Below, piece by piece: positions 1 to 64,000 of a DNA stretch of 64,000 nt. This stretch comes from Aquamicrobium sp. (GTDB lineage: Bacteria; Pseudomonadota; Alphaproteobacteria; Rhizobiales; Rhizobiaceae). The notes below the pieces were generated by a model. That model was given only the letters and a program-made list of their open reading frames with translations, was not told the DNA's origin and did no database searches. Numbering within the stretch: the stretch's first letter is position 1; every line of letters begins with the position of its first letter. Location of the stretch: contig JAHHDT010000003.1 of the NCBI GenBank assembly GCA_019739225.1, positions 248,001 to 312,000 of the forward strand. The letters are read 5' to 3'. Position numbers and translations under genes: made by a program.

Positions 1-1338
1 TCCTGCCGCATCTGCTGAAAGCCGGATTCGGTGGGACGATGGAGGGCGATGGAACCCTGCACGGAATTCGTCGCTCCGGCTCCATTGCACCTTGACCGGC
101 CGCCCGCAGAGCTTCGCCAGCCGCGCCGCTTCCATCTCGGCGGCCACGATGGTTCGAGCTCCGAAACCGCCTCCCATGCGCATGCCGTGAACCACCACCT
201 TGTCCCGGTCGAGACCGAATTCATCGGCAAGGCTGTCTCGGACGAAGAACGGATCCTGAGTGCCAGTCCACACATCCAGGCCACCATTCTCACCGAACCG
301 GGCGATAGACGTGCGGGGCTCGATCGAGGCGTGGGCGGCGTGTGGCACGGTGAGCGTCAGGTCGACGTCGACCGGACCGCTGCTTGTGTCGCCTGTATCA
401 AGGACACTATGCTCCAGCGCGCCGGATACGTTGCCGACGTCGACCATTGCCGCAATGGCGGCGGAATCGATGTTCGGCCCTTCCTCTTCTTCGACAACAA
501 GCAAGCTTATCGCCTGTGCCAGCGCGCCACGGCGGGAGGCGATGAGGCCTGCGAAGTTGCCCTCCTGGTAGAGGCCAAGGAATCCTGGGATCGATCCACA
601 TTCCGACGCATCGATGCCAAGGATTCGCCCTCCGAGGGTCTGTGGGCGGACGACCGCACCGAACACCATTCCCGGCAGGCGGATGTCGTCGGCATAGAGC
701 GGGCGGTTGCCAGTGACGATTGCATCGATGTCGTGGGTCGGATGAGCTCGGCCGACCTCACGACGACCGCCCCGACCCACGAGCAGCCGGGGCGTTGCGC
801 TCTCGACATCCTCGACGGTAACGAGAAGGGGCGTGCCTGCGCCCAACTCTTCGAAGGTGAGGATCGTCTTGCCATCAGATGCGACGCCATCCGGTGCCAG
901 TTGCAGGTCTGCAACCGGACGGCCAAGCCGTTGCGCGGCCTCGCGCAGAACGGCGCCCGCAAGGGCCGCCGCCGCGCGCCCCACCAGCACACCAGTCTCA
1001 CGCATAGCGTCCGAGCCGACGGTAGAGCGGGCCACCGGAACCAGGCTCGTATTGGGCTGCACGAGACGGACGCGGTCCGCGCCGACGCCCAGTTCGTCGG
1101 CTGCAACCTGCCGAAGCCCCATCGAGATGCCCTGGCCCATCTCGGCGCGAGTGGAATATAGCTCGACAAACCCGTCCGGCCTCAAGCTGAGCCACGCCGC
1201 GGCATCCGCAGTCGTCGGCGCATTTCGCGGTGGCAGGGTCGGCATCAACGCCCAGGCCGCCCCCCCGGCGACGACCGTGATACCGACAGCGCCCCACCCG
1301 AGCGTGGTGAGGAAGCGGCGTCGCGACAGCTTCGGCAT
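1..1338 (-). CDS. Molybdopterin-dependent oxidoreductase, large subunit (partial)
   Basis: Large, Moco-binding subunit of a xanthine-oxidase-family hydroxylase of the isoquinoline 1-oxidoreductase (IorB) type, expected to work in the periplasm with the 2Fe-2S subunit encoded just upstream. The frame is open for 446 codons and runs off the window. It begins with a twin-arginine signal (S-R-R-R-F-L at residues 5-10, then a hydrophobic stretch), has an MGQGI motif near residue 70 and a GGGFGAR Moco-binding motif near residue 390. The ATG overlaps the stop of the small subunit (TGATG), so the two are probably translationally coupled. The substrate cannot be deduced; nicotine-, aldehyde- or N-heterocycle-type compounds are all possible. 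Confidence 0.85.
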   Translation of the reverse strand, partial: MPKLSRRRFLTTLGWGAVGITVVAGGAAWALMPTLPPRNAPTTADAAAWLSLRPDGFVELYSTRAEMGQGISMGLRQVAADELGVGADRVRLVQPNTSLVPVARSTVGSDAMRETGVLVGRAAAALAGAVLREAAQRLGRPVADLQLAPDGVASDGKTILTFEELGAGTPLLVTVEDVESATPRLLVGRGGRREVGRAHPTHDIDAIVTGNRPLYADDIRLPGMVFGAVVRPQTLGGRILGIDASECGSIPGFLGLYQEGNFAGLIASRRGALAQAISLLVVEEEEGPNIDSAAIAAMVDVGNVSGALEHSVLDTGDTSSGPVDVDLTLTVPHAAHASIEPRTSIARFGENGGLDVWTGTQDPFFVRDSLADEFGLDRDKVVVHGMRMGGGFGARTIVAAEMEAARLAKLCGRPVKVQWSRSDEFRAGFHRPPSSHRIRLSADAAG

Positions 1339-1805
1339 CAGGCGCCTCCCGCCATTGCGGCTTGCGCCCGTGCAATCGCTTTGCGGATGCGCGCCTGTGT
1401 GCCGCAACGGCAGAGAACACCGTCCATTACCGCCTCGATCCTGGACGCGTTGGCGCCCGGCCGGGCAGCCAGCAGGGCAAACGCGGTCATGATCTGGCCG
1501 TTCTGGCAATAGCCGCACTGCGGCACGCTCTCCTCGATCCAGGCCTGCTGGACCGGATGCAGTTTGTCGCCATCTGCAAGCCCTTCCAGCGTGAGAACCT
1601 CGGAGCCATGTGCTGCCGAGGCCGGATAGACGCACGAGCGCTGCGCTTCCCCGTCGATGACGACCGTGCAGGCACCGCAGGACGCCACACCACAGCCGAA
1701 GCGCGGCCCATTCAGTCCGAAATGGTCCCGCAGGACGAAGAGCAGGGGTTCGTCGGAAAATTCATCGGGGATTTCCACCGACTGGCGATTGAGAATGATA
1801 CGCAT
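1338..1805 (-). CDS. 2Fe-2S ferredoxin-type subunit of molybdenum hydroxylase
   Basis: 155-residue electron-transfer subunit (IorA/CoxS type) that passes electrons from the Moco subunit. The plant-type cluster motif C-G-V-A-S-C-G-A-C sits around residues 38-46, with a later cysteine at R-S-C-V. The C-terminal [2Fe-2S] domain has C-G-Y-C-Q-N-G-Q and C-R-C-G. The start at 1805 is preceded by GGAGGT at good spacing; longer in-frame extensions lack a site. The gene is first in a two-gene leftward operon and overlaps the large subunit by one base. No FAD subunit is visible, which fits the IorAB type where electrons go to a cytochrome. Confidence 0.9.
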
Positions 1806-2118
1806 CTGGACCTCCGTTGATCGGCGGAGGTTCGCGCACCATAGGCAAGCCGTATTGAATGATCGCGCCACAATGGTGGAAGGCAGCTTCGGGGCCGAGA
1901 TCTGACTGTCTACTATTGAGGACTTCGGACGTAAAGCGGACATATCGCTGATGACTGACCGAGGCCGTCACTGACTCATAGGGGAAGTCCGGGCGGTCCG
2001 CTTCACGGCACGCCGATTTCCCCAGCCGCCTGTTCTATCAGCGTCGTTTCGACACTACCGCTGGCTGCACTGATGGTCTAGTTTCCTGTTGGGGAATAAA
2101 ATATCGGGGGCTCGCCGC
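1806..2118. other. Divergent intergenic region
   Basis: About 310 bases between the leftward molybdenum hydroxylase operon and the rightward Gabija-like pair. It must hold promoters for both, but I see no convincing consensus boxes, no strong palindrome and no small gene. It is probably also the left junction of the defence pair. Confidence 0.4.
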
Positions 2119-4350
2119 GTGAAAATAAGTCAACTGAAAGTCCAAAACTTCCGCCTGCTACATGACGTTTCTCTTCAGCTTGAAAAGGAGACGACGGTTG
2201 TTGTGGGTCGGAACAACTGCGGCAAAACGTCATTGTCTGACGTGATTAAAAAGTTTCTCTCCGAAAAGAGCAGCTTCGAGATCGAGGACTTCTCCAGCGC
2301 GTCCTACGAAAATTTTTGTGCCGCGCACCGGGCCTACCTCAATAACGCGGACCCGCAAGAAGTCCGCGCTTTGGTCCCAGCCATCGAGCTCCGCATTCAC
2401 GTAAAATATGACCCGGCCATTCCGGAATTCGGACCGTTGCAGGAGTTCGTAATTGACACTGACGACACATGTACCGAGGCGGTCATCGTTTGTCGGCGCG
2501 CTCTGGCTGACGGCCGCATTGATTCACTCTTCGACGGCCATGGTGAGATCGTCCTTGAAGGCGATCCTGCGCAGCACACCGAAGTGGACAAGCTCGCGCT
2601 GTTCCGAAGCTTGGCCGAACGCGTTCCTAGCCATTTCACCACACGTATGTGGGCTGAAGATCCTAATGACCCGACCAACACGCATGAGGTGACGCCGGCG
2701 GCCGTCACGAAGCTCTTGTCGCTTGGCTTCGTGAACGCGCAGCGCGCGCTTGATGCGACCGGCGGACGTGACACCGACGTTCTGGCGAAGGTGCTTGAGG
2801 GTCTCTTCCAAAGTGCTTCGGTTTCGACAGCCGACGGCTCGCAAAAGGATATCGCCGAAGGGCTTAAGAAGGCTGTCGAGGAAATCCAGACGGGGATCGA
2901 TAAAGACTTCAAAAGCCAACTGGCCAAGCTCATGCCGGCCATCGAGTATTTCGGCTATCCGGGACTCGATAATGGCCCGCTCTATCCCGAGACGAAGCTC
3001 GAAATTGGCAAGCTCCTGACCAATTTCACCAAGGTTCAGTATGCGGGTCATAACGGCGTGCAGCTTCCGGAGTCCTACAACGGACTCGGCTATCGGAACC
3101 TCCTCTACATTCTTCTCAAGATCGTTGGGTTCTTCCGCGAATTCCGCGCGCACGCTCAAGCGCCCGGCCTTCAGCTCATCGTCATCGAAGAACCTGAGGC
3201 GCACCTGCATCCTCAGATGCAGGAAGTCTTCATTCGGCAGCTTCCATTGATCGTCGAAAGGCTCTGCGCTCTGGAGGGTGAGAACGTCACCTGGCCAGTG
3301 CAGTTCATCGTCTCAACCCACTCTCCGCACGTCGCGAACGAAGCGCGCTTCGATACCATCCGCTATTTTGCGATCACGTCGAAGGATCGACCTGTCGGCG
3401 TCCGTTGCACGCAGGTGAAGGATTTAAGTAGCGATCTCGCGGGCCTCAAAGGACCGGTCGCAAACTTCCTGCACCAGTATCTCACGCTAACGCGATGCGA
3501 CCTGTTCTTCGCTGACAAAGCGATCCTGATCGAGGGCACGACGGAGCGGTTGATGCTGCCGCAGGTGATGCGGGCACTAGAGCAGGCCGATCCAAACTTG
3601 AAGCTCGGCAGTCAGTACACGACGATCATGGAAGTCGGCGGTGCGTACGCCCAGCTCTTCATACCCCTGCTGGAGTTCCTTGGACTGCGAAGCCTGATCG
3701 TGACCGACCTCGATGCGGTCAAGAAGAACGAGAAGAGCAAGCTCGAAGCGTGTCTCGTCCATGAGGGAGAGAGCACCAGCAACTCTTGCATCAAGAGCTG
3801 GTTCGCTGAGGTTGCGCCCCCTGCGGAAGCTGAAAGAGTCGAAGAGCGGCAGGCGGAGCCGGCAGTCGAAGCCGCAGCCGAAGCGGTCGTCGATCTCGCT
3901 GATGACGATGAGGAGGAGGTGAAGGAGGGCACAACCCTATTCGATCTTGCAGTAGCCATGACGGCTGATGCCGCGAAGAAGACCCGCGGCACGCTCCGCA
4001 TTGCCTATCAGGTGCCAGAAGCGGACGGGGGGCCGTGTGGCCGCACGTTCGAAGATGCTTTCATCCTCGCGAACCAAGGCTTGTTTGGCATCACCGGCAC
4101 CACGAACGACGCGCTCGCGAAAGCTGCCGCCGATAAGGCGGCCAAGCAGAAGAAGTCCAAATTTGCTCTGACCTACGCCATAGACAAAACGAACTGGACA
4201 ACGCCCCGGTACATCAAGGATGGCATCGTTTGGCTTGCCGACAGCAACGCGGCTGTTGTCGATCCCGGCGTGGCGCTGGCGGCTGAAGCACAGGCGGCGA
4301 ACCCGATCGAAAATCTTGGAGAAGAGGCGATCACGGGAGCCGCCGAATGA
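2119..4350 (+). CDS. gajA: Gabija GajA-like OLD-family ATP-dependent nuclease
   Basis: 743-residue OLD-family protein: an ABC-type ATPase followed by a TOPRIM nuclease. Seen: Walker A G-R-N-N-C-G-K-T-S at about residues 30-38, Walker B L-I-V-I-E-E-P-E-A-H-L-H-P near 352, the S-T-H-S-P-H switch near 398, TOPRIM I-E-G-T-T-E-R near 469 and V-T-D-L-D-A near 527, then an acidic Ala/Glu/Asp-rich linker and an R-T-F-E-D-A-F motif. Known GajA proteins are shorter (about 580 residues); the excess is mostly the linker and C-terminal part. I start at GTG 2119 (CGGGGG eight bases upstream) rather than an in-frame TTG at 2089, which has no ribosome site. It overlaps the helicase gene by ATGA. The pairing with a UvrD-like helicase marks it as class 2 OLD, the Gabija arrangement. 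Confidence 0.82.
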   Translation: MKISQLKVQNFRLLHDVSLQLEKETTVVVGRNNCGKTSLSDVIKKFLSEKSSFEIEDFSSASYENFCAAHRAYLNNADPQEVRALVPAIELRIHVKYDPAIPEFGPLQEFVIDTDDTCTEAVIVCRRALADGRIDSLFDGHGEIVLEGDPAQHTEVDKLALFRSLAERVPSHFTTRMWAEDPNDPTNTHEVTPAAVTKLLSLGFVNAQRALDATGGRDTDVLAKVLEGLFQSASVSTADGSQKDIAEGLKKAVEEIQTGIDKDFKSQLAKLMPAIEYFGYPGLDNGPLYPETKLEIGKLLTNFTKVQYAGHNGVQLPESYNGLGYRNLLYILLKIVGFFREFRAHAQAPGLQLIVIEEPEAHLHPQMQEVFIRQLPLIVERLCALEGENVTWPVQFIVSTHSPHVANEARFDTIRYFAITSKDRPVGVRCTQVKDLSSDLAGLKGPVANFLHQYLTLTRCDLFFADKAILIEGTTERLMLPQVMRALEQADPNLKLGSQYTTIMEVGGAYAQLFIPLLEFLGLRSLIVTDLDAVKKNEKSKLEACLVHEGESTSNSCIKSWFAEVAPPAEAERVEERQAEPAVEAAAEAVVDLADDDEEEVKEGTTLFDLAVAMTADAAKKTRGTLRIAYQVPEADGGPCGRTFEDAFILANQGLFGITGTTNDALAKAAADKAAKQKKSKFALTYAIDKTNWTTPRYIKDGIVWLADSNAAVVDPGVALAAEAQAANPIENLGEEAITGAAE

Positions 4351-6089
4351 ATCGAGAGGCGGAACTCAATCCTGCTGAAGCGGCGGCGGTTCTCTCGTGG
4401 AAGGAGCTTCGCAGCTATCTCGATGACGGGTCGAGCTTCGTCTTCGAAGCGGGAGCCGGGGCCGGGAAGACCTTTTCGCTGGTCGAAGCGCTGCGACACA
4501 TTTTGAAAGAGCGCTCCCGCGAACTCAAACGATCCCATCAGCAAGTTGCCTGCATCACCTACACCAACGTAGCGCGCGACATGATCGTCGCTCAGACGGA
4601 CGGCCACCCGGCGATCTACTGCGATACCACCCACGCCTTCGCGTGGATGCTCATCAGTGGCTTCCAGAAGCGCCTCGTCGAGCTCGTCCGTACGCTTTCC
4701 GGGTGGGTCGACCGCGTTGAGGAGTTGGAGGCAGCGAAAATTACTGGTGTCGGTTATGCCCTCGGGCGGCGCACGATCGAGGACGGTACCGCCAATCTGC
4801 ACCACGACGATATCTTCCCGATGTTCATCGAGCTGATGGAATCGAAGAAGTTTCGGAATGCAGTGACGTCGCGGTTCCCGATTGTGCTGGTCGACGAGTA
4901 CCAAGATAGCAACAAGGCTCTAATCGAGTGTCTAGCATCTCACTTCCTGGGCCAGCCGAAGTCACCGCAGTTTGGATTCTTCGGCGACCACTGGCAGCGC
5001 ATCTACGATGACACCTGCGGAGCCATTGAGCATGAAGCGCTGAAGCGTATCGGAAAGAAGGCCAACTTCCGAAGCGCGAAGCCCATCGTCGATTCATTGA
5101 ACCTGATGCGGCCAGAGCTTGCCCAAGCGGTGAAGGACCCTTCTGCGCCTGGCTCGGTGCATATCTTCCACACGAACGGCTGGATCGGGGCGCGGGAAAC
5201 AAGAAACCACTGGCAGCAAGACTTGCCAGGGCCGAAGGCCGCAAGCGCGCTGACGAAGGTGCGCGCGACGCTGGCGGCTGACTATGGCTGGGACTTCGCA
5301 GGCGACACCAAGATCCTGATGCTCACCCATCGGGCACTCGCAACCGAGATGGGCTACAGCTCCATGCGAGACGTCTTCAGCTACGCCGACTCCTATACGA
5401 GGAAGGCGAACGAGGTGATCGCGTACTTTCACGAACATCTCGAGCCGGCGGCGCGCGCGTATCTCGACGGGAAGTACGGCGCGATGTTCGAGGCCATTGA
5501 TGCCCGGCGGCCGATCATGTCTGGACCGGCGGACAAGGCAAAATGGGCGGGCGCGCTGAAGCGCCTTTGCGAACTGCGTAATACCGGCACGGTCGGCGAA
5601 GTCATTGCTCACCTGCAGGCGACGGGTCTGCCGATCTTGTCGGACGCGGTCGAGCGTCAGGAGAAGGATCTGGCCCATGCCATCGCCGCTGGAGGGGAGC
5701 TGTCGAGCCGCCAGAAGGAACTAAGCAAGCTGCACAACGTCGCCTACGCGGACGTCATTGCCCTTTGTACTTACCTCGACGGCCACTCGCCGTTTCAAAC
5801 CAAGCACGGGGTGAAGGGAGATCAGTTCGAGAACGTGCTCGTCGTATTTGGCCGCGGTTGGAATGAGTATGACTTCAACGCTTTTCTCGGAATGGCCAAG
5901 AATCCTGCTCAGATAGCGGCCAATGCTGCCGCCTATGAGCGCTATCGCAACCTGTTCTATGTTGCGGTGTCTCGTCCGAAGCGTCGTCTGGCGCTCTTGT
6001 TTACGCAGAAGCTGGACCCTTCGGCGATGGCGACGCTCACAGACTGGTTTGGACAGCACCCCATTCTCGATATCGGGCCTACGCTCTAG
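4347..6089 (+). CDS. gajB: Gabija GajB-like UvrD/Rep-type helicase
   Basis: 580-residue superfamily 1A helicase-like protein. Motif I is G-A-G-A-G-K-T at residues 36-42, motif Ia A-C-I-T-Y-T-N, motif II V-D-E-Y-Q-D, motif III G-D-H-W-Q-R-I-Y, a K-G-D-Q-F motif V-like stretch and motif VI F-Y-V-A-V-S-R-P-K-R-R. All catalytic helicase motifs are therefore present. It overlaps the OLD nuclease by four bases (ATGA), so the two are made together. In Gabija, GajA cuts DNA and GajB responds to DNA ends and hydrolyses nucleotides; a phage-defence role here is inferred from that family knowledge. At 580 residues it is longer than the founding GajB (about 494). Confidence 0.82.
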   Translation: MNREAELNPAEAAAVLSWKELRSYLDDGSSFVFEAGAGAGKTFSLVEALRHILKERSRELKRSHQQVACITYTNVARDMIVAQTDGHPAIYCDTTHAFAWMLISGFQKRLVELVRTLSGWVDRVEELEAAKITGVGYALGRRTIEDGTANLHHDDIFPMFIELMESKKFRNAVTSRFPIVLVDEYQDSNKALIECLASHFLGQPKSPQFGFFGDHWQRIYDDTCGAIEHEALKRIGKKANFRSAKPIVDSLNLMRPELAQAVKDPSAPGSVHIFHTNGWIGARETRNHWQQDLPGPKAASALTKVRATLAADYGWDFAGDTKILMLTHRALATEMGYSSMRDVFSYADSYTRKANEVIAYFHEHLEPAARAYLDGKYGAMFEAIDARRPIMSGPADKAKWAGALKRLCELRNTGTVGEVIAHLQATGLPILSDAVERQEKDLAHAIAAGGELSSRQKELSKLHNVAYADVIALCTYLDGHSPFQTKHGVKGDQFENVLVVFGRGWNEYDFNAFLGMAKNPAQIAANAAAYERYRNLFYVAVSRPKRRLALLFTQKLDPSAMATLTDWFGQHPILDIGPTL

Positions 6090-6492
6090 CGCGCTGGCCG
6101 CAAGGGCGCAGCACCGGGAGACTATCCCCGAGGGTCCGCTCTGTGGCCCTACCGCATCGTCTGCTACTGGCGCAACCATGACCTCCATAGTGTTGGGCGG
6201 AAACGTCTGCTTTCAGGGATCCGATAATTGGGTCTCCATGTCCGACATGAGGGCGCATTGCTGCCGTTCGTTGGCAGCAGCTCCTGACCTGCCCCTATCG
6301 GGTGGTCCGGTTTCAGGCGTAGGTAAAGTTTGCTCGAACGTCCGCGATGGGGGGCGCCTTGCCGACCGACCGGGTCGGGGTCTTAAGCGGAAAATCACCA
6401 AGCTTTGTTCAGCCGGACGAGCGAAAGCAGCAATCACCGTATACTTCAGCCCGGAGAAAAGTTGGGGGCAACGTCAGGGGAACTGAACAGTC
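6090..6492. other. Intergenic region after the Gabija-like pair
   Basis: About 400 bases between the convergent ends of the helicase gene and the first MscS gene. Open frames here lack ribosome sites and family signals. I see no clear terminator with a T-run and no transposon end. It may be a recombination scar bordering the defence pair. Confidence 0.35.
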
Positions 6493-7578
6493 TTACAACT
6501 TGGAGGCAGCTGATTTTGCGCCCGATATGCTGACCTCGTTTCGAACGTGTGGGAGCGCCTGAGGCATCTCCGACTGGATGTACGATATGAGTTTTTCACG
6601 CACCTCGCAGCGTAAGTCGAATGCGGTGGGCGCATTTTTGGCGCTGACCAAGGCGCGTACCTGGATGGTGGTTTCGAAGGCTTCCACCACCTGAAGATTG
6701 ACGACACGACGGTCCCAGAGTTTCGAAGCGCCTGCTACTTCCTCAAGTTTGGCACGGATTTGGTCGATGGGTGCTCGATAGTCGAGATAGAGCATAACGA
6801 CACCGATCAGGGATGCCGTTTCGCGGGTCCAGTTCTGGAACGGCTGTTCGATGAAGTAGCGCAGCGGGACGACAAGCCGACGCCAGTCCCAAACCTTGAT
6901 CACGACGTAAGTTGCGGTGATCTCTTCGATCGTTCCCCACTCGCCCTCGACGATCACCGCATCGTCGATCCGGATCGGCTGGGTCAGGGCGAGTTGCAGG
7001 CCGGCAAAGAGGTTGGACAATACCGGCTGAGCCGCGAGACCGACGATGATGCCTGCCGCACCGCCTGCCGCCAGGAGGCTCACACCGTACTGGCGCACGG
7101 ATTCGAACGTCATGAGGCCGGCGGCGATCGTTACCACAATGATCACAAGTGCTGCCGCGCGTCTCAATATGCGCGTCTGCGTGATGTGTTTGCGCGCCAG
7201 CAGGTTGTCTTCGACATCAATACGGTACTGCCTCAGATGGACTATTACCGCGAGGTCAAGCGCCTTGAGCGCGATCCAGCCGATCAGTCCGATAAACGAG
7301 GCTGTCACAAGGTTGCCGATGGTTGAGGACACCTGGGCCGTGAAGGGAGCAAACGGTAGAGCGGCGCCTATGGCGAAGTTTATCACCGCCCAGCGGGTCG
7401 GGACCTTCGTTTCAAGCAAAAGATTCTGGAAGAAGACACGCTCTCGCGGGATGACGGTCCGCAAGGCCCGGATAAAGAGCCAGTGAACCAGAACGGCCAT
7501 CAGTGCAGCCATCAGAAGTAGAATCGCCCCCGCCAGCCAGTCAGGAAGCCAACTGAGCAGCCGGATGATATCGTTCAT
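6493..7578 (-). CDS. MscS-family mechanosensitive channel
   Basis: 361-residue small-conductance mechanosensitive channel family protein of the inner membrane. Four or five hydrophobic segments precede the pore-lining region (Ala/Gly-rich S-L-L-A-A-G-G-A-A-G-I-I-V-G-L-A), which runs into Q-P-V-L-S-N-L-F-A-G-L and the beta domain (I-R-I-D-D-A-V-I-V-E-G-E-W-G-T-I-E-E-I). The C-terminus is a short alpha/beta cytoplasmic domain. The start at 7578 has GAGG at suitable spacing; an upstream in-frame extension is compositionally unlike protein. It is divergent from a second MscS-type gene. A role in osmotic downshock or signalling is inferred from the family only. Confidence 0.88.
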   Translation of the reverse strand: MNDIIRLLSWLPDWLAGAILLLMAALMAVLVHWLFIRALRTVIPRERVFFQNLLLETKVPTRWAVINFAIGAALPFAPFTAQVSSTIGNLVTASFIGLIGWIALKALDLAVIVHLRQYRIDVEDNLLARKHITQTRILRRAAALVIIVVTIAAGLMTFESVRQYGVSLLAAGGAAGIIVGLAAQPVLSNLFAGLQLALTQPIRIDDAVIVEGEWGTIEEITATYVVIKVWDWRRLVVPLRYFIEQPFQNWTRETASLIGVVMLYLDYRAPIDQIRAKLEEVAGASKLWDRRVVNLQVVEAFETTIQVRALVSAKNAPTAFDLRCEVREKLISYIQSEMPQALPHVRNEVSISGAKSAASKL

Positions 7579-8047
7579 CGCTAACCTCGTTGTGCAACAG
7601 CAAATCAACTGAGCAGTTGCAGCATAGGCTTCGCAGGGAAGATTGGGAAAAAAAATTGCATGCATGGGCCGGCAGATGAAATATCGCCTAGCGGAGTCCC
7701 GGGAGAAATTAGCACGTTCACTCCGTTTTTTTCTTGCGCCCAACTGGCGTATAATGTTTTGCGCGCTGGCGCGGGGCGATGACTAGCATGTGTGCAATTG
7801 AGACCTCCGACTTCGTCGCGGAAAGTGTACGCTTTCAGGATGCCGAAGGGCTAATTGGAACGACCGAAACGCGGGCGCAAAAGCTGCCGTGGCCTTTTTC
7901 GGCCCGGCCCGCTCCCGAGTTGCTTCGCAACCGCTGGACCCGACGTCATAATCATGAAAGTTTCCGACCGCTCGGTTGATCGCACGGAAGGCTTGCCATC
8001 TACTGACACTCTCCAGTCGTATGTGACCCGGCAAGGGAGAGGAGCGC
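7579..8047. other. Divergent region between two MscS genes
   Basis: About 470 bases holding the promoters of both channel genes. A perfect TATAAT lies at 7750-7755, 24 bases before an ATG at 7779 that opens a 66-codon frame. That frame has no clear ribosome site and no recognisable family, so I do not call it. The stretch includes a T-rich patch around 7725-7733. Nothing else stands out. Confidence 0.4.
7750..7755 (+). promoter_or_regulatory. Candidate -10 element (TATAAT)
   Basis: Perfect TATAAT on the plus strand. The upstream sequence is T-rich and gives no good TTGACA match at 16-18 bases. It could drive the downstream BON/MscS gene with a leader of roughly 290 bases, or a short unannotated transcript. 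Confidence 0.35.
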
Positions 8048-9487
8048 ATGACAAAGCTGAAAATCAGTGCCGGCGGGGGGTTGGTGGCTTCCCGACGGAT
8101 GTCCTGGGCGGCCCTTGCTATTGTCGTCATGATGTCAGTACCGGCGGCAGCCCAAGCGGTCGATGAGCCCACGGCGCCCGAGCAGGCGGTGACCATCCAG
8201 CCTATCGCGCGCGACGAAGCAATCGAGGAGCGGATTAGCCGCATACTGGAAGCGACTGGCTGGTACCGCGGTGTTGAGATCGCTGTCGATGAGGGGATCG
8301 TGTTCCTTGATGGAATTGCGGGCTCCCGGGAACAGCGAACGTGGGCGCGCGATCTGGCAGCGCGGACTGAGGGGACGGTTGCCGTAGTGAACCGGATTGA
8401 AGTGCGCGAGGAGGTGAGCTGGAACTTCGCGCCCGCTCTATCGGAGATCGAGGCGCTAGTCCGCAGGATCGCAGTTGCGGTGCCGCTGATCGCGCTAGCG
8501 GTGCTGATCCTGCCGCTCGCGTGGTGGCTGTCGAACGCGATCGCCTCTCTCATACGCCGGGTGCTCGCGCCGCGTGTCGAGCAGGACTTCCTGCGCAACG
8601 TCATCGCACGGGCGATGGCAATCCCGGTGCTTCTGGTCGGCGTTTATCTCCTGCTTCAGGTGGCCGGGCTGACGGGGCTTGCAGTCTCGCTACTGGGGGG
8701 CGCAGGCGTGATCGGCATCGTGCTGGGATTTGCGTTTCGTGACATCGCCGAGAATTTCCTGGCAAGCCTCATTCTCAGCATCCGCCGGCCTTTCCGGCAG
8801 GGCGATGTGATTGGCGTGGCGGGTTTTGAAGGCGTGGTGCAGACCATGAACACGCGATCGACAATTCTGCTGACGATTGACGGCAACCACGTGCAGATAC
8901 CCAATGCGACGGTCTTCAAGAGCACGATCGTGAACTACACGGCGGGTCCGGCACGGCGCGTAACGACCGATGTCGGCATCGGCTACGATGCGTCGATCGG
9001 TGACACCCAGCGCCTGATCGTGGAGGTCTTGCGCAGCCACGACGCGATCCTCGACGAGCCGCCGCCGATTGTGCTGGTCGATGCGCTGGGCCCTGCGACA
9101 GTGAGCCTGAAGGCGCACTTCTGGATAGACGGGCGTACGCTTTCGCCGCACAGGGTGCGGTCCTCGGCACTTCGGCTCATCAAGCGGGCGCTCGTCGAGC
9201 ACGGGGTTTCGATGCCTGATGAAGCGCGCGAAGTTATTTTTCCGCAGGGTGTGCCACTTGTGCGTTTTGACGAGACGCAGTCGAACGTCGCGCCTGCCCA
9301 GACTTCGGCTGCGGCTCAAGGCAGACCTGCGGCGTGGACAGCGGAGCCGGATACGGAGGCAACCTCGGCCGAGGGCGGGCTGGGCAATGAGATCAGCGAA
9401 TTACCGCAGGACATCGCCGAGGCAACGATTCCCGAGGCCGCGTCAGGAAACCTCCTTTCGGGTAGGGAGCCGCCACGCAACCGATAA
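8048..9487 (+). CDS. MscS-family channel with N-terminal signal and BON-like domain
   Basis: 479-residue protein with a signal peptide (hydrophobic core ending V-P-A-A-A-Q-A near residue 36). A BON-like segment follows at about 60-120 (E-E-R-I-S-R-I-L-E-A-T-G-W... V-D-E-G-I-V-F-L-D-G). Then come two or three transmembrane helices, the MscS pore helix (S-L-L-G-G-A-G-V-I-G-I-V-L-G-F-A-F-R-D), the beta domain (R-Q-G-D-V-I-G-V-A-G-F-E-G-V-V) and a disordered acidic C-terminal tail of about 60 residues. GGAG lies just before the ATG. BON domains bind membranes or other ligands, so this channel probably has periplasmic sensing; that is inference. Confidence 0.88.
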   Translation: MTKLKISAGGGLVASRRMSWAALAIVVMMSVPAAAQAVDEPTAPEQAVTIQPIARDEAIEERISRILEATGWYRGVEIAVDEGIVFLDGIAGSREQRTWARDLAARTEGTVAVVNRIEVREEVSWNFAPALSEIEALVRRIAVAVPLIALAVLILPLAWWLSNAIASLIRRVLAPRVEQDFLRNVIARAMAIPVLLVGVYLLLQVAGLTGLAVSLLGGAGVIGIVLGFAFRDIAENFLASLILSIRRPFRQGDVIGVAGFEGVVQTMNTRSTILLTIDGNHVQIPNATVFKSTIVNYTAGPARRVTTDVGIGYDASIGDTQRLIVEVLRSHDAILDEPPPIVLVDALGPATVSLKAHFWIDGRTLSPHRVRSSALRLIKRALVEHGVSMPDEAREVIFPQGVPLVRFDETQSNVAPAQTSAAAQGRPAAWTAEPDTEATSAEGGLGNEISELPQDIAEATIPEAASGNLLSGREPPRNR

Positions 9488-9560
9488 AGCGCGAACTACT
9501 TTGTTTCGACAATGCAAGAGCTGATAGCCCCCGCTCCATTGCGTATCACCGAACGGATAT

Positions 9561-9821
9561 CTAATCCGCTTTGTGCAACCGGATACCATTGTTAGACAGT
9601 ATCTCGATGCCGCCCACTTCAAGCGCCTTCGCGATGCTGATTAAATTGTTCGAGATCGGAATACGCGCTCCGCGTTCGAAGTCCGCTATCGTCTGACGGG
9701 CGACGTTCGCTTTGCGAGCTAACTCGTCTTGACTCCAGCCGAGCATTGCCCGGGCCCCACGGCATTGAGCCACGCTTAAAGTGGGCTGCGAGCTATCAAT
9801 TTTCTGATTGACATCAATCAA
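9561..9821 (-). CDS. XRE-family helix-turn-helix regulator
   Basis: Small Cro/CI-type DNA-binding protein of up to 86 residues. The HTH is clear: R-A-M-L-G-W-S-Q-D-E-L-A-R-K-A-N-V followed by R-Q-T-I-A-D-F-E-R-G-A-R-I-P, with the usual helix after it. The start is uncertain: the longest form begins at TTG 9821 without a good ribosome site, and a shorter form could start at a GTG near residue 17. A 16-base palindrome lies exactly at the TTG start, suggesting autoregulation. It faces the divergent gene at 9914-10474 and is a candidate regulator of it and the transporter operon beyond. Confidence 0.75.
   Translation of the reverse strand: MIDVNQKIDSSQPTLSVAQCRGARAMLGWSQDELARKANVARQTIADFERGARIPISNNLISIAKALEVGGIEILSNNGIRLHKAD
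9805..9820. promoter_or_regulatory. Candidate XRE operator palindrome
   Basis: Perfect inverted repeat TGATTGA-CA-TCAATCA. It sits on the putative TTG start of the XRE gene and contains a plus-strand TTGACA (9808-9813) that could be the -35 box of the divergent operon. Its position would let the XRE protein repress both directions. Confidence 0.45.
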
Positions 9822-9973
9822 TTTGTCTATTACCCATTTGGCTACTAACGGCCGGAAGGACGCTGCAACGCCCTCCCGACCTGACCACGCCCAAGCTGTC
9901 TGGAGCTCGGATCATGGCTGATTCCGACAATACCACGACTTTGCCTTCCGTCACGCCTTCACGGAAGAGCTAG

Positions 9974-10474
9974 ATGGCGTCCGCAGGTCACTCTGCGAAC
10001 GGCAGAGCAACCCACACTGATCCGGCCTTGTCGTTGTCCCAGGCATGGATCCAGGCTCATGCCGCGATGGCAGAACACTGCCTGAGGCAACAGCGGCTTG
10101 AGACCCAGCTGCTGGAGTGCGGACAGTCCTCCCAAAACGTCGACGGAAAGCCTGCCAGAAGGGCAGGGGGCCGCGGCGGCATAAAGCAGGCCTATGCAAA
10201 AGCAAAAGCGGCCGAGGCCTTGGCAGTCGCGCGCGAACAGGAGCTGCTGGAGCGCCTCCCCACGACCCCCGCGCACTCCCTAGCCGGCATCGCCGCCAAA
10301 CTCACCGTCATTCTGACCGAGCTCGAGGACAATACGGATTTGACGGATTTTCCGGCGCCGCACCTGCGCTCCGCCCTGGAGGATCTACTGCGTCTGATGG
10401 GGCAAGCAAACGTCGATGCATCTCCGGTTTCGGACAGCGAACAGGAGATCGCAGACGACCTTTATCACGCGTGA
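9974..10474 (+). CDS. Hypothetical protein, probable 3' part of an amber-interrupted gene
   Basis: 166 codons starting at ATG 9974. The same frame is open for 19 codons upstream from ATG 9914 (GGAG site seven bases before it) and is interrupted only by a TAG at 9971-9973. The true gene is therefore probably 9914-10474, now broken. ATG 9974 itself has no good ribosome site. The protein is rich in Ala, Gln and Leu, with helical segments at about 20-50 (A-W-I-Q-A-H-A-A-M-A-E-H) and 70-100, and no membrane span. I do not recognise a function. It lies 29 bases before the ABC transporter operon and may be co-transcribed. Confidence 0.5.
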   Translation: MASAGHSANGRATHTDPALSLSQAWIQAHAAMAEHCLRQQRLETQLLECGQSSQNVDGKPARRAGGRGGIKQAYAKAKAAEALAVAREQELLERLPTTPAHSLAGIAAKLTVILTELEDNTDLTDFPAPHLRSALEDLLRLMGQANVDASPVSDSEQEIADDLYHA

Positions 10475-10503
10475 CATCAAGCAATTCAAAGGGAGAGGTG
10501 GAA

Positions 10504-11370
10504 ATGGCACCACAGGCATTGAGGAGGATAGGGCTGTTGGGGATCGCCGCGGCGCTGGTTCTAAGCTGGAACGGGAACGCGTCGGCCGAAACGACCAAGG
10601 AACGGATCCTGCGCGAAGGCAGGATCGTTGTCGGCATCCACAACCGCTCGCCTTGGGGCTTCCGCGACGACAAAACGGGCGAGCCCACCGGCTGGCACCC
10701 CGATATCCTCAAAGCCGCCTTTGCCGAACTGGGTGTCACAAACCTGGAGTTTCAGGTGACCGAGTTCGGCGCCCTCATTCCGGGCCTGCTGGCGGGCCGT
10801 TTCGACGCTGTGGCATCGGGCCTCGCGATTACGCCCGATCGTTGCAAGCAGGTCGCGTTCGGCGCACCGGACCTGCAGGCTCCTGACGCGGCTATCGTGC
10901 TCGCGGGCAATCCGAAGGACATCCATGGCTATGCCGACATCGCCGACGATGAAACCATCATCATGGGCGCCGGGCGCGGCAGCGTGGTGACCACCAATGC
11001 CAAGGCGGCCGGCGTGCCTGAGACCCGCATGCTGCTGTTTCCAGATATCGAATCCAACCTCTCTGCGCTGCGCGCCGGACGTATAGACACAGCACTCATG
11101 GCCTCGCCGACGGTTATCGGGCTTCTGGCCGGCAACGCGCACGGCCTCGAACGAGCCCTGCCATTCGATGTTGGTCAAGCAAGTACAAATTTCGCGGCGA
11201 TCGCCTTCCGTAAGGAAGATGTCGACCTGCGCGCCCTCTACGACGAACAGCTGGCCAAGCTGAAAGGCACCGAGGCCTTTGCTGCGATCATGGGCAAATA
11301 CGGCTTCGGCGATGCGGAAGCGGTGCCGCCGGGCATCACCGCCACCGACCTTTGCAACAGACAGCCGTGA
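10504..11370 (+). CDS. ehuB: Ectoine/polar amino acid ABC transporter, substrate-binding protein (EhuB-like)
   Basis: 288-residue periplasmic solute-binding protein (SBP family 3) with a signal peptide ending N-A-S-A near residue 24. The core matches EhuB as I know it: I-V-V-G-I-H-N-R-S-P-W-G-F-R-D, V-T-E-F-G-A-L-I-P-G-L, A-S-G-L-A-I-T-P-D-R-C, G-A-G-R-G-S, and a C-terminal I-M-G-K-Y-G-F. EhuB delivers ectoine and hydroxyectoine to the EhuCD permeases. The ATG at 10504 follows GGGAGAGG. It heads a tight operon with two permeases, an ATPase and a deacylase. Ectoine as substrate is likely but unproven, because the usual eut/doe catabolic set is absent nearby apart from a DoeB-like gene. Confidence 0.8.
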   Translation: MAPQALRRIGLLGIAAALVLSWNGNASAETTKERILREGRIVVGIHNRSPWGFRDDKTGEPTGWHPDILKAAFAELGVTNLEFQVTEFGALIPGLLAGRFDAVASGLAITPDRCKQVAFGAPDLQAPDAAIVLAGNPKDIHGYADIADDETIIMGAGRGSVVTTNAKAAGVPETRMLLFPDIESNLSALRAGRIDTALMASPTVIGLLAGNAHGLERALPFDVGQASTNFAAIAFRKEDVDLRALYDEQLAKLKGTEAFAAIMGKYGFGDAEAVPPGITATDLCNRQP

Positions 11371-11377
11371 GACGCAG

Positions 11378-12037
11378 ATGACGCTGATCGATATCTGGCT
11401 GGGCATTTTGCAGGGGCTCGGTACAACGGCCGCCGTCACCGCCTATGGTCTGGTCTTTGCCATTCCCTTTGCGCTCGTATTCGGCGTCGCCCAATACCTC
11501 ACCGGGGGCGTCGCGCGGCTGCTGGTCACCGGCGTCATCGAATTCTGGCGCAGCTCCGCTGTCATCATCCTGCTGTTCGTTTTCTACTACGCGCTGCCCG
11601 TCGTCGGGATCACCCTATCGGCCATGACGGTGAGCGCCATGGTGCTGGGCCTCAATGCAGGAGGTTATGCCAGCCAGGCGGTGCGCGCCGGTCTTCAGGC
11701 GCTTCCGTCCGGCCAGAGGGAGGCTGGTGCAGCGCTCGGCCTGTCACGCCCGGCAATCCTGCTCCTGATCGAACTGCCGCAGGCGCTGATCACGATGAGC
11801 CCGACCTTCGTCAACACAGTCATCCAGCTGGTGAAGGCGACGGCGCTGGTGTCGCTCGTGACTTTGACCGACATGACGTTCCGCGCCAAGGAAATCGCGC
11901 AGGTCGAATACAACCCCGTCGCGATCTACACAGCACTCCTCCTCGCATTCTTCGTCGTCTGCTATCCGATCGCGCTCGCAGGACGCTGGCTGGAGAGGCG
12001 TGTCGCAGCACCCGGGAGCCGCGCCAATGGGATTTGA
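11378..12037 (+). CDS. ehuC: Polar amino acid ABC transporter permease (EhuC-like)
   Basis: 219-residue inner-membrane permease of the HisM/GlnP family with about five hydrophobic segments. Typical motifs are present: F-W-R-S-S-A-V-I-I-L-L-F (family F-x-R-x-x-P), G-G-Y-A-S-Q-A-V-R-A-G, and the EAA loop around A-G-A-A-L-G-L-S-R-P. It starts seven bases after ehuB ends and overlaps the next permease gene by 11 bases. It would form the heterodimeric channel with the following gene product. Confidence 0.82.
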   Translation: MTLIDIWLGILQGLGTTAAVTAYGLVFAIPFALVFGVAQYLTGGVARLLVTGVIEFWRSSAVIILLFVFYYALPVVGITLSAMTVSAMVLGLNAGGYASQAVRAGLQALPSGQREAGAALGLSRPAILLLIELPQALITMSPTFVNTVIQLVKATALVSLVTLTDMTFRAKEIAQVEYNPVAIYTALLLAFFVVCYPIALAGRWLERRVAAPGSRANGI

Positions 12038-12686
12038 TCTGGCCTTCGCATTGTCCAGCGTACCGACAATCCTCGGCGCGGTGGGCACGACCCTGTTCGT
12101 TGCGCTCGTCAGCTGCATTGGTGCAGCCGCAACCGGGTTTCTCTTCGAGATGGTGCGCCGCGTCGGTGGCATCGCCGGCCTCCTGATCGGTTTCGTGATC
12201 GATTTCATCAGGTCGACGCCGGTATTGGCGTGGCTCTATTTTCTTTACTTCGTCCTCCCCTTCTACGGCATTCGCCTCGGCTCCATGACAGTCGGCGTCA
12301 TGGGTCTCAGCCTCTATTACAGCGGCTATCTGGCCGAAGTCTTCAAGGCGGGGATCGATGCGATCCCGAGGGGCCAGTCGGAGGCAGCCCGCGCGCTGTC
12401 GCTTAGCCGGCGCGATGCGGTCATCCATGTCATCGCGCCGCAGATGTTGAGAAACATCGCCGCTCCGCTCGGCAACTACTTCGTCTCGATCCTCAAAGCG
12501 ACGCCTTACCTGGCGGTGCTCGCGGTTCCGGAAATGCTGGGCCAGGCCTTCGATATCGCCTCTGAGACATATCGGTATACCGAGCCGCTGGTCGTCGCAG
12601 GCATCATCTTCCTGGTGCTGGCGCTCGCCATTTCCCACGGCGTCAAACGTCTGGAACAGCGGCTCCTCGCGGTGGGCGCACGATGA
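12027..12686 (+). CDS. ehuD: Polar amino acid ABC transporter permease (EhuD-like)
   Basis: 219-residue second permease of the transporter, same family as its upstream neighbour. F-I-R-S-T-P-V-L-A-W-L-Y, Y-S-G-Y-L-A-E-V-F-K-A-G-I and A-A-R-A-L-S-L-S-R-R-D (EAA loop) are visible, with five or so membrane segments. I chose ATG 12027, which overlaps the end of ehuC by 11 bases; an earlier in-frame ATG at 12000 would give a nine-residue extension lying entirely inside ehuC. Confidence 0.82.
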   Translation: MGFDLAFALSSVPTILGAVGTTLFVALVSCIGAAATGFLFEMVRRVGGIAGLLIGFVIDFIRSTPVLAWLYFLYFVLPFYGIRLGSMTVGVMGLSLYYSGYLAEVFKAGIDAIPRGQSEAARALSLSRRDAVIHVIAPQMLRNIAAPLGNYFVSILKATPYLAVLAVPEMLGQAFDIASETYRYTEPLVVAGIIFLVLALAISHGVKRLEQRLLAVGAR

Positions 12687-12745
12687 CCATGACGCCGCCG
12701 ATGGAATGCTGGTCGACGAAGATCCACGAGAAATCAGGAGAGGGC

Positions 12746-13495
12746 ATGAGCATACAATCGGATACCATCGTCGACATCCAGGGTCTCAACAAATGGTTCG
12801 GCGCCTTGCACGTGCTGAAAAATGTCGACCTGGCAGTTGCAAGCGGTACGCGTGTCGTGGTGTGCGGGCCGTCGGGTTCAGGCAAATCGACCCTCATCCG
12901 CTGCATCAACGGGCTGGAAACCTATCAGCAAGGCACGTTGCGTCTTGCAGGGACGATGCTCGGCCTCAGTGCCAGGGAGACGGCCGCAGCGCGCCGCCAG
13001 ACTGGGATGGTGTTTCAGAGCTTCAACCTGTTTCCGCATCTGACGGTGCTCTCCAATTGCACGCTGGCGCTGCGACGCGTCGCCGGCCGGAGCCGCGCGG
13101 AAGCGGAAGACATCGCCATGGCCCATCTGGAAAAGGTCAGAATACCTGAGAAGGCGCAGTCCTATCCCGGCCAGCTCTCCGGCGGACAACAGCAGCGCGT
13201 GGCGATTGCACGGGCACTGTGTCTCAACCCTCGCATCATGCTCTTTGACGAACCGACATCGGCGCTCGATCCGGAGATGATCAAGGAGGTCCTCGACGTC
13301 ATGGTCACGCTGGCCCGCGACGGCATGACGATGGTCTGCGTCACCCATGAGATGGGCTTTGCGCGAGAAGTCGCTGGCCAGGTCGTCTTTATGGACGGGG
13401 GATGCATCCTCGACAGCGCATCCTCCCGCGACTTCTTCGGCTCGGCGGGACATCCCCGCTCGCGGCTTTTTCTCGAAAAGATCCTGAAGCACTGA
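12746..13495 (+). CDS. ehuA: Polar amino acid ABC transporter ATPase (EhuA-like)
   Basis: 249-residue ATP-binding subunit. Walker A is G-P-S-G-S-G-K-S-T, Q-loop V-F-Q-S-F-N-L-F-P-H, signature L-S-G-G-Q-Q-Q-R, Walker B I-M-L-F-D-E-P-T-S-A-L-D-P, and H-loop V-T-H-E-M. All ATPase residues are intact. I start at ATG 12746 because AGGAG precedes it. An alternative in-frame ATG at 12683 overlaps the stop of ehuD (ATGA) and would add 21 residues unlike other members of the family. It energises the EhuCD channel. Confidence 0.83.
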   Translation: MSIQSDTIVDIQGLNKWFGALHVLKNVDLAVASGTRVVVCGPSGSGKSTLIRCINGLETYQQGTLRLAGTMLGLSARETAAARRQTGMVFQSFNLFPHLTVLSNCTLALRRVAGRSRAEAEDIAMAHLEKVRIPEKAQSYPGQLSGGQQQRVAIARALCLNPRIMLFDEPTSALDPEMIKEVLDVMVTLARDGMTMVCVTHEMGFAREVAGQVVFMDGGCILDSASSRDFFGSAGHPRSRLFLEKILKH

Positions 13496-13505
13496 GAGGA
13501 CGTCA

Positions 13506-14519
13506 ATGACAGGTTCGACGCAGGTTTGGACGCCGCTCGATTTCGAGGCGGATGGGAAGCGATGCGACTGGCTGCGCGTGCCCCATTCAACGGATTTATC
13601 GGGTTACGGCGTGGTGCCAATCCCGATTGTGTGCATCCGAAACGGTGCGGGGCCCACGGCTCTTCTTGTCGGTGGCAACCATGGCGATGAATATGAGGGG
13701 CAGGTTGCGCTTGCGCGCCTGTGTCGCGAGATCGAAGCAGCGGATGTTCGCGGTCGGATCATCATTCTGCCTTCGCTGAACACGCCCGCCGTCGCGGCGG
13801 GTCGGCGCGTCTCACCTCTGGACGAAGGCAATCTCAACAGATCGTTTCCGGGCGATCCGGTTGGCGGGCCGACGGCGATGATCGCGCATTATGTCACCAC
13901 GGTGCTTCTCGCCATGGCCGATGTCGCAATCGACCTTCATGCCGGTGGCCGCTCGTGCCACTACCTTCCGTGCGCCTTGATCAGAAGTGGTGGCGGGGCA
14001 GACGAAAATCGTGAGCTTACCGACCTTGCGACCGCATTTGCTGCCCCGATTACCTCCATCAGCGATGGCTCAGGGGGAGGCGGCATGACAACATTTTCGG
14101 CAGCAGGCCAGGGCTTTGGTGTGCCGGTGCTCACCGCCGAACTTGGGGGTGGGGCCACCCTGTCGCGGGCAGGACTTGCCATTGCAGAGCAAGGGTTGCG
14201 GCGTGTCCTGCAGCTTTATGGAATTTTGCAAGGCGAGGATTCCAGCCCTGCGCCGCCCACCCGCTTCATGCGCGTGCGGGGCAGGGGCGCCTTCGTCTAT
14301 GCGATGCGCAAGGGCCTGTTCGAGCCGGCGGCGCGTATGGGGGAGGTCGTGCAAGCTGGCCAGCCTGCCGGAGTCATTCACACCATCCATCGGCCCTGGG
14401 AAGCGCCGGAGCCGGTCGCATTCACTGAAGGTGGCATGGTTGCCTGCCGGCGCGCGCCGATACTGACCCAGCCAGGCGACTGCCTCTACAAGCTTCTCGT
14501 CGACGTCGATCCGGGCTGA
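13506..14519 (+). CDS. DoeB-like succinylglutamate desuccinylase/aspartoacylase-family deacylase
   Basis: 337-residue zinc hydrolase of the AstE/AspA family. The zinc ligands are visible: G-G-N-H-G-D-E-Y-E-G (His and Glu, about residues 57-62) and I-D-L-H-A-G-G (third His, near 142). DoeB removes the acetyl group from N2-acetyl-2,4-diaminobutyrate in ectoine breakdown, and the match plus the Ehu-type transporter support an N-acyl diamino acid substrate. It follows ehuA by 10 bases with GAGAGGA before the ATG, so it belongs to the transporter operon. Its 3' end overlaps the convergent GNAT gene by 34 bases. The rest of the doe/eut pathway is not here. Confidence 0.75.
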   Translation: MTGSTQVWTPLDFEADGKRCDWLRVPHSTDLSGYGVVPIPIVCIRNGAGPTALLVGGNHGDEYEGQVALARLCREIEAADVRGRIIILPSLNTPAVAAGRRVSPLDEGNLNRSFPGDPVGGPTAMIAHYVTTVLLAMADVAIDLHAGGRSCHYLPCALIRSGGGADENRELTDLATAFAAPITSISDGSGGGGMTTFSAAGQGFGVPVLTAELGGGATLSRAGLAIAEQGLRRVLQLYGILQGEDSSPAPPTRFMRVRGRGAFVYAMRKGLFEPAARMGEVVQAGQPAGVIHTIHRPWEAPEPVAFTEGGMVACRRAPILTQPGDCLYKLLVDVDPG

Positions 14520-15010
14520 TCGCCACAAACGCGCTCGATGGGGGCGATCATGAGCCTTTGTGGACCGATGCGTCCATCGAAAATCCGCCCCGTGGGCGTC
14601 AGTCCGCAGGCAAGGTTCAAATGGAAAGCGGCGAGATTGGCGACGTTCACGCTCGACATCACATGTGTGACATCCGGCCGTTCCCGTGAGATCCATTGCG
14701 CGGCGAGGCGGATCGCAGCCTTGCCGTAGCCGCGCCCTTGCAGGCGTGCGTCGATCCGCAGATTGTTCAGCGTCATGCAGCCGGCCTCGGCCCAGACGGG
14801 CAGGGCTGCTTTTTCCCGGGCAACAATGAAGCCCACCACCCTGTCGCCATCGGCGAGTGCAAGAGGGGTCTGGCGCGGCGGTGAGGCTCGCAGCTGCTTG
14901 AAGATGTCGCCAATTGGCCCACCGGCATAAGCCGTCTTGTCGGGGTCGACGGCGATGTCGGCAACAACAGCCTCATCGTCGAGACCAAGCACACGCAACG
15001 TGATTGTCAT
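14486..15010 (-). CDS. GNAT-family N-acetyltransferase
   Basis: 174-residue acyltransferase with the GNAT acetyl-CoA loop L-Q-G-R-G-Y-G-K-A-A-I near residues 105-115. It is preceded by the usual beta-4 strand (M-T-L-N-N-L-R-I-D) and followed by V-N-V-A-N-L-A-A-F-H-L-N-L-A-C-G-L. The start at 15010 has GGGAG upstream; a longer frame lacks a site. It is convergent with the deacylase gene and overlaps its end by 34 bases. Acetylation of an amino compound handled by the transporter and deacylase is plausible (protection or prodrug cycle), but the substrate is unknown. Confidence 0.75.
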   Translation of the reverse strand: MTITLRVLGLDDEAVVADIAVDPDKTAYAGGPIGDIFKQLRASPPRQTPLALADGDRVVGFIVAREKAALPVWAEAGCMTLNNLRIDARLQGRGYGKAAIRLAAQWISRERPDVTHVMSSVNVANLAAFHLNLACGLTPTGRIFDGRIGPQRLMIAPIERVCGDQPGSTSTRSL

Positions 15011-15206
15011 CTCTCCCACTCCAGACGTTCGGACTGACAATCAGCGTGGCATCCAGTCATGCAGACCAGCCTCACGGAATCCGGGGATTGACCGACTATG
15101 GCGCCGACCGGGTGTTGAGGCATCCCGACGGCGCGGATGAGATCGCGGCCGGCTGCTCAGGCAGCGATTCTAATGAACGACCTTCGGGCGGCACCGTCGG
15201 GAACCG

Positions 15207-15830
15207 TCATGCTGGCGATGGCAAATCGATCACCACCGGCGGGTCGATGCGGTAGGCGCGGCGAGTGCTCCCGATTGCATCCGGCGTGACATCGATCAAC
15301 AGCGCGATGATGTCTCCGTCCTCGTGCTGCATGACATCTCCCAGCTCAGCAATGCTCCATCCAAGGGCACGCAGACGCTTTGGCCAGAACGATTCACAGA
15401 CGACACTGATCTGGCGAATGCCGAGTTTCAGGGCGACCTCGAGTAGGCCGCAGAGAACAACGCCGGCGACCGGCGACGGGGAGCCGCGGCTGCGCAGGGC
15501 GGGATCGATGAAGAAGCGCGTCCATTCATAGATATCCGACGCCCGCGGTGGCCCCGCGACTGCGAGTTGCGGAAACACATCGCCCAGGAGGTGAGGCTGT
15601 AAGGTCGGGACGAGACGCGAGCCGCCGACGATCTTGCCGGCGCTATCGAGCGCCATCAGGTAAATGGCATGCTCGGTGTCGAACGCATCCATTTCGATGT
15701 TGATGGGTCGTGCCACGGACCGCCATTGTCGTCGCTTCACATATATGTCGTAGCGGATGCGAAAATAGCGCTCCAGCAAGACCCTGTACTGTTTCCTGCT
15801 GGCCCAAGTGACCACCTGAATACGAACCAT
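15207..15830 (-). CDS. luxI: LuxI-family acyl-homoserine-lactone synthase
   Basis: 207-residue autoinducer synthase making an acyl-homoserine lactone from S-adenosylmethionine and an acyl carrier. Conserved LuxI positions are present: R-Y-D-I-Y-V near residue 25, W at R-R-Q-W, E-M-D-A-F-D, G-G-S-R-L-V-P-T, D-V-F-P-Q-L, and the E-W-T-R-F catalytic stretch near 103. Start ATG 15830 is set by GGAGG five bases upstream; a TTG at 15845 would place that site inside the gene. The GGAGG lies in the 3' arm of a perfect hairpin, so translation may be controlled. It is 71 bases downstream of luxR on the same strand. Acyl chain type cannot be read from sequence alone. Confidence 0.88.
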   Translation of the reverse strand: MVRIQVVTWASRKQYRVLLERYFRIRYDIYVKRRQWRSVARPINIEMDAFDTEHAIYLMALDSAGKIVGGSRLVPTLQPHLLGDVFPQLAVAGPPRASDIYEWTRFFIDPALRSRGSPSPVAGVVLCGLLEVALKLGIRQISVVCESFWPKRLRALGWSIAELGDVMQHEDGDIIALLIDVTPDAIGSTRRAYRIDPPVVIDLPSPA

Positions 15831-15831
15831 G

Positions 15832-15855
15832 ACGCCTCCAGCCAAATGGAGGCGT
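15832..15855 (-). promoter_or_regulatory. Hairpin sequestering the luxI ribosome-binding site
   Basis: On the transcribed (minus) strand ACGCCTCCA, a 6-base loop TTTGGC, and TGGAGGCGT form a perfect 9-bp stem. The stem ends one base before the luxI ATG. The Shine-Dalgarno GGAGG is fully paired with CCTCC. As DNA the same element is a 24-base dyad and could instead, or in addition, bind LuxR. No sign of a coding role. Confidence 0.65.
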
Positions 15856-15901
15856 GGTAGGCGAATGCGTTCGGAAAAAGCATCCCGGAATTTCGGTATA
15901 G

Positions 15902-16630
15902 CTAGATCTGAATTTCATGCCTTCGCAGTGCTTTCACGATGGCATGGGCCACGTTGATGGCGTTCAGCTTCTCGCGGATGTTGCGATGGTGGCTCTCCAC
16001 CGTATTCGTCGTTACGCCTAGGATGCAGGAAATATCGTCGGCCGATTTACCGTCTGCGCTCCATTCCAGGAGTTCGCGTTCCCTCGGCGTCAGGGGCTTA
16101 CCCTCCTCCGCGCCCGATTTGCTTTCCAGGCGGCTTATTTTGCGGAAGAGGTGAACACACAGCGCTTCTATCAGTGGCATCGCGCCGGGCGGTATCTCCA
16201 TCCGATCGCTTGCTGCCGTCACCACAGCCGGTCCAGACAGCGGCATATGGATTGGCACACATAAGCCGTCCTTCATGCCAAATTCGGCGGCCTCGTCCAT
16301 CACCAGACTGGCACGTGTTGTCAGACGACCAGCGCGCAGTTCATGCCAGAGGAACGGTTCGGCAGCGAGACGGCTGCGTGCGGCGCAAGGATCGTAAAGG
16401 AAATGCCCCTCGGATTCGTAGCGGGCGAACCATTCGCTCGCCCATCCGTCATGAAGGATCTCACGATGCCATTCGCTGTCCTGGGGGACCGGCAATCCCG
16501 TGATCAGAAAACTGTTCAGGCCGTACCGATTGAGGACGCCCTGAAAAACTTCGAGTGCGCGATCAGATGAGGGGGAATCGTCGATCGCTGATATCGCAGC
16601 GAAAAGCTCCCCAACGGCAGCGTTGTTCAT
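15902..16630 (-). CDS. luxR: LuxR-family quorum-sensing transcription regulator
   Basis: 242-residue regulator with an N-terminal autoinducer-binding domain and a C-terminal GerE-type HTH. In the ligand domain W-F-A-R-Y...Y-D-P-C, F-L-W-H-E-L and G-M-K-D-G-L-C-V-P-I-H match the conserved Trp, Tyr, Asp, Pro and Gly positions of TraR/LuxR. The HTH reads L-T-P-R-E-R-E-L-L-E-W-S-A-D-G-K-S-A-D-D-I, then T-V-E-S-H-H-R-N-I-R-E-K-L. GAGG precedes ATG 16630. It lies upstream of luxI in the same orientation. Three direct repeats upstream of its start are candidate control sites. Targets may include the neighbouring enzymes or the virB operon about 7 kb away. Confidence 0.9.
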   Translation of the reverse strand: MNNAAVGELFAAISAIDDSPSSDRALEVFQGVLNRYGLNSFLITGLPVPQDSEWHREILHDGWASEWFARYESEGHFLYDPCAARSRLAAEPFLWHELRAGRLTTRASLVMDEAAEFGMKDGLCVPIHMPLSGPAVVTAASDRMEIPPGAMPLIEALCVHLFRKISRLESKSGAEEGKPLTPRERELLEWSADGKSADDISCILGVTTNTVESHHRNIREKLNAINVAHAIVKALRRHEIQI

Positions 16631-16654
16631 CGATAAACCTCGATACGCCCCGCA

Positions 16655-16712
16655 GCTTCAACCTGAACACCCCACGGCTTCAACCTAAGCGTGTTCCGCA
16701 ACCGGCTTCAAC
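16655..16712 (-). repeat. Three GCTTCAAC direct repeats upstream of luxR
   Basis: GCTTCAACCT at 16655-16664 and 16677-16686, and GCTTCAAC at 16705-16712 (GTTGAAGC on the luxR strand). Start-to-start distances are 22 and 28 bases. They lie 25-82 bases upstream of the luxR start, where a regulator could bind or where the leader RNA could be targeted. Confidence 0.5.
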
Positions 16713-16797
16713 GCCGTCGACGTCGATTGTCTACTGTAGGAGTCAAGGAAGGCACTATTTTCTTGGTTGGCACGCCGCAGGTTGCAAACGCGGAGCT

Positions 16798-17064
16798 TCA
16801 GTCCTGTGAGCCACGCGCTGGCTGCTTGGTTGAGCGTCCAGTGTGACGCTTCGGTGCTGTTGCAGTGATGAGGTCCTTCGGCTGAACGTCCAGCGCCTTC
16901 GCCAGGGCTACCAGCGTATCCAGCGTAGCGTTTTGCCGGCCGGCCTCCACGTTGCTGATATAGGCCCGCGTGCGCCCCGCGACGAAAGAGAGCTGCTCCT
17001 GAGACAGCCCTTTCCCCCGGCGGAGCCGTTGCACGTTCAGACCCAACACAGCGCGCAGATTCAT
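16798..17064 (-). CDS. XRE-family regulator (C-protein-like)
   Basis: 88-residue HTH protein: N-V-Q-R-L-R-R-G-K-G-L-S-Q-E-Q-L-S-F-V-A-G followed by R-A-Y-I-S-N-V-E-A-G-R-Q-N, then L-D-T-L-V-A-L-A-K-A-L-D-V. This is the single-domain type that includes controller (C) proteins of restriction-modification loci, though no such locus is adjacent. I start at ATG 17064; longer frames reach 17250 but would cover the operator repeats at 17087-17112. It is divergent from the threonine-synthase-like gene and probably controls that promoter as well as its own. The C-terminus is basic (P-K-R-H-T-G-R-S-T-K). Confidence 0.8.
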   Translation of the reverse strand: MNLRAVLGLNVQRLRRGKGLSQEQLSFVAGRTRAYISNVEAGRQNATLDTLVALAKALDVQPKDLITATAPKRHTGRSTKQPARGSQD

Positions 17065-17086
17065 CCTGCAAGCAGTGCGCCGATGC

Positions 17087-17112
17087 ACACTATGGTACGA
17101 CACACTATAGTG
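17087..17112. promoter_or_regulatory. Candidate operator between XRE regulator and PLP enzyme gene
   Basis: ACACTATGGT (17087-17096) and ACACTATAGT (17102-17111) are direct repeats starting 15 bases apart. The second contains the perfect 10-base palindrome CACTATAGTG (17103-17112). The arrangement, 22-50 bases upstream of the regulator start and 80-100 upstream of the divergent gene, resembles operators of small XRE or C proteins. Confidence 0.55.
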
Positions 17113-17190
17113 AACATTCCGCATTGACAGCGGCATCACCGCCTGTTTGAACCGGGGCGTGGATGAACGATCCTGCACGGAGGAATTGCA

Positions 17191-18600
17191 GTGGCTAGTC
17201 AACCCCTTAGCACGCTTCGCGCAGGCCTCTCGGAACCGAATTCCGCACACCCTCGGAAGGCAAAAATCAGTGGGACCGGTATGGCCATGGCGCCGGGGGG
17301 AGGCACCGTCGTCGGGCTCACCTGCATTCGCTGCGGCACACCCTATCCGGCGACTGTCGAGATCGATTCAAGGGGCTGTCCGGCCTGCCACGAAACCGCG
17401 CCGGCCAATCTCAGACCCGTCTATACCTCACCCGCGGATCCGCTATCGATCGCGGCGAATGCACCGCGATCGTTGTGGCGCTATGCCCATGCTCTGCCTT
17501 GCTCGGCGGAAGACGCCGTTTCGCTCGGGGAAGGGCAGACGCCCTTGGTTGAAGTGAGCCGGATCGGCCGGTTGTTGGGAGTTGCAAACCTCTTCATCAA
17601 AGACGAGGGCCGTAACCCGACCTGGTCGCACAAGGACCGGTTCTCAACGGTTGCAGTGTCGGTGGCCAGGGCGCAGGGGGCAAAGGTCGTGGCGACGGCT
17701 TCTTCCGGCAACGCCGGCGCCTCGCTCGCTGCTTACGCGGCCCGCGCGGGTCTGCGTTGTGTTGTCGCCACCTTTGGCGGCTCCGCTGAAGCGATGCTGG
17801 CGCAGATCAGGAAGTACGGCGCAACGGTTCTGCCGCTCGCCAACAAGATGGATCGATGGGCCTTGCTTGCCCAAGCAGCGGAACGCCATGGCTGGTTCGT
17901 GGCTTCGCCCTATCAAGCGCCTGTCGTTGGCAGCCACGCCCTGGGCATCGAGGGCTACAAGACCATCGCTTATGAAATCGTCGAGCAGTCGGGCGGCATT
18001 GCCCCCGACTGGTGTGTGCTCCCCGTCTGTTACGGAGACGCATTGTCGGGTGTTTGGTCGGGATTCGAGGAATTGTTTGCGCAGGGCGCGATCCCGCGGC
18101 TGCCCCGAATGGTGGCTGCCGAGGTGCATGGCTCTCTGGCCCAGGCGCTTGCCACAGGCAGTGACAGGCTTGAAGAGCGTGGGATGGAATTCGAAAGCCG
18201 CGCCATTTCGATCGGTGCCCCGCGCAGCACCTACCAGGCTCTGAAGGCGCTGCGCGACTCCTCCGGGAGCGCGGTTCCGGTGAACAATGACGGGCTGGTC
18301 GAGATGCAGGAGCGCCTGGCACGCATAGAGGGCATATTCGCTGAACTGGCGTCGGTCACGCCCCTGCTAGCGATCGCAAAATTGCGCAGGGAACGCGTGA
18401 TCGCCGATGACGACCGCGTTGTGGCAATCGTCACCGCCAGCGGCCTGAAGGATCTCGATCAATCGGTCACGAGCCCCGCGCACAAGGCGATTTTTCAATC
18501 GACCGACGAGGCTTGGGAATGGCTCCGTGACAAGGATGCGGGACTGCTTGAGACCCCGACAATCCCTGCCGCCAGTCGCGCAGAAACCTTTAATGCGTAG
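17191..18600 (+). CDS. Threonine-synthase-like PLP-dependent enzyme
   Basis: 469-residue fold-type II PLP enzyme. An N-terminal zinc-ribbon-like segment has C-I-R-C and C-P-A-C at about residues 45-66. The PLP lysine lies in N-P-T-W-S-H-K-D-R (threonine synthases have N-P-T-G-S-F-K-D-R), and A-S-S-G-N-A-G-A-S-L-A is the cofactor phosphate-side loop. GTG 17191 follows a GGAGGA site. Housekeeping threonine synthase acts on O-phosphohomoserine; here the gene sits apart from thr genes, next to a GHMP kinase and a second PLP enzyme, so a specialised beta/gamma-replacement or elimination on a phospho-amino acid is more likely. It converges with the next gene, overlapping by 11 bases. Confidence 0.75.
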   Translation: MASQPLSTLRAGLSEPNSAHPRKAKISGTGMAMAPGGGTVVGLTCIRCGTPYPATVEIDSRGCPACHETAPANLRPVYTSPADPLSIAANAPRSLWRYAHALPCSAEDAVSLGEGQTPLVEVSRIGRLLGVANLFIKDEGRNPTWSHKDRFSTVAVSVARAQGAKVVATASSGNAGASLAAYAARAGLRCVVATFGGSAEAMLAQIRKYGATVLPLANKMDRWALLAQAAERHGWFVASPYQAPVVGSHALGIEGYKTIAYEIVEQSGGIAPDWCVLPVCYGDALSGVWSGFEELFAQGAIPRLPRMVAAEVHGSLAQALATGSDRLEERGMEFESRAISIGAPRSTYQALKALRDSSGSAVPVNNDGLVEMQERLARIEGIFAELASVTPLLAIAKLRRERVIADDDRVVAIVTASGLKDLDQSVTSPAHKAIFQSTDEAWEWLRDKDAGLLETPTIPAASRAETFNA

Positions 18601-19627
18601 AGTGCGCTTGGCGCACCTGATCGAGGCTGCGTCTTGCCCAGGCAAATCGCGTCCACTCCGTCTCCGACGCGTGCTCGACGGTCGTCAGCATTCGGGGTTT
18701 GGAAGGCGTGGCACCCGGCCATCCAGGAAGCGAGGCAAGCCAGGCGTCGTCAAAAACGGTATCGGCGTAGCGGTGACCCTCGTCCGGCATGATGACTGCG
18801 ACGCGGGCGCCGGGACGACTGTCGGCGATCCACCTGGCGACGAGTGCGGCGGCAGCACTGGTCGGACCCTGGAAAATGCCATGTTCGCGTAACAAGTCGC
18901 GAGCGCCCTTGAATGCCGGGTATGCCCCAACCCAGTGCACTTCATCGACAAGTTCGTGGTCTAGATTGGCGGGCAATAAACTGTTGCCGAGACCCCGCAA
19001 CAGCCGGCGGCCGACAGGTTGCCCGAACAGGATGCTGTGGTGCGTGTCGACCGCGATGATCGACATCTGCGGAAAGATCATGCGCAGAAATGCTCCCGTC
19101 CCGCACAGCGAGCCGCCGCTTCCGACGCAGCCTACAAGGCAGTCGATCCTGCCCATCGATCGCACCAGCGTTTCGGCCAGAGCTGCATAGGACAGCGCGT
19201 TTTGGGGATTGTCATATTGCCTTGGCCAGAAGCAATGCGGTTCCTCGCTCCGAATGCGCTGCAGTTCCTGCAGACGCCGCACCTGATCGCCATTGCCGTC
19301 GGGATCTTCAGTGACGATAATCCTCGCACCGATCCCTTCCAGGCGCGCGCGATACTTTGCGTCGATGAGGCTCGAAGCGGTGACGAGCGTGAGCCGGTAT
19401 CCGCGCGCAGCCGCCAGCAGCGCGAGAGCCATACCGAATGTACCGGATGTCGACTCGACGATGCGGTGTCCGGGCCGAAGTGCGCCCTCCGCCGCGGCAC
19501 GGTCCAGGATGTATCTGGCCGGCATGAGCTTCATCAAAGGAAACACGGCTGCGACCAGATTGGCAGACAACACCGCTATGCGCGGGGTCTCGAGCTCACG
19601 GAAGTAGTCGGCGTCCAAAGCTACCAT
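18590..19627 (-). CDS. Cysteine-synthase-like PLP-dependent enzyme with altered motifs
   Basis: 345-residue fold-type II PLP enzyme of the CysK/CBS/SbnA group. The region of the PLP lysine reads F-P-L-M-K-L-M-P-A-R-Y where CysK has S-x-K-D-R, and the substrate loop is S-T-S-G-T-F-G instead of T-S-G-N-T-G. V-G-S-G-G-S-L-C-G-T-G corresponds to the phosphate-binding Gly/Thr loop. The fold is retained but the chemistry is probably not O-acetylserine sulfhydrylation. It overlaps the GHMP kinase gene upstream by 7 bases (ATG inside the kinase's last codons), implying coupled expression. SbnA, which uses O-phosphoserine supplied by a dedicated kinase, is a useful functional analogy, not an assignment. 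Confidence 0.72.
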   Translation of the reverse strand: MVALDADYFRELETPRIAVLSANLVAAVFPLMKLMPARYILDRAAAEGALRPGHRIVESTSGTFGMALALLAAARGYRLTLVTASSLIDAKYRARLEGIGARIIVTEDPDGNGDQVRRLQELQRIRSEEPHCFWPRQYDNPQNALSYAALAETLVRSMGRIDCLVGCVGSGGSLCGTGAFLRMIFPQMSIIAVDTHHSILFGQPVGRRLLRGLGNSLLPANLDHELVDEVHWVGAYPAFKGARDLLREHGIFQGPTSAAAALVARWIADSRPGARVAVIMPDEGHRYADTVFDDAWLASLPGWPGATPSKPRMLTTVEHASETEWTRFAWARRSLDQVRQAHSTH

Positions 19628-20559
19628 CTCGCGCCGTCGTCATTTATCTGGTGAAACGCGACCTCGCGAAAACCCAGCCGCTTTGCCAATCCCGCGACCC
19701 GACCAGCGCGCCGCCGCAGGTTCTTTCCGGTGCGGTCGAAAATAATGCCGATCAACGAGCCGCTATGGGCCACTTGTACGCCGCAGGCGCCGGCGTCTTC
19801 GGCAATAGCGAGGACCTGGTCGAATTGCTCCTTGGGCAGATGCCGCTGACTGATCCGGGCGCTGGCGGTTGCCGCACGGCCAAGGCAAGTGGCATCCTGA
19901 TAACGTACGGCATGGGCGATCAGCCCCCGCAGGACACGGAACTGCTGGATTTCCGCTTGATCATAGCGTGGCGGAGGCAGATTGAGCGTATCTATCGGCA
20001 GTCCGTCACGGGTCTTGAACCCGACCAATAACAGGGGCGGCAACGCGCCGCCGAAATGCTCCAGAACGACGCCCTGTCGCTGCGCGAAGAGCAACGCCTG
20101 CTCACCGAAGGCGATGGCATCGCTGGCTTTTTCTGCGGCGACCGCCAACTGGCTGATACGCGAAGGCTGAAGGTGCGAAGAGTAGGCATCCGCCACCGCT
20201 CGAATAACGGCAACGACATCGGCGGTGGAGGAACCATAGCCGTGACCGATGGGGATGTCGCTGACGATGTCGACCGCCCCGCCTTCGGCGATAGCCAGAT
20301 GATCGAGAGTGAGCCGCGCTGCCACACCGGCCTTTGCCCTGCCATGCGGGCGCACAGTGATGTCGGTTGACCGGGTGGCGATGAATGTTGCCCGCGACGT
20401 CATCGCTGGGAGAGGCAAGGTAACCAGTCCGCGAAGAAGCCGTCCATTCCCGACTTCGAACACGCCTTGCAGAAGCTCTCCGTGATGGGCCATCGCAGTG
20501 CCGACGCCCTCTAGAGATAACGGCTCATTGTTCCGCGACAAGCTGGCGACTGCAAGCAC
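19621..20559 (-). CDS. GHMP-family kinase (threonine/homoserine-kinase-like)
   Basis: 312-residue small-molecule kinase. The N-terminal H-H-G-E-L-L-Q-G resembles the G-E-L-I-Q-G of PduX-type L-threonine kinases. The GHMP motif is P-I-G-H-G-Y-G-S-S-T-A-D near residue 105, followed by a helix. The C-terminal G-A-C-G-V-Q-V-A-H-S-G-S-L-I-G-I segment matches the third GHMP motif. GTG 20559 has GGGAG six bases upstream. It probably phosphorylates the side-chain hydroxyl of an amino acid (threonine, homoserine or serine), giving a substrate for the overlapping cysteine-synthase-like or the nearby threonine-synthase-like enzyme. No cobalamin or pdu genes are nearby. Confidence 0.72.
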   Translation of the reverse strand: MLAVASLSRNNEPLSLEGVGTAMAHHGELLQGVFEVGNGRLLRGLVTLPLPAMTSRATFIATRSTDITVRPHGRAKAGVAARLTLDHLAIAEGGAVDIVSDIPIGHGYGSSTADVVAVIRAVADAYSSHLQPSRISQLAVAAEKASDAIAFGEQALLFAQRQGVVLEHFGGALPPLLLVGFKTRDGLPIDTLNLPPPRYDQAEIQQFRVLRGLIAHAVRYQDATCLGRAATASARISQRHLPKEQFDQVLAIAEDAGACGVQVAHSGSLIGIIFDRTGKNLRRRAGRVAGLAKRLGFREVAFHQINDDGARW

Positions 20560-20703
20560 GATACGCTCCCGGTGTTGCGCGTCCGAGATGATCGTGGCGT
20601 CGACGGCGACTGGGTGGCGTCACGGAATTCCGGCATAGACCAGGTTTTGATCACGCGGTTCACTGGCCCGACGGATGCAGCGAAGCCGAAATGGCGCAAT
20701 ACT

Positions 20704-20717
20704 CTCCCGTGCGGGAG
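20704..20717. promoter_or_regulatory. Candidate regulatory palindrome CTCCCG-TG-CGGGAG
   Basis: Six-base arms with a two-base centre, about 145 bases upstream of the GHMP kinase start and 78 upstream of the next rightward gene. It could be a regulator site for this divergent region, for example for LuxR, but it is shorter than classical lux boxes. Confidence 0.3.
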
Positions 20718-20794
20718 GTCCTGAGCGCCCGCCAGTATCCCCTCGCGAATTGCGGACGTGGACTTTGGACTCAGTCATTCCCGGTAGACAAAAC

Positions 20795-21154
20795 ATGCTT
20801 CGATTATTCACGCGATCCGACAAGACGATGTCGTCGAAGATCGCAAGTCACAAGCGATTTCGGACTGAACGGATTGCACTGGATAGGCGTCAGGAGCAGA
20901 CAACGTTACGTCTGCGCTATGCATTGCTGATGTACTATCGCTGGCGTGAGAAGCGCGCCTATTCGCATTTGCTTTCATCCCAGCCGGCAAATGCTGAAGA
21001 CGCGTACGAAAAGCTGATCTACCTGATGGCACTCATGACTTCCAACGTGCCACCATTGCCCCTCAATGACGTGCAACAGGCGGTCACAACCCTGCGCCCC
21101 TTCGGGTCGCATTTGGCCAAGGCTCTCGGTTCCAGACCGCGCCGTTGCCTGTAG
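20795..21154 (+). CDS. Hypothetical basic protein
   Basis: 119-residue protein from ATG 20795 (another ATG at 20828 would give 108). It is rich in Arg/Lys in its first half (K-R-F-R-T-E-R-I-A-L-D-R-R-Q-E-Q) and contains a probable amphipathic helix L-R-L-R-Y-A-L-L-M-Y-Y-R-W-R-E-K-R. No signal peptide or recognised domain. The ribosome site is weak. It sits between the GHMP kinase and the secreted SNase-like group, divergent from the former. Coding status rests mainly on uninterrupted length and amino acid composition. Confidence 0.4.
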   Translation: MLRLFTRSDKTMSSKIASHKRFRTERIALDRRQEQTTLRLRYALLMYYRWREKRAYSHLLSSQPANAEDAYEKLIYLMALMTSNVPPLPLNDVQQAVTTLRPFGSHLAKALGSRPRRCL

Positions 21155-21213
21155 CCAAATACCACGTCGGCACGGCCGCATGCGTGGCCAGCAACCGGCA
21201 TTCGTGCTGCTTG

Positions 21214-21699
21214 CTACCGGGTCAGGCTAAACCAGTGCCGCGTGACATTGCCGTCATCGTGTCTGATGTCGAAATAGTAGGGGTCCTGCCGCAAAGGGCG
21301 TGGCATCGTGACGGTTTGCTCGCAGCCGTCTCGACCGCCAAATCGTGAGTCGCAGGTGTTTCGGACCTGGACGCAGATTTCCTGCGGGCGTCCGCCTTGG
21401 TCTTCGTAGCTGGATACGGCGCTCCAACCGGCCGGACAGTCGTCATACGCCTCATAGCCAGGTTTACCCGTGCCGGCTTCGGGGCAAGTGGGCCAGGAAA
21501 ATCCCCAACCGTTCATCGCCGAGATAAGTCGGTGCATCGGTGGATGACAGGCAGGAATGCTGCGCCATGACGGCTCTGAAGACGATGCACAAAGAAGCAC
21601 CTCGCATCCCCACTCGCTCGCCCTGGCACGGTCGGTGAATGGACCCAGCGTGGCCGTGGACATTATGGCGGCGAGGGCAAACTGCCGGACACGGTGCAT
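21214..21699 (-). CDS. TrbM-like secreted conjugation-associated protein
   Basis: 161-residue exported protein: signal peptide to about A-R-A-S (residue 28), then E-W-G-C-E-V-L-L-C-A-S-S-S and I-P-A-C-H-P-P-M, a cysteine-rich pattern typical of TrbM/KikA-type proteins found with conjugation genes. Further cysteines (P-T-C-P-E, D-D-C-P-A-G-W, R-N-T-C) could make disulphides. AAGGAGA precedes ATG 21699. It is last in a leftward operon with three SNase-like genes. Exact role in mating-pair formation is unknown. Confidence 0.65.
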   Translation of the reverse strand: MHRVRQFALAAIMSTATLGPFTDRARASEWGCEVLLCASSSEPSWRSIPACHPPMHRLISAMNGWGFSWPTCPEAGTGKPGYEAYDDCPAGWSAVSSYEDQGGRPQEICVQVRNTCDSRFGGRDGCEQTVTMPRPLRQDPYYFDIRHDDGNVTRHWFSLTR

Positions 21700-21727
21700 G
21701 TGCCGTCTCCTTTGATCGACAGACAAG

Positions 21728-22426
21728 CTAACGGTCGGTTCTTCGGGGATGCCTTCGCGCATCCTCAAATGGCGGAGAGATTTCGAGACCGCGCTCGGCA
21801 AGCAGATTGAAATCGGCGATCGGTTGGCGAGACAGCGTCCGGTCGGCGGCCTTTGCGCGCCACTCGTCCATGTCGAGCACGTAGGTTGCCCACATGCCGT
21901 ACCGCGCCGACATGGCGTGCTTCTGCCATGCCAGATAGTGCGCGGGCGCCTGTGAGGTCGCTCGGGCCCAGCCGACCCGCACCATCTCCAATGAGAGGTC
22001 GCGGCCGTTCGCGATGCAGCGGCCGCGAGGGACGCCATCGCCATCGTTGCCTTGCACGACGCAGCTCACGCGAGCATGACCAACCGACCGCTTCAACCAC
22101 GCCTTAGCCAACGGACCGCAAGGCACCGGCTTAAGGATCGCATTCTCGCCGTGCCGGCGCGCATCGTAGGACCATTGCGGAAGTTCACACGTGTCGATCG
22201 AGGCCAGTCGCACCTCTTGGCCGTTCTGTGGAAACCACAGAGTGTGCCCATCGACAACTGTTGCGCGGCCAGAGATTTCGGTCACCTGGTCGAGGTCGGG
22301 GACTGAACCGATCCCGACCGATGGCTCGCGACTGCCATGCAACATATCGGCCGCATGCGCAGCACCGGTGAAGGCGATCACCAGCAGCGCGACCATGCCC
22401 GAGCTCACGCCGACGGCTCGCGTCAT
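21728..22426 (-). CDS. Secreted thermonuclease-family (SNase-like) protein
   Basis: 232-residue exported protein with a signal peptide (cleavage near A-A-H-A-A-D, residue 26) and one SNase domain. The nuclease arginine and glutamate are retained with the right spacing (R-L-A-S-I-D-T-C-E), and a second arginine lies in P-R-G-R-C-I. The calcium-site motif D-G-D-T is D-G-H-T here, so activity may be altered. It overlaps the upstream gene by ATGA. Its position beside the virB operon suggests a role in the periplasm during conjugation, or regulation of incoming or outgoing DNA; that is inference. Confidence 0.75.
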   Translation of the reverse strand: MTRAVGVSSGMVALLVIAFTGAAHAADMLHGSREPSVGIGSVPDLDQVTEISGRATVVDGHTLWFPQNGQEVRLASIDTCELPQWSYDARRHGENAILKPVPCGPLAKAWLKRSVGHARVSCVVQGNDGDGVPRGRCIANGRDLSLEMVRVGWARATSQAPAHYLAWQKHAMSARYGMWATYVLDMDEWRAKAADRTLSRQPIADFNLLAERGLEISPPFEDARRHPRRTDR

Positions 22427-22962
22427 GGCATGGTCTCCCGCCCTGCCATGCCCTGGTCACGCAGGATGGCGGGATGCTCGACGTCGTCGAACTGCCGCAG
22501 GCCAGCCTTCTTCTCCCAGGCGACCTGCGCCGCCACGGCGTATAGAGCGTGGTCGGGCAGGCCACGCCCATCCAGGCGAGCGAAGGCAAAGCCGGAGGTA
22601 TTTTGCAGATTGGCGAGGTCGGGCCGGTCGGAGCCGATCATCGCGGGGCGGGAAATGAGAACCGTTCCGGCCGACTGCACGAATTGCGCACACACGGGTT
22701 TCCTATCCGCAATGTAGCCTGCAAGGACGGCCAGGGAAGCTTCAGCGCCGTCACGGCGGGTGCCGGCCCTGTCGCAATAGACGGTTTGGCGCGGGCACGC
22801 GTCGACGCCGAACAGACCAAAACGCCGCCCTTCCTCGCGCCACCTGTCGCCGCCTTCGAGCACTGCGCCGGACTTGAGCTCGAAAAGGCTTTTTGTTGGC
22901 TCAAACCTCGCGGGCACGACACCGACGATCGGTGCCATGAGGAGAGGGGCGGGGGCGTTCAT
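22423..22962 (-). CDS. Degenerate SNase-like hypothetical protein
   Basis: 179-residue protein, ATG 22962 overlapping the stop of the upstream gene (ATGA), and its own stop overlapped by the next start. F-G-L-F-G-V-D-A-C-P-R aligns with the R-L-x-G-I-D-x-P-E core of its neighbours, but the catalytic Arg and Glu are not kept. A-V-A-A-Q-V-A-W-E-K-K-A-G-L resembles the C-terminal helix of SNase proteins. No classical signal peptide is obvious; the N-terminus is hydrophobic. Probably a structural paralogue without nuclease activity. Confidence 0.6.
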   Translation of the reverse strand: MNAPAPLLMAPIVGVVPARFEPTKSLFELKSGAVLEGGDRWREEGRRFGLFGVDACPRQTVYCDRAGTRRDGAEASLAVLAGYIADRKPVCAQFVQSAGTVLISRPAMIGSDRPDLANLQNTSGFAFARLDGRGLPDHALYAVAAQVAWEKKAGLRQFDDVEHPAILRDQGMAGRETMP

Positions 22963-23561
22963 TGCGCGGCGACCCTCGGGTCCACCCACATGCCGTAGCC
23001 GCGACGACCCATGGCCTCGGCCTCCTTGAGGTCGGGGCGCGCCAGCGACCCGTCAGGGCGCTTGGCGATGCGGTGGCTGCCGAGCGAGACCAGTTCTTCC
23101 TCGAACATGTCGATCGTGTCGAGGCTGCCTGGATAGTGATAGTAGCCATAGCAGGTGGCATGCTGTACTGCCCCGCCGCTCTCGCTGATAAAAGCCCTGC
23201 AGAAGATGACCCGCGGTGACTGCAGAAGGGTTTCCATCCCCTGTCGCGCATAGTCGTCGCAGGTGCCTGCAAATTCCTCCTTCCGGTTGACCATGCCGCC
23301 CTCGCACGGCTCGATCCCGAACAGGCGCACGGTCAAATTTGCGTCGACGCGGAAAGCGGTGGCCGAGATCGCCTTGAAGCCCGACGCGGAGGCATAGCCT
23401 TTGCGCTCAGACACCTGTCCATGACCGTCATAATATTCCATGACCAGCACCATCCGTCCGGGCGCCGCCAGCGAACGAATGTACGCGTCGTCCACAGGTT
23501 CGGCCGCATAGGCTGGCAGAAGCGCGCTAATCGCCAACAGGCAACAGGCTGTTCGTCTCAT
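22959..23561 (-). CDS. Secreted SNase-like protein
   Basis: 200-residue exported protein: short signal peptide (C-C-L-L-A-I-S-A-L-L-P-A-Y-A-A). The core V-R-L-F-G-I-E-P-C-E keeps the Arg-x8-Glu arrangement of SNase, but the second catalytic Arg region is replaced by H-A-T-C-Y-G-Y-Y. It contains several cysteines and ends G-M-W-V-D-P-R. It is the first gene of the leftward set and is divergent from the virB operon, sharing the promoter region 23562-23704. Confidence 0.7.
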   Translation of the reverse strand: MRRTACCLLAISALLPAYAAEPVDDAYIRSLAAPGRMVLVMEYYDGHGQVSERKGYASASGFKAISATAFRVDANLTVRLFGIEPCEGGMVNRKEEFAGTCDDYARQGMETLLQSPRVIFCRAFISESGGAVQHATCYGYYHYPGSLDTIDMFEEELVSLGSHRIAKRPDGSLARPDLKEAEAMGRRGYGMWVDPRVAAQ

Positions 23562-23641
23562 TGAGAAGTCGGCTCCAACGTCTGGTCGTGCCCGACATTG
23601 GTACGCCTCTTTTGCGATTGCAAGAAAAAATCACAACCAAA

Positions 23642-23670
23642 TTGACATTGTTTTTTATCTCGCCTATCGA
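23642..23670 (+). promoter_or_regulatory. Promoter of the virB operon (candidate)
   Basis: TTGACA (23642-23647), a 17-base spacer, then TATCGA (23665-23670). It is in the only intergenic gap before the rightward conjugation genes and 35 bases upstream of the first start at 23705. The -35 is perfect and the -10 is moderate, so an activator may help. Confidence 0.6.
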
Positions 23671-23704
23671 TTCCCGCACTCGACGTCCAGTTCCGGGATG
23701 CAAC

Positions 23705-24583
23705 ATGGCGAAGCAGCCATCATCACTCTCCGCCACGCCGCTGATAGCGGCGACAATCATCACAGGTGGCCTTTCGCTTGCTTCGTTTCACGCAATGCCG
23801 GCCGAGGCATTGATTGAACCCTCGACAGGCCCCGTCCCGCCAGGCGCAGTTGCATCGCAAGGTCGCGGCCTGCCTTCTCCTGACACGGTTGACGAGGCGC
23901 GCTGGGCAACGCAGCAGGACGACTACGTGCTGAGCGAAAGCGGTCAGGTCGTTCGTAGAGGCGAGCCGGCTGGTGCCAGGGAAGCGACTTCGACCAGCAC
24001 GACCGGCCCGGAAACTGTTCACAACTATTTTGGTAGTGGCGCTAACAGCTATTTGCGGTGCGGTCATCCACCGGTGTCGCCTGATCAGATCGCCCGTCTC
24101 GTCATCGAGGCGGCACGGCGACATCAGGTCGATCCTGGATTCGCCATCGCTGTCGCAACGGCCGAAAGCCGGCTCAACCGGCAGCACAGTTCGGCAACCG
24201 ATGCGACCTGGCCGATGCGGCTCCCACCTGAGACCGCCGAGCGGTTCGCCGTCACCGACATCTGCGACGCCGCGCAAAGCATCGATGTCGGGGTGCGCTA
24301 CCTGCGCCAACTGACTGACGAGTTTAACAGTCCGCTGCTGGTCGCTGCCGCCTACCACGCTGGCGAGAGCCGCGTGCGGCAGCATCGCGGCATTCCCCCA
24401 ATGCCGGCAACCGTCGAATTCGTCGCGGACGTCCTCAACGCCAAATTGACCCTTGAGGGCAGCAGCCCGACCGCATACGCGCTGCCGCCCTCGCCGAATG
24501 AGGGCCAAGGTTCTGGGGATGCCAGCGGGGTCATCAGGTTGCGCGAACGCCGACAGTGGGTCGGCGGGGTCATGCATTTCTAG
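23705..24583 (+). CDS. Transglycosylase-like protein heading the virB operon
   Basis: 292-residue exported protein with a signal peptide. The C-terminal half is a lysozyme-like SLT fold: V-D-P-G-F-A-I-A-V-A-T-A-E-S-R-L-N has the catalytic Glu position, and V-A-A-A-Y-H-A-G-E-S-R-V matches the A-A-Y-N-A-G motif. The usual G-L-M-Q-L segment is replaced by T-W-P-M-R-L, so activity is doubtful. A second, canonical transglycosylase is encoded at 27647. The protein probably helps local wall opening or scaffolding for the secretion channel. ATG 23705 is preferred to the longer frame, which would cover the promoter. Confidence 0.7.
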   Translation: MAKQPSSLSATPLIAATIITGGLSLASFHAMPAEALIEPSTGPVPPGAVASQGRGLPSPDTVDEARWATQQDDYVLSESGQVVRRGEPAGAREATSTSTTGPETVHNYFGSGANSYLRCGHPPVSPDQIARLVIEAARRHQVDPGFAIAVATAESRLNRQHSSATDATWPMRLPPETAERFAVTDICDAAQSIDVGVRYLRQLTDEFNSPLLVAAAYHAGESRVRQHRGIPPMPATVEFVADVLNAKLTLEGSSPTAYALPPSPNEGQGSGDASGVIRLRERRQWVGGVMHF

Positions 24584-24595
24584 CCGGAGGTCACC

Positions 24596-24931
24596 ATGAA
24601 CGAAGTTTCCAATTTGATGACGACCCACGTCGTGATGCGTCCGCTGGCGATCAGCGCGATCCTGATCTCCAGCCTCGCCATGGCCGAACCCGCCTTTGCG
24701 CAGACCTCCGGCGCCTTCGCGCCGCTCGAGACCGCCGTGCAGATGATCGTCGATTTCATCACAGGACCATTCGGACGTCTGCTGGCGATCATCGCGGTCA
24801 TCGCGCTCGGCTTCCTCGCCTTCGCGGGGCGTCTCTCCTGGTTCACAGCCGGCGCGGTCGTGCTCGGCATCGGTCTGGTCTTCGGAGCACCCGCGATTGT
24901 CGACGAGATGATCGCGGCGGTCGGAAGCTGA
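24596..24931 (+). CDS. virB2: VirB2-type pilin
   Basis: 111-residue major pilus subunit precursor of the type IV secretion system. A long signal peptide ends at A-F-A-Q (near 36), followed by two hydrophobic helices (V-Q-M-I-V-D-F-I-T-G-P-F and A-I-I-A-V-I-A-L-G-F-L-A-F, then a Gly-rich loop) as in VirB2/TrbC. GGAGGTCACC lies just before the ATG. Order and spacing with virB3 and virB4 support the call. Confidence 0.88.
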   Translation: MNEVSNLMTTHVVMRPLAISAILISSLAMAEPAFAQTSGAFAPLETAVQMIVDFITGPFGRLLAIIAVIALGFLAFAGRLSWFTAGAVVLGIGLVFGAPAIVDEMIAAVGS

Positions 24932-24933
24932 CC

Positions 24934-25233
24934 ATGACCAAGTTCGCCGACGAGAAACCTCAACTGACGCCGCTGGTTATCGGCTTGACCCGGCCGCCCA
25001 TGATGTGGGGCGTCCCGCTGAACGCCTTCTACATCATCGTCGGTTTCACGCTGATCGCCTTCCTGGTGAGCTCGAGCTTCTGGTCGGCACTGATCGCACC
25101 GCTGATTTACCTCGCGCTGTTTGCGCTTTGTACGAGCGACATGCGCGTCCTCGACATTGCCCAGGTGGTCGGTCGTCGAACGCCGCGAACGCGGAACCGG
25201 CTGTTCTGGCGCACAAATTCTTTTGGACCTTGA
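24934..25233 (+). CDS. virB3: VirB3 inner-membrane component
   Basis: 99-residue protein with the VirB3 hallmark L-T-R-P-P-M-M-W-G-V-P close to the N-terminus and two adjoining hydrophobic helices. It begins two bases after virB2 ends and is followed two bases later by virB4, with which VirB3 forms a complex (in some systems a fusion). Confidence 0.87.
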   Translation: MTKFADEKPQLTPLVIGLTRPPMMWGVPLNAFYIIVGFTLIAFLVSSSFWSALIAPLIYLALFALCTSDMRVLDIAQVVGRRTPRTRNRLFWRTNSFGP

Positions 25234-25235
25234 TC

Positions 25236-27650
25236 ATGCTGAACGTCGTTGCCGAGGAATTGGGGTTCGGGCGAGAAAGCCGGCGCGATCGGCCGATGTC
25301 GTCCCACATTCCGTATCTCCGCCATGTCACCGATACGGTGATTGGGCTCGAAAGCGGCTCCATCGCATCCGTGATCAAGCTGGACGGACTGTTTTTCCAG
25401 ACGGAGGATCAAGCCGAGCTCAATATGCGCGCCGTCGTGCAGAACACGATGATCCGCGCGCTCGGCTCCAGCCGCTATGCGCTTTGGTCAACGGTCGTCC
25501 GCAAGGAAGTCAAGCCGACAATCGGCGGCAGCTTCTCCGACCCGTTCTGCGCGCTTCTCAACGAGCGCTACATGGCGTCGCTGGACGCCAAGCGCATGTT
25601 CACCAACGAGCTCTATTTGACGATCGTTCGCTCCGGCATGCGCGGCGCGCTTGGGGCCGCCGAGATGTTTTCCCGCCTTCTTGATCGGTCCTCTGGCGCC
25701 GACGTGCGCCAGCAGCGGATGCACGAGCAGATCAACGAGCTCGAAGAGGTCGTCGGCAACGTCACGCGCGAGCTGCAGAAATATGGTGCCCGGCCGCTCG
25801 GCATCGTCTATCGCAATGGCGATCCCTATTCCGAACCTTGCGCCTTTTTCAACACCTTGCTGACCTGCGGCATCGCGCGCGACATGCGTCTGCCGCGCAT
25901 GGGCATCCGCAATTATGTCGGCACATCGCGCCTGCACTTTTCCAAGCGCACGATGCAGGCCCAGGGGCCGACGGATGCCGACAACCGTTTCGGTGCAATG
26001 CTCTCGATCAAAGAGTATCCGCCGTTCTCCGGGCCCGGCATGCTCGACGGTCTTCTGCAGAGGAACCACGAGTTCATCTGCACACAATCGTTTACGCTCG
26101 CCGACAAGCCGATCGCCCAGGAGCGCATTTCTCGCCTGCAGCGTCAGATCCATGCCTCGGATGAATCAGGCAGCACCGTCGAGACCGACATCGACTTTGC
26201 GTTGAACAGCCTGCTCAACCAGGAGGCCGTGTTCGGCTATCACCATTTCAGCCTGCTCTGCCTGTCGCGCGAGCTCTCCGAGCTCGACAAGGCTGTAGCC
26301 GAGCTCGGCTCCTGCCTGACCGACATGAACATCAACTGGCTTCGAGAAGACCTTAATCTGGAGGCGTCCTTCTGGGCGCAGCTGCCAGGCAATCATGCCT
26401 ACATCGCGCGTTCCTGCATGTTGTCGAGCGCAAACTTCTCCGGGTTCTCGTCGCTGCACAATTTCGCGACGGGGCAGGGGAGCGGGGTCCACTGGGGTCT
26501 GCCGATCTCGATCCTGGAGACGACGTCGCAGACGCCCTACTGGTTCAACTTCCACCAGCGTGACATCGGCCATTTTCTGGTGACCGGTCCGACCGGGTCC
26601 GGCAAGACAGTCGTGCTGACATTTCTGCTTGCCCAGGCGTTCCGTATTTCGCCGGAACCAAAGGCCGTCTTTTTCGACAAGGATCGTGGCGCCGAAATCT
26701 TCGTGCGCGCCGTCGGTGGCGCTTACGAAGTGCTGCAGCCAGGCGTCGCAACCGGCTTCAATCCGCTGCAACTCGAAAACAATGCCGCCAACCGCGAATT
26801 CCTGCATCGCCTGCTCAAGGCCATGCTCGATCCGTCTGACGACAGCGGTTTCTCCCAGGAAGAAGATGACACGCTCGAGAAGGCAATCGGCCGCATATGC
26901 CAGGAACCGGTCGAGCAGCGCACGCTCGCCAACCTGTCCGGTCTCCTGATGGGCCGGACGCGATCCGACGCCAACGATCTTCAGTCACGCTTGCGCCCTT
27001 GGTGCGAGGGCGAGAAGGCCTGGCTCTTCAACGCGCCGCGCGATGTTCTGTCGTTTTCCGGTCGGAGAATCTTCGGCTTCGATATGACCCACATTCTCGA
27101 TAACAGGGAAGTGCGTACGCCGGCGCTGATGTATCTCTACCACCGGCTGGATGAGTTGCTCACCGGCGAGCCGGTCCTGATCTTCATGGACGAGGGCTGG
27201 AAGCTTCTACAGGATCCGCTCTTTTCCAGTTACGTCGTCGACAAGATGAAGACGATCCGCAAGCTCAACGGGATCGTCGGGTTCGGCACCCAGTCCGCGG
27301 CCGACATCGCCCGTGCGCCGCAGTCCCATACACTGATCGAGCAGTCCGCGACGACCCTGCATTTTCCCAATCCGCGCGCCGATGAAGAAAGCTACGTCCG
27401 CCGCTTCGGCCTGACTGCAAAGGAATTTTCGTTCATCCGCAATACGCCGCCAGAGCGGCGGACCTTTCTGATCAAGCACGGCAACGACTCCGTCATTGCC
27501 CGCCTCGACCTATCCTCAATGCCGGACCTGGTACGCGTGATGTCGGGTCGTAAGGAAACGATCGAGCAGTGCGCGGCACTGCGCGAACGCCTGGGCGACG
27601 ATCCGGCGAACTGGTTGTCCGAATTCTGCGGATGGGGGCGTGCGGCATGA
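25236..27650 (+). CDS. virB4: VirB4 secretion ATPase
   Basis: 804-residue ATPase that powers pilus assembly and substrate transfer at the inner membrane. Walker A V-T-G-P-T-G-S-G-K-T is near residue 450 and Walker B L-I-F-M-D-E-G-W-K near 648; the N-terminal CagE/TrbE domain is complete. The ATG at 25236 begins two bases after virB3; a longer frame to 25005 lies wholly inside virB3. Its stop overlaps the start of the next gene (ATGA). Confidence 0.92.
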   Translation: MLNVVAEELGFGRESRRDRPMSSHIPYLRHVTDTVIGLESGSIASVIKLDGLFFQTEDQAELNMRAVVQNTMIRALGSSRYALWSTVVRKEVKPTIGGSFSDPFCALLNERYMASLDAKRMFTNELYLTIVRSGMRGALGAAEMFSRLLDRSSGADVRQQRMHEQINELEEVVGNVTRELQKYGARPLGIVYRNGDPYSEPCAFFNTLLTCGIARDMRLPRMGIRNYVGTSRLHFSKRTMQAQGPTDADNRFGAMLSIKEYPPFSGPGMLDGLLQRNHEFICTQSFTLADKPIAQERISRLQRQIHASDESGSTVETDIDFALNSLLNQEAVFGYHHFSLLCLSRELSELDKAVAELGSCLTDMNINWLREDLNLEASFWAQLPGNHAYIARSCMLSSANFSGFSSLHNFATGQGSGVHWGLPISILETTSQTPYWFNFHQRDIGHFLVTGPTGSGKTVVLTFLLAQAFRISPEPKAVFFDKDRGAEIFVRAVGGAYEVLQPGVATGFNPLQLENNAANREFLHRLLKAMLDPSDDSGFSQEEDDTLEKAIGRICQEPVEQRTLANLSGLLMGRTRSDANDLQSRLRPWCEGEKAWLFNAPRDVLSFSGRRIFGFDMTHILDNREVRTPALMYLYHRLDELLTGEPVLIFMDEGWKLLQDPLFSSYVVDKMKTIRKLNGIVGFGTQSAADIARAPQSHTLIEQSATTLHFPNPRADEESYVRRFGLTAKEFSFIRNTPPERRTFLIKHGNDSVIARLDLSSMPDLVRVMSGRKETIEQCAALRERLGDDPANWLSEFCGWGRAA

Positions 27651-28723
27651 TCAGGCTGGGCATCCTCTCTTTGGCCCTCCTGCCGGCTATCGCCGTGTCG
27701 CCCGCCTTCGCAGATATTCCGACCCTCGACGGAAAGGTGCTCCACGAACGCGCGGATCGCGGCCGCAAAACCGGCGAGATCGAAAAGGTCGACGAGGCCC
27801 GTTACATCAACAACCAGAGCGTAACGTGCTCAATGTACCGGCATGGCCACAAGGGCGATCCGATCGGCGCGGCCAATGCCAATCCGGCGATCGCTGGAAT
27901 GGTTCGAAGGATCGCACGCGAGGAGGGAATACACGAGAACCAGTTCCTGGCGCTCGTCTATCAGGAAAGTCGATTCAATCCGTGCGCTCACTCATCCGCC
28001 GGCGCGATCGGACTGGCCCAGCTGATGCCGGGCACGGCCGGGGATCTTGGCGTCGATCCGCACAATATCGAACAGAACCTTCGCGGTGGCGCGCACTACT
28101 TGAAGCAACAGCTGCGCCGCTACGACGGCAATATCCTGCTGGCGCTCGCAGCCTACAATGCCGGCCACGGCAATGTGAGCAAATATGGCGGCATTCCTCC
28201 GTTCAAGGAAACGCGAGGTTATGTGGCGAGCATCACCCAAAAGTGGCTACCGGCCTTCGGCGGCTCCGACAAATCGGGCATTCCGCTGAATTACGGCGGC
28301 GGCAGCGCTTATAAAAGCGCCCGCGCCAGCACGATCAACGCAATGGGCCTGACTGCAGCGGTCGCGGATGGATCCAACGACGTTTTATCCTGGCTGCACC
28401 AGTTGGGAGCGATAGGAACCGGCACGATTCAGGACAGCTGGGACCACAACTCCGGAGCGCGCGGTGCCAATGTCGAACTGATGAACCGGCTGGTCCAGCT
28501 GGGTACCACATTCGCGGATCTCATCAATTCCAACAACGCGATCATGCTCGGCGACATGTCGGGGGCGAACCGCTCGACCGACTACCGCGACCAGGAAGAG
28601 GACGATGAACGACAGGCCGCTGGCTCATGCGACGCGCGGCGAGGCTTCGAATGGGATGACGCTGCCACGGCTTGTGTACTGCGTATCGACGCGCAGGCCG
28701 AACTGCTTTTCGAAACACACTGA
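27647..28723 (+). CDS. virB1: VirB1-like lytic transglycosylase
   Basis: 358-residue exported SLT-family transglycosylase. The signal peptide ends near A-F-A-D. The catalytic segment is Y-Q-E-S-R-F-N-P, followed by S-S-A-G-A-I-G-L-A-Q-L-M-P-G-T-A and L-A-A-Y-N-A-G-H-G-N-V, all canonical. The C-terminal 170 residues are an extension without a recognised domain. It is unusually placed between virB4 and virB5 and overlaps virB4 by four bases. It should cut peptidoglycan to admit the channel. Confidence 0.85.
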   Translation: MIRLGILSLALLPAIAVSPAFADIPTLDGKVLHERADRGRKTGEIEKVDEARYINNQSVTCSMYRHGHKGDPIGAANANPAIAGMVRRIAREEGIHENQFLALVYQESRFNPCAHSSAGAIGLAQLMPGTAGDLGVDPHNIEQNLRGGAHYLKQQLRRYDGNILLALAAYNAGHGNVSKYGGIPPFKETRGYVASITQKWLPAFGGSDKSGIPLNYGGGSAYKSARASTINAMGLTAAVADGSNDVLSWLHQLGAIGTGTIQDSWDHNSGARGANVELMNRLVQLGTTFADLINSNNAIMLGDMSGANRSTDYRDQEEDDERQAAGSCDARRGFEWDDAATACVLRIDAQAELLFETH

Positions 28724-28738
28724 TTGAGGGAGATCAAC

Positions 28739-29437
28739 GTGAAACGAGCACTGGCTATTGTGACCCTGATCGGCACGGCCTGTTCGCCGGCTGCAGCGGA
28801 CATTCCGGTCGTCGACAAGACCAACTATGCGGTCGCGCGCGACACCGCCGAAAAGACGGCAAAAATCCTCGACACCAACAAAGAGATCCTCACCACCGTC
28901 GAGGACGCGCTCAAGGCAGTGACCGGAGAGCGCGGCAGTGATGCCGGTCCGCTAAAGGACATCGCCATCGGCAACGGTTTCAGCGTGTCGTCGATGCCTT
29001 CCTTCAACGACCTCCTCAAAGGCGGGACTGCCGATTTCGGGTCGCTCGATCCCAAGATCGTGGAAGCCGCCACGCTCTTCATCAACGGGCTCCAGCTTGT
29101 CCGTTCGCTGTCCGGCAAGGAGGACAGTTCGCTTTCCAGCGACAAGTCCTACGAAGAACTCATGAAGACGGTGATGGGCGTGTCGGCGCTGATCAACGGA
29201 TCTCAGCAGGCGGTCGAGGCGCGTCGCTCCGCGCTCGAAACCGCGGGCGGCGAGATCGGCAAGGCTGAGGACATCAAAGGGTCAATCGACCAGAACACCC
29301 AGCTTCAGGTTCAGACCGGGCTCACCCTCAACGAGATGATCGGCGTCCTCAATGCGGGCGTGCAGTCCCTGCATGCCGAGAACCAACGCAAGCTCACCGA
29401 CATGTCGAACACCCGGAAGGCATTGCGCTACGAATGA
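28739..29437 (+). CDS. virB5: VirB5-like minor pilin
   Basis: 232-residue exported protein with a signal peptide ending A-A-A-D, then a mostly helical body with long charged helices (A-R-D-T-A-E-K-T-A-K-I-L-D-T-N-K-E-I) and a late E-N-Q-R-K-L-T-D-M segment typical of VirB5/TraC pilus-tip proteins. GTG 28739 is chosen because GGGAG precedes it; the TTG at 28724 has no site. The last codons overlap the lipoprotein gene. Confidence 0.78.
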   Translation: MKRALAIVTLIGTACSPAAADIPVVDKTNYAVARDTAEKTAKILDTNKEILTTVEDALKAVTGERGSDAGPLKDIAIGNGFSVSSMPSFNDLLKGGTADFGSLDPKIVEAATLFINGLQLVRSLSGKEDSSLSSDKSYEELMKTVMGVSALINGSQQAVEARRSALETAGGEIGKAEDIKGSIDQNTQLQVQTGLTLNEMIGVLNAGVQSLHAENQRKLTDMSNTRKALRYE

Positions 29438-29655
29438 TGGGCCGTGGATGGATCTTGACCGCTGCAATGCTCTTTGTGGCCATCGTCGCCAGTGGATGCG
29501 GCACGCCGCGCGAAAAGACCGCTCCGTGCAAGAGGCCTGGCAACCTTGCGAGTTACGCGCCGGTAGGTGAATGCGGGGCCATGCACGCGCTCAACACCGA
29601 CCGGGCCGCCGCGTCGGCGGCGATCCGGGAACTGGCGCTGGCGGACGACGAATAG
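29434..29655 (+). CDS. VirB7-like lipoprotein
   Basis: 73-residue lipoprotein precursor: hydrophobic signal followed by the lipobox V-A-S-G-C-G near residue 22. The mature part has C-K-R-P-G-N-L-A-S-Y, resembling the C-K-G-P segment of VirB7-type proteins. Its start overlaps the end of virB5. Position between virB5 and virB6 and likely partnership with VirB9 and VirB10 in the outer-membrane core support the assignment; entry-exclusion lipoprotein is the alternative. Confidence 0.65.
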   Translation: MMGRGWILTAAMLFVAIVASGCGTPREKTAPCKRPGNLASYAPVGECGAMHALNTDRAAASAAIRELALADDE

Positions 29656-29664
29656 GGCAGGGCG

Positions 29665-30675
29665 GTGGAAGACTTCATTGGCCAATTGCTGGATCGCATC
29701 GACGCGTCGGGACAGAACTTTTCACAGCGCGCCTATGAGGCACTAAGCCAGGACCTGGAGCCGCTCCTTCGCCTTTTGTTCATTCTCGTCGTCCTGTTCT
29801 ATGGCGTTAAGCTCTTTCTTGGAACGGCGCGTCTCAGCGTTGCCGAAATCATCGGCAGGCTGGTACGCGGCTTCGTCATCCTGGTGCTGGTCGGCACCTG
29901 GTCGAATTTCAACGCCCTCCTTTATGAGTGGTTGACTGAGGTCCCTGAGGCGGCGGGTCGAGCTATTTTGTCTGCCTCCGGCACCGGCGTCACCGAGCCC
30001 ACCCATGGGCTTTCCCATATCTGGAAGACGGCCAATGTCGCGGCGGCGGCCTTTGCCGAGCAGGCCGGCTATCTGTCGGTACTCCCGGCTCTGGTCGGCA
30101 TGATCATCATGGTGTTTGCCGGCGTCTTCGTTGCAATTGCCCTCGGCATTCTCGTGCTGGCGAAAGTGATCCTTTGGGTGCTGTTGGGCACTGCGCCGAT
30201 ATTCGTTTCCTGCTTCTTTTTCGATGCAACTCGCAACTACGCCATTGGTTGGCTGAACCAATCGCTGCTCTACGCGATCATCCCGCTGTTCGTTTATGTC
30301 ATCGCCGCTTTTCTGATCGCCGCGATGGAGCCGGAGCTTACGGCGATCGACGCCATCTCAGGCAATCGGGAACTGAAGCTCAGCGACTTCGCAGCCTTCA
30401 TATTGTTGTGCGTCGCCGGCGCATTCGTTCTGTTCCAGGTCCAGACGCTTGCGCAGGGAATTGTCGGAGCGTTTGCTACTGCGATTGGTCATGAGTCTCG
30501 CCGTCACGCCTATCGCGGCGTCTACCTGAGCCGCGAGGCCATCGGGCAGTCCGCCCGCCAGACGCAGACCGCCTTGCATCGCGTCCAGGCTCGACTGCAT
30601 ACGCCGCCTCCGAACGGCGCGGGCGCCTCCATGCAGCGCGCGATAGCATCCAACGGCACCCCACCAGAAACATAA
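29665..30675 (+). CDS. virB6: VirB6/TrbL-type inner-membrane channel protein
   Basis: 336-residue polytopic membrane protein with about five to six hydrophobic spans (for example L-L-F-I-L-V-V-L-F-Y-G-V-K-L and I-I-M-V-F-A-G-V-F-V-A-I-A-L-G-I-L) and a periplasmic loop between the second and third. The conserved W-V-L-L-G-T-A-P-I-F segment of the TrbL/VirB6 family is present near residue 170. It starts at GTG 29665 shortly after the lipoprotein gene. The C-terminal tail is cytoplasmic and Gln/Arg-rich. Confidence 0.85.
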   Translation: MEDFIGQLLDRIDASGQNFSQRAYEALSQDLEPLLRLLFILVVLFYGVKLFLGTARLSVAEIIGRLVRGFVILVLVGTWSNFNALLYEWLTEVPEAAGRAILSASGTGVTEPTHGLSHIWKTANVAAAAFAEQAGYLSVLPALVGMIIMVFAGVFVAIALGILVLAKVILWVLLGTAPIFVSCFFFDATRNYAIGWLNQSLLYAIIPLFVYVIAAFLIAAMEPELTAIDAISGNRELKLSDFAAFILLCVAGAFVLFQVQTLAQGIVGAFATAIGHESRRHAYRGVYLSREAIGQSARQTQTALHRVQARLHTPPPNGAGASMQRAIASNGTPPET

Positions 30676-30719
30676 AGGCCAGTCGAGGCTTGACCGTGAA
30701 CGCCAGGGATTGAACAGGG

Positions 30720-31415
30720 ATGGCTGAAAAGTCCGAGACCGCGCTGCGCTCCTATTTCCAACAGGGAGACGTCTGGGAGCAGGAGATCTTCAAGCGCGCA
30801 AAACGTTCGGCGCGCGTTGCGTGGTTCTTCTCGATCGTCTTTGCCGGAATTGCCTTGCTCAGCCTTGGTGCGGTCGTGCTGATGCTGCCCTTGAAGGACT
30901 TCGAGCCCTACATCGTCACGGTCGACCAAGCAACGGGCTATATCGAGGTCAAGTCAGGGCTGACACGGCCCGCCAATTTGACCGAACAGCAGGCTGTTAC
31001 ACAGGCCAATGTCGTGCGGTACATCCGAGCGCGGGAAGGCTACGACCCGTACGCCATCAAGGAGAATTTCGGGATCGCGGCGCTGCTCTCCACAGACGAG
31101 GCGGCACGTGAGTTGCAGGCGCTCTACAGCGCAGCAAACGCCGAAAACCCTGCCAAGGTCTATGGACGGCTGAAGCGGGTGCTGGTCGATATCAAGTCGG
31201 TGACCTTCCCGAACGCCAGCACGGCGATCGTCAGATTCTCGACCAACGAACGCAGCGACACGGAATCGATCGTCCGCCATTGGATCGCGGTCGTACGCTT
31301 CCGCTACACAGATACGCCAATGCGCAACGAGTGGCGCTTCGAAAATCCGCTCGGCTTCCAGGTCTACGCCTACCGCCGCGAGCAGGAGACAGTGACCTCA
31401 GAGGATGCCCGATGA
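30720..31415 (+). CDS. virB8: VirB8 assembly factor
   Basis: 231-residue bitopic inner-membrane protein: one transmembrane helix at about 33-57, then the NTF2-like periplasmic domain with P-Y-I-V-T-V-D-Q-A-T-G, Y-I-R-A-R-E-G-Y-D-P and N-P-L-G-F-Q-V. It nucleates the secretion channel. The stop overlaps the virB9 start (ATGA). Confidence 0.9.
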   Translation: MAEKSETALRSYFQQGDVWEQEIFKRAKRSARVAWFFSIVFAGIALLSLGAVVLMLPLKDFEPYIVTVDQATGYIEVKSGLTRPANLTEQQAVTQANVVRYIRAREGYDPYAIKENFGIAALLSTDEAARELQALYSAANAENPAKVYGRLKRVLVDIKSVTFPNASTAIVRFSTNERSDTESIVRHWIAVVRFRYTDTPMRNEWRFENPLGFQVYAYRREQETVTSEDAR

Positions 31416-32224
31416 GGCGCCGTTTGTTCGCAACCGCGCTCGCGCTGATTAGCCTCTGCCTTCCCGCATCGGGCGCACAGATGCCCAAAGGTGGCAAGCT
31501 CGACGCCCGCGTGACCAGCGTCACCTATCAGGAAAACAACGTCGTCCAGGTGCACGCCACCTATGGCATCTCGACCATGATCATCTTCGACGAGGACGAA
31601 GAATTCGAAACGATCTCACTCGGCGACACGGAAAGCTGGCAGGTTGTGCCTGCAGAGAAGGGCAACATCCTCTTCGTCAAGCCGATTGCCAAGGATGTTG
31701 CTACCAACATGAATGTCGTTACCGACAAGCGTATCTATTACCTTGAGCTGCATGATTTCGCGCCTGACGCTGACCGCAAGGTTTTCGGAATCCGCTTTCA
31801 CTATCCTGGGAAGGAGCTGAACGCCGCGCTGCGGCGGGAAGCCGAGCAGCGGGCCGCATGGCCGAACATCTCCGGGATCGACAAGGCCAAGGTCAACATC
31901 GACTACTCGTTCTCCGGCGATGCGCGGCTGAAGCCGCTGATGGTCTTCGACGACGGCAAAAAGACCTTCTTCAAGTTCAGCGCAAGAGTGCCTGCGATCT
32001 TCGCGGTGAACTCCGATTTTTCCGAAACCCTGCGGAATTTTCGACGGGAAGGGGACTACTTCGTCGTCGATGGCACGGCCACGCAATTCACCCTGCGCGA
32101 AGGCGACCAGTGGATCTGCATCTTCAACCTCAGGGTGCCGGATTTTGGTGCGCCTGACCCTGCGATCCTGGGACCGGTCGAGGATAACACGGCGACACGA
32201 CGGCTCAGGAGCGGCAACGGATGA
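31412..32224 (+). CDS. virB9: VirB9 outer-membrane core component
   Basis: 270-residue exported protein. The signal peptide ends near S-G-A-Q, followed by the VirB9/CagX domain: V-H-A-T-Y-G-I-S-T-M-I-I-F near the start and N-I-D-Y-S-F-S-G-D in the middle, with P-L-M-V-F-D-D-G-K-K-T-F-F-K-F and the C-terminal beta strands. It overlaps virB8 and virB10 by four bases each. Confidence 0.9.
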   Translation: MRRRLFATALALISLCLPASGAQMPKGGKLDARVTSVTYQENNVVQVHATYGISTMIIFDEDEEFETISLGDTESWQVVPAEKGNILFVKPIAKDVATNMNVVTDKRIYYLELHDFAPDADRKVFGIRFHYPGKELNAALRREAEQRAAWPNISGIDKAKVNIDYSFSGDARLKPLMVFDDGKKTFFKFSARVPAIFAVNSDFSETLRNFRREGDYFVVDGTATQFTLREGDQWICIFNLRVPDFGAPDPAILGPVEDNTATRRLRSGNG

Positions 32225-33444
32225 AGCGCTCCCCCGAACTCGAAGCGTTGGCCAGCAATGACGATCCGGTCGTCGCGGGCAGTTCCGTGCGCGGCAAGCA
32301 CCTGGCGGGCGGCGCGATCCTGATCCTCACCGGCCTGGCGGCGGCCTATCTGGTTCTCGCCAGTGAGCGGACGCCGGTGCGCGATATGCTGGAAGGGGAC
32401 GAGGAGTTCAAGACGACGACATTCCGGCCGCCGTCCTTCGTCCGCGAGGGCGATGACGAGCCGGGGCCGGAACTTGCGGCGCCGGAGATTGTCCAGATTC
32501 CACCACCTCCGCCGCCGCCTTCGACGGAAGACGTCGACACGACGCGGTTCGATGTTCCGCCGCCGCCTGCGACCGATGGGTTACCTGCGCCCCCTGAAAC
32601 GGCAGAAGTTGCTACGGAAGAGTTTCCTTCACGCCTTCGGTCGAACCTGGTGGTCATCGATCGTTCCGCCTCGAGTGATACCGGGACTCTCACAGGTGGA
32701 GGAGGGGAGGGGCTCACTGTCGCTGGCGAGGATCGCAGCAGCAAGTTCCTTTCTGCCGCCGTCGGACTTGGCGACCGCGGCGCCAAGGCGAGGAAGATCG
32801 AGCGGATCGACGCGCTGGTTCCTGAGGGGACGCTGATCCCCGGCATCTTGGAGACAGCGATTATCAGCGACCTGCCAGGGCAGGTAAGAGCGATCGTTTC
32901 GCAGGATGTCTATTCCTTTGATGGCCGCAGGGTGCTGATTCCGACCGGCACGCGGCTGATCGGGGAATACCAATCCGAGATCATGCGCGGCCAAACACGA
33001 ATATTCGTCGTTTGGACGCGCATGCTTCGCGATGACGGCGTCTCGGTCCGCCTGAACTCGATCGGCGCCGACAGCCTGGGGCGGGCCGGTTTGCCCGGAC
33101 GCGTCGACAAGAAATTTCGCGAGCGATTTGGCGCCGCCATCTTGTTGTCCATCGTTGGCGCCGGCGCCAGTTACCTGACGGGCTACGGCAGCGAAGCTGC
33201 AGGTGGAGACGGCGACGACGCGCAGAATGCGGAAGAACGCGCCCGGGAGACACTGGCTCAGACATTCAGCGATATGGCCAATGAGGCCTTGAATGATTCA
33301 CTGCGCATCCCACCGACCATCAGCGTGAACCAGGGTGAACGTATCTTCGTCTTCGTCCGGCACGATCTCGATTTCTCCGCGCAATACGAAGACCCCGTCA
33401 CCGAGGCATTAAGAGAGATCCATCGTGAACGCGGCCTTCCCTGA
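32221..33444 (+). CDS. virB10: VirB10 channel scaffold
   Basis: 407-residue protein spanning both membranes: cytoplasmic start, transmembrane helix at about 28-46, a proline-rich region (seven Pro in a row near residue 95, and again near 115), and the C-terminal TrbI domain with L-I-P-G-I-L-E-T-A-I, S-F-D-G-R-R-V-L-I-P-T-G-T-R-L-I-G and the final I-P-P-T-I-S-V-N-Q-G. Overlaps virB9 (ATGA) and extends 20 bases into virB11. Confidence 0.92.
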   Translation: MKRSPELEALASNDDPVVAGSSVRGKHLAGGAILILTGLAAAYLVLASERTPVRDMLEGDEEFKTTTFRPPSFVREGDDEPGPELAAPEIVQIPPPPPPPSTEDVDTTRFDVPPPPATDGLPAPPETAEVATEEFPSRLRSNLVVIDRSASSDTGTLTGGGGEGLTVAGEDRSSKFLSAAVGLGDRGAKARKIERIDALVPEGTLIPGILETAIISDLPGQVRAIVSQDVYSFDGRRVLIPTGTRLIGEYQSEIMRGQTRIFVVWTRMLRDDGVSVRLNSIGADSLGRAGLPGRVDKKFRERFGAAILLSIVGAGASYLTGYGSEAAGGDGDDAQNAEERARETLAQTFSDMANEALNDSLRIPPTISVNQGERIFVFVRHDLDFSAQYEDPVTEALREIHRERGLP

Positions 33445-34456
33445 CCTTACCGCGGACAACCGGCACTATTTTCTGCATCGAGCGCTCGCTCCGCTGAAGC
33501 GATTTCTCGACGATCGCGCCGTCGTCGAAGTCTCGGTCAATCGGCCGGGTCAGGTCTATGTCGAGCGGCTCGGCTCGGCCCACATGGAGTTTCATGCGGT
33601 TCCCGAGCTCACGACAGCTGAGATCATGAATATCGGAGAGCGTGTCGCGGCCAGCACCAACCAGTTCATCAGCCCCGCGAGCCCGATGCTGAGCGCGGCC
33701 CTCCCGACCGGTGAGCGTATCCAGGTCGTTCTGCCCCCCGCAGCGCCCGATGGCGGCACGCTGTCGATCCGCAAACAGGTCGTTGGCGACTTCACTCTGG
33801 AGGACTATCGCGATCAGGGGTCGTTGGATGAGGTGGCGGTCGCGCTGGGTGGACTCAGCGAAATCGAGGAGGCTTTGATCGACCATCTCTCGGTCAGGAA
33901 CATCTATGGTTTCATTCGCACGGCAATCGTCAATCGCGTGTCGATCCTGATCAGCGGCGGCACGTCCAGCGGAAAGACGACCTTTTTGAATGCCTGCCTC
34001 AAATCCGTGGATAAGCATGAACGCATCATCACGCTGGAGGACACGCGTGAGCTCTTCCCGCCGCAGAAGAACGCCGTCCATCTGCTTGCGTCGCGCGGCG
34101 ACCAGGGGACAGCCAGCGTGACGATCCAGTCCTTGCTTGAGGCCTCGTTGCGTATGCGGCCAGATCGGCTATTCGTCGGCGAGGTCAGAGGCTCGGAAGC
34201 CTTTGCTTTTCTGCGCGCGATCAACACTGGCCATCCGGGCTCGATGTCGACGGTTCATGCCGACACGCCGCTCGGCGCCTATGAGCAGCTCGCCATGATG
34301 GTGATGCAGTCCGGACTGTCGGCCGCCTATCCGAAGGCCGATCTGATCTCATACATTCAAAGTGTCATCCCGATCGTCGTCCAGTTGCGCAGGGAAGGGG
34401 GCCGGCGGGGCGTCTCGGGGATCTTTTTCGCACGCGCAAGAGCGGAAGCGCCGTGA
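33425..34456 (+). CDS. virB11: VirB11 traffic ATPase
   Basis: 343-residue hexameric ATPase at the base of the channel. Walker A is G-G-T-S-S-G-K-T-T near residue 178, the Asp box L-E-D-T-R-E follows, Walker B-like R-P-D-R-L-F-V-G-E-V-R-G, and the His box G-H-P-G-S-M-S-T-V-H-A. GTG 33425 lies within the end of virB10 with a purine-rich AGAGAG upstream. Its stop is overlapped by the virD4 start (GTGA). Confidence 0.92.
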   Translation: MNAAFPDLTADNRHYFLHRALAPLKRFLDDRAVVEVSVNRPGQVYVERLGSAHMEFHAVPELTTAEIMNIGERVAASTNQFISPASPMLSAALPTGERIQVVLPPAAPDGGTLSIRKQVVGDFTLEDYRDQGSLDEVAVALGGLSEIEEALIDHLSVRNIYGFIRTAIVNRVSILISGGTSSGKTTFLNACLKSVDKHERIITLEDTRELFPPQKNAVHLLASRGDQGTASVTIQSLLEASLRMRPDRLFVGEVRGSEAFAFLRAINTGHPGSMSTVHADTPLGAYEQLAMMVMQSGLSAAYPKADLISYIQSVIPIVVQLRREGGRRGVSGIFFARARAEAP

Positions 34457-36438
34457 CCGGCCCGCTGCGCTTCATCTATCTCGGCTTCTGCATGGCTGTC
34501 GCAATCGCAGTCTGGATGTTGGCCTACGGTCTCGGATTGCAGTTGCTCTACGGCGACGGCAGTGTCTTGCAGACAATCATCACCACCAATCCGCTCGTGC
34601 CTTTCCATCAGCTCATCGCGTATAGCGACAGCGGCAGTCTGCGCATGGTTGCCCTCGGCGCGATTGTTCCTGCTGTTCTCGTTGCCAGCATCGTCGCCGT
34701 TGCCGGTCTGCGCCCGACGTCGAACCCGCTCGGGGATGCACGCTTCCAGACGGCAATGTCCCTGCGGCAGGGCAGGTGGTTCCGCCGAAAAGGCAAGATC
34801 CTTGGCCGCTTCGGTCGCAGAATCCTTCGCGTCGATGATGATCGCCACCACTTGATTATCGGGCCGACCCGGTCGGGGAAGGGGGCTTGTTATGTCATTC
34901 CTAACGCGCTCTGCCACGAAGGCTCGTTGATCGTCACCGACCTCAAGGGCGAGATTTTCGCGAGCACGGCGGGCTACCGCAAGGCGAGGGGCAACCAGGT
35001 CTTCCTGTTCGCACCGGGATCTAGGCGGACGCACCGCTACAATCCGCTCGATTTCATCCGTCCTGATCGCGGCGACCGCACCACCGACATCCAGAACATG
35101 GCAGCCATTCTCGTCCCGGAAGTGACCGAGTCAGAGAATTCGATCTGGCAGGCGACAGCCCAGCAGGTCATCGCCGGTGTCATCAGCTACATCAGCGAGA
35201 GTGTCTGGTACGATGGCCGGCGCAATCTTGGCGAAGTGACAGCCTTCTTCAACAGCGGCGTCGATCTGCAGGCGCTGATGACGCTCATCAAGAAGCGCGA
35301 GCCAAACCTGTCCCGCTTTACCGTAGAAAGCTTCAATGCCTACATCGCCCTTTCAGAGCGCGCTGCTGCATCGGCGCTCCTCGATATCCAGAAGGCGCTG
35401 AGACCATTTCGCAATGAGCGCGTGGTCGCCGCAACTTGCGTTACGGATATGGATCTGCGCGCGCTGAAGCATCGACCGATCTCGATTTACCTCGCGCCAA
35501 ATGTCACCGATATCACGCTTCTGCGGCCTCTGCTCGCTCTCTTCGTACAGCAAACCCTCGACATACTCTTGCTAGAGCATCGTCAGCCGTCGGTGCCGGT
35601 CTTTTTCCTGCTCGACGAGTTTCGTCAGCTCAAGAAGATGTTGGAGATTACGACCAAGCTTCCCTATGTCGCCGGCTACAACATCAAGATGGCCTTCGTA
35701 ATCCAGGACATCAAAAATCTCGATGAGATCTACGGCGAAACCTCACGACACTCTCTGATAGGCAATTGCGGTTACCAGCTCGTTCTCGGCGCCAATGACC
35801 AGGTGACTGCGGAAGCGGTCTCGAAAAGCCTGGGCAAGCGAACCGTGCGCTACAGAACCGAATCCCGCACGATCGAACTGATGGGTCTGCACCGCCGCAC
35901 CAAAGTCGAGCAACTGCGCGAGCGCGATCTCATGATGGCGCAGGAGATCAGGCAGATGCCGGGAGACAAGATGATCATTCTGGCAGAAGGACAGGGGCCG
36001 CTCTTTGCGGACAAATTACGGTTCTTTCGGACCGCGCCATTTAGAGCCTTGGAACAGTTTTCCCGTGCCAACGTGCCGGTTGTGCCAGCGACAGAGTTCC
36101 TGCCGACGCGGCCGACGCCCGCGACCACGACCGGCTACCTCGGGGACGAAGTGCATTCCATTGACCGAAAAGCTCGACGGACGGCGTCCAGCCCGCAAAT
36201 GCGCAGCGGTGACGTCCTCAAAAACGGCTCATCAGAATTTCCGTTACGCGGTGGCACCCATCAAGCCAGCGAACACAGAGAGCACCTCAATGCCATCGAA
36301 ACGCGCTTCGTCCCGGCAGCACGCAGGTTGAGAACGCTGGTGACGACACGCTCAAAGGCATCCAGCGATTGTGGATGGTCGAAGATCTTTGACGAGACCA
36401 TTCCGGATGAGGTGGCTGACGGGATAGGGACCAGCTGA
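34453..36438 (+). CDS. virD4: VirD4/TraG coupling protein
   Basis: 661-residue coupling ATPase that brings the relaxase-DNA complex to the channel. Two or three N-terminal membrane helices, Walker A G-P-T-R-S-G-K-G near residue 137, D-L-K-G-E-I-F-A-S-T-A-G, and Walker B V-F-F-L-L-D-E-F near 383. The last 120 residues are variable and low in complexity, as in relatives. Last gene of the rightward operon; the relaxase and MobC are encoded convergently. Confidence 0.92.
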   Translation: MTGPLRFIYLGFCMAVAIAVWMLAYGLGLQLLYGDGSVLQTIITTNPLVPFHQLIAYSDSGSLRMVALGAIVPAVLVASIVAVAGLRPTSNPLGDARFQTAMSLRQGRWFRRKGKILGRFGRRILRVDDDRHHLIIGPTRSGKGACYVIPNALCHEGSLIVTDLKGEIFASTAGYRKARGNQVFLFAPGSRRTHRYNPLDFIRPDRGDRTTDIQNMAAILVPEVTESENSIWQATAQQVIAGVISYISESVWYDGRRNLGEVTAFFNSGVDLQALMTLIKKREPNLSRFTVESFNAYIALSERAAASALLDIQKALRPFRNERVVAATCVTDMDLRALKHRPISIYLAPNVTDITLLRPLLALFVQQTLDILLLEHRQPSVPVFFLLDEFRQLKKMLEITTKLPYVAGYNIKMAFVIQDIKNLDEIYGETSRHSLIGNCGYQLVLGANDQVTAEAVSKSLGKRTVRYRTESRTIELMGLHRRTKVEQLRERDLMMAQEIRQMPGDKMIILAEGQGPLFADKLRFFRTAPFRALEQFSRANVPVVPATEFLPTRPTPATTTGYLGDEVHSIDRKARRTASSPQMRSGDVLKNGSSEFPLRGGTHQASEHREHLNAIETRFVPAARRLRTLVTTRSKASSDCGWSKIFDETIPDEVADGIGTS

Positions 36439-36583
36439 CCCACGTCGTGAACGAGAGCGTAGCTCGAAATTGAGGCCAGACGGGTTGTTGCCGCTTCCAG
36501 AGCATGAGCTATAGGATTACTCCTCTATGGCTCATAGAATCTCCCCCCGGCTTTCCATATCATCGCCAGTTCCATAATGCAGA

Positions 36584-36664
36584 TTATGCGACTTTTGTTT
36601 GTGGGGTGGTGGGTTCTAAGCCGTCCGGCGGCGGAAACTCCGCGTGAGGCCGTTCATCCTTCAT
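36584..36664 (-). CDS. Possible 26-residue peptide downstream of the relaxase gene
   Basis: Short frame starting ATG 36664 with an excellent GGGAGG site five bases upstream, placed 13 bases after the relaxase stop on the same strand. The peptide is acidic at the start and Pro/Thr-rich (F-P-P-P-D-G-L-E-P-T-T-P). No recognised family. It may be a real small gene, a leftover start of a deleted gene, or chance. Confidence 0.3.
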   Translation of the reverse strand: MKDERPHAEFPPPDGLEPTTPQTKVA

Positions 36665-36677
36665 GCTCGCCTCCCAC

Positions 36678-39101
36678 CTACCGTTCACGATCATCGCGAT
36701 CGGGCTCGTGACGCTGTTCAATCTCGTGTTCGATTTGGCGCAGTCGCGGCACGTGCTGCTGAGGCGGATCGGATCGGACGGGTTCGGCCGCAGGCCTCGT
36801 GGAGGCCTCTTGCTGTCCGTGTCCGTCGCGCAATTCAGACCCGCGAAGAACGTCCAAATCCGCCTCACGGACCTGATCTGCCTCGATAGCTCCCGAGGGC
36901 GATCCGTTTGAATCCCTGCCGTCGCTCGCCACGGACGTCTGACCGGCGAAATGGTGTTCGTGGTCGACATTTCGATTGGCTTCACGCCGCGCAAGTTCGA
37001 TCGCCTCGATCGCTCGTTGCAGCTCCTGGTCCGACTTGGCGACCTCGCGCAGAAATTGATTGTCGCCATCCACGACCATTTCCGCCGCGCGGTTGATTTC
37101 CCGTGCGAGACCATCCTGATAGCTGGCGCCATAGGACCGCGGCAGTTCTCCGGCATCGATCCTGGACAGGCCTTCCCGATAGTGCTCGACCTCGACCAGG
37201 ACCTCATTCGCCCTCTCAACAGCGTCCCGGTCATGTCGAGCCACCGCCGAATCCCAATCGGCGTTGGACCTATCCGGCCGTTCGTCCCGGCTATCGTGAG
37301 GCAGCTCATCCCGGACCTGATCAGATTGCCGTTCGGTGACCTCGAGATATTCGCGACGAATGTCGACTACCTCGCGAGCCGCGGCGGCGACCTCATCGAA
37401 GTCAGCCTGCGCCGAAGGCTCAAGTGACCGCTCCACCGAGGCAAGAACCGCTGCCACGCGCTTTTCGTAGGCTTCGAATTCCGGGCGTGTCATCTCGCGC
37501 ATCTGTCGATCCTCACCGTTCACGAGCTGATAAAACTCTATCATATTAGCATTGTTTTTGACACTATGTACCGCTTCTGCCTCAAAAGCATGATCTTTTT
37601 GGTTAATCTCAGCCATACCTTCCAGGCGTGTCGCGTGCAGTCGTGCAAACGTCTCCTCGGACATGCCCGTCTCGGCATTGGCGAGATCGTTCCATGCCTC
37701 CGCTGCCCGAGCCGCGTACTGACGGCTGCGGTCGGTGGTGGCGAGGTTGATCTCGTTGGAGCGCTTTGCCTGATAGCGGGCGTGTGAGGCTTCGCTCGTA
37801 CCCACATATTCGGTTCGGTCGTGGTAGCTGACCGGGCGGACCTGATTGCGACTATAGGCCGGAGCGCTGGCTAGTTCCCGTCGATCGGTCAGCTCCATGT
37901 CGAGGCCTTGTTCCCGCGCCTTCTCCGCCATTACGAAGCGCCATTCCCGGAACAGCTTGGGGCTGGTGACAATGCGATCTCCGGTCTCCGATCGCATTGT
38001 AATGATGGCATGGGCATGGATGTGAGGGCGCTTGCCACCTTCGGCAATTTCCTTCGGGTCGAGCGTCGGATCGTGAACGGCGAACACATAACGATGCCCC
38101 GCGAACTGCTCGCCGAGAAACTCGCGCACGGCACTTTCGAAGGGAGCCGCATCCGTGCCGGCGCGGGCCGAGACGATCAGGTGCATAACGTCCCTGCCCT
38201 TTCGACTGTGCAGTTCCTTGCGCCACTCCTTCTGGACGAGATCGCCAGCCTGCGTCGCATCGCCGATCAGCCGGCCGGTCTCGTCGAGAACCTCCCCGCC
38301 GACTGACGCGACCAGTTCCCGAACGCGCACGGTACCCCATTCGACACCGTTGCCGTAACCATGGAAGCGAAACCGTGCGTCGACGTCCCGGCCGGCGTCG
38401 CTGTCGTGATGGCGCTGCTGCACAATCTCGGCAGCTTTTCGGTCCCCGGTAAGCCGCTCGCCTTCCCCGCTGCGCAAGACGACGACACCGTTCAGATGGA
38501 TCTCACCCGGATTTCGTTCGCGCGCCGAATAGACGAATCGTCGGTCGCCAAATCCCGACAGCAGGATCTCGCGCAACTGATCATTCTGGTCGAAATCCTG
38601 CCGCAGCGATGCCGCATCGATTGCGACCCGGAACACGGCAAGATCCCGGCTTGCCGCGCGATTGTCGAGCAGATGTTCCCATTCGGCACGCTGCTCGGCG
38701 AGCGCACCTTTGCCCACCACACGTTCGCCGCGCTCGTTCTCGACGGCAAGCTCCCCGCCCCGCGACGTGTAGCTCATCATCGCGCCGGCGCGGGCTCCGC
38801 CGCCATAGGAGGCAAGCTTGACCACGACCGGCTGACTGCCGCGCGCCAGGGCCACAAACCGCGTCCGCATCGAGCGTTCGGTCGAGCCTACGTCCTCACC
38901 CGACTGGCGCGGTTGGCTGCCGCCACGCCGCCGCGCCTGCCCCAAGCCACGTGCGCCCTCGTCCAGCAGCCGCGCTACCCCTCCCCTTTTCGGCTCATCC
39001 CAGTCGTAGCTATCGATCCGACCAAGCTGCATCTCATGCACAAGCATGGCACGGCGGCGCTCCCACTCCGTCTCGAAGGCCCCTGGAAAGAATTCCATCA
39101 C
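36678..39101 (-). CDS. Conjugative relaxase (mobilisation nuclease)
   Basis: 807-residue relaxase that would nick oriT and lead the strand to VirD4. The M-S-Y-T-S-R-G-G segment near residue 110 resembles the motif found at the start of MOBP-type relaxase domains, and R-P-H-I-H-A-H-A-I near 358 is the metal-binding three-His motif, preceded by F-A-V-H-D-P. A long Arg/Glu/Asp-rich helical C-terminal region follows (from about 560 to the end) and is probably the secretion and protein-interaction part. Start ATG 39101 overlaps the mobC stop by four bases. I am sure of relaxase function, less so of the MOB class. Confidence 0.85.
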   Translation of the reverse strand: MMEFFPGAFETEWERRRAMLVHEMQLGRIDSYDWDEPKRGGVARLLDEGARGLGQARRRGGSQPRQSGEDVGSTERSMRTRFVALARGSQPVVVKLASYGGGARAGAMMSYTSRGGELAVENERGERVVGKGALAEQRAEWEHLLDNRAASRDLAVFRVAIDAASLRQDFDQNDQLREILLSGFGDRRFVYSARERNPGEIHLNGVVVLRSGEGERLTGDRKAAEIVQQRHHDSDAGRDVDARFRFHGYGNGVEWGTVRVRELVASVGGEVLDETGRLIGDATQAGDLVQKEWRKELHSRKGRDVMHLIVSARAGTDAAPFESAVREFLGEQFAGHRYVFAVHDPTLDPKEIAEGGKRPHIHAHAIITMRSETGDRIVTSPKLFREWRFVMAEKAREQGLDMELTDRRELASAPAYSRNQVRPVSYHDRTEYVGTSEASHARYQAKRSNEINLATTDRSRQYAARAAEAWNDLANAETGMSEETFARLHATRLEGMAEINQKDHAFEAEAVHSVKNNANMIEFYQLVNGEDRQMREMTRPEFEAYEKRVAAVLASVERSLEPSAQADFDEVAAAAREVVDIRREYLEVTERQSDQVRDELPHDSRDERPDRSNADWDSAVARHDRDAVERANEVLVEVEHYREGLSRIDAGELPRSYGASYQDGLAREINRAAEMVVDGDNQFLREVAKSDQELQRAIEAIELARREANRNVDHEHHFAGQTSVASDGRDSNGSPSGAIEADQVREADLDVLRGSELRDGHGQQEASTRPAAEPVRSDPPQQHVPRLRQIEHEIEQRHEPDRDDRER

Positions 39102-39493
39102 GCACTTTCCCCGCGTCGACGCGCTGCCGCTCGCCGGGTCAATTCCGCGAGCTCGGAAGCGAGCGTTGTCGTCACCCCATGGGCATCCTTGATGCTGCCT
39201 GTCAGGTCTCCTTCGTCAGGCACCTTGCCAGTGTTGATGGCGCGGGCGATTTGATTGAGGTTTGCGCCGATCGCACGGATGCCGTCGGCGAGTAGGCCGA
39301 GCACGGCCCGATCTCCTTCTGCGAGGAAGGGCCGCACACCGGCGCCCTCCATGGCAAGCGACCGGACGAAGGCCGAAACAGTCATGCCTGCAGACCTCGC
39401 GGCCATCTCGAGGGCGTCATACTCGGCCCGCGAGAAACGGATGTGAACCACCCGGTCTTTCCTGATCGACGTTGCGGAGAGAACGCGAGCCAT
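39098..39493 (-). CDS. mobC: MobC-like relaxosome accessory protein
   Basis: 131-residue ribbon-helix-helix protein. The N-terminal V-H-I-R-F-S-R-A-E-Y-D-A-L-E-M-A-A-R-S-A-G-type strand-helix and the C-terminal A-I-G-A-N-L-N-Q-I-A-R-A-I-N signature are typical of Pfam MobC. I start at ATG 39493; a longer frame runs toward the candidate oriT without a site. It overlaps the relaxase gene (ATGA) and should bind oriT and help the relaxase. Confidence 0.88.
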   Translation of the reverse strand: MARVLSATSIRKDRVVHIRFSRAEYDALEMAARSAGMTVSAFVRSLAMEGAGVRPFLAEGDRAVLGLLADGIRAIGANLNQIARAINTGKVPDEGDLTGSIKDAHGVTTTLASELAELTRRAAARRRGESA

Positions 39494-39558
39494 CGCTACG
39501 CTTGGCCTTTGATCGTGGCGGCCGCAGGCCGCGGATCGAGGGCTTGTCCCTCGATTGT

Positions 39559-39590
39559 CAGGAAAATGTATCACATTTTTCCGTATCCTG
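39559..39590. other. Candidate origin of transfer (oriT)
   Basis: AT-rich gap between the divergent mobC and virC1-like genes. GGAAAATGT (39561-39569) and ACATTTTTCC (39573-39582) form a near-perfect inverted repeat around ATC, enclosed by CAGGA (39559) and TCCTG (39586-39590). oriTs of this kind lie next to mobC and carry such repeats beside the nick. The nick site itself cannot be fixed by eye. Confidence 0.5.
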
Positions 39591-39652
39591 CCAACTCATA
39601 TTTAGCATTGATTTTTCCGGATTTGGATCATTTGTGCTATTTTCAATGTTAA

Positions 39653-39658
39653 TATAAT
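39653..39658 (+). promoter_or_regulatory. -10 element of the virC1-like operon
   Basis: Perfect TATAAT; TTTGTG lies 16 bases upstream (39631-39636) as a weak -35. This places a transcription start about 95 bases before the ParA/VirC1-like gene, within or beside the candidate oriT, so relaxosome proteins may regulate it. Confidence 0.5.
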
Positions 39659-39759
39659 TGTGTTTTTCCATTGTTCGGGTATTTCTAGTGCGATGTGAAT
39701 CCACGACCACACCGACATGGATTCCTGTGCGAGTAGAAACACATTTTATGGAGTTACCG

Positions 39760-40461
39760 ATGACCGTCGTGATCGCCGCCATCAACGGGAAGGGAGGTGC
39801 TGGCAAAACGACCGCGCTGATGAACATCGCCGGTGAGTACGCACTGCGCGGAGGACACGTGGCCATGATCGACATGGACGCCCGCAACAACCTGATGCGG
39901 TGGTGGACCGACTGTCAGGAGAAGGATGCGCAGCCCGAGGGCATCCACGTCTATAGTCACAAGACGGCACGAGGGTTCGAGCGCTGGATGGACGAGCACG
40001 GCCCAAAGTTCGATCACGTGCTGATCGACACGCCAGGCGAGGACACGTCTATTGTCGACCCGGTCATCGCTTCGTCCGATCTGGTGATCTCGCCAATCCA
40101 GCCGTCGAAGCGTGAAGTGCTAGGCGCCATCGATAGCTTCGAAAGCGTTCGGCGTATCAACGACGTTCTCGGCAGCGAATGCAGGCATGGCGTGTTGCGA
40201 ACGCGGATCACCGTAACCGTTCGCCATACCGAACTCTACCGCAAAATCCGGCCGATCATCGAGGACAAGGTCGGAACCTATCTGTTTCGGACTGAAGTGT
40301 TTGAGCGCAACGTCTACAAGGATATTCATAACGGCATCGGCACATTGCAGATGCTGGAAGTGACAGAGGCGATCGCCAAGGCGCGGCGGGAGACCCGCGC
40401 GCTGGTCGAAGAAGTTGACGCACATCTCGAAGGCGCGTCGAAGGCGGAGCGTGCGGCGTGA
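39760..40461 (+). CDS. virC1: ParA/VirC1-like ATPase
   Basis: 233-residue ParA-family ATPase with a deviant Walker A N-G-K-G-G-A-G-K-T-T at residues 9-18, D-M-D-A (switch I), and V-L-I-D-T-P-G (Walker B). VirC1 enhances relaxosome assembly and recruits it to the cell pole; adjacency to oriT, mobC and a VirC2-like gene favours that over plasmid partition. ATG 39760 has GGAG six bases upstream; ATG 39748 is possible. It overlaps the next gene by GTGA. Confidence 0.82.
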   Translation: MTVVIAAINGKGGAGKTTALMNIAGEYALRGGHVAMIDMDARNNLMRWWTDCQEKDAQPEGIHVYSHKTARGFERWMDEHGPKFDHVLIDTPGEDTSIVDPVIASSDLVISPIQPSKREVLGAIDSFESVRRINDVLGSECRHGVLRTRITVTVRHTELYRKIRPIIEDKVGTYLFRTEVFERNVYKDIHNGIGTLQMLEVTEAIAKARRETRALVEEVDAHLEGASKAERAA

Positions 40462-40811
40462 GCGGTAAGGAAAGTCTGTCGCTCGAGGAATTTGCCATCG
40501 CCCCTCGAAAACCACGCTCAACTCCGACGCTGTCGGGGCCGGAGCAGGTCGAACGCCCGGTTGCTATGGAAGTGATGTCGGAACGGGCGACGGAAGCAGA
40601 CGAAGTGCAGGCGGAGACGTCGAGTCGGGCGAGCAAGGCGTTACGACAAATGAAAAGGTCTCGCATGAAGGGTGCAAGCCACTTCGTCAACGTCAACCTG
40701 GATCGGGACACGAAGCGCCGGCTGAAGCTGGCATCCTTCAACCTGGAGACGTCGATGCAGGCCCTCATGGAGAGGGCTATTCAGCAGTATCTGGACGCGA
40801 ATGGATTTTGA
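40458..40811 (+). CDS. VirC2-like ribbon-helix-helix protein
   Basis: 117-residue protein, GTG start overlapping the ParA-like gene. The first 65 residues look disordered and charged; the end is a ribbon-helix-helix fold (H-F-V-N-V-N-L-D-R-D-T-K-R-R-L-K-L-A-S then M-Q-A-L-M-E-R-A-I). This matches VirC2 and ParG-type partners of small ParA ATPases, which bind DNA near oriT or a centromere. Which of the two is not decided by sequence alone. Confidence 0.7.
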   Translation: MSGKESLSLEEFAIAPRKPRSTPTLSGPEQVERPVAMEVMSERATEADEVQAETSSRASKALRQMKRSRMKGASHFVNVNLDRDTKRRLKLASFNLETSMQALMERAIQQYLDANGF

Positions 40812-40987
40812 GAGAAAGGTGCGTCGCGCTGGGGCTGCCAGCACGTGACAAGTTGAAGTCGCATCTGGATTCCTGCTAGGACCACTGTGGTTTTGGATCT
40901 GATTTTTCAGGTCTGGGGAAATTTCGGGGAATCTCGCGGCTCTTTTTGGCGGGGATTCGGCAGTGAGCGGGTCGAGCGAGCCAGTCA

Positions 40988-41491
40988 ATGGCGATCAAGG
41001 ACATAAAGACATACATCGACAAGCGCGGCCTCGTCGAGACAAGCGATTCCGAGGTCGACAAGCCGATCTGGCGCAGACCGGGCTTCAACGGGATTCGCAG
41101 CCTGCTGGAAATGGAAGAGGAGCTCAGTCGCTTCCTGCGGGAGCGTCGCGATGGGCTGAATCTCAATCGTGAGCAGGTAGGCATGATGGTCGGTCTGCAT
41201 CATGAGATCTACGCCCGACATGAGCGGGCTGGCGCCAAGCTTAGGGTGACGCGGCTACTTCACCTCGCCGAACTGCTCAATTTCTCTCCGGTGGAAGCGC
41301 TGTATGCGGCGGCCCCGCATATGTTCGGCGAGAGCGCTGAGGAGGCGGAAGTCAAGATGAAGCTGATCAGGCGAATGCTCGACCTCCCATCGTCGACCGC
41401 GCAACATCTCTTGATGATCATCGAGGAACTGTCGTCTGACAACCGGTCGGAAGACTCGAACCGACCGGCGGACGCGAAGCGTCCGGATTGA
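40988..41491 (+). CDS. HTH-type regulator
   Basis: 167-residue protein with a central XRE-like HTH (L-R-E-R-R-D-G-L-N-L-N-R-E-Q-V-G-M-M-V-G-L then H-E-I-Y-A-R-H-E-R-A-G-A-K). A charged N-terminal extension and a C-terminal helical part, possibly for dimerisation, flank it. It follows the VirC2-like gene by about 175 bases. It may control the transfer genes; no operator is evident. Ribosome site before ATG 40988 is weak. Confidence 0.65.
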   Translation: MAIKDIKTYIDKRGLVETSDSEVDKPIWRRPGFNGIRSLLEMEEELSRFLRERRDGLNLNREQVGMMVGLHHEIYARHERAGAKLRVTRLLHLAELLNFSPVEALYAAAPHMFGESAEEAEVKMKLIRRMLDLPSSTAQHLLMIIEELSSDNRSEDSNRPADAKRPD

Positions 41492-41727
41492 TTGGACGCG
41501 AGAGCCTTGCTGCCGGTGCCGACGTGAGGTGCGAGGCGAATCGTCACCTAAGTCTTCGTCGGAAATGAAGGATCAAGGCGGCTTGCATCGCCTCGATCAT
41601 CAACCTCATGTGCGGCTGGCTTCCAGCATAGCCACCTCGCGATCCATCAATCTGATGAATCGAAACACACCGTTCGATTCAAACCTGTCATTGGACACGG
41701 ACCCGACGTCGGGCGATTCTTTTATGG

Positions 41728-42099
41728 ATGATCGCGCAGCCCTATCGTGTCTATGTAGAACGCCGAGAAGCGGGCCGGAACATGGCTCGCTTCTACGCGC
41801 TTTCGATCGAAAAGACACTTTTCGGGCAGCCCTGTCTTGTGCGCCGTTGGGGACGCATTGGAACGTCCGGTCGCATGATCCAGCAAAGCTTCGAGCGTGA
41901 AGAAGAGGCCGTCGATCTGTTCCTTTCTCTCCTTCGCTCAAAAAGGTCGCGTGGCTATCGACCACCGTCGAGCTCACGGCACGCTGATGCGGCCTCGCCC
42001 GGGGGGCGAGGCCGCTTTCGACCGGATCAGTCTCGGTTGGGACGGGACCAGATCAAGGAGAGTCCTTCAGCGCCCTCCACCTCAACCAGGGTCGCGTAG
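41728..42099 (+). CDS. WGR-domain protein
   Basis: Up to 123 residues. A WGR domain occupies the first 75 ([24 protein letters not shown], then [11 protein letters not shown]), the small DNA-associated module also found in PARPs and in MolR-type proteins. Stand-alone WGR proteins normally end soon after R-G-Y-R-P; here the frame runs on for about 40 residues of low-complexity sequence and overlaps the 3' end of the convergent DUF736 gene by 73 bases, suggesting loss of the original stop. Function is unknown; a role in DNA handling is plausible. Confidence 0.7.
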
Positions 42100-42338
42100 A
42101 TCGGACCGGGGAAACTCGGATCATCCAGCTTCACCGAGAGGTAGTCACGACCACTTTGTTCTGAGTGTTTCTGCCAAGCCGCCCCAAGCTCCACATTGCC
42201 CGAGAAGATGCGGAAGTGCGGGCCGTTCTCGGAAGGGTTGTCGATACGCTCAAAGCGCGCCTTGACGTTAAGAGCTAGGGTCTTGATCTGACCGGTGAAG
42301 CCGTTCTTGGTGGAAGTGAAAGTGCCGATATTGGCCAT
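42027..42338 (-). CDS. DUF736 family protein
   Basis: 103-residue DUF736 protein, common on rhizobial plasmids and conjugative elements and often multicopy. Typical features: start [31 protein letters not shown] and [21 protein letters not shown] lies before ATG 42338. A GC hairpin sits 26 bases upstream in the leader. Function unknown; conservation with ArdC and ParB-like genes suggests a role in establishment after transfer. Confidence 0.9.
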
Positions 42339-43085
42339 TGTCCTATTCCTTTTCGATGTTTCGGGCCGCGCCCATCGCGGCCTCGATGGTTGTCGAAGAG
42401 GCCGGGAACGAACGGCGCGCATCCCCCCGGGGCCCACGTTGCGATTGCGCAACGGGTGGGCTCGCAGGGACCGCAATGAAATGGAGGACGGCGGAACGGG
42501 GCTTTCTTGTTTCGCGAGGAGTGGCGGCGCAGCCGGCACGGGGAAGAAAGGTCCGGTCCGCCGTTGCGGCAAGCCGAGCGAGGCGAAGCCGGTTGCCGGT
42601 CAGACATGCCAAATCGAGGCCGCGTTGGGCGGGCTCCGTGAGAGACGACGAAAAAAGGAATAGGCCAGAACGTGGCAAGCATGCCCACTGCCACTCGTTA
42701 CCGGCGCACAATCGGTAGACCGTTCTCGCCACTGTTCAAGGCAGCCCAACAGTGGGATCGGGAAGCCCCACACTCAGGGCCGGCCATATAGCTATTTCCG
42801 GCTTCAAGACGCGAGACCGCAACGAACTTGGCACGATCCGTCAGAATGCGGGGTTCCGCTGACAACGGAGCGTCTGTTGCGGCGGTTCTGCTTTGGCACC
42901 GCGTCACCTGGGCAGGCAGATGCCGCAGATGCCCCGTTGTTCTGGGCCATCGTCTCGATCGATGGCGACGGGCATTCGCCAGATTCAGGGACATGGATCA
43001 AACGTCACACTGAACTACAGCGACGAGCGAGAGCGCGTGGCAGAGGGCGATGCGCCCCCTGCTCTTGCATTCAGGAAAGGGAGCG
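42339..43085. other. Long leader/intergenic region upstream of DUF736
   Basis: About 750 bases between the DUF736 start and the end of the ArdC gene, both leftward. The first 300 bases are very GC-rich with short inverted repeats, including the hairpin at 42364-42382. Open frames on both strands lack ribosome sites and family signals. I see no gene here. Confidence 0.45.
42364..42382 (-). promoter_or_regulatory. Leader hairpin upstream of DUF736
   Basis: GGCCGCG, 5-base loop, CGCGGCC (loop ATGGG on the transcribed strand). It ends 26 bases before ATG 42338. It is nearly the same as the element upstream of ArdC (44042-44062), with a G-C pair where the latter has A-T. Confidence 0.5.
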
Positions 43086-44021
43086 TCATGCCGCCTTACG
43101 CTCTTCGAGTGCTTGCGCCGGCTGCAGGCCGTGAAGATAAGTCACCGCTCGTTGGGCATGAGCGGCTGCCTGAAAGATCGCCCGCTTGTCATCCTTGAGC
43201 ACCCGCAACCACGAATGAAGGTAGCTCGCGTGATCCGGCCGCGGCTCGAGCTCCGGCACGATGCCGAGATCGGCGCACAGAAAGCAGCTCCCGAGCTCCG
43301 CAATGAGTTCTTCGCGGGCACGTTCGGTGTGATCCTTATGGTAGCGCGAAAGATCGCGTCCGACGCGGTGTGCTGGCGCCGTCCAGTGGGTTGCCTCGTG
43401 GCAAAGCACAGCCACGTAGGATTCCGCGTCTCGGAAGCTCTCGAAAGGTGGCATCTGGATGTGGTCGCTTGCGGGAGCGAAGAATGCCTTTGAGCCTCCA
43501 TGACGGATCACCGCGCGGGTGTGTTTGAAGAAACGGTCGGCATGCTCGATCCGCGACACCGGGTCGATAATCTTGTCGGGACGATGGTAGTAGTGTTCGG
43601 GAAGACCGTCGATCTGATCGCAATTGAAAACGGTGTAGGTCTTGAAATACGGGATATCCCGCGCGACCTCGTCGCCGCGTGGGTCAGTCTCGGTTTTGGT
43701 GAATCGACTGGCATAGACTACGGTTGTGCCGGTTTCGCCCTGCCGGACCTGGGCGCCGATTTGACCGGCCTGCCGATAGGTCATCCAAAGGGGCGCCTCG
43801 AAACCACGGCGCAGGCTTTCCGACCAGAGTAGCAGCACGTTGATGCCGGTATAGGCTTCCCCGGTATGCCGGAGCGGTCGCGTGATCCGGCCTTCGAGCC
43901 CACCTGCCCTCCAGGGTTTCATCCAGGGGCGGACGCCCTTTTCCAGATCCGCGACGATCGTCTCGGTGATCCGCTCGTAGATGTCGACGCGCGGGCTCTT
44001 CTCTTTCCGTTTCATTTTCAT
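43086..44021 (-). CDS. ardC: ArdC-like anti-restriction protein
   Basis: 311-residue protein: N-terminal ssDNA-binding ArdC domain (D-I-Y-E-R-I-T-E-T-I-V-A-D-L-E-K-G-V-R-P-W and G-I-N-V-L-L-L-W), then a zincin-like metallopeptidase domain with C-H-E-A-T-H-W near residue 209. The end has D-L-G-I-V-P-E-L-E-P-R-P-D-H-A-S-Y and K-D-D-K-R-A-I-F-Q-A-A. ArdC proteins protect incoming single-stranded plasmid DNA against restriction. A second, truncated ArdC copy lies at 63146-63330. The leader carries a hairpin 21 bases upstream of the start. Confidence 0.88.
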   Translation of the reverse strand: MKMKRKEKSPRVDIYERITETIVADLEKGVRPWMKPWRAGGLEGRITRPLRHTGEAYTGINVLLLWSESLRRGFEAPLWMTYRQAGQIGAQVRQGETGTTVVYASRFTKTETDPRGDEVARDIPYFKTYTVFNCDQIDGLPEHYYHRPDKIIDPVSRIEHADRFFKHTRAVIRHGGSKAFFAPASDHIQMPPFESFRDAESYVAVLCHEATHWTAPAHRVGRDLSRYHKDHTERAREELIAELGSCFLCADLGIVPELEPRPDHASYLHSWLRVLKDDKRAIFQAAAHAQRAVTYLHGLQPAQALEERKAA

Positions 44022-44041
44022 TTTCAGGCCTCCTGATTTCA

Positions 44042-44062
44042 GGACCGCGCCGATCGCGGTCC
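44042..44062 (-). promoter_or_regulatory. Leader hairpin upstream of ardC
   Basis: GGACCGCG, 5-base loop (ATCGG on the transcribed strand), CGCGGTCC: a perfect 8-bp stem located 21 bases before the ardC ATG. Similar stems lie upstream of DUF736 and the toprim gene. Confidence 0.55.
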
Positions 44063-44295
44063 GTCACGAGGTCCGATGATGGCGGGGCTGAAGGCAGCCG
44101 CTGCACCCAAGCCGGGGCCCTGTGCGCGCAACGCAGCGGGGTGGCGAAGGGCCGAAACGCAGAGGAGGACGGCGAAGCCGTTGCAGCGGCCGCCGGCTCC
44201 GCCCGGACCTTTCTCGGGACGGACCACGACCGGGGCAGACGCGCAGTGGAAGGCGGCGCAGGGCGCCGCCGCCAGGGGATGAGAGAAGTAGTGGA

Positions 44296-44481
44296 TCAGT
44301 GGACCGAGTGACCGCCGGTGTAGGGGTCGTATTCGAAGAGGACGACGATCTCAGCGTCGTGAACTTCGTCGGCGGGAAGGACGCCGTATTCGTCGTCGGA
44401 CTTGAAAAGGACGATCGGGGTCATGAGGATGCGGGCGAGGTTCCAGGCGTGTTTCTGGGCCAGGGAAAGATCGTGGTGCAT
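44296..44481 (-). CDS. Small hypothetical acidic protein
   Basis: 61 residues from ATG 44481 (GGAG ten bases upstream). Central hydrophobic stretch I-L-M-T-P-I-V-L-F, then an acidic second half (S-D-D-E-Y-G-V, D-E-V-H-D-A-E-I-V-V-L-F-E-Y-D). No known domain. It is on the same strand as ArdC and its neighbours and may belong to the same group. Confidence 0.5.
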   Translation of the reverse strand: MHHDLSLAQKHAWNLARILMTPIVLFKSDDEYGVLPADEVHDAEIVVLFEYDPYTGGHSVH

Positions 44482-44995
44482 GAAAGGGCTCCATCGTTGG
44501 AGCGGGCCAATCCCGCTCTTGATGGCTCCGTCAGTGTGCGGCTTAGCGGACGCGATCACCGCGCAGGCCAGAGCCAAGCGGCCGCCGCTTGCGAGCGGAC
44601 CCTTTACGGGTTGATCGTGGAAGTCCGCGCCGCACCCAGGAATGCCATATCTCCAAGAGCGGGAATGGGTTGCGTCCGAGATGAAGTACCGGCCATGTCC
44701 GTCTAAGCGGCTGGGTCGAAGCTGGACATTCAGGGCGTCGCTCCGGACCGGTGTTCACAGGCAAATGACGGTGCGCGAGACGCTAGGCCAATGTGCCGGC
44801 ACTTGATTTCAGGTGTATTCAGCGCGAGTTGGCCTTCAAGAGGCTTGAAGAGGTAAGTGCAAAAAACAATACGACATCGGGATTGCCGGGCGTCTTGATG
44901 ACGATGCAGACCGGGCGCGCGGTTTCCGGCCGGATTCCTCACCCTTCTCCGCTCCGCGATGTCAGAGATTGTGAAATCCGGCGTCGTCGCCCTGT
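44482..44995. other. Region between small hypothetical gene and Phd-like antitoxin
   Basis: About 510 bases downstream of the antitoxin gene, where a toxin gene would be expected. The only long frame (to about 44730, TTG start overlapping the antitoxin stop) does not resemble RelE, Doc, VapC or other toxins. I read it as lost or degenerate sequence. Confidence 0.4.
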
Positions 44996-45250
44996 TCAAA
45001 CATCGTTCTTGTCAGGACTGAGAATGGCATCGTTGCCGGACATCAGCTCCATTCGGACATCGTTAGGGGCTTCATGCAGGGAATATGACTTCGTCGGGCT
45101 CGGCTCGCCGCGCATGCGGTGATAGTCGCGGGCGGAGACAATAACGAGCTTCTCCTTGCCATGCTTGGTGAGCACGACCGGTTCGAGCATCGCAGCCTCC
45201 AGGATTTCGCCTGAGGAGCGGTTCATGTCGGAGAACGTGTACTGTTTCAT
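44996..45250 (-). CDS. Phd/YefM-family antitoxin, apparently orphan
   Basis: 84-residue antitoxin-type DNA-binding protein. It starts M-K-Q-Y-T-F-S-D-M-N-R-S-S-G-E-I-L-E-A-A and has V-V-L-T-K-H-G-K-E-K-L-V-I-V-S-A-R-D-Y, the Phd/YefM N-terminal domain. The acidic tail (S-G-N-D-A-I-L-S-P-D) is where a toxin would bind. No toxin gene is recognised on either side. Direct repeats upstream suggest it still represses its own promoter. Confidence 0.8.
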   Translation of the reverse strand: MKQYTFSDMNRSSGEILEAAMLEPVVLTKHGKEKLVIVSARDYHRMRGEPSPTKSYSLHEAPNDVRMELMSGNDAILSPDKNDV

Positions 45251-45265
45251 CGCAAGCCTTCATCA

Positions 45266-45291
45266 TTTTACGTCGATTAGGTAATTTACGT
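45266..45291. promoter_or_regulatory. Direct repeats upstream of the Phd-like gene
   Basis: TTTTACGT (45266-45273) and ATTTACGT (45284-45291), 18 bases apart start to start, with GTAATTTAC as a small dyad over the second. They lie 16-41 bases upstream of the antitoxin ATG, as expected for autoregulation. Confidence 0.4.
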
Positions 45292-45355
45292 TGTGTTCCC
45301 AATTCGGGTCTCCGTCGCGGCGAACGGAGGCGGAGCCGAAGCTCCGCCGAGCGGC

Positions 45356-45943
45356 TCAGCCAAGCGCCGCCATCTGCAGTTCGGCCGCCTTGCGGTCGAC
45401 GGACTGGCCGGAGGTTTCGACCTGGCGTTCAAAAGGCTTCCAGGCTTCCCCGACGATTTCTTCGTAAGCGGTCACCACACCCTCGGCTGCGCAGCGGAGC
45501 GCATGGGCCTGAATGCCCATATCGGCCGCGAACTCTCGCTTGCGTTGGGCTTTGCTGTCGAATCCGACAGGACCGTCGAGATCCTCGTCGCGCGCATCGT
45601 TGGCCGACTTCGCGGTCGCGTCTCGCGCTTCAGTGACTGCACGGGAATAGAATTGGCCGGCGCCGTGGGCGGAACCGACATAGGAGCCGACGATGCGCTG
45701 AAGATGTATTTGCATGGCCCGGTCGCCGAGGCCTTCGTTCAGAGATTCGGCCGTGTCGACGATGATCTTGTGGTGGAGATCGCGGATACCTTGGCTATCG
45801 ATGACCGGCAGGCCGAAACTTTCGGAGATGAGCGAGGCCTGGGCGCTGTCGGGGCAGGCGAGCCGGACCATCTCGAGGGAAGCACCCTTCCGGAGCTGGA
45901 CGATCTTGCCGGATGAACGGGAGGGACGAGCGTTGCTGGTCAT
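45356..45943 (-). CDS. Conserved hypothetical protein
   Basis: 195 residues, ATG 45943 with AAGGAT upstream. No signal peptide or membrane span. Predicted mostly helical: D-L-H-H-K-I-I-V-D-T-A-E-S-L-N, Q-I-H-L-Q-R-I-V-G-S-Y-V-G-S, A-T-A-K-S-A-N-D-A-R, ending in E-R-Q-V-E-T. I do not recognise the family. It belongs to the block of leftward genes with long GC-rich leaders; its leader has a nested hairpin with CCGAAGG/CCTTCGG outer arms. Confidence 0.6.
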   Translation of the reverse strand: MTSNARPSRSSGKIVQLRKGASLEMVRLACPDSAQASLISESFGLPVIDSQGIRDLHHKIIVDTAESLNEGLGDRAMQIHLQRIVGSYVGSAHGAGQFYSRAVTEARDATAKSANDARDEDLDGPVGFDSKAQRKREFAADMGIQAHALRCAAEGVVTAYEEIVGEAWKPFERQVETSGQSVDRKAAELQMAALG

Positions 45944-47275
45944 GTGAGATCCTTTCCTTCACTTTGACCGAAGGCTCGAGCCGGCCCCTGCCGGCCCTCC
46001 CTTCGGGCGCGGGCAAAAGAAACCGGCGCAACGACGGGGGCTTCAGGGTCCGGACGGACCGGGACGAGCGAAGCTGTTCTGCGAGCCAGCAGGGCTTATC
46101 AAGCCCTCGTACAGCCCCGCGGGGCCGCTTTGACGAGGATGGTGCGTGCGGCCGCACCGCGGCGCGTCAGCGGCCTTGAAGGCTCCGGCCGCCGGTTTAC
46201 GACCGCGACCAGAACCGAAGGGAGGCCGTCAGGGGTGGCATTTCACCGGCGCCCAATGTGAAGGAAACGACCGTGGCCTGCCGCACACGCTCCGGCCGTC
46301 ATAAGACGGCATGCACATCCGCTTTGGCGGTCGTCCCGTTGGTAATGGCCTTTACCCTGACGACGAGAATTGGCTGCTCCTGTCGTGAGAGCTATCTCGG
46401 TTGAGGGCCTCGATTTCTCCGCGCCTCTCGAAACTGATCTGGTTGACATAGCCCCGAGACAGGGCTTCATCCGAGCGTGTCCAGCGCGATCACCCGCGGG
46501 GATGTCTTCGGGCCTGCGCCTTGGCTGTCGTGGTCATGCGTTCCCCCCTCGCCGGTATCTGGCATGCGATCCGATCAAGATGCGCCCTCGTCTGGCTGTG
46601 CGTTGCTTTCATCCGAGAGAGCAGGTCGGTTTCCTTTGGGACACTTACGCTGCCCTCCCGGCATCGGCCCCCGGCGCCGTGACCTACAGCAGCTCGGCTT
46701 CGAGATAACGTGCCGCGTGAGCCGGTCTTCGGCGGCGATGCGGTTTGCGGCGAGATGGATCCAGCTCCCCAAGGTCGCTCGGCCGGCTCATGACGACGAC
46801 CGACCCGGGTACCGGCTGTTCGCACACGGTGAGGCACACCGAAGCCATCCAACAGGTGCTTGAGGACTGCCGTGCAATGTGATGGGCCGCAAGGATACCT
46901 GTTCAGCAAGCCGCAGCTGCGTCGGCAACGCGGGGAACACAGGAGGAGCGCCGCGAGGAGTCGGAGCGGCGCATGCAGGCGGCCGGGGCGCCTAGGTGGC
47001 TCAACAGGGCATCGAAAGGCTGGCTTCGAACGGTATAGGAAAAAGCGCCGGCTACAGCCGGGGACTGCCCGAGCATCATTTGTCAGGCGCGACGCGCGGA
47101 GAAAAGTAAACGGGAAAATGAGCCAGCAACTTGCAAACGTATATGGTCCTGCGGTCACATAGGCCATGACCGCTAACACGGCCCATACCAGAGCGTGGGA
47201 TGCCAGCAGCACCCGCCAAGAAGACAATTTCATCCGACGCCTCATTGCCCGCCGAGCGCGAATAATCGATACCGG
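45944..47275. other. GC-rich leader and decayed-gene region
   Basis: About 1.3 kb without an intact gene. The first 250 bases are GC-rich leader with several dyads. At 46352-46537 there is a broken small frame (described separately). From 47233 leftward a hydrophobic start (S-S-W-R-V-L-L-A-S-H-A-L-V-W-A-V-L-A-V-M-type) continues about 45 residues and then becomes Arg/Pro/Cys-rich nonsense, so it is probably the start of a frameshifted membrane protein gene. Confidence 0.4.
46352..46537 (-). pseudogene. Relic of a small conserved protein with in-frame stop
   Basis: Starts M-T-T-T-A-K-A-Q-A-R-R-H-P-R-G, then a TGA, and continues in the same frame into D-E-A-L-S-R-G-Y-V-N-Q-I-S-F-E-R-R-G-E-I and a hydrophilic Ser-rich end, stop TAA at 46352. 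The second part looks like real protein. Either a nonsense change or two compensating shifts between the parts would explain it. Family not known to me. Confidence 0.35.
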
Positions 47276-47770
47276 CTAAAGAGTGTCACTGCTTATCGAA
47301 ACTCGATAAATGCGCCGGGATTCATCCCAATCAATCTTGATGCTAGTACCGTATACTTTGATGAGCTTTTGATAAAAGGGCCTTGAGCCTCGCAGCAAAT
47401 CCCCGCCCGTATGGCCGATGACACGTGCCGGATATCCATCAATCTGAAAGTCTACTCGATTGATGGTCAGATTCATATTCTTGAGCCACGTCACCGTCTC
47501 GGCAGGCGTAAGCGTCTCTGCATTTTCCAAGACGCACGATGCCGCGTCCCAATAAGACAAATCTGCCCATTCGAGAGTGGCGTCTACGCCAGAACCTGCC
47601 ATCCCGCCAGCTGGGCAGACCAACTCGGAACGCAGCATTTTCGTGTTGCCGATTAGAACGGTGCGTGTGTCATCACTACCCCGGACTTCCAAAGCGTTCG
47701 CGTGTATCGAGCCCAGCCCCAGCCAGTTTACGAGCACCAGACATAAAACCGCAAACTTCGCACCGAACAT
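47276..47770 (-). CDS. Hypothetical exported protein
   Basis: 164 residues from ATG 47770; a signal peptide (F-A-V-L-C-L-V-L-V-N-W-L-G-L) ends near residue 26. The mature part has two cysteines (E-L-V-C-P-A-G-G and A-A-S-C-V-L-E) that may pair, and a mixed alpha/beta pattern. No recognised family. The surrounding 2.5 kb has lower GC than the rest and carries several such small exported or membrane proteins. Confidence 0.6.
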   Translation of the reverse strand: MFGAKFAVLCLVLVNWLGLGSIHANALEVRGSDDTRTVLIGNTKMLRSELVCPAGGMAGSGVDATLEWADLSYWDAASCVLENAETLTPAETVTWLKNMNLTINRVDFQIDGYPARVIGHTGGDLLRGSRPFYQKLIKVYGTSIKIDWDESRRIYRVSISSDTL

Positions 47771-48295
47771 GGATGCCGCCCCTCTCGCGCGCGAACGATA
47801 TCGATCCCGGAAAGGGTATCGACTAACCCATTGTAGCCCATACCCCATATACATGCACCGGGCACTACGGCGCTGCCGGGTGACAAGGGGCATAGGGTAC
47901 GTCCATCTTTCACCCGCTCCACCTTAGACACAATGCAATGGCGAGCCTCGGGAGCGGACCTTACAAATCTACAGATGTAGCCGTTGCCCTTGGAAAGAAC
48001 CCGTCATCGCCCGGCCCTCGACGTGCGAGCATCATCACCAAAAGAATGATCTACAGACCGAGCTATGGCGACGTAGACTTTACGGTTCCACTTTTTGATG
48101 ACTATCTGCGGCGGCGATCAACATAACCACCGTTGGGATATGGACCGTCCCTAAGTATGGTTCCCGACGCGCGTGCGTTCCAGCCCATTGCCGCAACCAC
48201 GGTTGCAACCATTCCGGCCGACGACACACGATGCGGCGGGACTGAGCGGGTTCGGGTGTATTGCAAATTTATGGTCAATCATGCGCTGATAGGAA
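47771..48295. other. Intergenic region with an ATPase gene remnant
   Basis: About 525 bases. The middle holds the AAA-ATPase C-terminal fragment on the plus strand (47920-48126). The remainder shows no gene and no clear repeat. Confidence 0.4.
47920..48126 (+). pseudogene. C-terminal fragment of an AAA-family ATPase gene
   Basis: In frame from about 47920: A-M-A-S-L-G-S-G-P-Y-K-S-T-D-V-A, P-R-R-A-S-I-I-T-K-R-M-I-Y-R-P-S-Y-G-D-V, D-F-T-V-P-L-F-D-D-Y-L-R-R-R. This matches the C-terminal winged-helix segment of a family of stand-alone AAA ATPases (A-M-A-E-L-G-P-G-P-x-R-S-G-D-I-A ... F-T-V-P-L-F-D-x-F-M). The ATPase domain upstream is missing, so this is a deletion remnant, although an ATG at 47938 leaves a 62-codon frame. 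Confidence 0.55.
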
Positions 48296-48691
48296 ATGGC
48301 TGTCTTCCGACGTTTTACACGGTATGCACTCGTTGCACTGGTCCTCGTCCTTGCGGGATTCTTCTGCTTTCGAATGGGTGCCAACTATTTTGGATACTGC
48401 ACGGACCCCGGAATGGTTTCCAAGTGGCGGCACATAAAGGCAGACGAAACGCTGACGTACCTGGAAGCGAATGCGGGCGTTCAAAACGGCCACCCTACGC
48501 AATACAGAATGCCGCTACCGGGAGAGGTAACAGGCGACAACCATTATCCGCGAACGTTTTTCAGCAGGATCGCCGGACGAACCAATCATCTGATTATGGC
48601 AGTCTTCCCCGGCGCGCCGGAAAATGCGCTTCATAAGCAATCCCTATTCTACACTCCGAACTGTCTGACGACGTACCGGCCGAAATGGTAA
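48296..48691 (+). CDS. Hypothetical membrane-anchored protein
   Basis: 131 residues with an N-terminal hydrophobic helix (A-L-V-A-L-V-L-V-L-A-G-F-F-C-F, about 11-25), then a hydrophilic periplasmic-type domain containing two cysteines (G-Y-C-T-D-P-G and P-N-C-L-T-T). AGGA is immediately upstream of the ATG and a little too close. No family recognised. Part of the cluster of small envelope proteins. Confidence 0.5.
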   Translation: MAVFRRFTRYALVALVLVLAGFFCFRMGANYFGYCTDPGMVSKWRHIKADETLTYLEANAGVQNGHPTQYRMPLPGEVTGDNHYPRTFFSRIAGRTNHLIMAVFPGAPENALHKQSLFYTPNCLTTYRPKW

Positions 48692-48720
48692 TCGTAGCCA
48701 CACCGGTCGATAGCGCTAAC

Positions 48721-48960
48721 TCACGGGCGGAGAAGCAGCAGGGACCCTATTGCATCCATGTATAGGATTAGGATCAAGGTCATGATTATCCCTGCCTTGA
48801 CCTTCTGGCTGGCAGATTGCTGTTCGACGGGCCGTCGTCGCCGAACGTGCCAATAGATCGTGTAGGCTACGCTGACAGCCGCAATAGCTGCCACTGCGGG
48901 TAGCGAGATGACTGCGATACCCAGTGGAAGGATTAGGAGTAAAAATAGCGCTTCCACCAT
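48721..48960 (-). CDS. Small hypothetical membrane protein
   Basis: 79 residues, three hydrophobic segments (at 2-24, 25-37 and 58-76) separated by a basic loop H-V-R-R-R-R-P. No recognised family. Convergent with the preceding gene. It could be an immunity or exclusion protein, but nothing proves that. Confidence 0.45.
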   Translation of the reverse strand: MVEALFLLLILPLGIAVISLPAVAAIAAVSVAYTIYWHVRRRRPVEQQSASQKVKAGIIMTLILILYMDAIGSLLLLRP

Positions 48961-49031
48961 CTAGGTCTATAGGTGCCTTACCGACGCGACTTCCGCCAGC
49001 CAGCCCCGCGCGCTTCGGCTTCACTGCAAAA

Positions 49032-49319
49032 TCAGCGCTCGCCGTATCGCGGGGAAATCACCGTCTCATCGTAGTACGTTTGGCCGGGCACATGATAGAT
49101 GCGCTCCCGGGTGTCAATCGAGATATTGCCCTTGATGTTGCAGCCGGAGCCGGGAGCCATGGCCTTGAGGCTATCGAGCGACACGTCACCTGACGTGTAG
49201 CCAATGCCCGCCGCACCCACGAGCATTAAGCTAGTAAGCATCGTGGGCACTGATAATCGCCGTGCCTTCTTCGGTTGCTGATAAGCAAGTCGTGCCCGTG
49301 TTCGCTTCCACGTCTGCAT
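49032..49319 (-). CDS. Exported protein with C-N-I-K-G-N-I-S motif
   Basis: 95 residues: basic start, one hydrophobic segment (M-L-T-S-L-M-L-V-G-A-A-G-I-G-Y), and a C-terminal domain C-N-I-K-G-N-I-S followed by G-Q-T-Y-Y-D-E-T. That motif (C-x-I-K-G-N, I-Y-H-x-P-G) is the short domain found at the end of many SNase-like and related exported proteins in rhizobia. Here it stands alone on a membrane anchor. Function unknown. Confidence 0.6.
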   Translation of the reverse strand: MQTWKRTRARLAYQQPKKARRLSVPTMLTSLMLVGAAGIGYTSGDVSLDSLKAMAPGSGCNIKGNISIDTRERIYHVPGQTYYDETVISPRYGER

Positions 49320-49428
49320 GATGGCAGGATAGGCCGGAATGCTTGCGCAGTGACGAACGCCAGAGGCTCATTTTTAGCGATTGATGCCAACTTCTCACTC
49401 GTTGCATTCTGAACGTCTTGCGGATCGG

Positions 49429-49800
49429 ATGAAACCCATGAACTCATTTGACGTCGGAACAACAAGGCGAATGTCTTTAGGCCTCCTTGCTGCGTTAGGA
49501 GCTATTCTCTTCGCTGCTCTAAACCTGATCGCGGCCGGTATTGCTGCAAGCAACTTGGCATTTGCGGCGCAGGTGTCGAAGGCGATTTGGCCGTTGGCCT
49601 ACAGCAGCCTGTTTTCTCTGTTGGCCACGATATTCGCAGAAATCGCCGCTCACAGGTCTACACTCAAGCGAGGGCATCCGCATTCGAAGGCGAACTACCT
49701 TCAGTCTGCGTTTGCTTTCATAGGGGTCAATGGGCTTGGCGGCTTGCTGGTCGGGACATTCCTGATGATTCAGGCGGTTACGGACTTCCCGAGCGAGTAG
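49429..49800 (+). CDS. Hypothetical membrane protein
   Basis: 123 residues from ATG 49429 (alternatives at 49384 and 49441). Three hydrophobic helices: S-L-G-L-L-A-A-L-G-A-I-L-F-A-A-L, A-Y-S-S-L-F-S-L-L-A-T-I-F and G-V-N-G-L-G-G-L-L-V-G-T-F-L. Cytoplasmic loop contains K-R-G-H-P-H-S-K. No family recognised. Confidence 0.5.
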   Translation: MKPMNSFDVGTTRRMSLGLLAALGAILFAALNLIAAGIAASNLAFAAQVSKAIWPLAYSSLFSLLATIFAEIAAHRSTLKRGHPHSKANYLQSAFAFIGVNGLGGLLVGTFLMIQAVTDFPSE

Positions 49801-49996
49801 CTCCAAGCGGCGTAAATGATGAGAAGTAGGGTTAGAGATAGTGTTGGAGATCCCAATCATCCTTAATCCGTAACGATTACAACTGCTTATGCAGAGAATC
49901 TGGCGGAGTGAGAGTCCTCCACCTTTATTGAGTGGAAACGAAATCGCCGCCGGACGATGCCGGCGGCGTGTTGTGCATTCGGAATGGAAAAGTCCG

Positions 49997-51661
49997 CTAT
50001 TCGGCGGCTTCACGGAAACCTTCGGAGACGGCATCGGGGTCGATGTCGCCCTCCTCCGGCTCCTCGACGGAGCCGGCGCAATCCCCGGCACACTCGTCCT
50101 CGGTGAACTCATTGTGGGCCTTCCAGTCGGCCAGTTGGTTGGCGTCGGGCGCGAACAGCGCGGACCCGTGCACGAAGCGTTTCTCCTGGAAATGCTCGAC
50201 AAGTGCTGCGCGGGTCTCGCGAACCTTGTTGCGCGGCAGAACTGAGGTGTCCGCGCATGCCGCCTCGAGCGCCTGCCGAGACAGGCACAGAAGGAAGTCC
50301 TCCGTTCCCATATTGGGCAGAAAGCTGTCGGCCCCGACGACGGCGCCGGCGATCCGTGAGACGATGCCGCTGTTCGACATGTTGCGGCGGCACGACAGCA
50401 CCTCGATCAACACCGAGCGCACGGCAGCCCTGAGCGTTTCCGTGTCGAAGGCGAGATTGCCGGTCTCATCGACCAAGGTGGCGGCATGGGGTGCGATCTG
50501 GCTGCGGAACGAACCGGAATTGCCTGACGCGGTATCGACGCGGACGTTCTGACCGGCGAAGGCTATGACGAGCAGCGCCATAAGCGTGTCGTCCTCGATC
50601 GGCGCGTGGGAAAGCGCGTCATGCAGCGCGTCGGTGCGGAAATCGCCGATCATGTCCTGGCCCTTCTGCGTGACGTCCGGGCGCTGCGTCGGCGCGACGA
50701 CACCACCCTCGCCACCCTTGCCTTTCGCCGGCTTCGGTTCGGGCATCCGGTAGACGACCGACTGCACCTTGCCCTCACGGTCGAGATACATCGCCGTATG
50801 GTCGGACTTCTTCGGCTTGCCGTAGACGCGCTCGGCCTTCTTCGGCAATTCCGGCTGACCCCAGTTGTTGGGCTCGATGATCAGGCCGTTCTTCGGAAGA
50901 TTGTTGGTCATCCACTCTTGCTGGGCGCCAAGGAAAGCCTCGACATCGGTCGTATGACGGCTGTCCTCATCCGCTGGCGCAAAGAGATCTTCGACCCAGG
51001 CGATCCCGTAGGCTTGCGCCAGCTCTTCGTCGAAGCTGGCGTCGCGAGCATACATGCGGGTTCTTGAGAGGCCATTGGCGACCGACCACCACGAGGTGGT
51101 TTCATTCTTCTTTGGCTTGTGGGCTTTCCAGACCTCCTTCTGATCGGCGATCGAGGCGGCGGCAATGGTCCTGAGCTGCCGCTCGTCCGGCATGTCGCCC
51201 TTGGCCATCTGGTCCAGCATGGCGGGAAGCACATGGGCGAGAAGCCGGAGCTTCTTGATCTGGCGGACCGATAGGGACAGCGCTGCGGCGATACCTTCCT
51301 CGGTCCAGCCGAGCGCGACCAGCCGCTCGATGGCCCGCCACTGATCGACCGGGTTGAGCGGTTCGCGGGCGATGTTCTCGACCATGGAGCGCATCGCGCC
51401 GCCATCGTCGGCCGCGTCCGTCACGATGACCTCAATTTCCTCGAGCTCTGCGGCGATCGCACCCCGCGCCCGGCGATGGCCGGCCTGGATGACGAAGCCG
51501 TTACCGCCATCGCCTTCGGGGGACACGACGGGCGGCTGGATGATACCGACGGCCTTGATTGTTGCGGCCAGCAGCGCATCGCCCTGCGGCGTGGACTTGG
51601 ACTTTCGGGCGTCGTCGGGATTGTCCTTCAGCGCGCGCGGATCGATCTTGATGATATGCAT
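49997..51661 (-). CDS. ParB/Srx-domain nuclease-like protein
   Basis: 554-residue ParB-type protein of plasmids and conjugative elements. N-terminal ParB domain: Q-A-G-H-R-R-A-R-G-A-I-A-A at about 62 and E-N-I-A-R-E-P-L-N-P-V-D-Q-W near 95, then an HTH (W-T-E-E-G-I-A-A-A-L-S-L-S-V-R-Q-I-K-K-L). The remaining 400 residues are specific to this large plasmid family and end in an acidic tail. There is no ParA next to it, so it is probably not a partition protein but part of the establishment/anti-restriction block. AGGAG precedes ATG 51661. Confidence 0.82.
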   Translation of the reverse strand: MHIIKIDPRALKDNPDDARKSKSTPQGDALLAATIKAVGIIQPPVVSPEGDGGNGFVIQAGHRRARGAIAAELEEIEVIVTDAADDGGAMRSMVENIAREPLNPVDQWRAIERLVALGWTEEGIAAALSLSVRQIKKLRLLAHVLPAMLDQMAKGDMPDERQLRTIAAASIADQKEVWKAHKPKKNETTSWWSVANGLSRTRMYARDASFDEELAQAYGIAWVEDLFAPADEDSRHTTDVEAFLGAQQEWMTNNLPKNGLIIEPNNWGQPELPKKAERVYGKPKKSDHTAMYLDREGKVQSVVYRMPEPKPAKGKGGEGGVVAPTQRPDVTQKGQDMIGDFRTDALHDALSHAPIEDDTLMALLVIAFAGQNVRVDTASGNSGSFRSQIAPHAATLVDETGNLAFDTETLRAAVRSVLIEVLSCRRNMSNSGIVSRIAGAVVGADSFLPNMGTEDFLLCLSRQALEAACADTSVLPRNKVRETRAALVEHFQEKRFVHGSALFAPDANQLADWKAHNEFTEDECAGDCAGSVEEPEEGDIDPDAVSEGFREAAE

Positions 51662-52066
51662 GGGAAGCTCCTGTTCACGATTGCGGGCCCGGCATGCCGC
51701 CGGCTCCCTTTCTCGTCTTCTTCTCGAAGACATGTCCTGGAACCGCGGAGAGGGCGGGCCGGTGCAACTGCGGCCGAGCATCCCTGCCCGGCCGGACAAG
51801 CGGGGCTGCAAAGCCCTGCGAAGTCCGAAGGGCCGGGATGGCGCAGGCGGCGGTTGAGCGAAAGCGCCACCGGTCAGACCGCTCTGCGAGCGGTCTTTCC
51901 TTCCTTCACCTTCTCAAATTTTACTTTGGAGTATGCACGCCGCCTCGTGACGGCCGCGCCCGGACGTCAGCCTTGTCTCGCCGGGCTGCGCAAGATGTCC
52001 CTTGAATGCCGCTAAAATTGACGCTATATTGCGTCATAATCTCCGGCAAGAAATGGAAGTAACATC
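51662..52066. other. Leader of the ParB-like gene and divergent TA promoter
   Basis: About 405 bases. The first 200 are GC-rich with a CCGGC/GCCGG hairpin 20-45 bases upstream of the ParB-like start. The last 50 hold the operator of the toxin-antitoxin pair. No gene. Confidence 0.45.
52019..52036. promoter_or_regulatory. Operator of the Xre/RES toxin-antitoxin pair
   Basis: TGACGC-TATATT-GCGTCA, 6-base arms. It lies 31 bases upstream of the antitoxin ATG and overlaps TTGACG (52018-52023) and TAATCT (52037-52042), plausible promoter boxes though spaced only 13 bases. Suits autoregulation by the antitoxin or toxin-antitoxin complex. Confidence 0.5.
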
Positions 52067-52417
52067 ATGGGCCTCGCGGCATATTCGGATGATGGCCTGT
52101 TTGCGCCGAACAAGATCGCCACGGCTTTTCGCACGACGAGCGAGGAAATCGCACGGACCGTGGGACTGGGCAAGGATGCCGTGCAGCGAAAGGACCGTGT
52201 GCGTTCTGACAAGACCCAGCGCCGCCTGCGCGAGATGGTGGAGATCGTCAACAAAGTCGAGCCGCGCTTCGGTTCTGCGCTGATGGCCTATGCCTGGTAT
52301 CGCTCAGAACCCTTGCCGGGATTTTCCGGGCAGACGGCCATGCAACTGGTGCGTGACGGGCGGGCCGGAGAGGTGATCGATTTCATCGACGCGGTCGATG
52401 CCGGCGTTTACGCCTGA
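52067..52417 (+). CDS. Xre/MbcA/ParS-type antitoxin (DUF2384)
   Basis: 116-residue antitoxin. N-terminal HTH-like part (I-A-T-A-F-R-T-T-S-E-E-I-A-R-T-V-G-L-G) and the C-terminal DUF2384 toxin-binding domain (F-G-S-A-L-M-A-Y-A-W-Y-R-S-E-P-L-P-G-F-S-G-Q-T-type, then A-M-Q-L-V-R-D-G-R-A-G-E-V). GGAAG site before ATG 52067. The toxin gene begins two bases after its stop. It should neutralise the RES toxin and repress the operon. Confidence 0.88.
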   Translation: MGLAAYSDDGLFAPNKIATAFRTTSEEIARTVGLGKDAVQRKDRVRSDKTQRRLREMVEIVNKVEPRFGSALMAYAWYRSEPLPGFSGQTAMQLVRDGRAGEVIDFIDAVDAGVYA

Positions 52418-52419
52418 TC

Positions 52420-52920
52420 GTGGCCTCCACCTATTCGGGCAAACTCTACCGGGCGCTCAATCCGGTCTTTGCGCGCGAGCCGATGTCCGGACGCGGGGCG
52501 GAACTCTACGGCGGCCGATTCAATCCCAAGGGCGTACCGGCGCTGTATCTCTCGACTTCGGTGCTGACCGCTCTGCGGGAGGCCAATCAGGTCGGAGATT
52601 TGCAGCCGACCACCCTCGTTTGTTACCGTGCCGAAATCGAGACGGTCTTCGACACAGCCGACATCGCGGCCCTGGAGACTGCAGGTTTCGAAGAGACCGC
52701 TCTGGCCGATCCGGCCTGGCGCGACCAGATGCGAACAACGGGAGAGGCGCGCACGCAGCGCTTCGCTCGCGAGCTGATCGCAAAGGGCTTTAACGGGCTT
52801 CGGGTGCGCAGCTTCGCTAAGGGAAGCGGGCCGGACGACATGAACCTGGTGCTCTGGCGATGGGGCATGACGACTCCGTCGCGGCTCGAACTGATCGACG
52901 ACGAGGACCGGTTGTCGTAA
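52420..52920 (+). CDS. RES-domain NAD-consuming toxin
   Basis: 166-residue RES protein, GTG start two bases after the antitoxin. L-Y-R-A-L-N-P, G-R-G-A-E-L-Y-G-G-R-F-N-P-K-G, A-L-Y-L-S-T-S-V-L-T-A-L-R-E and the C-terminal N-L-V-L-W-R-W match the family; the Arg, Tyr/Glu and Ser positions of the active site appear intact. RES toxins such as MbcT and Res degrade or phosphorolyse NAD+. The pair may stabilise the element by post-segregational killing or act in defence. Confidence 0.87.
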   Translation: MASTYSGKLYRALNPVFAREPMSGRGAELYGGRFNPKGVPALYLSTSVLTALREANQVGDLQPTTLVCYRAEIETVFDTADIAALETAGFEETALADPAWRDQMRTTGEARTQRFARELIAKGFNGLRVRSFAKGSGPDDMNLVLWRWGMTTPSRLELIDDEDRLS

Positions 52921-52933
52921 TGTGCGTAGCGCT

Positions 52934-55900
52934 TTATGCCGTTCCCCAAGCCTTCTTCCCCTCTTTCAAGACTTCGCCCGCCAGATCGGCTTCGATCGTT
53001 TCAAGCTGACGGCGTTTCTCGGCGAGCTCGTCTTCAAAGCCGAATTCCCCACCCTGGCGGGATTGGTAGGAGGCCAGCCGGCGCTTCGCATCGTCAAGCC
53101 GGAACCGGTATTGCGACCGCTCGTCCTCGAAGCCGGACAGCACATGTTCGATGCGCGAGACCGCGCCGAGCGCCGTGACGGTCAGGGCGAGATCGACATC
53201 GGTCTCCGCCCCGGTGCGCGCGAGCGCGACGTCGTATTGGAATTCGTCATTTCCAAAGCGCTTGCCCGAAAAGACGAGATCGAAGCCGCCGATCGCGGCA
53301 ATGGGGTTCTCGTCCTCCTGGCGCAGATGCACGAGCGTCATGATCTCCTTTATTATAGCGCGACCGGCAGGCTTGCGATCGGTGAAGGATTGCCCGGCAA
53401 CGGTCATGGCGAAGGCGTCGCCCGCTGTCGGTATTCTGCTCTCAATGTCCTTGCCGATCTCGGCGATCCGCCGCGTGTAATGTTCGATATCGCGTTCGGC
53501 ATTGCGGATCTGACGACGGACGGCGAAGAGATCGTCGCGATGCGCGGCCCGCAAGCGTTCGAGCCTCGCAATGTCAGCCTCGAGGCCGGCCTTTTGCATC
53601 AGGCGCTGATCGCCGGAAGCGATCGCCTTGGCCATGGCAAACTGGTTGGCTTGCCCTTCGCCCAGGTCTTCCAGCCTGCGCACGGAGGTGTCGCCAGAGA
53701 GCGCCGCGGCAATGAACCGGGCCTTGCGCTCGTTGTTCTGCCACATCTGCGCGTCCATCGAACCTTCGGTGGCGTAGGCAAAGATTTCGATCTCGTCGTG
53801 CTGATTACCCTGCCGTTCGATGCGGCCTTCGCGCTGCTCGATCTGCGAGGGGAGCCAGGGCACGTCGAGATGGTGGAGCGCCTTCAGGCGAAGCTGGGCG
53901 TTGACGCCGGTGCCCATCGTTTCCGACGATCCGATCAGGAAGCGGACCTTGCCGGCATTGACGTCGGCAAAGAGCCGATGCTTGGCCTCGGTCTTCTTGT
54001 ATTCCTGCATGAAGGCAATTTCCAAGGCCGGAACACCGAGCCGGACGAGCTCGTTGCGGATCCAGCGATAGGCGGAAAAGCCTCGGCTTTTCTCGACGCT
54101 GATCGTACCGAGATCGGAGAAGATCATCTGGACTGCGCCGGGCAGATTGAACGGCTTGCCCTCACGATTCAGGTAGGTGTTGGAGCTGGTCGCGCGCCAG
54201 ATGCGATAGGCATTGGCAATCAGCTTGTTGAGCTTGTTGTCCGGCTCATTATCATTGTCGGGATCGACCAGCCGGAGATCGATCGCGGCATGGCGGCCGT
54301 CGGTGATGACCGAAAGCAGTATGTCGTCGCCGGGCTTGGCGGGGCCCTCACGCTTTTCGATCGCCTTGATGCGCGCCTCGAGCACCTGCTGGTGGAGCTT
54401 GAAGTCATCCGTCGGTTTGGCGGTGACGATCTGGCGCTTGCCGGTCGAGACGGCGGGGATTTTCACATACTGCTTCAGGTCCTCCGGCAAGACGACGTCG
54501 GCGAACGAGCGGAACATGGCGATCAGTTCCGGCACATTGACGAAGGTCGCAAAGCGCGAGACGGGCTTGTATTTGCCGGATGGCTGCAGTTCGAGCTCGG
54601 TCGCCACATCGCCGAAGGTCGAGGCCCAGGCATCGAATTCGTGCAGTCCGCGTTCCTTGAGCGCCGCAAGGCCGAGGAAACGCTGCACCGAGAACATCTC
54701 GCCGAGCGTGTTGGTAATCGGCGTGCCGGAGGCGAGCACGAGCGCCCGGCCCGGGTTCTTCGTCTCGATGAACCGGGACTTCACATAGAGGTCCCAGGCG
54801 CGCTGCGATCCGTTCGGATCGATGCCTTTCAGGGTCGACATGTTGGTGGCGAAGGAGAGCTTTCGGAACTCCTGCGCCTCGTCGACGATGATCTGGTCGA
54901 CGCCGATCTCGGAAATCGTCAGTAGATCGTCCTTGACCGAGCCGAGCGCCTCGAGCCGGTCGCGCAATCCCTCCTTCAGCCGCTCCAGCCGCTTGCGTGA
55001 CACCCGGTCATCGCTCTCGACCCGGGTAAGCAATTCCTCATAGAGCGTGAGCTCATCCTCGATCATCTGCTTTTGGAAGGCGGCTGGTACAGCGATGAAC
55101 TTGAACGCCGAATGGGTGATGATGATCGCGTCCCAGGTCGCCGTCGCCGCGCGCGACAGAAAGCGACGTCGCTTGTCTTTGGTAAAGTTGGTCTCGTCAG
55201 CGACGAGGATGCGGGCCGTTGGATAGAGCGCGAGGAATTCGCGGGCGGCCTGGGCCAGGCAATGGCCGGGCACAACCACCATGGCCTTCGATATCAGGCC
55301 GAGACGGCGTTGCTCCATGACCGCGGCGGCAAAAGTCATTGTCTTGCCGGCGCCGACGGCATGGGCGAGATAGGTGGCGCCTGACGAGATGATCCGCCAG
55401 ATGCCGCGTTTCTGGTGGCCATAAAGAACAAAAGCGCCAGAGGCGCCCGGTAACTGGAGATGGTCGCCGTTGAAGGATCGGGGCGCGATGTTGTTGAAGG
55501 TGTCATTATAGACCCGCGCCAGCCGGTCGGTGCGGTCCGGATCGGACCAGACCCATGTCTGGAAGGCGGTCTTGATCTTGGTGAGCTTTTCCTTGACCGC
55601 CTCGGTGTCGACGACATTGAGCACACGGCGCTCGCTGTCGCCGTCTTTGACCGTGTCGAAGATCTGCGGGATGCGGCTGTTGAGAGCATCGGCGAGCAGT
55701 TCGCCGGCGTGCCGGCGCTTGGTGCCCCATTCGGACGTGCCCTCGGCGCGACAGGCGAGCATGCGGGCATCGACCGTCCAGGTAGCAAGCTCCGGCATGT
55801 GACGAATGCGGATGTCGGTCCCCATTGTCTCCTTGACGAAGTCGACGACATCACTTTCCGGAATCCAGGGCGCACCGAGCCGCGCGGTAATCTCGGATGG

Positions 55901-58036
55901 GCTGAGATCGGCCGGCTGCACCCCCTCGAGCGCCTCGACATTGCGCTTGTAGGCCGGATCGATTTCGGCGGCAGCCTCAGCGATCGCCAGCTTGTCGCGC
56001 ACGGGGCCGGAGAGATAGGCGTCGGATGTCTGCCAGGTGCCATCCGCCGGATCGCGATAGATCGCGCTGCCAAGTTCCTCAATGACGATGTCGCGGTCCT
56101 CGTGCAGCAGCTCGGCGATATGATCGATGTCGATATGACCGCGCTCGTTCAGGACGACGGCGAGCGCATCGGCGGCATTGGTGATTACGGGCGGTGACGG
56201 CGGGGCGATGACCCGCTCGGAAAAGAGCGGGCCGGGCTTGGCCGTATCCGTATCGAGATCGTAATTCTCGATGGAGGCGACGAGCCAGCAGTCCGGATCG
56301 TCCAGAAACGGCTGCAGGTTCGGGCGCCGATGCGTTTCGCGGGTCTCTCCGGTCGCCTCGTTTTCGGCGATCGACACCCTGGTGTGATTGATAGGACCGA
56401 AATCCCGCACGAAGCTCGACCAGGCGATGCGCAGCTTGACCTGGAGGTCGCGCCACGGCCGATCGGTCTCCTGGGCCTTCAGGACCGCGCGCACGGTGTC
56501 TCGGACCGGGATCAGCTTTCTGACGATGTTGATCTGCTTTTCGGAAAACCCCTCGCTCGACCGACCCTTGCGGACCCGCACCGGCGCGGGCTTGCCGTCG
56601 AGAACCTGCATCAATCCCTTCGAAGCATCAAAGTAGAAACTGCCCTCGCGGACATGGGCATCCTCAGGTTTGGCTATATCGGTGAGCGTCCCGCCAAGCT
56701 CGAGGTTGAGATCGATCGCGGCGGGCTCGCCGTCATAGATGGCGTTGGGAAGGCGGAGTATGGCAGTGTTCAGATCGGCCTCGAGGTCACCGTCGCGCCG
56801 CAAGCAGGTATAACGCTCGCCGTAGGGGCCAGCGGTGGTCGCATGGCGGCCGAGCACATGATCGCGATGATCTGCAAACCAGCGATTGACGCGGACCGCT
56901 TCACTGTCCTCGCCAGGGGGAATAACCTCGACCTGGTCCATCCATCTCGCCTCGCCCTGCGGCTCGCCCGGCTTGCGCTTGCGAAAGAACAGAATATCGA
57001 CAACGACATCGGTGCCGGCATCTGCGCGAAAACTTCCTTCGGGCAGGCGGATGGCGGCGAGCAAGTCGGCGGATTTGGCGATGTGCTCACGCGCCGTGGC
57101 CTCCGCCTTGTCCATTGTTCCCGACGAGGTGACGAAGGCAGCGAGCGCCCCGGGTTTTAGAAGATCAATCGACTTGGCGATGAAGTAATCATGTACTCGC
57201 AGGCCGAGCGCGCGATAGGCGCGATCGGAGCGGACGGTTCGGTCCGAAAAGGGCGGATTGCCGATCGCCAGATCGAAATGCGCTGGCAGGTCGGTGCTCG
57301 CGAAATCGCCCTCAAGGATGCGTGCGACCGGCTGCAGGAGGCGGGCGATGCGCGCGGTGACCGGATCGAGCTCGACGCCGGTGACAAAGGACGCATCCCG
57401 TAGTACCTCCGGCATCAAGGCCGGAAACAGCCCCGTTCCGATTCCAGGCTCAAGGACGCGGCCGCCGCGCCAGCCGAGCCGTTCGAGCCCCTTCCAGATC
57501 GCCCGTACGATGAACTCGGGCGTGAAATGCGCATATTGCGTACAGCGGGACAGCGAGGCGTAGTCGGCCTCGCATAAGGCCTCGCGCAAATTCTTGCCAA
57601 GCTCTTCCCATCCCTTGCGGAACCCATCCTCGCCGGGTCGGGTGAAGATGGTGTTGGCGAGATCGGACGCACCGAAGCCGGTAAAGCGTATGAGACGCGC
57701 CTGCTCCTGCATCGTTGCTGGCCGGTCCTCAGCCGCGATCGCCGCGGCAAGAGCAATCGCTTCGAGATTGTCACGGGCGCGGGCTTTCCAACCCTTCGCA
57801 AGCGCCCGGCTTTCGGAGACATGGAAATTGCTGCCGCGTTCGTGCGACTTGCAGTTCGGCTGATCGGCAGGTGTTTCGATTGCGGACGACCTCGGCGATT
57901 GCGCCGGCGGATCGGCCTCACGCGTTTGGTTCATCGGGGTTTCGGCGACGGTGGTAACGCCCAGGCCAATCCCGGATGACAGGCTGTTCTGCGAACTGCC
58001 GAACATGTCTAGGGTGAAGGGGTCGTGGTCTGACAT
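52934..58036 (-). CDS. Giant methyltransferase-helicase (DarB/N12-class type)
   Basis: 1700-residue protein of conjugative elements joining an N6-adenine methyltransferase fold to a superfamily 2 helicase. The N-terminal third has F-D-L-A-I-G-N-P-P-F-S near residue 260. The helicase has Walker A A-V-G-A-G-K-T near 893, V-D-E-A-Q near 1050 and Q-R-E-G-R-I-E-R-Q-G-N near 1402. A C-terminal coiled-coil-rich part follows. Phage P1 DarB, an anti-restriction protein injected with DNA, has the same plan, so protection of the element against host restriction is the favoured inference. ATG 58036 preceded by GGGAG. Ends 13 bases from the RES toxin gene, convergent. Confidence 0.85.
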   Translation of the reverse strand: MSDHDPFTLDMFGSSQNSLSSGIGLGVTTVAETPMNQTREADPPAQSPRSSAIETPADQPNCKSHERGSNFHVSESRALAKGWKARARDNLEAIALAAAIAAEDRPATMQEQARLIRFTGFGASDLANTIFTRPGEDGFRKGWEELGKNLREALCEADYASLSRCTQYAHFTPEFIVRAIWKGLERLGWRGGRVLEPGIGTGLFPALMPEVLRDASFVTGVELDPVTARIARLLQPVARILEGDFASTDLPAHFDLAIGNPPFSDRTVRSDRAYRALGLRVHDYFIAKSIDLLKPGALAAFVTSSGTMDKAEATAREHIAKSADLLAAIRLPEGSFRADAGTDVVVDILFFRKRKPGEPQGEARWMDQVEVIPPGEDSEAVRVNRWFADHRDHVLGRHATTAGPYGERYTCLRRDGDLEADLNTAILRLPNAIYDGEPAAIDLNLELGGTLTDIAKPEDAHVREGSFYFDASKGLMQVLDGKPAPVRVRKGRSSEGFSEKQINIVRKLIPVRDTVRAVLKAQETDRPWRDLQVKLRIAWSSFVRDFGPINHTRVSIAENEATGETRETHRRPNLQPFLDDPDCWLVASIENYDLDTDTAKPGPLFSERVIAPPSPPVITNAADALAVVLNERGHIDIDHIAELLHEDRDIVIEELGSAIYRDPADGTWQTSDAYLSGPVRDKLAIAEAAAEIDPAYKRNVEALEGVQPADLSPSEITARLGAPWIPESDVVDFVKETMGTDIRIRHMPELATWTVDARMLACRAEGTSEWGTKRRHAGELLADALNSRIPQIFDTVKDGDSERRVLNVVDTEAVKEKLTKIKTAFQTWVWSDPDRTDRLARVYNDTFNNIAPRSFNGDHLQLPGASGAFVLYGHQKRGIWRIISSGATYLAHAVGAGKTMTFAAAVMEQRRLGLISKAMVVVPGHCLAQAAREFLALYPTARILVADETNFTKDKRRRFLSRAATATWDAIIITHSAFKFIAVPAAFQKQMIEDELTLYEELLTRVESDDRVSRKRLERLKEGLRDRLEALGSVKDDLLTISEIGVDQIIVDEAQEFRKLSFATNMSTLKGIDPNGSQRAWDLYVKSRFIETKNPGRALVLASGTPITNTLGEMFSVQRFLGLAALKERGLHEFDAWASTFGDVATELELQPSGKYKPVSRFATFVNVPELIAMFRSFADVVLPEDLKQYVKIPAVSTGKRQIVTAKPTDDFKLHQQVLEARIKAIEKREGPAKPGDDILLSVITDGRHAAIDLRLVDPDNDNEPDNKLNKLIANAYRIWRATSSNTYLNREGKPFNLPGAVQMIFSDLGTISVEKSRGFSAYRWIRNELVRLGVPALEIAFMQEYKKTEAKHRLFADVNAGKVRFLIGSSETMGTGVNAQLRLKALHHLDVPWLPSQIEQREGRIERQGNQHDEIEIFAYATEGSMDAQMWQNNERKARFIAAALSGDTSVRRLEDLGEGQANQFAMAKAIASGDQRLMQKAGLEADIARLERLRAAHRDDLFAVRRQIRNAERDIEHYTRRIAEIGKDIESRIPTAGDAFAMTVAGQSFTDRKPAGRAIIKEIMTLVHLRQEDENPIAAIGGFDLVFSGKRFGNDEFQYDVALARTGAETDVDLALTVTALGAVSRIEHVLSGFEDERSQYRFRLDDAKRRLASYQSRQGGEFGFEDELAEKRRQLETIEADLAGEVLKEGKKAWGTA

Positions 58037-58123
58037 CGGTGGATTCTCCCGTGATGCGGGCGCACGAAGCCGCGCCGCCGGGCGAGTCGGCAACGTCGGG
58101 CAGGTGCGGAGTTGGAAGTGCGG

Positions 58124-58522
58124 TTAGCGGGTGATCAGCGAAAACGAGATGTCGTTCTCGGTGAGCTGGATACCGAGATGGGTGATCCCGAAGCTTCGGT
58201 TGAAGCTCGGGACCAGCAGATCGGCATCGATGAATTCGATGCCGTCATCGCCGCCGAAGTGTCGGCGCTTGTAGTCCCACCAGTCGGTATCGCCCTTCGG
58301 GTGGCATTCAGTCGAATAAACGACGAGCGGTTTCTGCCCCTCGGCAAGCTTGCCGTTGGAGATGATGTAGACGCCCTCGTCGCCAACGAGCCAGAAGCCG
58401 GGCTTCTCGCCCTCTCCCGACCGGGTGCCATAATAGGGATTGCGGAAACCGCCATTGGTGGCGGCATCGTCTTCGCCGCGCGCGATAACCTTGCGCACCG
58501 CAAGAATCGGAAATGTGAACAT
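58124..58522 (-). CDS. DUF3085-like hypothetical protein
   Basis: 132 residues from ATG 58522, with GAGGTG four bases upstream; the GTG at 58534 would bury that site. Motifs: G-F-R-N-P-Y-Y-G-T-R-S-G, G-F-W-L-V-G-D-E-G-V-Y-I-I-S-N-G and a W-W-D-Y-K-R-R-H-F-G-G-D-D-G segment. Commonly found with the DUF1419 and giant helicase genes on rhizobial elements. Function unknown. Confidence 0.72.
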   Translation of the reverse strand: MFTFPILAVRKVIARGEDDAATNGGFRNPYYGTRSGEGEKPGFWLVGDEGVYIISNGKLAEGQKPLVVYSTECHPKGDTDWWDYKRRHFGGDDGIEFIDADLLVPSFNRSFGITHLGIQLTENDISFSLITR

Positions 58523-58530
58523 GGCCCACC

Positions 58531-59133
58531 TCACGCTGCTTCAGGCAGCGGCAGGTGGCGCAGATGCACCGGCAGCTTCTCGGAGACCTGCTGATCGGTC
58601 AGGCTCTCCAGCAGCTCGAACCGTGCGCCCGGTTTGCCGTAGATGATGACGGTGCGCTTGCCCCGATGTTCGGGCCGGAAGTCCGCGCCGGCATAACCGC
58701 GATAATCGTCATGGGTGGCGCTCCAGATGTGCTCGATGCGTTCTTCGCGCGTCATCGCCTTGACCGGGCGGCGTTCGCGCTCGACGATCGCATCGCGCAT
58801 GGCATGGACGGAACGCGGATCGAACAAATCGCAATAGGCGTGGAAGTACCGTTTCACCCCGTTGATGCTGAGTGTGTAGAAGACGCTGGTAATGCTGCCG
58901 GTCAGGAATTCGCGCATGGCGAACATTTCGCCGCGCATCCAGAGCGGCGGCAGGATTTCCAGCATGTAGTCATGTTGAGCCTGCGCGATTTCGAACCATT
59001 CGCCGGCGTAAAGTGCGCCGTCGTCATTCTGACAGCGGTCGGGCCGCCCAGCATGGCGGTCGAAGAGCCTGAACATGTGGTGACGGTCGGCGATGCCGAA
59101 ATAGATTTTTCGGATTGGTGCAAGAGAGGTCAT
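58531..59133 (-). CDS. DUF1419 family protein
   Basis: 200 residues, ATG 59133. Characteristic W-F-E-I-A-Q-A-Q-H-D-Y-M-L-E-I-L-P-P-L-W-M, M-R-E-F-L-T-G-S-I-T-S-V-F-Y and H-A-Y-C-D-L-F-D. No signal peptide. Genes of this family are found beside DUF3085 and helicase genes on plasmids; role unknown. The end lies nine bases before the DUF3085 start, so the two are probably co-transcribed. Confidence 0.72.
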   Translation of the reverse strand: MTSLAPIRKIYFGIADRHHMFRLFDRHAGRPDRCQNDDGALYAGEWFEIAQAQHDYMLEILPPLWMRGEMFAMREFLTGSITSVFYTLSINGVKRYFHAYCDLFDPRSVHAMRDAIVERERRPVKAMTREERIEHIWSATHDDYRGYAGADFRPEHRGKRTVIIYGKPGARFELLESLTDQQVSEKLPVHLRHLPLPEAA

Positions 59134-59260
59134 GGCGGGCTCCTGTGGGGCCTGTCTCGGGCTGGAGCGCGGTGCACCCTGTCGGCATCACCATCTTCTT
59201 CAGCCCTTCCGGGCCCCTTCCCGCGGCCGCCTCTCCGTCCGGCCGGGTCAAGGGCCGGCG

Positions 59261-60235
59261 TCAGCCGGGCGGAGCTTCACCCTTGAGGCGGACGGCGGGC
59301 ATGCGGCAGCCGTCCCTCTCCTCCTCCCTTCCATCCTTCTTTCTTCTTTTGGCCTTCAGATCCTCGTTCCAGTCCTCCAGCTCCGGTCGCAGCCGCACGA
59401 ACTGGCAACCGGCATCGCGCGCGAGCGCCTCGAGCCTCGCGGCAAAGATCTCCCCTTGCGCATTGTTGTCGGTGGCCGCGACCAGGAAGGCGTCTGCTCG
59501 AATGGCGAGATCGAGCAAGGCCTCGGAACTCGCCGGCGACCAGCCGCCCCCGGTGCTCAAATAGCGCGTGTCGGGACGTTGTTCCTCCAGTGCGGCAAGG
59601 CTCATGGCGTCGATTGCCGCTTCGACGACGCACAGGCGCAGCGACGTTTCCGCGCCGAGTGCAAAAAGCAGTTTGGTGCCGCCGGAGGCAAAACCGCGCC
59701 AGTCGGGACCGCGCTCTTCCCACCCGGTGACAATTCCTGATGGATCCCGGTGAGCAGCCCACATGCTACCCTGTGGGCCTTCGCGAAGAAGGTCCTCAGC
59801 GACGGCCTGGCGCAATACGGGATCGGGTAGCGCCCGCTCGTCCTGCAGGTAGCGCCAGGTCGCCGAGCCGGGCCAAGGCTTGCGACGGCCTGACCAGCGC
59901 TCAGGAACTGAGAGGTCGGGCATACGCTCACGCGATTGCCGTAGCCACTGCGGTTGCGAAGGGACGAAGCCGACGAGGTCGGCAACGACATAGAGCGCGG
60001 CCGCAAAGGGTAGGCCGTCAAGATGCTCGACGAGGCGGAACACGTCGCCCTTGGCGTCGGACAGGGGATCGAACCAGCCCTTTCCGTCATGAATGACAAT
60101 GATGATCTCTTCGCCGCGGCGGTATTTGACCGCGCGGCGGGTGCTTTCCTTTACGTCGACCGCAAAGCCGGCGGTTTCCAAGACGGCCTCGCAGGCGACC
60201 TTTTCTCTCAGCTCTTCCAGGTCTGCTTTTTCCAT
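59261..60235 (-). CDS. DUF3991/toprim-domain protein
   Basis: 324-residue primase-like protein. N-terminal DUF3991-type part with D-G-K-G-W-F-D-P-L-S-D-A-K-G-D-V-F-R, then a toprim domain (C-V-V-E-A-A-I-D-A-M-S-L-A-A-L and A-A-T-D-N-N-A-Q-G). The toprim acidic residues Glu and Asp are visible; the usual third acidic residue is Asn. Related proteins may prime or process DNA in the recipient. A hairpin lies immediately upstream of the start. Confidence 0.78.
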   Translation of the reverse strand: MEKADLEELREKVACEAVLETAGFAVDVKESTRRAVKYRRGEEIIIVIHDGKGWFDPLSDAKGDVFRLVEHLDGLPFAAALYVVADLVGFVPSQPQWLRQSRERMPDLSVPERWSGRRKPWPGSATWRYLQDERALPDPVLRQAVAEDLLREGPQGSMWAAHRDPSGIVTGWEERGPDWRGFASGGTKLLFALGAETSLRLCVVEAAIDAMSLAALEEQRPDTRYLSTGGGWSPASSEALLDLAIRADAFLVAATDNNAQGEIFAARLEALARDAGCQFVRLRPELEDWNEDLKAKRRKKDGREEERDGCRMPAVRLKGEAPPG

Positions 60236-60242
60236 TCACTCT

Positions 60243-60257
60243 CCGCGTTTCGCGCGG
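60243..60257 (-). promoter_or_regulatory. Leader hairpin upstream of the toprim gene
   Basis: CCGCG-5 bases-CGCGG (transcribed loop CGAAA), 8 bases before ATG 60235; the 5' side reads GGACCGCG, the same as the ardC leader stem. It would partly mask the ribosome site. Confidence 0.45.
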
Positions 60258-60689
60258 TCCTCTGTCCGGTTTCCACTCCCTATTCCTTAGGGGCGGCAAC
60301 CCGGGGGCCGCGAAGAGCAAGGCAGGACAAGGGCGCGTCTGGCAAGCCGGCATTTGTGCGGGTTGCTGTTTTCGCGGCCAGAGGCGGCGAAGCCTCCCTT
60401 GCCGGCCGCCGCGCGCAAGCGGCACCAAGGTGTTTTCGCAGTTCTTTCCAATCCCCTCAGTAGTGCCGCGCATCAAGGATGGCAGCCCGGATGGGGGAAG
60501 ACCGCTCGCGGGCTTCAGCTTTGCCAACAGCCCGGTCCTTAGAGCGATGCCAAACATCAATTCAACGTGGCCGACAGACACGGACACAAGCTTGGTTACG
60601 ATAACTGAGAATTATCAGGGCCTCAAAAGCGCGTAGCAATCGCCAGCGCTCTGTCGGGTCAGGCCTGTTAATAGCCCGTGTGTTCTGGC

Positions 60690-60725
60690 TACTGACCAAA
60701 GATTGTATTTAATCTTTGGTCAGTA
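60690..60725. repeat. Perfect 15-bp inverted repeat with 6-base loop
   Basis: TACTGACCAAAGATT (60690-60704), GTATTT, AATCTTTGGTCAGTA (60711-60725). No T-run follows on either strand, so it is not a standard terminator. It is isolated in a gene-free region. Possible roles: binding site of a dimeric regulator or recombinase, an origin or attachment site, or a transposon remnant. Confidence 0.7.
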
Positions 60726-61215
60726 TCCGCCTATCGTGCCGTCAACAAACGGCAGGCCAGTTCCCGGTCGCCCCAACGTGTCGAAAAGGTATCGGAGACT
60801 TCGAACCAGCCTCCATCGTTGCCGGCACCGTGGTTAGCGCCCATGCATGCACATTGGCACTCATGACCGAGCGCTTCCTGGCATGCTCTCGCGCAGATCT
60901 CCTGCTCGCGGTAGGGCTGAATGCTCGCCTCGCCCCGTACGGCGCAGCACAACAGGTATTTGCTTCTGCTTCCAGACTTAGGAGAGGGTGAGCTGATCCA
61001 TCATCTGCCTCAGCTTGTCTCAGATCGCAGGACACGGGACTAATTCTAGCGCTCCGGATTGCCAACGCCCGATGGTTCCGTCTGTCCTGCTCCCAATGGA
61101 CGTATCACCAGAATATCAACGCATCGCTGAACAACATCCGCATCATCCAGCGCACCAGACAGCTGATGCCAGCCAGATCGGCAAGGTAAGTGCGATGCGC
61201 GTTGCTCATCAAAAA

Positions 61216-61267
61216 TCGATATCGAATAAAACATCATATTGAGAGAGCGCTGATCTTTCGATATCGT
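61216..61267 (+). promoter_or_regulatory. hipBA promoter with two palindromic operators
   Basis: TCGATATCGA (61216-61225) and TCGATATCGT (61258-61267) start 42 bases apart, about four helical turns. TTGAGA (61239-61244), 17 bases, TATCGT (61262-61267) form a plausible promoter whose -10 lies inside the second operator. HipB-type proteins bind paired operators and repress their own promoter. Confidence 0.6.
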
Positions 61268-61309
61268 AAGAGACATCAAACAACATAAATGATGCAGAAA
61301 TAAACATCG

Positions 61310-61906
61310 ATGAAATATGAAACCCAAGAGATCGCGGACCGCCTACGCGAAGCCAGAGAAGCCAAACAGCTCAGCCAACGCGAATTGAGCCGGTTAGCTG
61401 GCGTCCCGCAAGCGCAGATTTCGCGGATCGAATCCAACAGCGTTGATCTACGCTTATCGAGCCTCGTCGCGATCGCCAGCGCATTGGATTTGGAGATCGC
61501 CCTGGTCCCACGCAAGGCAGTGCCTGCAATCAAATCCATCACGCGTCAGACGGCGGATCGAACCGTGATCCAACCGCCCGCGATCAGCAAGGAAATGCAG
61601 CAACTGCAAAAGGCGGTTCGCGCCCTTCAGATTGAAGCACCGAGCCTGCCGGAGCTGGATGAGCTGCGCAAAGCGACGGTATCACTCCAGCGCCTCCAGA
61701 TTGATACCCGGTTTTTAGATAGCCTCCGCTCCGTGCGCCAGACGATTGACCACGCCAAACTGACGGAGCACTGGAACGGCATATCGGATGCGATCAACAG
61801 CATGAGAGCGCTCCGCAACCAGATCGCCCAATTCGAGCCAACGAGCGAACAAAGGAATGCGAACCGTCCAGCCTACTCATTAGATGAGGAGGACGACAAT
61901 GCCTGA
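61310..61906 (+). CDS. hipB: HipB-like antitoxin
   Basis: 198-residue XRE-type antitoxin. HTH at residues 7-60: I-A-D-R-L-R-E-A-R-E-A-K-Q-L-S-Q-R-E-L-S-R-L-type, then Q-A-Q-I-S-R-I-E-S-N and L-S-S-L-V-A-I-A-S-A-L-D-L. It is much longer than E. coli HipB (88 residues); the extra 110 residues look helical and may form a coiled coil (L-Q-K-A-V-R-A-L-Q, D-E-L-R-K-A-T-V-S-L-Q). It overlaps hipA by eight bases. Confidence 0.85.
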   Translation: MKYETQEIADRLREAREAKQLSQRELSRLAGVPQAQISRIESNSVDLRLSSLVAIASALDLEIALVPRKAVPAIKSITRQTADRTVIQPPAISKEMQQLQKAVRALQIEAPSLPELDELRKATVSLQRLQIDTRFLDSLRSVRQTIDHAKLTEHWNGISDAINSMRALRNQIAQFEPTSEQRNANRPAYSLDEEDDNA

Positions 61907-63134
61907 TGTATCCGTTTTGAGTGTGCGCCTCTATGGCGAAGAAATCGGCACGATCACCCATGTCGGAAACGAAAAGACACTTTTTGCGTTCAACGATGCC
62001 TATATTGAGAACCGTGAGAGACCGACCCTCGGCCTGCAGTTCAAGGATAGCCTCGGAGACCTGATCACTGATTTTCGGCCATACAAGATCAAGCTGATGC
62101 CCTACTTCTCGAACCTCCTGCCGGAGGGTCATCTGCGCCGATACCTGGCTGAGAAGGCAGACATCCATATCGACCGCGAGTTCTTCCTCTTATGGGTGCT
62201 CGGGCAGGACTTGCCCGGCGCGATCACCGTCGTCCCAGCGGACGGTGAAGAATGGCCCGACGAAGCACATAACATCCTTGAAGGGGAAGCCGCGAAAGAG
62301 GCTGCCGAAGATGCCATGCGATTTTCATTGGCGGGCGTGCAGCTCAAATTCTCGGCGGTTCAAAGTGCGAGCGGCGGCTTGGCGATTCCGACAGGCGGCG
62401 TCGGCGGCAATCGGATCGTCAAACTCCCCTCACGCGAGTTTGCCAACCTCCCGGAAAACGAGTTCTCGATGATGAGCCTTGCCAGGATGGTTGGGATCAA
62501 CGTGCCAGCGATCGGGCTGATCGATGTGCGATCGATCGGAAACCTGCCAGACGGGATTGAGAAGATCGGGCAACAGGCTTTCGTCATCGAGCGCTTCGAT
62601 CGCAATGAAGATGGCAGCGTCACACATATCGAGGATTTTGCGCAGGTCTTTAACGTCTATCCTGAGGACAAGTACAAGAAGGCCAGTTACCGCAATCTGA
62701 TATCGGTGATCGCCTCCGAATCCGATCAGGATGATGTGGCCGAATTTATTCGCCGCCTGACATTCAATGTCCTGATCGGCAATGGCGACATGCACCTGAA
62801 AAACTGGTCGCTGATCTATCCTGATCGCCGCAACGCACGCCTCTCTCCGGCCTATGACTTCGTGTCCACGATTCCGTATATCGCGAATGACAAGTCCGCG
62901 CTGACCTTCAGCCGGACGAAGGAGTTCACCGGATTCACAACGGACGAGTTGGCGCATCTATCCGCAAAAGCCAAGCTGCCCAAGAAGCTTGTCCTCGACA
63001 CAGCCAAGGAAACCATCTCGCTCTTCATGGAGCGATGGGAGACCGAAAAGGCCAACCTGCCCATGCATAAAGATGTTGTCGAGACCATCGACAAGCATCT
63101 TACGACTTTGCCCGTTGTCACCGGCAATGAGTGA
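61899..63134 (+). CDS. hipA: HipA-like serine/threonine kinase toxin
   Basis: 411-residue HipA family kinase. The N-terminal couple-hipA domain contains S-N-L-L-P-E-G-H-L-R; F-S-L-A-G-V-Q-L-K-F near 143 is the autophosphorylation-loop region; the catalytic core has N-G-D-M-H-L-K-N-W near 295 and A-Y-D-F-V near 316. HipA phosphorylates aminoacyl-tRNA synthetase (GltX in E. coli) and slows growth. GAGGAGG precedes ATG 61899, inside the end of hipB. The active-site residues seem intact, so it should be functional. Confidence 0.88.
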   Translation: MPDVSVLSVRLYGEEIGTITHVGNEKTLFAFNDAYIENRERPTLGLQFKDSLGDLITDFRPYKIKLMPYFSNLLPEGHLRRYLAEKADIHIDREFFLLWVLGQDLPGAITVVPADGEEWPDEAHNILEGEAAKEAAEDAMRFSLAGVQLKFSAVQSASGGLAIPTGGVGGNRIVKLPSREFANLPENEFSMMSLARMVGINVPAIGLIDVRSIGNLPDGIEKIGQQAFVIERFDRNEDGSVTHIEDFAQVFNVYPEDKYKKASYRNLISVIASESDQDDVAEFIRRLTFNVLIGNGDMHLKNWSLIYPDRRNARLSPAYDFVSTIPYIANDKSALTFSRTKEFTGFTTDELAHLSAKAKLPKKLVLDTAKETISLFMERWETEKANLPMHKDVVETIDKHLTTLPVVTGNE

Positions 63135-63136
63135 AA

Positions 63137-63158
63137 GGATGCGGCCTAAGCCGCATCC
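63137..63158. terminator. Bidirectional terminator-like hairpin after hipA
   Basis: GGATGCGGC-CTAA-GCCGCATCC, perfect 9-bp stem beginning two bases after the hipA stop. There is no T-run on the plus strand and a short TTT on the minus strand. The loop contains the stop codon of the truncated ArdC frame coming from the other side. Confidence 0.6.
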
Positions 63159-63330
63159 TCGATGTCACGATGATTGGAAGCCAGAGACATCAGCCAATTG
63201 CTGGCCTGAGAGGCTTTGGACGCTGCAGTGAAGACCGCCTTCTTGTCGGATTTCCGCACGGTCAACCAGTTCTTGATGTACTGGGCATGATCGAGACGCG
63301 GCTCGGGCGTCAGACCGAGATCGCTCCCCG
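63146..63330 (-). pseudogene. C-terminal remnant of an ardC-like gene
   Basis: About 60 codons in frame, ending TAG at 63146: G-S-D-L-G-L-T-P-E-P-R-L-D-H-A-Q-Y-I-K-N-W, then K-S-D-K-K-A-V-F-T-A-A-S-K-A. This is the end of an ArdC metallopeptidase domain (compare D-L-G-I-V-P-E-L-E-P-R and K-D-D-K-R-A-I-F-Q-A-A in the intact copy at 43086). All upstream parts, including the HExxH motif, are missing: the homology stops near 63330, close to the dnaE2 end. It is a truncation and not a frameshift. Confidence 0.75.
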
Positions 63331-63393
63331 TTCGACCCCAACATTGTTTCCGGGCTGACCAGAGTTTGTCTGTGTGGGCCCTTGATCGACTAC

Positions 63394-63999
63394 CTACCGA
63401 AAATCACGCGTTTTCACCTTGATCTCATCAATGTGGCCATAGGGGTCAAACATGTCCCGCGGCTTTGGCATCCCACGCGGATCTGGTGCCGGCGATCCGC
63501 GGTGAAATTCATCCCCGCGTCCATGAGGAAGCGGGAACGCGTTTTCTCCTGATCCGACGCTGGCGAGTTCCGTCGACAAATCGATCAGTTCGTGCGCTAC
63601 GATGTGCACGACTTCGCCCTCGCGCTGGATCCTGCCCTTCACACCTATCATCCCAGAGCCCAGCACGACGCGACGAAATCTCTCGAAGACCTTTGTCCAG
63701 ACCACCAGATTGGCAACGGCGGTCTCGTCTTCGAGTGTGATAAACATCACGCCCTTTGCCGATCCGGGACGCTGTCGCACCAGCACGAGACCGGCCACGT
63801 AGACCCAACGGCGATCGCGACTGGCGACTGCCTCGGCGCAGGTGATCACGCGCCGGCCGGCCAGTTCGGCGCGCAGGAATGAAACCGGATGCGCGCGCAA
63901 CGTCAGTCCGAGATGGCTGTAATCCTCAACAACCTCCCGTCCCGATGTCATCGGTCGCAGCGTGACGGTCGGCTCGGATTGTTCAGGAACGACACCGGC
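63394..63999 (-). CDS. dnaE2: Error-prone DNA polymerase DnaE2/ImuC, C-terminal part
   Basis: About 201 codons of a gene whose 5' part lies beyond the window. M-T-S-G-R-E-V-V-E-D-Y-S-H-L-G-L-T-L-R-A-H-P-V and the OB-fold R-W-V-Y-V-A-G-L-V-L-V-R-Q-R-P-G-S-A-K-G match the end of DnaE2 polymerases. A methionine at 63951 could be mistaken for a start, but the frame stays open to the edge. DnaE2 with ImuA and ImuB makes damage-induced mutations in many alphaproteobacteria, often from plasmids. Confidence 0.88.
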   Translation of the reverse strand, partial: AGVVPEQSEPTVTLRPMTSGREVVEDYSHLGLTLRAHPVSFLRAELAGRRVITCAEAVASRDRRWVYVAGLVLVRQRPGSAKGVMFITLEDETAVANLVVWTKVFERFRRVVLGSGMIGVKGRIQREGEVVHIVAHELIDLSTELASVGSGENAFPLPHGRGDEFHRGSPAPDPRGMPKPRDMFDPYGHIDEIKVKTRDFR

Positions 64000-64000
64000 T

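What the first reader, a model, noticed from the sequence alone, without database searches (positions are those of the whole stretch)
14486..20559. Quorum-sensing genes beside an unassigned phospho-amino-acid pathway
Within 6 kb there are a GNAT acetyltransferase, luxI, luxR, an XRE regulator, a threonine-synthase-like enzyme, a cysteine-synthase-like enzyme and a GHMP kinase that overlaps the latter. GHMP kinases can phosphorylate threonine or homoserine; both PLP families include members that use phospho-amino acids. None is next to housekeeping thr, cys or cobalamin genes. The simplest reading is kinase, then one or two PLP enzymes, then acetylation, giving a non-protein amino acid or signal made under quorum control. 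I do not know a described cluster with this set.
Basis: partly seen in the sequence, partly recalled or inferred. Interest (0 to 1): 0.75.

Follow-up and report, generated by a model that had tools for sequence, protein, structure and literature searches.

The report
Quorum-controlled phospho-amino-acid pathway on plasmids
A set of genes carried on mobile plasmids of soil and root bacteria appears to use cell-density signalling to switch on a small pathway that phosphorylates an amino acid, swaps the phosphate for another group and acetylates the product, next to genes that seem to take the product back up and break it down; what the compound is remains unknown.

Summary
GNAT, luxI, luxR, XRE, a ThrC-like and an SbnA/CysK-like PLP enzyme and an overlapping GHMP kinase sit at 14486-20559, beside an Ehu-like ABC transporter and a DoeB-like deacylase, on a conjugative element. 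The set recurs in the same order on Aminobacter, Bosea and Mesorhizobium plasmids. In a genome scan made with the kinase alone, a CysK-like gene follows it in 41 of 41 alpha-proteobacterial loci; 30 have ThrC-like, 24 luxI. The enzymes compared are not housekeeping.

New here: an 18-bp lux-box-like palindrome precedes luxI, the kinase and (weakly) GNAT, but not ThrC-like, DoeB-like or transporter genes. A sister lineage has a diverged box shared by luxI and kinase promoters. The CysK-like enzyme keeps two of three SbnA residues that read phosphoserine; the ThrC-like enzyme lacks threonine synthase's (recalled) phosphate-binding residues.

Best reading: quorum-induced synthesis (kinase, PLP beta-replacement, acetylation) of a small amino-acid product, perhaps a diamino acid, with a separate uptake-and-breakdown arm (transporter, deacylase, ThrC-like). 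Substrate, product and role are inferred; no paper seen describes the cluster.

The parts
10117..11370 (+). solute-binding protein of an amino-acid ABC transporter (the ORF is longer than the gene; the SBP_bac_3 domain begins near residue 170)
   Evidence: PF00497; best solved match 2q88, E 9e-37, recalled as EhuB of the ectoine transporter
11279..12686 (+). two ABC permeases (11279-12037, 12000-12686)
   Evidence: EhuC model 162.8 bits, cut-off 196.95, for the first; the second by homology to permeases of L009
12683..13495 (+). ABC ATPase
   Evidence: GlnQ 278.7 bits, EhuA 257.1 bits, both below their cut-offs
13506..14519 (+). DoeB-like N-acyl amino-acid deacylase
   Evidence: PF24827; DoeB model 255 bits, cut-off 403; best solved match 3cdx (E 2e-64), next the N-acetyl-diaminobutyrate deacetylase 6twl (E 2e-61)
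14486..15040 (-). GNAT acetyltransferase
   Evidence: PF00583; homologous GNATs in clusters without quorum genes; model pLDDT 91, small-molecule GNAT fold
15071..15088 (.). weak lux-box-like site before GNAT
   Evidence: 10.7 bits against a null 99% of 10.2; 9 of 11 loci above the null, this one included
15207..15845 (-). luxI, AHL synthase
   Evidence: PF00765, 73 bits
15882..15899 (.). lux-box-like palindrome 45 bp before the luxI start
   Evidence: 24.4 bits, best site of the 64 kb window
15902..16630 (-). luxR, AHL receptor
   Evidence: PF03472 and PF00196
16798..17064 (-). XRE regulator (the ORF as listed runs to 17250; start taken from relatives)
   Evidence: PF01381; 267-bp CDS in L010 and L012
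17191..18600 (+). ThrC-like PLP enzyme with an N-terminal Cys pair (start may be 17281)
   Evidence: PF00291; Arg and Asn-loop positions of ThrS replaced
18590..19627 (-). SbnA/CysK-like PLP beta-replacing enzyme
   Evidence: SbnA model 215.8 bits, cut-off 350; 5d87 SbnA, E 6e-40; K33, R118, Y138
19621..20559 (-). GHMP kinase
   Evidence: PF00288 and PF08544; model pLDDT 92, best Foldseek match a homoserine kinase
20619..20636 (.). lux-box-like site 68 bp before the kinase start
   Evidence: 19.8 bits, second-best site of the window

Best explanation
A quorum-controlled metabolite cluster on a conjugative element, with a making arm and a separate using arm. LuxI makes an AHL; LuxR with AHL binds an 18-bp palindrome before luxI, the kinase-CysK operon and (weaker) GNAT. 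The GHMP kinase phosphorylates a hydroxy-amino acid (Thr the first guess, Ser next). The SbnA/CysK-like enzyme eliminates the phosphate on PLP and adds a nucleophile at the beta carbon (an amine is the first guess), giving a beta-substituted or 2,3-diamino acid. GNAT N-acetylates it. A second arm without lux boxes (Ehu-like ABC transporter, DoeB-like deacylase, ThrC-like PLP enzyme) brings the acetylated compound back in, deacetylates it and breaks it by beta-elimination. Shown by sequence: gene set, order, conservation, box positions, retained and lost active-site residues. Inferred: LuxR binding, every substrate, the nucleophile, the direction of the second arm and the biological role.
For: Linkage: of 41 alpha loci of the kinase scan, CysK-like in 41, ThrC-like in 30, luxI in 24, the 24 all with ThrC-like. 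Boxes, tested on 17 loci: best site above the shuffled 99% before luxI in 14/16 (8 of the 10 loci that gave no seed), kinase 7/17, GNAT 9/11, against 0/97 for eight control gene types. In the M24 lineage the box core differs, yet luxI and kinase promoters share it in 7/10 loci (13-15 of 18 matches); 47 control promoters reach at most 12. SbnA Arg132 and Tyr152 equivalents each in 93 of 94 CysK-like rows; E. coli CysK and CysM have Ala and Phe. Passages of PMC12414870 call Arg132, Tyr152 and Ser185 key to binding O-phosphoserine and say that SbnI phosphorylates serine in the same pathway. Of the 36 loci outside the proteobacteria, 15 have an argininosuccinate-lyase-like and 9 an NRPS gene near the kinase. 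GNAT and DoeB-like co-occur (13 of 21 against 2 of 24) and GNAT and M24 exclude each other (0 of 21 against 14 of 24) (not corrected for kinship). Solved matches of the deacylase include N-acetyl-diaminobutyrate deacetylase.
Against: No substrate is tested. SbnA's third residue, Ser185, is Gly in 94 of 94 rows, as in CysK. 10 of 17 kinase promoters stay below the shuffled 99%, one at -1.0; in a wider scan at 13 bits (39 loci) the quorum loci L013, L016, L050, L054 and L153 have no site at all. luxI occurs without a ThrC-like gene in the stretches read of three plasmids (L015, L023, L024). An AceE-like gene lies directly before the kinase in the same direction in L012, L015, L040 and L047, which would also suit a catabolic operon. 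No exporter was recognised in the window cluster. DoeB, EhuC and SbnA models score under their cut-offs. Quorum loci L012, L034, L036, L038 and L060 show neither GNAT nor DoeB-like. The 17 box-test loci are related and were chosen by me out of a 27-row kinase clade.
Confidence: 0.5

Rival explanations
1. Catabolic operon: an imported hydroxy- or beta-substituted amino acid is phosphorylated and then eliminated by the CysK-like enzyme to a 2-oxo acid that the AceE-like enzyme decarboxylates; quorum control tunes scavenging.
For: Amino-acid importers in many loci; AceE-like gene directly before the kinase in L012, L015, L040 and L047, with a divergent Lrp gene in the first three.
Against: Lux boxes sit before kinase and GNAT, not before the importer (0 of 9 SBP, 0 of 10 ATPase); relatives place the pair with MFS, NRPS and lyase genes; uptake with ThrC-like and AceE-like genes occurs without the pair in the 15 kb read of L159.
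Confidence: 0.2
2. Antimetabolite with self-protection: the pair makes a toxic amino acid, GNAT masks it, and the ThrC-like enzyme is a resistant or destroying enzyme.
For: Quorum control and acetylation suit an inhibitor; structural neighbours of GNAT include drug and phosphinothricin acetyltransferases.
Against: The ThrC-like enzyme has lost residues of threonine synthase, so it is unlikely to be a spare threonine synthase; an importer and a deacylase for a toxin would be odd.
Confidence: 0.13
3. The quorum genes serve plasmid conjugation and the metabolic genes are passengers.
For: VirB-type T4SS beside the cluster here and in L010 and L148; AHL control of transfer is known on Mesorhizobium elements (passages of PMC8627217).
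Against: No good box before T4SS genes in the window; the third site, 13.3 bits at 26790, lies inside virB4. Boxes lie before kinase and GNAT. T4SS genes were recognised within 10.5 kb of the kinase in few of the 41 alpha loci (virB4 3, trbE 1, trbG 2; flanks were at most 10 kb).
Confidence: 0.12

Closest known systems
SbnI-SbnA-SbnB route to 2,3-diaminopropionate (staphyloferrin B)
   Same: A free amino-acid kinase feeds a PLP beta-replacing enzyme (passages of PMC12414870); Arg132 and Tyr152 equivalents kept
   Different: SbnA model below cut-off, Ser185 is Gly; no SbnB-like gene was noticed (not searched for); the kinase here is GHMP (SbnI's family was not compared)
2,3-diaminobutyrate (DABA) genes of friulimicin- and mureidomycin-type clusters
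   Same: Kinase and CysK-like genes are homologous to pairs next to argininosuccinate-lyase-like genes and NRPS in actinobacteria; passages say that a friulimicin-type cluster with dabA-C includes cysteine-synthesis and argininosuccinate-cleavage functions (PMC11117518) and that DABA comes from threonine and ammonia (PMC10714638)
   Different: No lyase, ATP-grasp or NRPS gene recognised here; quorum genes, transporter, deacylase and ThrC-like enzyme instead. Those named clusters were not compared directly; that they hold a threonine kinase is recalled
Ectoine uptake and breakdown (EhuABCD, DoeA, DoeB)
   Same: Transporter, deacylase and, in sister clusters, M24 hydrolase match the Ehu, DoeB and DoeA models or structures
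   Different: All under curated cut-offs; no ectC-like gene was noticed (not searched for); linked to kinase and SbnA-like genes
TraI/TraR quorum control of rhizobial elements
   Same: LuxI and LuxR on a conjugative element; both match the TraI/TraR models
   Different: 69.2 and 64.7 bits against cut-offs of 292 and 250; boxes precede metabolic genes, not T4SS genes

Membership tests
SbnA (TIGR03945) | score over the curated cut-off | tested here: not met
   215.8 against 349.95 bits
SbnA (TIGR03945) | Arg132 and Tyr152 that bind O-phosphoserine | tested here: met
   R118 and Y138; Arg and Tyr each in 93 of 94 CysK-like rows
SbnA (TIGR03945) | Ser185 | tested here: not met
   Gly in 94 of 94
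SbnA (TIGR03945) | beta-replacement on a phospho-amino acid | not testable with these tools
   needs an assay
Threonine synthase (TIGR00260 / PRK08197) | score over cut-off | tested here: not met
   149.7 against 167.1; 212 against 303 bits
Threonine synthase (TIGR00260 / PRK08197) | Arg before the [LI]EG motif and GNAGN loop (role in phosphate binding recalled) | tested here: not met
   Gly or Ala for the Arg in 54 of 54 rows; CYGDA or another sequence for the loop
Homoserine kinase (TIGR00191) | score over cut-off | tested here: not met
   32.4 against 168.25 bits; own genome has a TIGR00938 homoserine kinase at 384 bits elsewhere
LuxI (PF00765) | score over cut-off | tested here: met
   73 against 24 bits
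LuxR with AHL-binding domain (PF03472, PF00196) | both domains | tested here: met
DoeB (TIGR02994) | score over cut-off | tested here: not met
   255.2 against 402.7 bits
LuxR regulon | palindromic box before target promoters | tested here: met
   luxI 14/16, kinase 7/17, GNAT 9/11, controls 0/97;
LuxR regulon | binding of LuxR-AHL to the box | not testable with these tools
   needs an assay

The most novel reading that the evidence does not exclude
A conjugative plasmid carries its own quorum-switched economy around a private amino-acid derivative: an N-acetylated 2,3-diamino acid (or its five-membered cyclic amidine, a ring-contracted relative of ectoine) made by kinase, SbnA-like enzyme and GNAT at high density, and re-imported, deacetylated and consumed by paralogues of the ectoine-use genes encoded beside it, much as opines tie metabolism to plasmid carriage. 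In the M24 lineage the same core makes a different derivative, cleaved by an M24 hydrolase.
Probability: 0.22. Interest if true: 0.82.

Novelty: new variant of a known kind. Interest (0 to 1): 0.62.

Why it matters
AHL circuits on rhizobial plasmids are often read as switches for conjugation. Here a circuit found on plasmids and chromosomes of Hyphomicrobiales and other alpha-proteobacteria seems wired to a metabolic pathway. The predicted targets (kinase, GNAT), the predicted site and a short list of candidate substrates make it directly testable, and it would show what a plasmid gains from density-dependent small-molecule production.

Tried and rejected
Housekeeping reading: rejected. The best other CysK-like match in the own genome is 33% identical, its homoserine kinase is the TIGR00938 type, and no housekeeping row falls inside the cluster clades. 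Only the kinase tree was built with the careful method; CysK and ThrC trees are FastTree trees with three and two outside rows (E. coli, own genome). SbnA, PduX and other threonine kinases were not in any tree. The outside row ownL117 looks like a threonine dehydratase, not the genome's threonine synthase, which the search did not show as such. The own-genome CysK row was a wrong-frame translation and is not counted; the right one is.

Substrate from fold: the kinase model matches homoserine, mevalonate and IspE kinases about equally, and GNAT matches many small-molecule acetyltransferases; neither names a substrate. The second-look aligner was not available.

AceE-like gene as an MdeB-type 2-oxobutyrate enzyme, which would point to a C4 skeleton: recalled only. 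In 'mdeb' occurs in none of the ten papers listed (of 47). Not used as evidence.

No title or abstract start seen describes this cluster. Eight papers were seen as passages only. PMC13133039 sorts plasmid quorum loci of Rhizobium into 32 genomic contexts; 'threonine synthase', 'cysteine synthase' and 'kinase' do not occur in its main text, but its figures and supplements were not seen and could hold a related context. PMC10470506 says M. japonicum MAFF 303099 has four luxI and four luxR homologues and studies the first pair (passages); whether the pMLb pair of L012 is among the others was not checked. The library lacks most subscription journals.

Own-genome box search: the pattern was written from the two window sites, so their zero mismatches are by construction. 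Four other places have one mismatch; up to two mismatches gave 13 forward and 17 reverse matches against 9 and 5 for the reversed pattern.

Box tests: one search used a matrix with one GNAT seed (L040) and scanned 39 loci; one search dropped that seed and used 17 loci, 15 rows of one kinase clade plus L040 and L060, leaving out ten rows of the 27-row clade. The nulls are simple shuffles. In one search, L045 also reached 13 matches before the kinase, but at another palindrome 166 bp from luxI, so it is not among the 7 of 10; L048 and L156 reached 11.

Correction of my notebook: it says 13 of 17 kinase promoters have their best site at -61 to -68. The count is 12 of 17, one of them (L037) scoring -1.0; four others (L030, L035, L036, L038) fall inside a longer ORF call, and L040 at 8.

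Counts that lean on my sorting: the 41 alpha, 3 beta and 36 other loci were grouped by record title; L035 and L039 are from one MAG. In 'other', 34 of 36 have a called kinase ORF and 30 a CysK-like gene. The scan kept 80 of 128 relatives. For one search, 51 loci with ThrC-like, or with CysK-like and MFS hits, were taken (a few are beta or actinobacterial), twelve short loci having been dropped beforehand; six with under 8 kb downstream (L007, L035, L042, L049, L053, L087) were dropped before the tests. Many of the 111 plasmid records hold only a distant kinase; L028 has no CysK-like gene beside it.

Full report
WHAT IS THERE. The window lies on contig C3 (548,507 bases) of a 5.35 Mb genome. 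Genome G004 of the same genus has a contig of the same length as that of Mesorhizobium sediminum KCTC 42205, and is taken to be it. The seven genes named in the finding are present. To their left on the plus strand are an amino-acid ABC transporter (10117-13495) and a DoeB-like deacylase (13506-14519). To their right are a nuclease-like ORF (21728-22426, homologous to a gene annotated thermonuclease in L010), small genes and a VirB-type secretion system: virB4 25005-27650 (by homology to L010), TrbL/VirB6, CagX/VirB9, TrbI/VirB10, a T2SSE-family ATPase and a coupling protein (34453-36438), then a relaxase (36678-39101). The cluster therefore rides on a conjugative element.

CONSERVATION. A plasmid search with the kinase finds 111 records, many with only a distant kinase. 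The whole block including transporter and deacylase is on Aminobacter sp. MSH1 pUSP2 and a Bosea vaviloviae plasmid; kinase, CysK-like, ThrC-like, XRE, luxR and luxI are on M. japonicum pMLb and, with GNAT, on two further Aminobacter plasmids. A nucleotide search finds similarity to the block in 28 records, all at 60-80% identity, 3 of them over at least 80% of the query. A genome-contig scan with a three-sequence kinase alignment gave 80 loci (of 128 relatives). Sorted by title into 41 alpha, 3 beta and 36 other, a CysK-like gene lies within 10.5 kb of the kinase in 41, 3 and 30; ThrC-like in 30, 1 and 0; luxI in 24, 0 and 0; argininosuccinate-lyase-like in 0, 0 and 15. In the 41 alpha loci the CysK-like gene is the next recognised gene after the kinase, and none has luxI without ThrC-like. 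Three plasmid loci outside that scan do have luxI without ThrC-like in the stretch read: L015, L023 and L024. The kinase is patchy: 4 of 60 genomes of the own and related groups match, the own one included. In 297 genomes of the family, 20 (own included) have a ThrC-like match at E 1e-60 or better. Of 20 such places read, 15 have at least 60% identity, and 14 of these carry the kinase or the CysK-like gene; the exception, L155, is a 6.1 kb contig. One further place of that kind (G280:C626) was not fetched. The five below 60% show neither; two of them, L159 and L160, hold ThrC-like with DoeB-like, M24 and transporter genes.

TWO VERSIONS. Loci come in a version with GNAT, DoeB-like and Ehu-like transporter (as here) and one with an M24 peptidase-family gene and often a TTT transporter. 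Among 45 loci with at least 8 kb downstream, GNAT and DoeB-like go together (13 of 21 against 2 of 24; p 3e-4) and GNAT and M24 never do (0 of 21 against 14 of 24; p 1e-5); DoeB-like and M24 share one locus. These p-values ignore kinship. GNATs of quorum and non-quorum clusters are homologous.

NOT HOUSEKEEPING. In the kinase tree of 103 rows E. coli ThrB sits on a very long branch. A clade of 27 rows (100/99) holds nearly all window-type loci, with Bosea, Mesorhizobium and Rhizobiaceae rows mixed, as expected for mobile genes; L050, a quorum locus, falls outside it, and L058, without ThrC-like or luxI, inside. The CysK-like and ThrC-like rows exclude the few housekeeping rows compared. The own genome's homoserine kinase is of another family.

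ACTIVE SITES. The best solved relative of the CysK-like protein is SbnA. SbnA's Lys47, Arg132 and Tyr152 align to K33, R118 and Y138 (where the Tyr is Phe in the mutant chain shown); Lys is found in 94, Arg in 93 and Tyr in 93 of 94 cluster rows, against Ala and Phe at the last two in E. coli CysK and CysM; SbnA's Ser185 is Gly in all 94. Passages of PMC12414870 name Arg132, Tyr152 and Ser185 as key residues for selective O-phosphoserine binding. So a phospho-amino acid is a likely substrate and the kinase its likely source. In the ThrC-like protein the Arg before the [LI]EG motif of four solved threonine synthases is Gly or Ala in 54 of 54 rows (some of them the same gene), and the GNAGN loop is CYGDA or another sequence. 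That these residues bind phosphate is recalled. It follows that the ThrC-like enzyme probably does not use O-phosphohomoserine.

QUORUM REGULON. Three palindrome words found before luxI in six relatives gave a matrix; the window gave no seed. Tested on 17 loci, the best site is above the shuffled 99% before luxI in 14 of 16, before the kinase in 7 of 17 and before GNAT in 9 of 11; before CysK-like, luxR, XRE, ThrC-like, DoeB-like, ATPase, SBP and AceE-like genes in 0 of 97. Of the luxI sites, six loci supplied seeds; 8 of the other 10 pass. The two best sites of the 64 kb window are those before luxI (24.4 bits) and the kinase (19.8 bits); the third, 13.3 bits, is inside virB4. In 12 of 17 kinase promoters the best site lies 61 to 68 bp before the start (one with a score of -1.0). 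In a wider scan of 39 loci at 13 bits, quorum loci L013, L016, L050, L054 and L153 show no site, so this box is not universal. In the M24 lineage the box core differs (mostly near CAGATCT in place of GGAATTCC), but in 7 of 10 loci the kinase promoter carries a site like the one before luxI (13 to 15 of 18 matches), while 47 control promoters reach at most 12. Boxes that change together in the two promoters are what one regulator acting on both would leave. Binding itself is inferred.

HOW IT PROBABLY WORKS. At high density LuxR with AHL raises luxI, the kinase-CysK operon and GNAT. Kinase makes a phospho-amino acid, the SbnA-like enzyme swaps phosphate for a nucleophile, GNAT acetylates. Actinobacterial relatives of the pair stand with argininosuccinate-lyase-like genes and NRPS, much like the dab genes of a friulimicin-type cluster as described in passages; this makes a threonine-derived beta-amino product the first guess here. 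Without the lyase the product may be the adduct itself or come from another nucleophile. The DoeB-like enzyme, the transporter and the ThrC-like enzyme lie outside the box-bearing set and are read as the using arm; solved matches of the first two include N-acetyl-diaminobutyrate deacetylase and, by recall, the ectoine-binding protein EhuB.

LIMITS. No enzyme activity, metabolite or transcript was measured. Kinase and GNAT folds do not name substrates. The AceE-like gene directly before the kinase in L012, L015, L040 and L047 keeps a catabolic reading alive. Related rows are not independent. Paper searches cover open-licence papers only.

Noticed in passing
window 2089-6089: AAA_15 ATPase with an OLD-like TOPRIM domain followed by an overlapping UvrD-type helicase; looks like a Gabija-type anti-phage pair (name recalled).
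   Followed up: no
window 61884-63134: HipA-like protein with N- and C-terminal HipA domains, a toxin-antitoxin-type gene.
   Followed up: no
window 43086-44021: ArdC-type anti-restriction protein on the conjugative element.
   Followed up: no
window 52934-58093: 1719-aa ORF with an SNF2-related domain.
   Followed up: no
L007 13489-17244 and L033: In the M. sediminum copy the kinase, ThrC-like and XRE genes (and elsewhere in L007 a transglycosylase gene) each match in two pieces; sequencing error or decay cannot be told.
   Followed up: partly
L025, L089, L092, L095-L097, L099, L100, L102, L103: Actinobacterial group (chiefly Streptomyces): kinase with a divergent CysK-like gene and an ATPase hit before it; L025 is annotated with an iron ABC transporter and DUF364, suggesting a metal-binding product.
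   Followed up: no
L159 (G255): M24, DoeB-like, ABC transporter, ThrC-like, Lrp and AceE-like genes with no kinase or CysK-like gene in 15 kb: a using-only locus.
   Followed up: partly
L023 (Sulfuriferula nivalis plasmid): Beta-proteobacterial plasmid with kinase, CysK-like, ATP-grasp, argininosuccinate-lyase-like, PhzF, DoeB-like and an AHL synthase within 11 kb: a lyase-type cluster that also has a quorum gene but no ThrC-like gene in the stretch read.
   Followed up: no
L015 (Paracoccus saliphilus plasmid): Lrp, AceE-like, kinase, luxR and luxI beside trb genes; the CysK-like match after the kinase scores only 158 bits and is not in the annotation table, so it may be a remnant.
   Followed up: no
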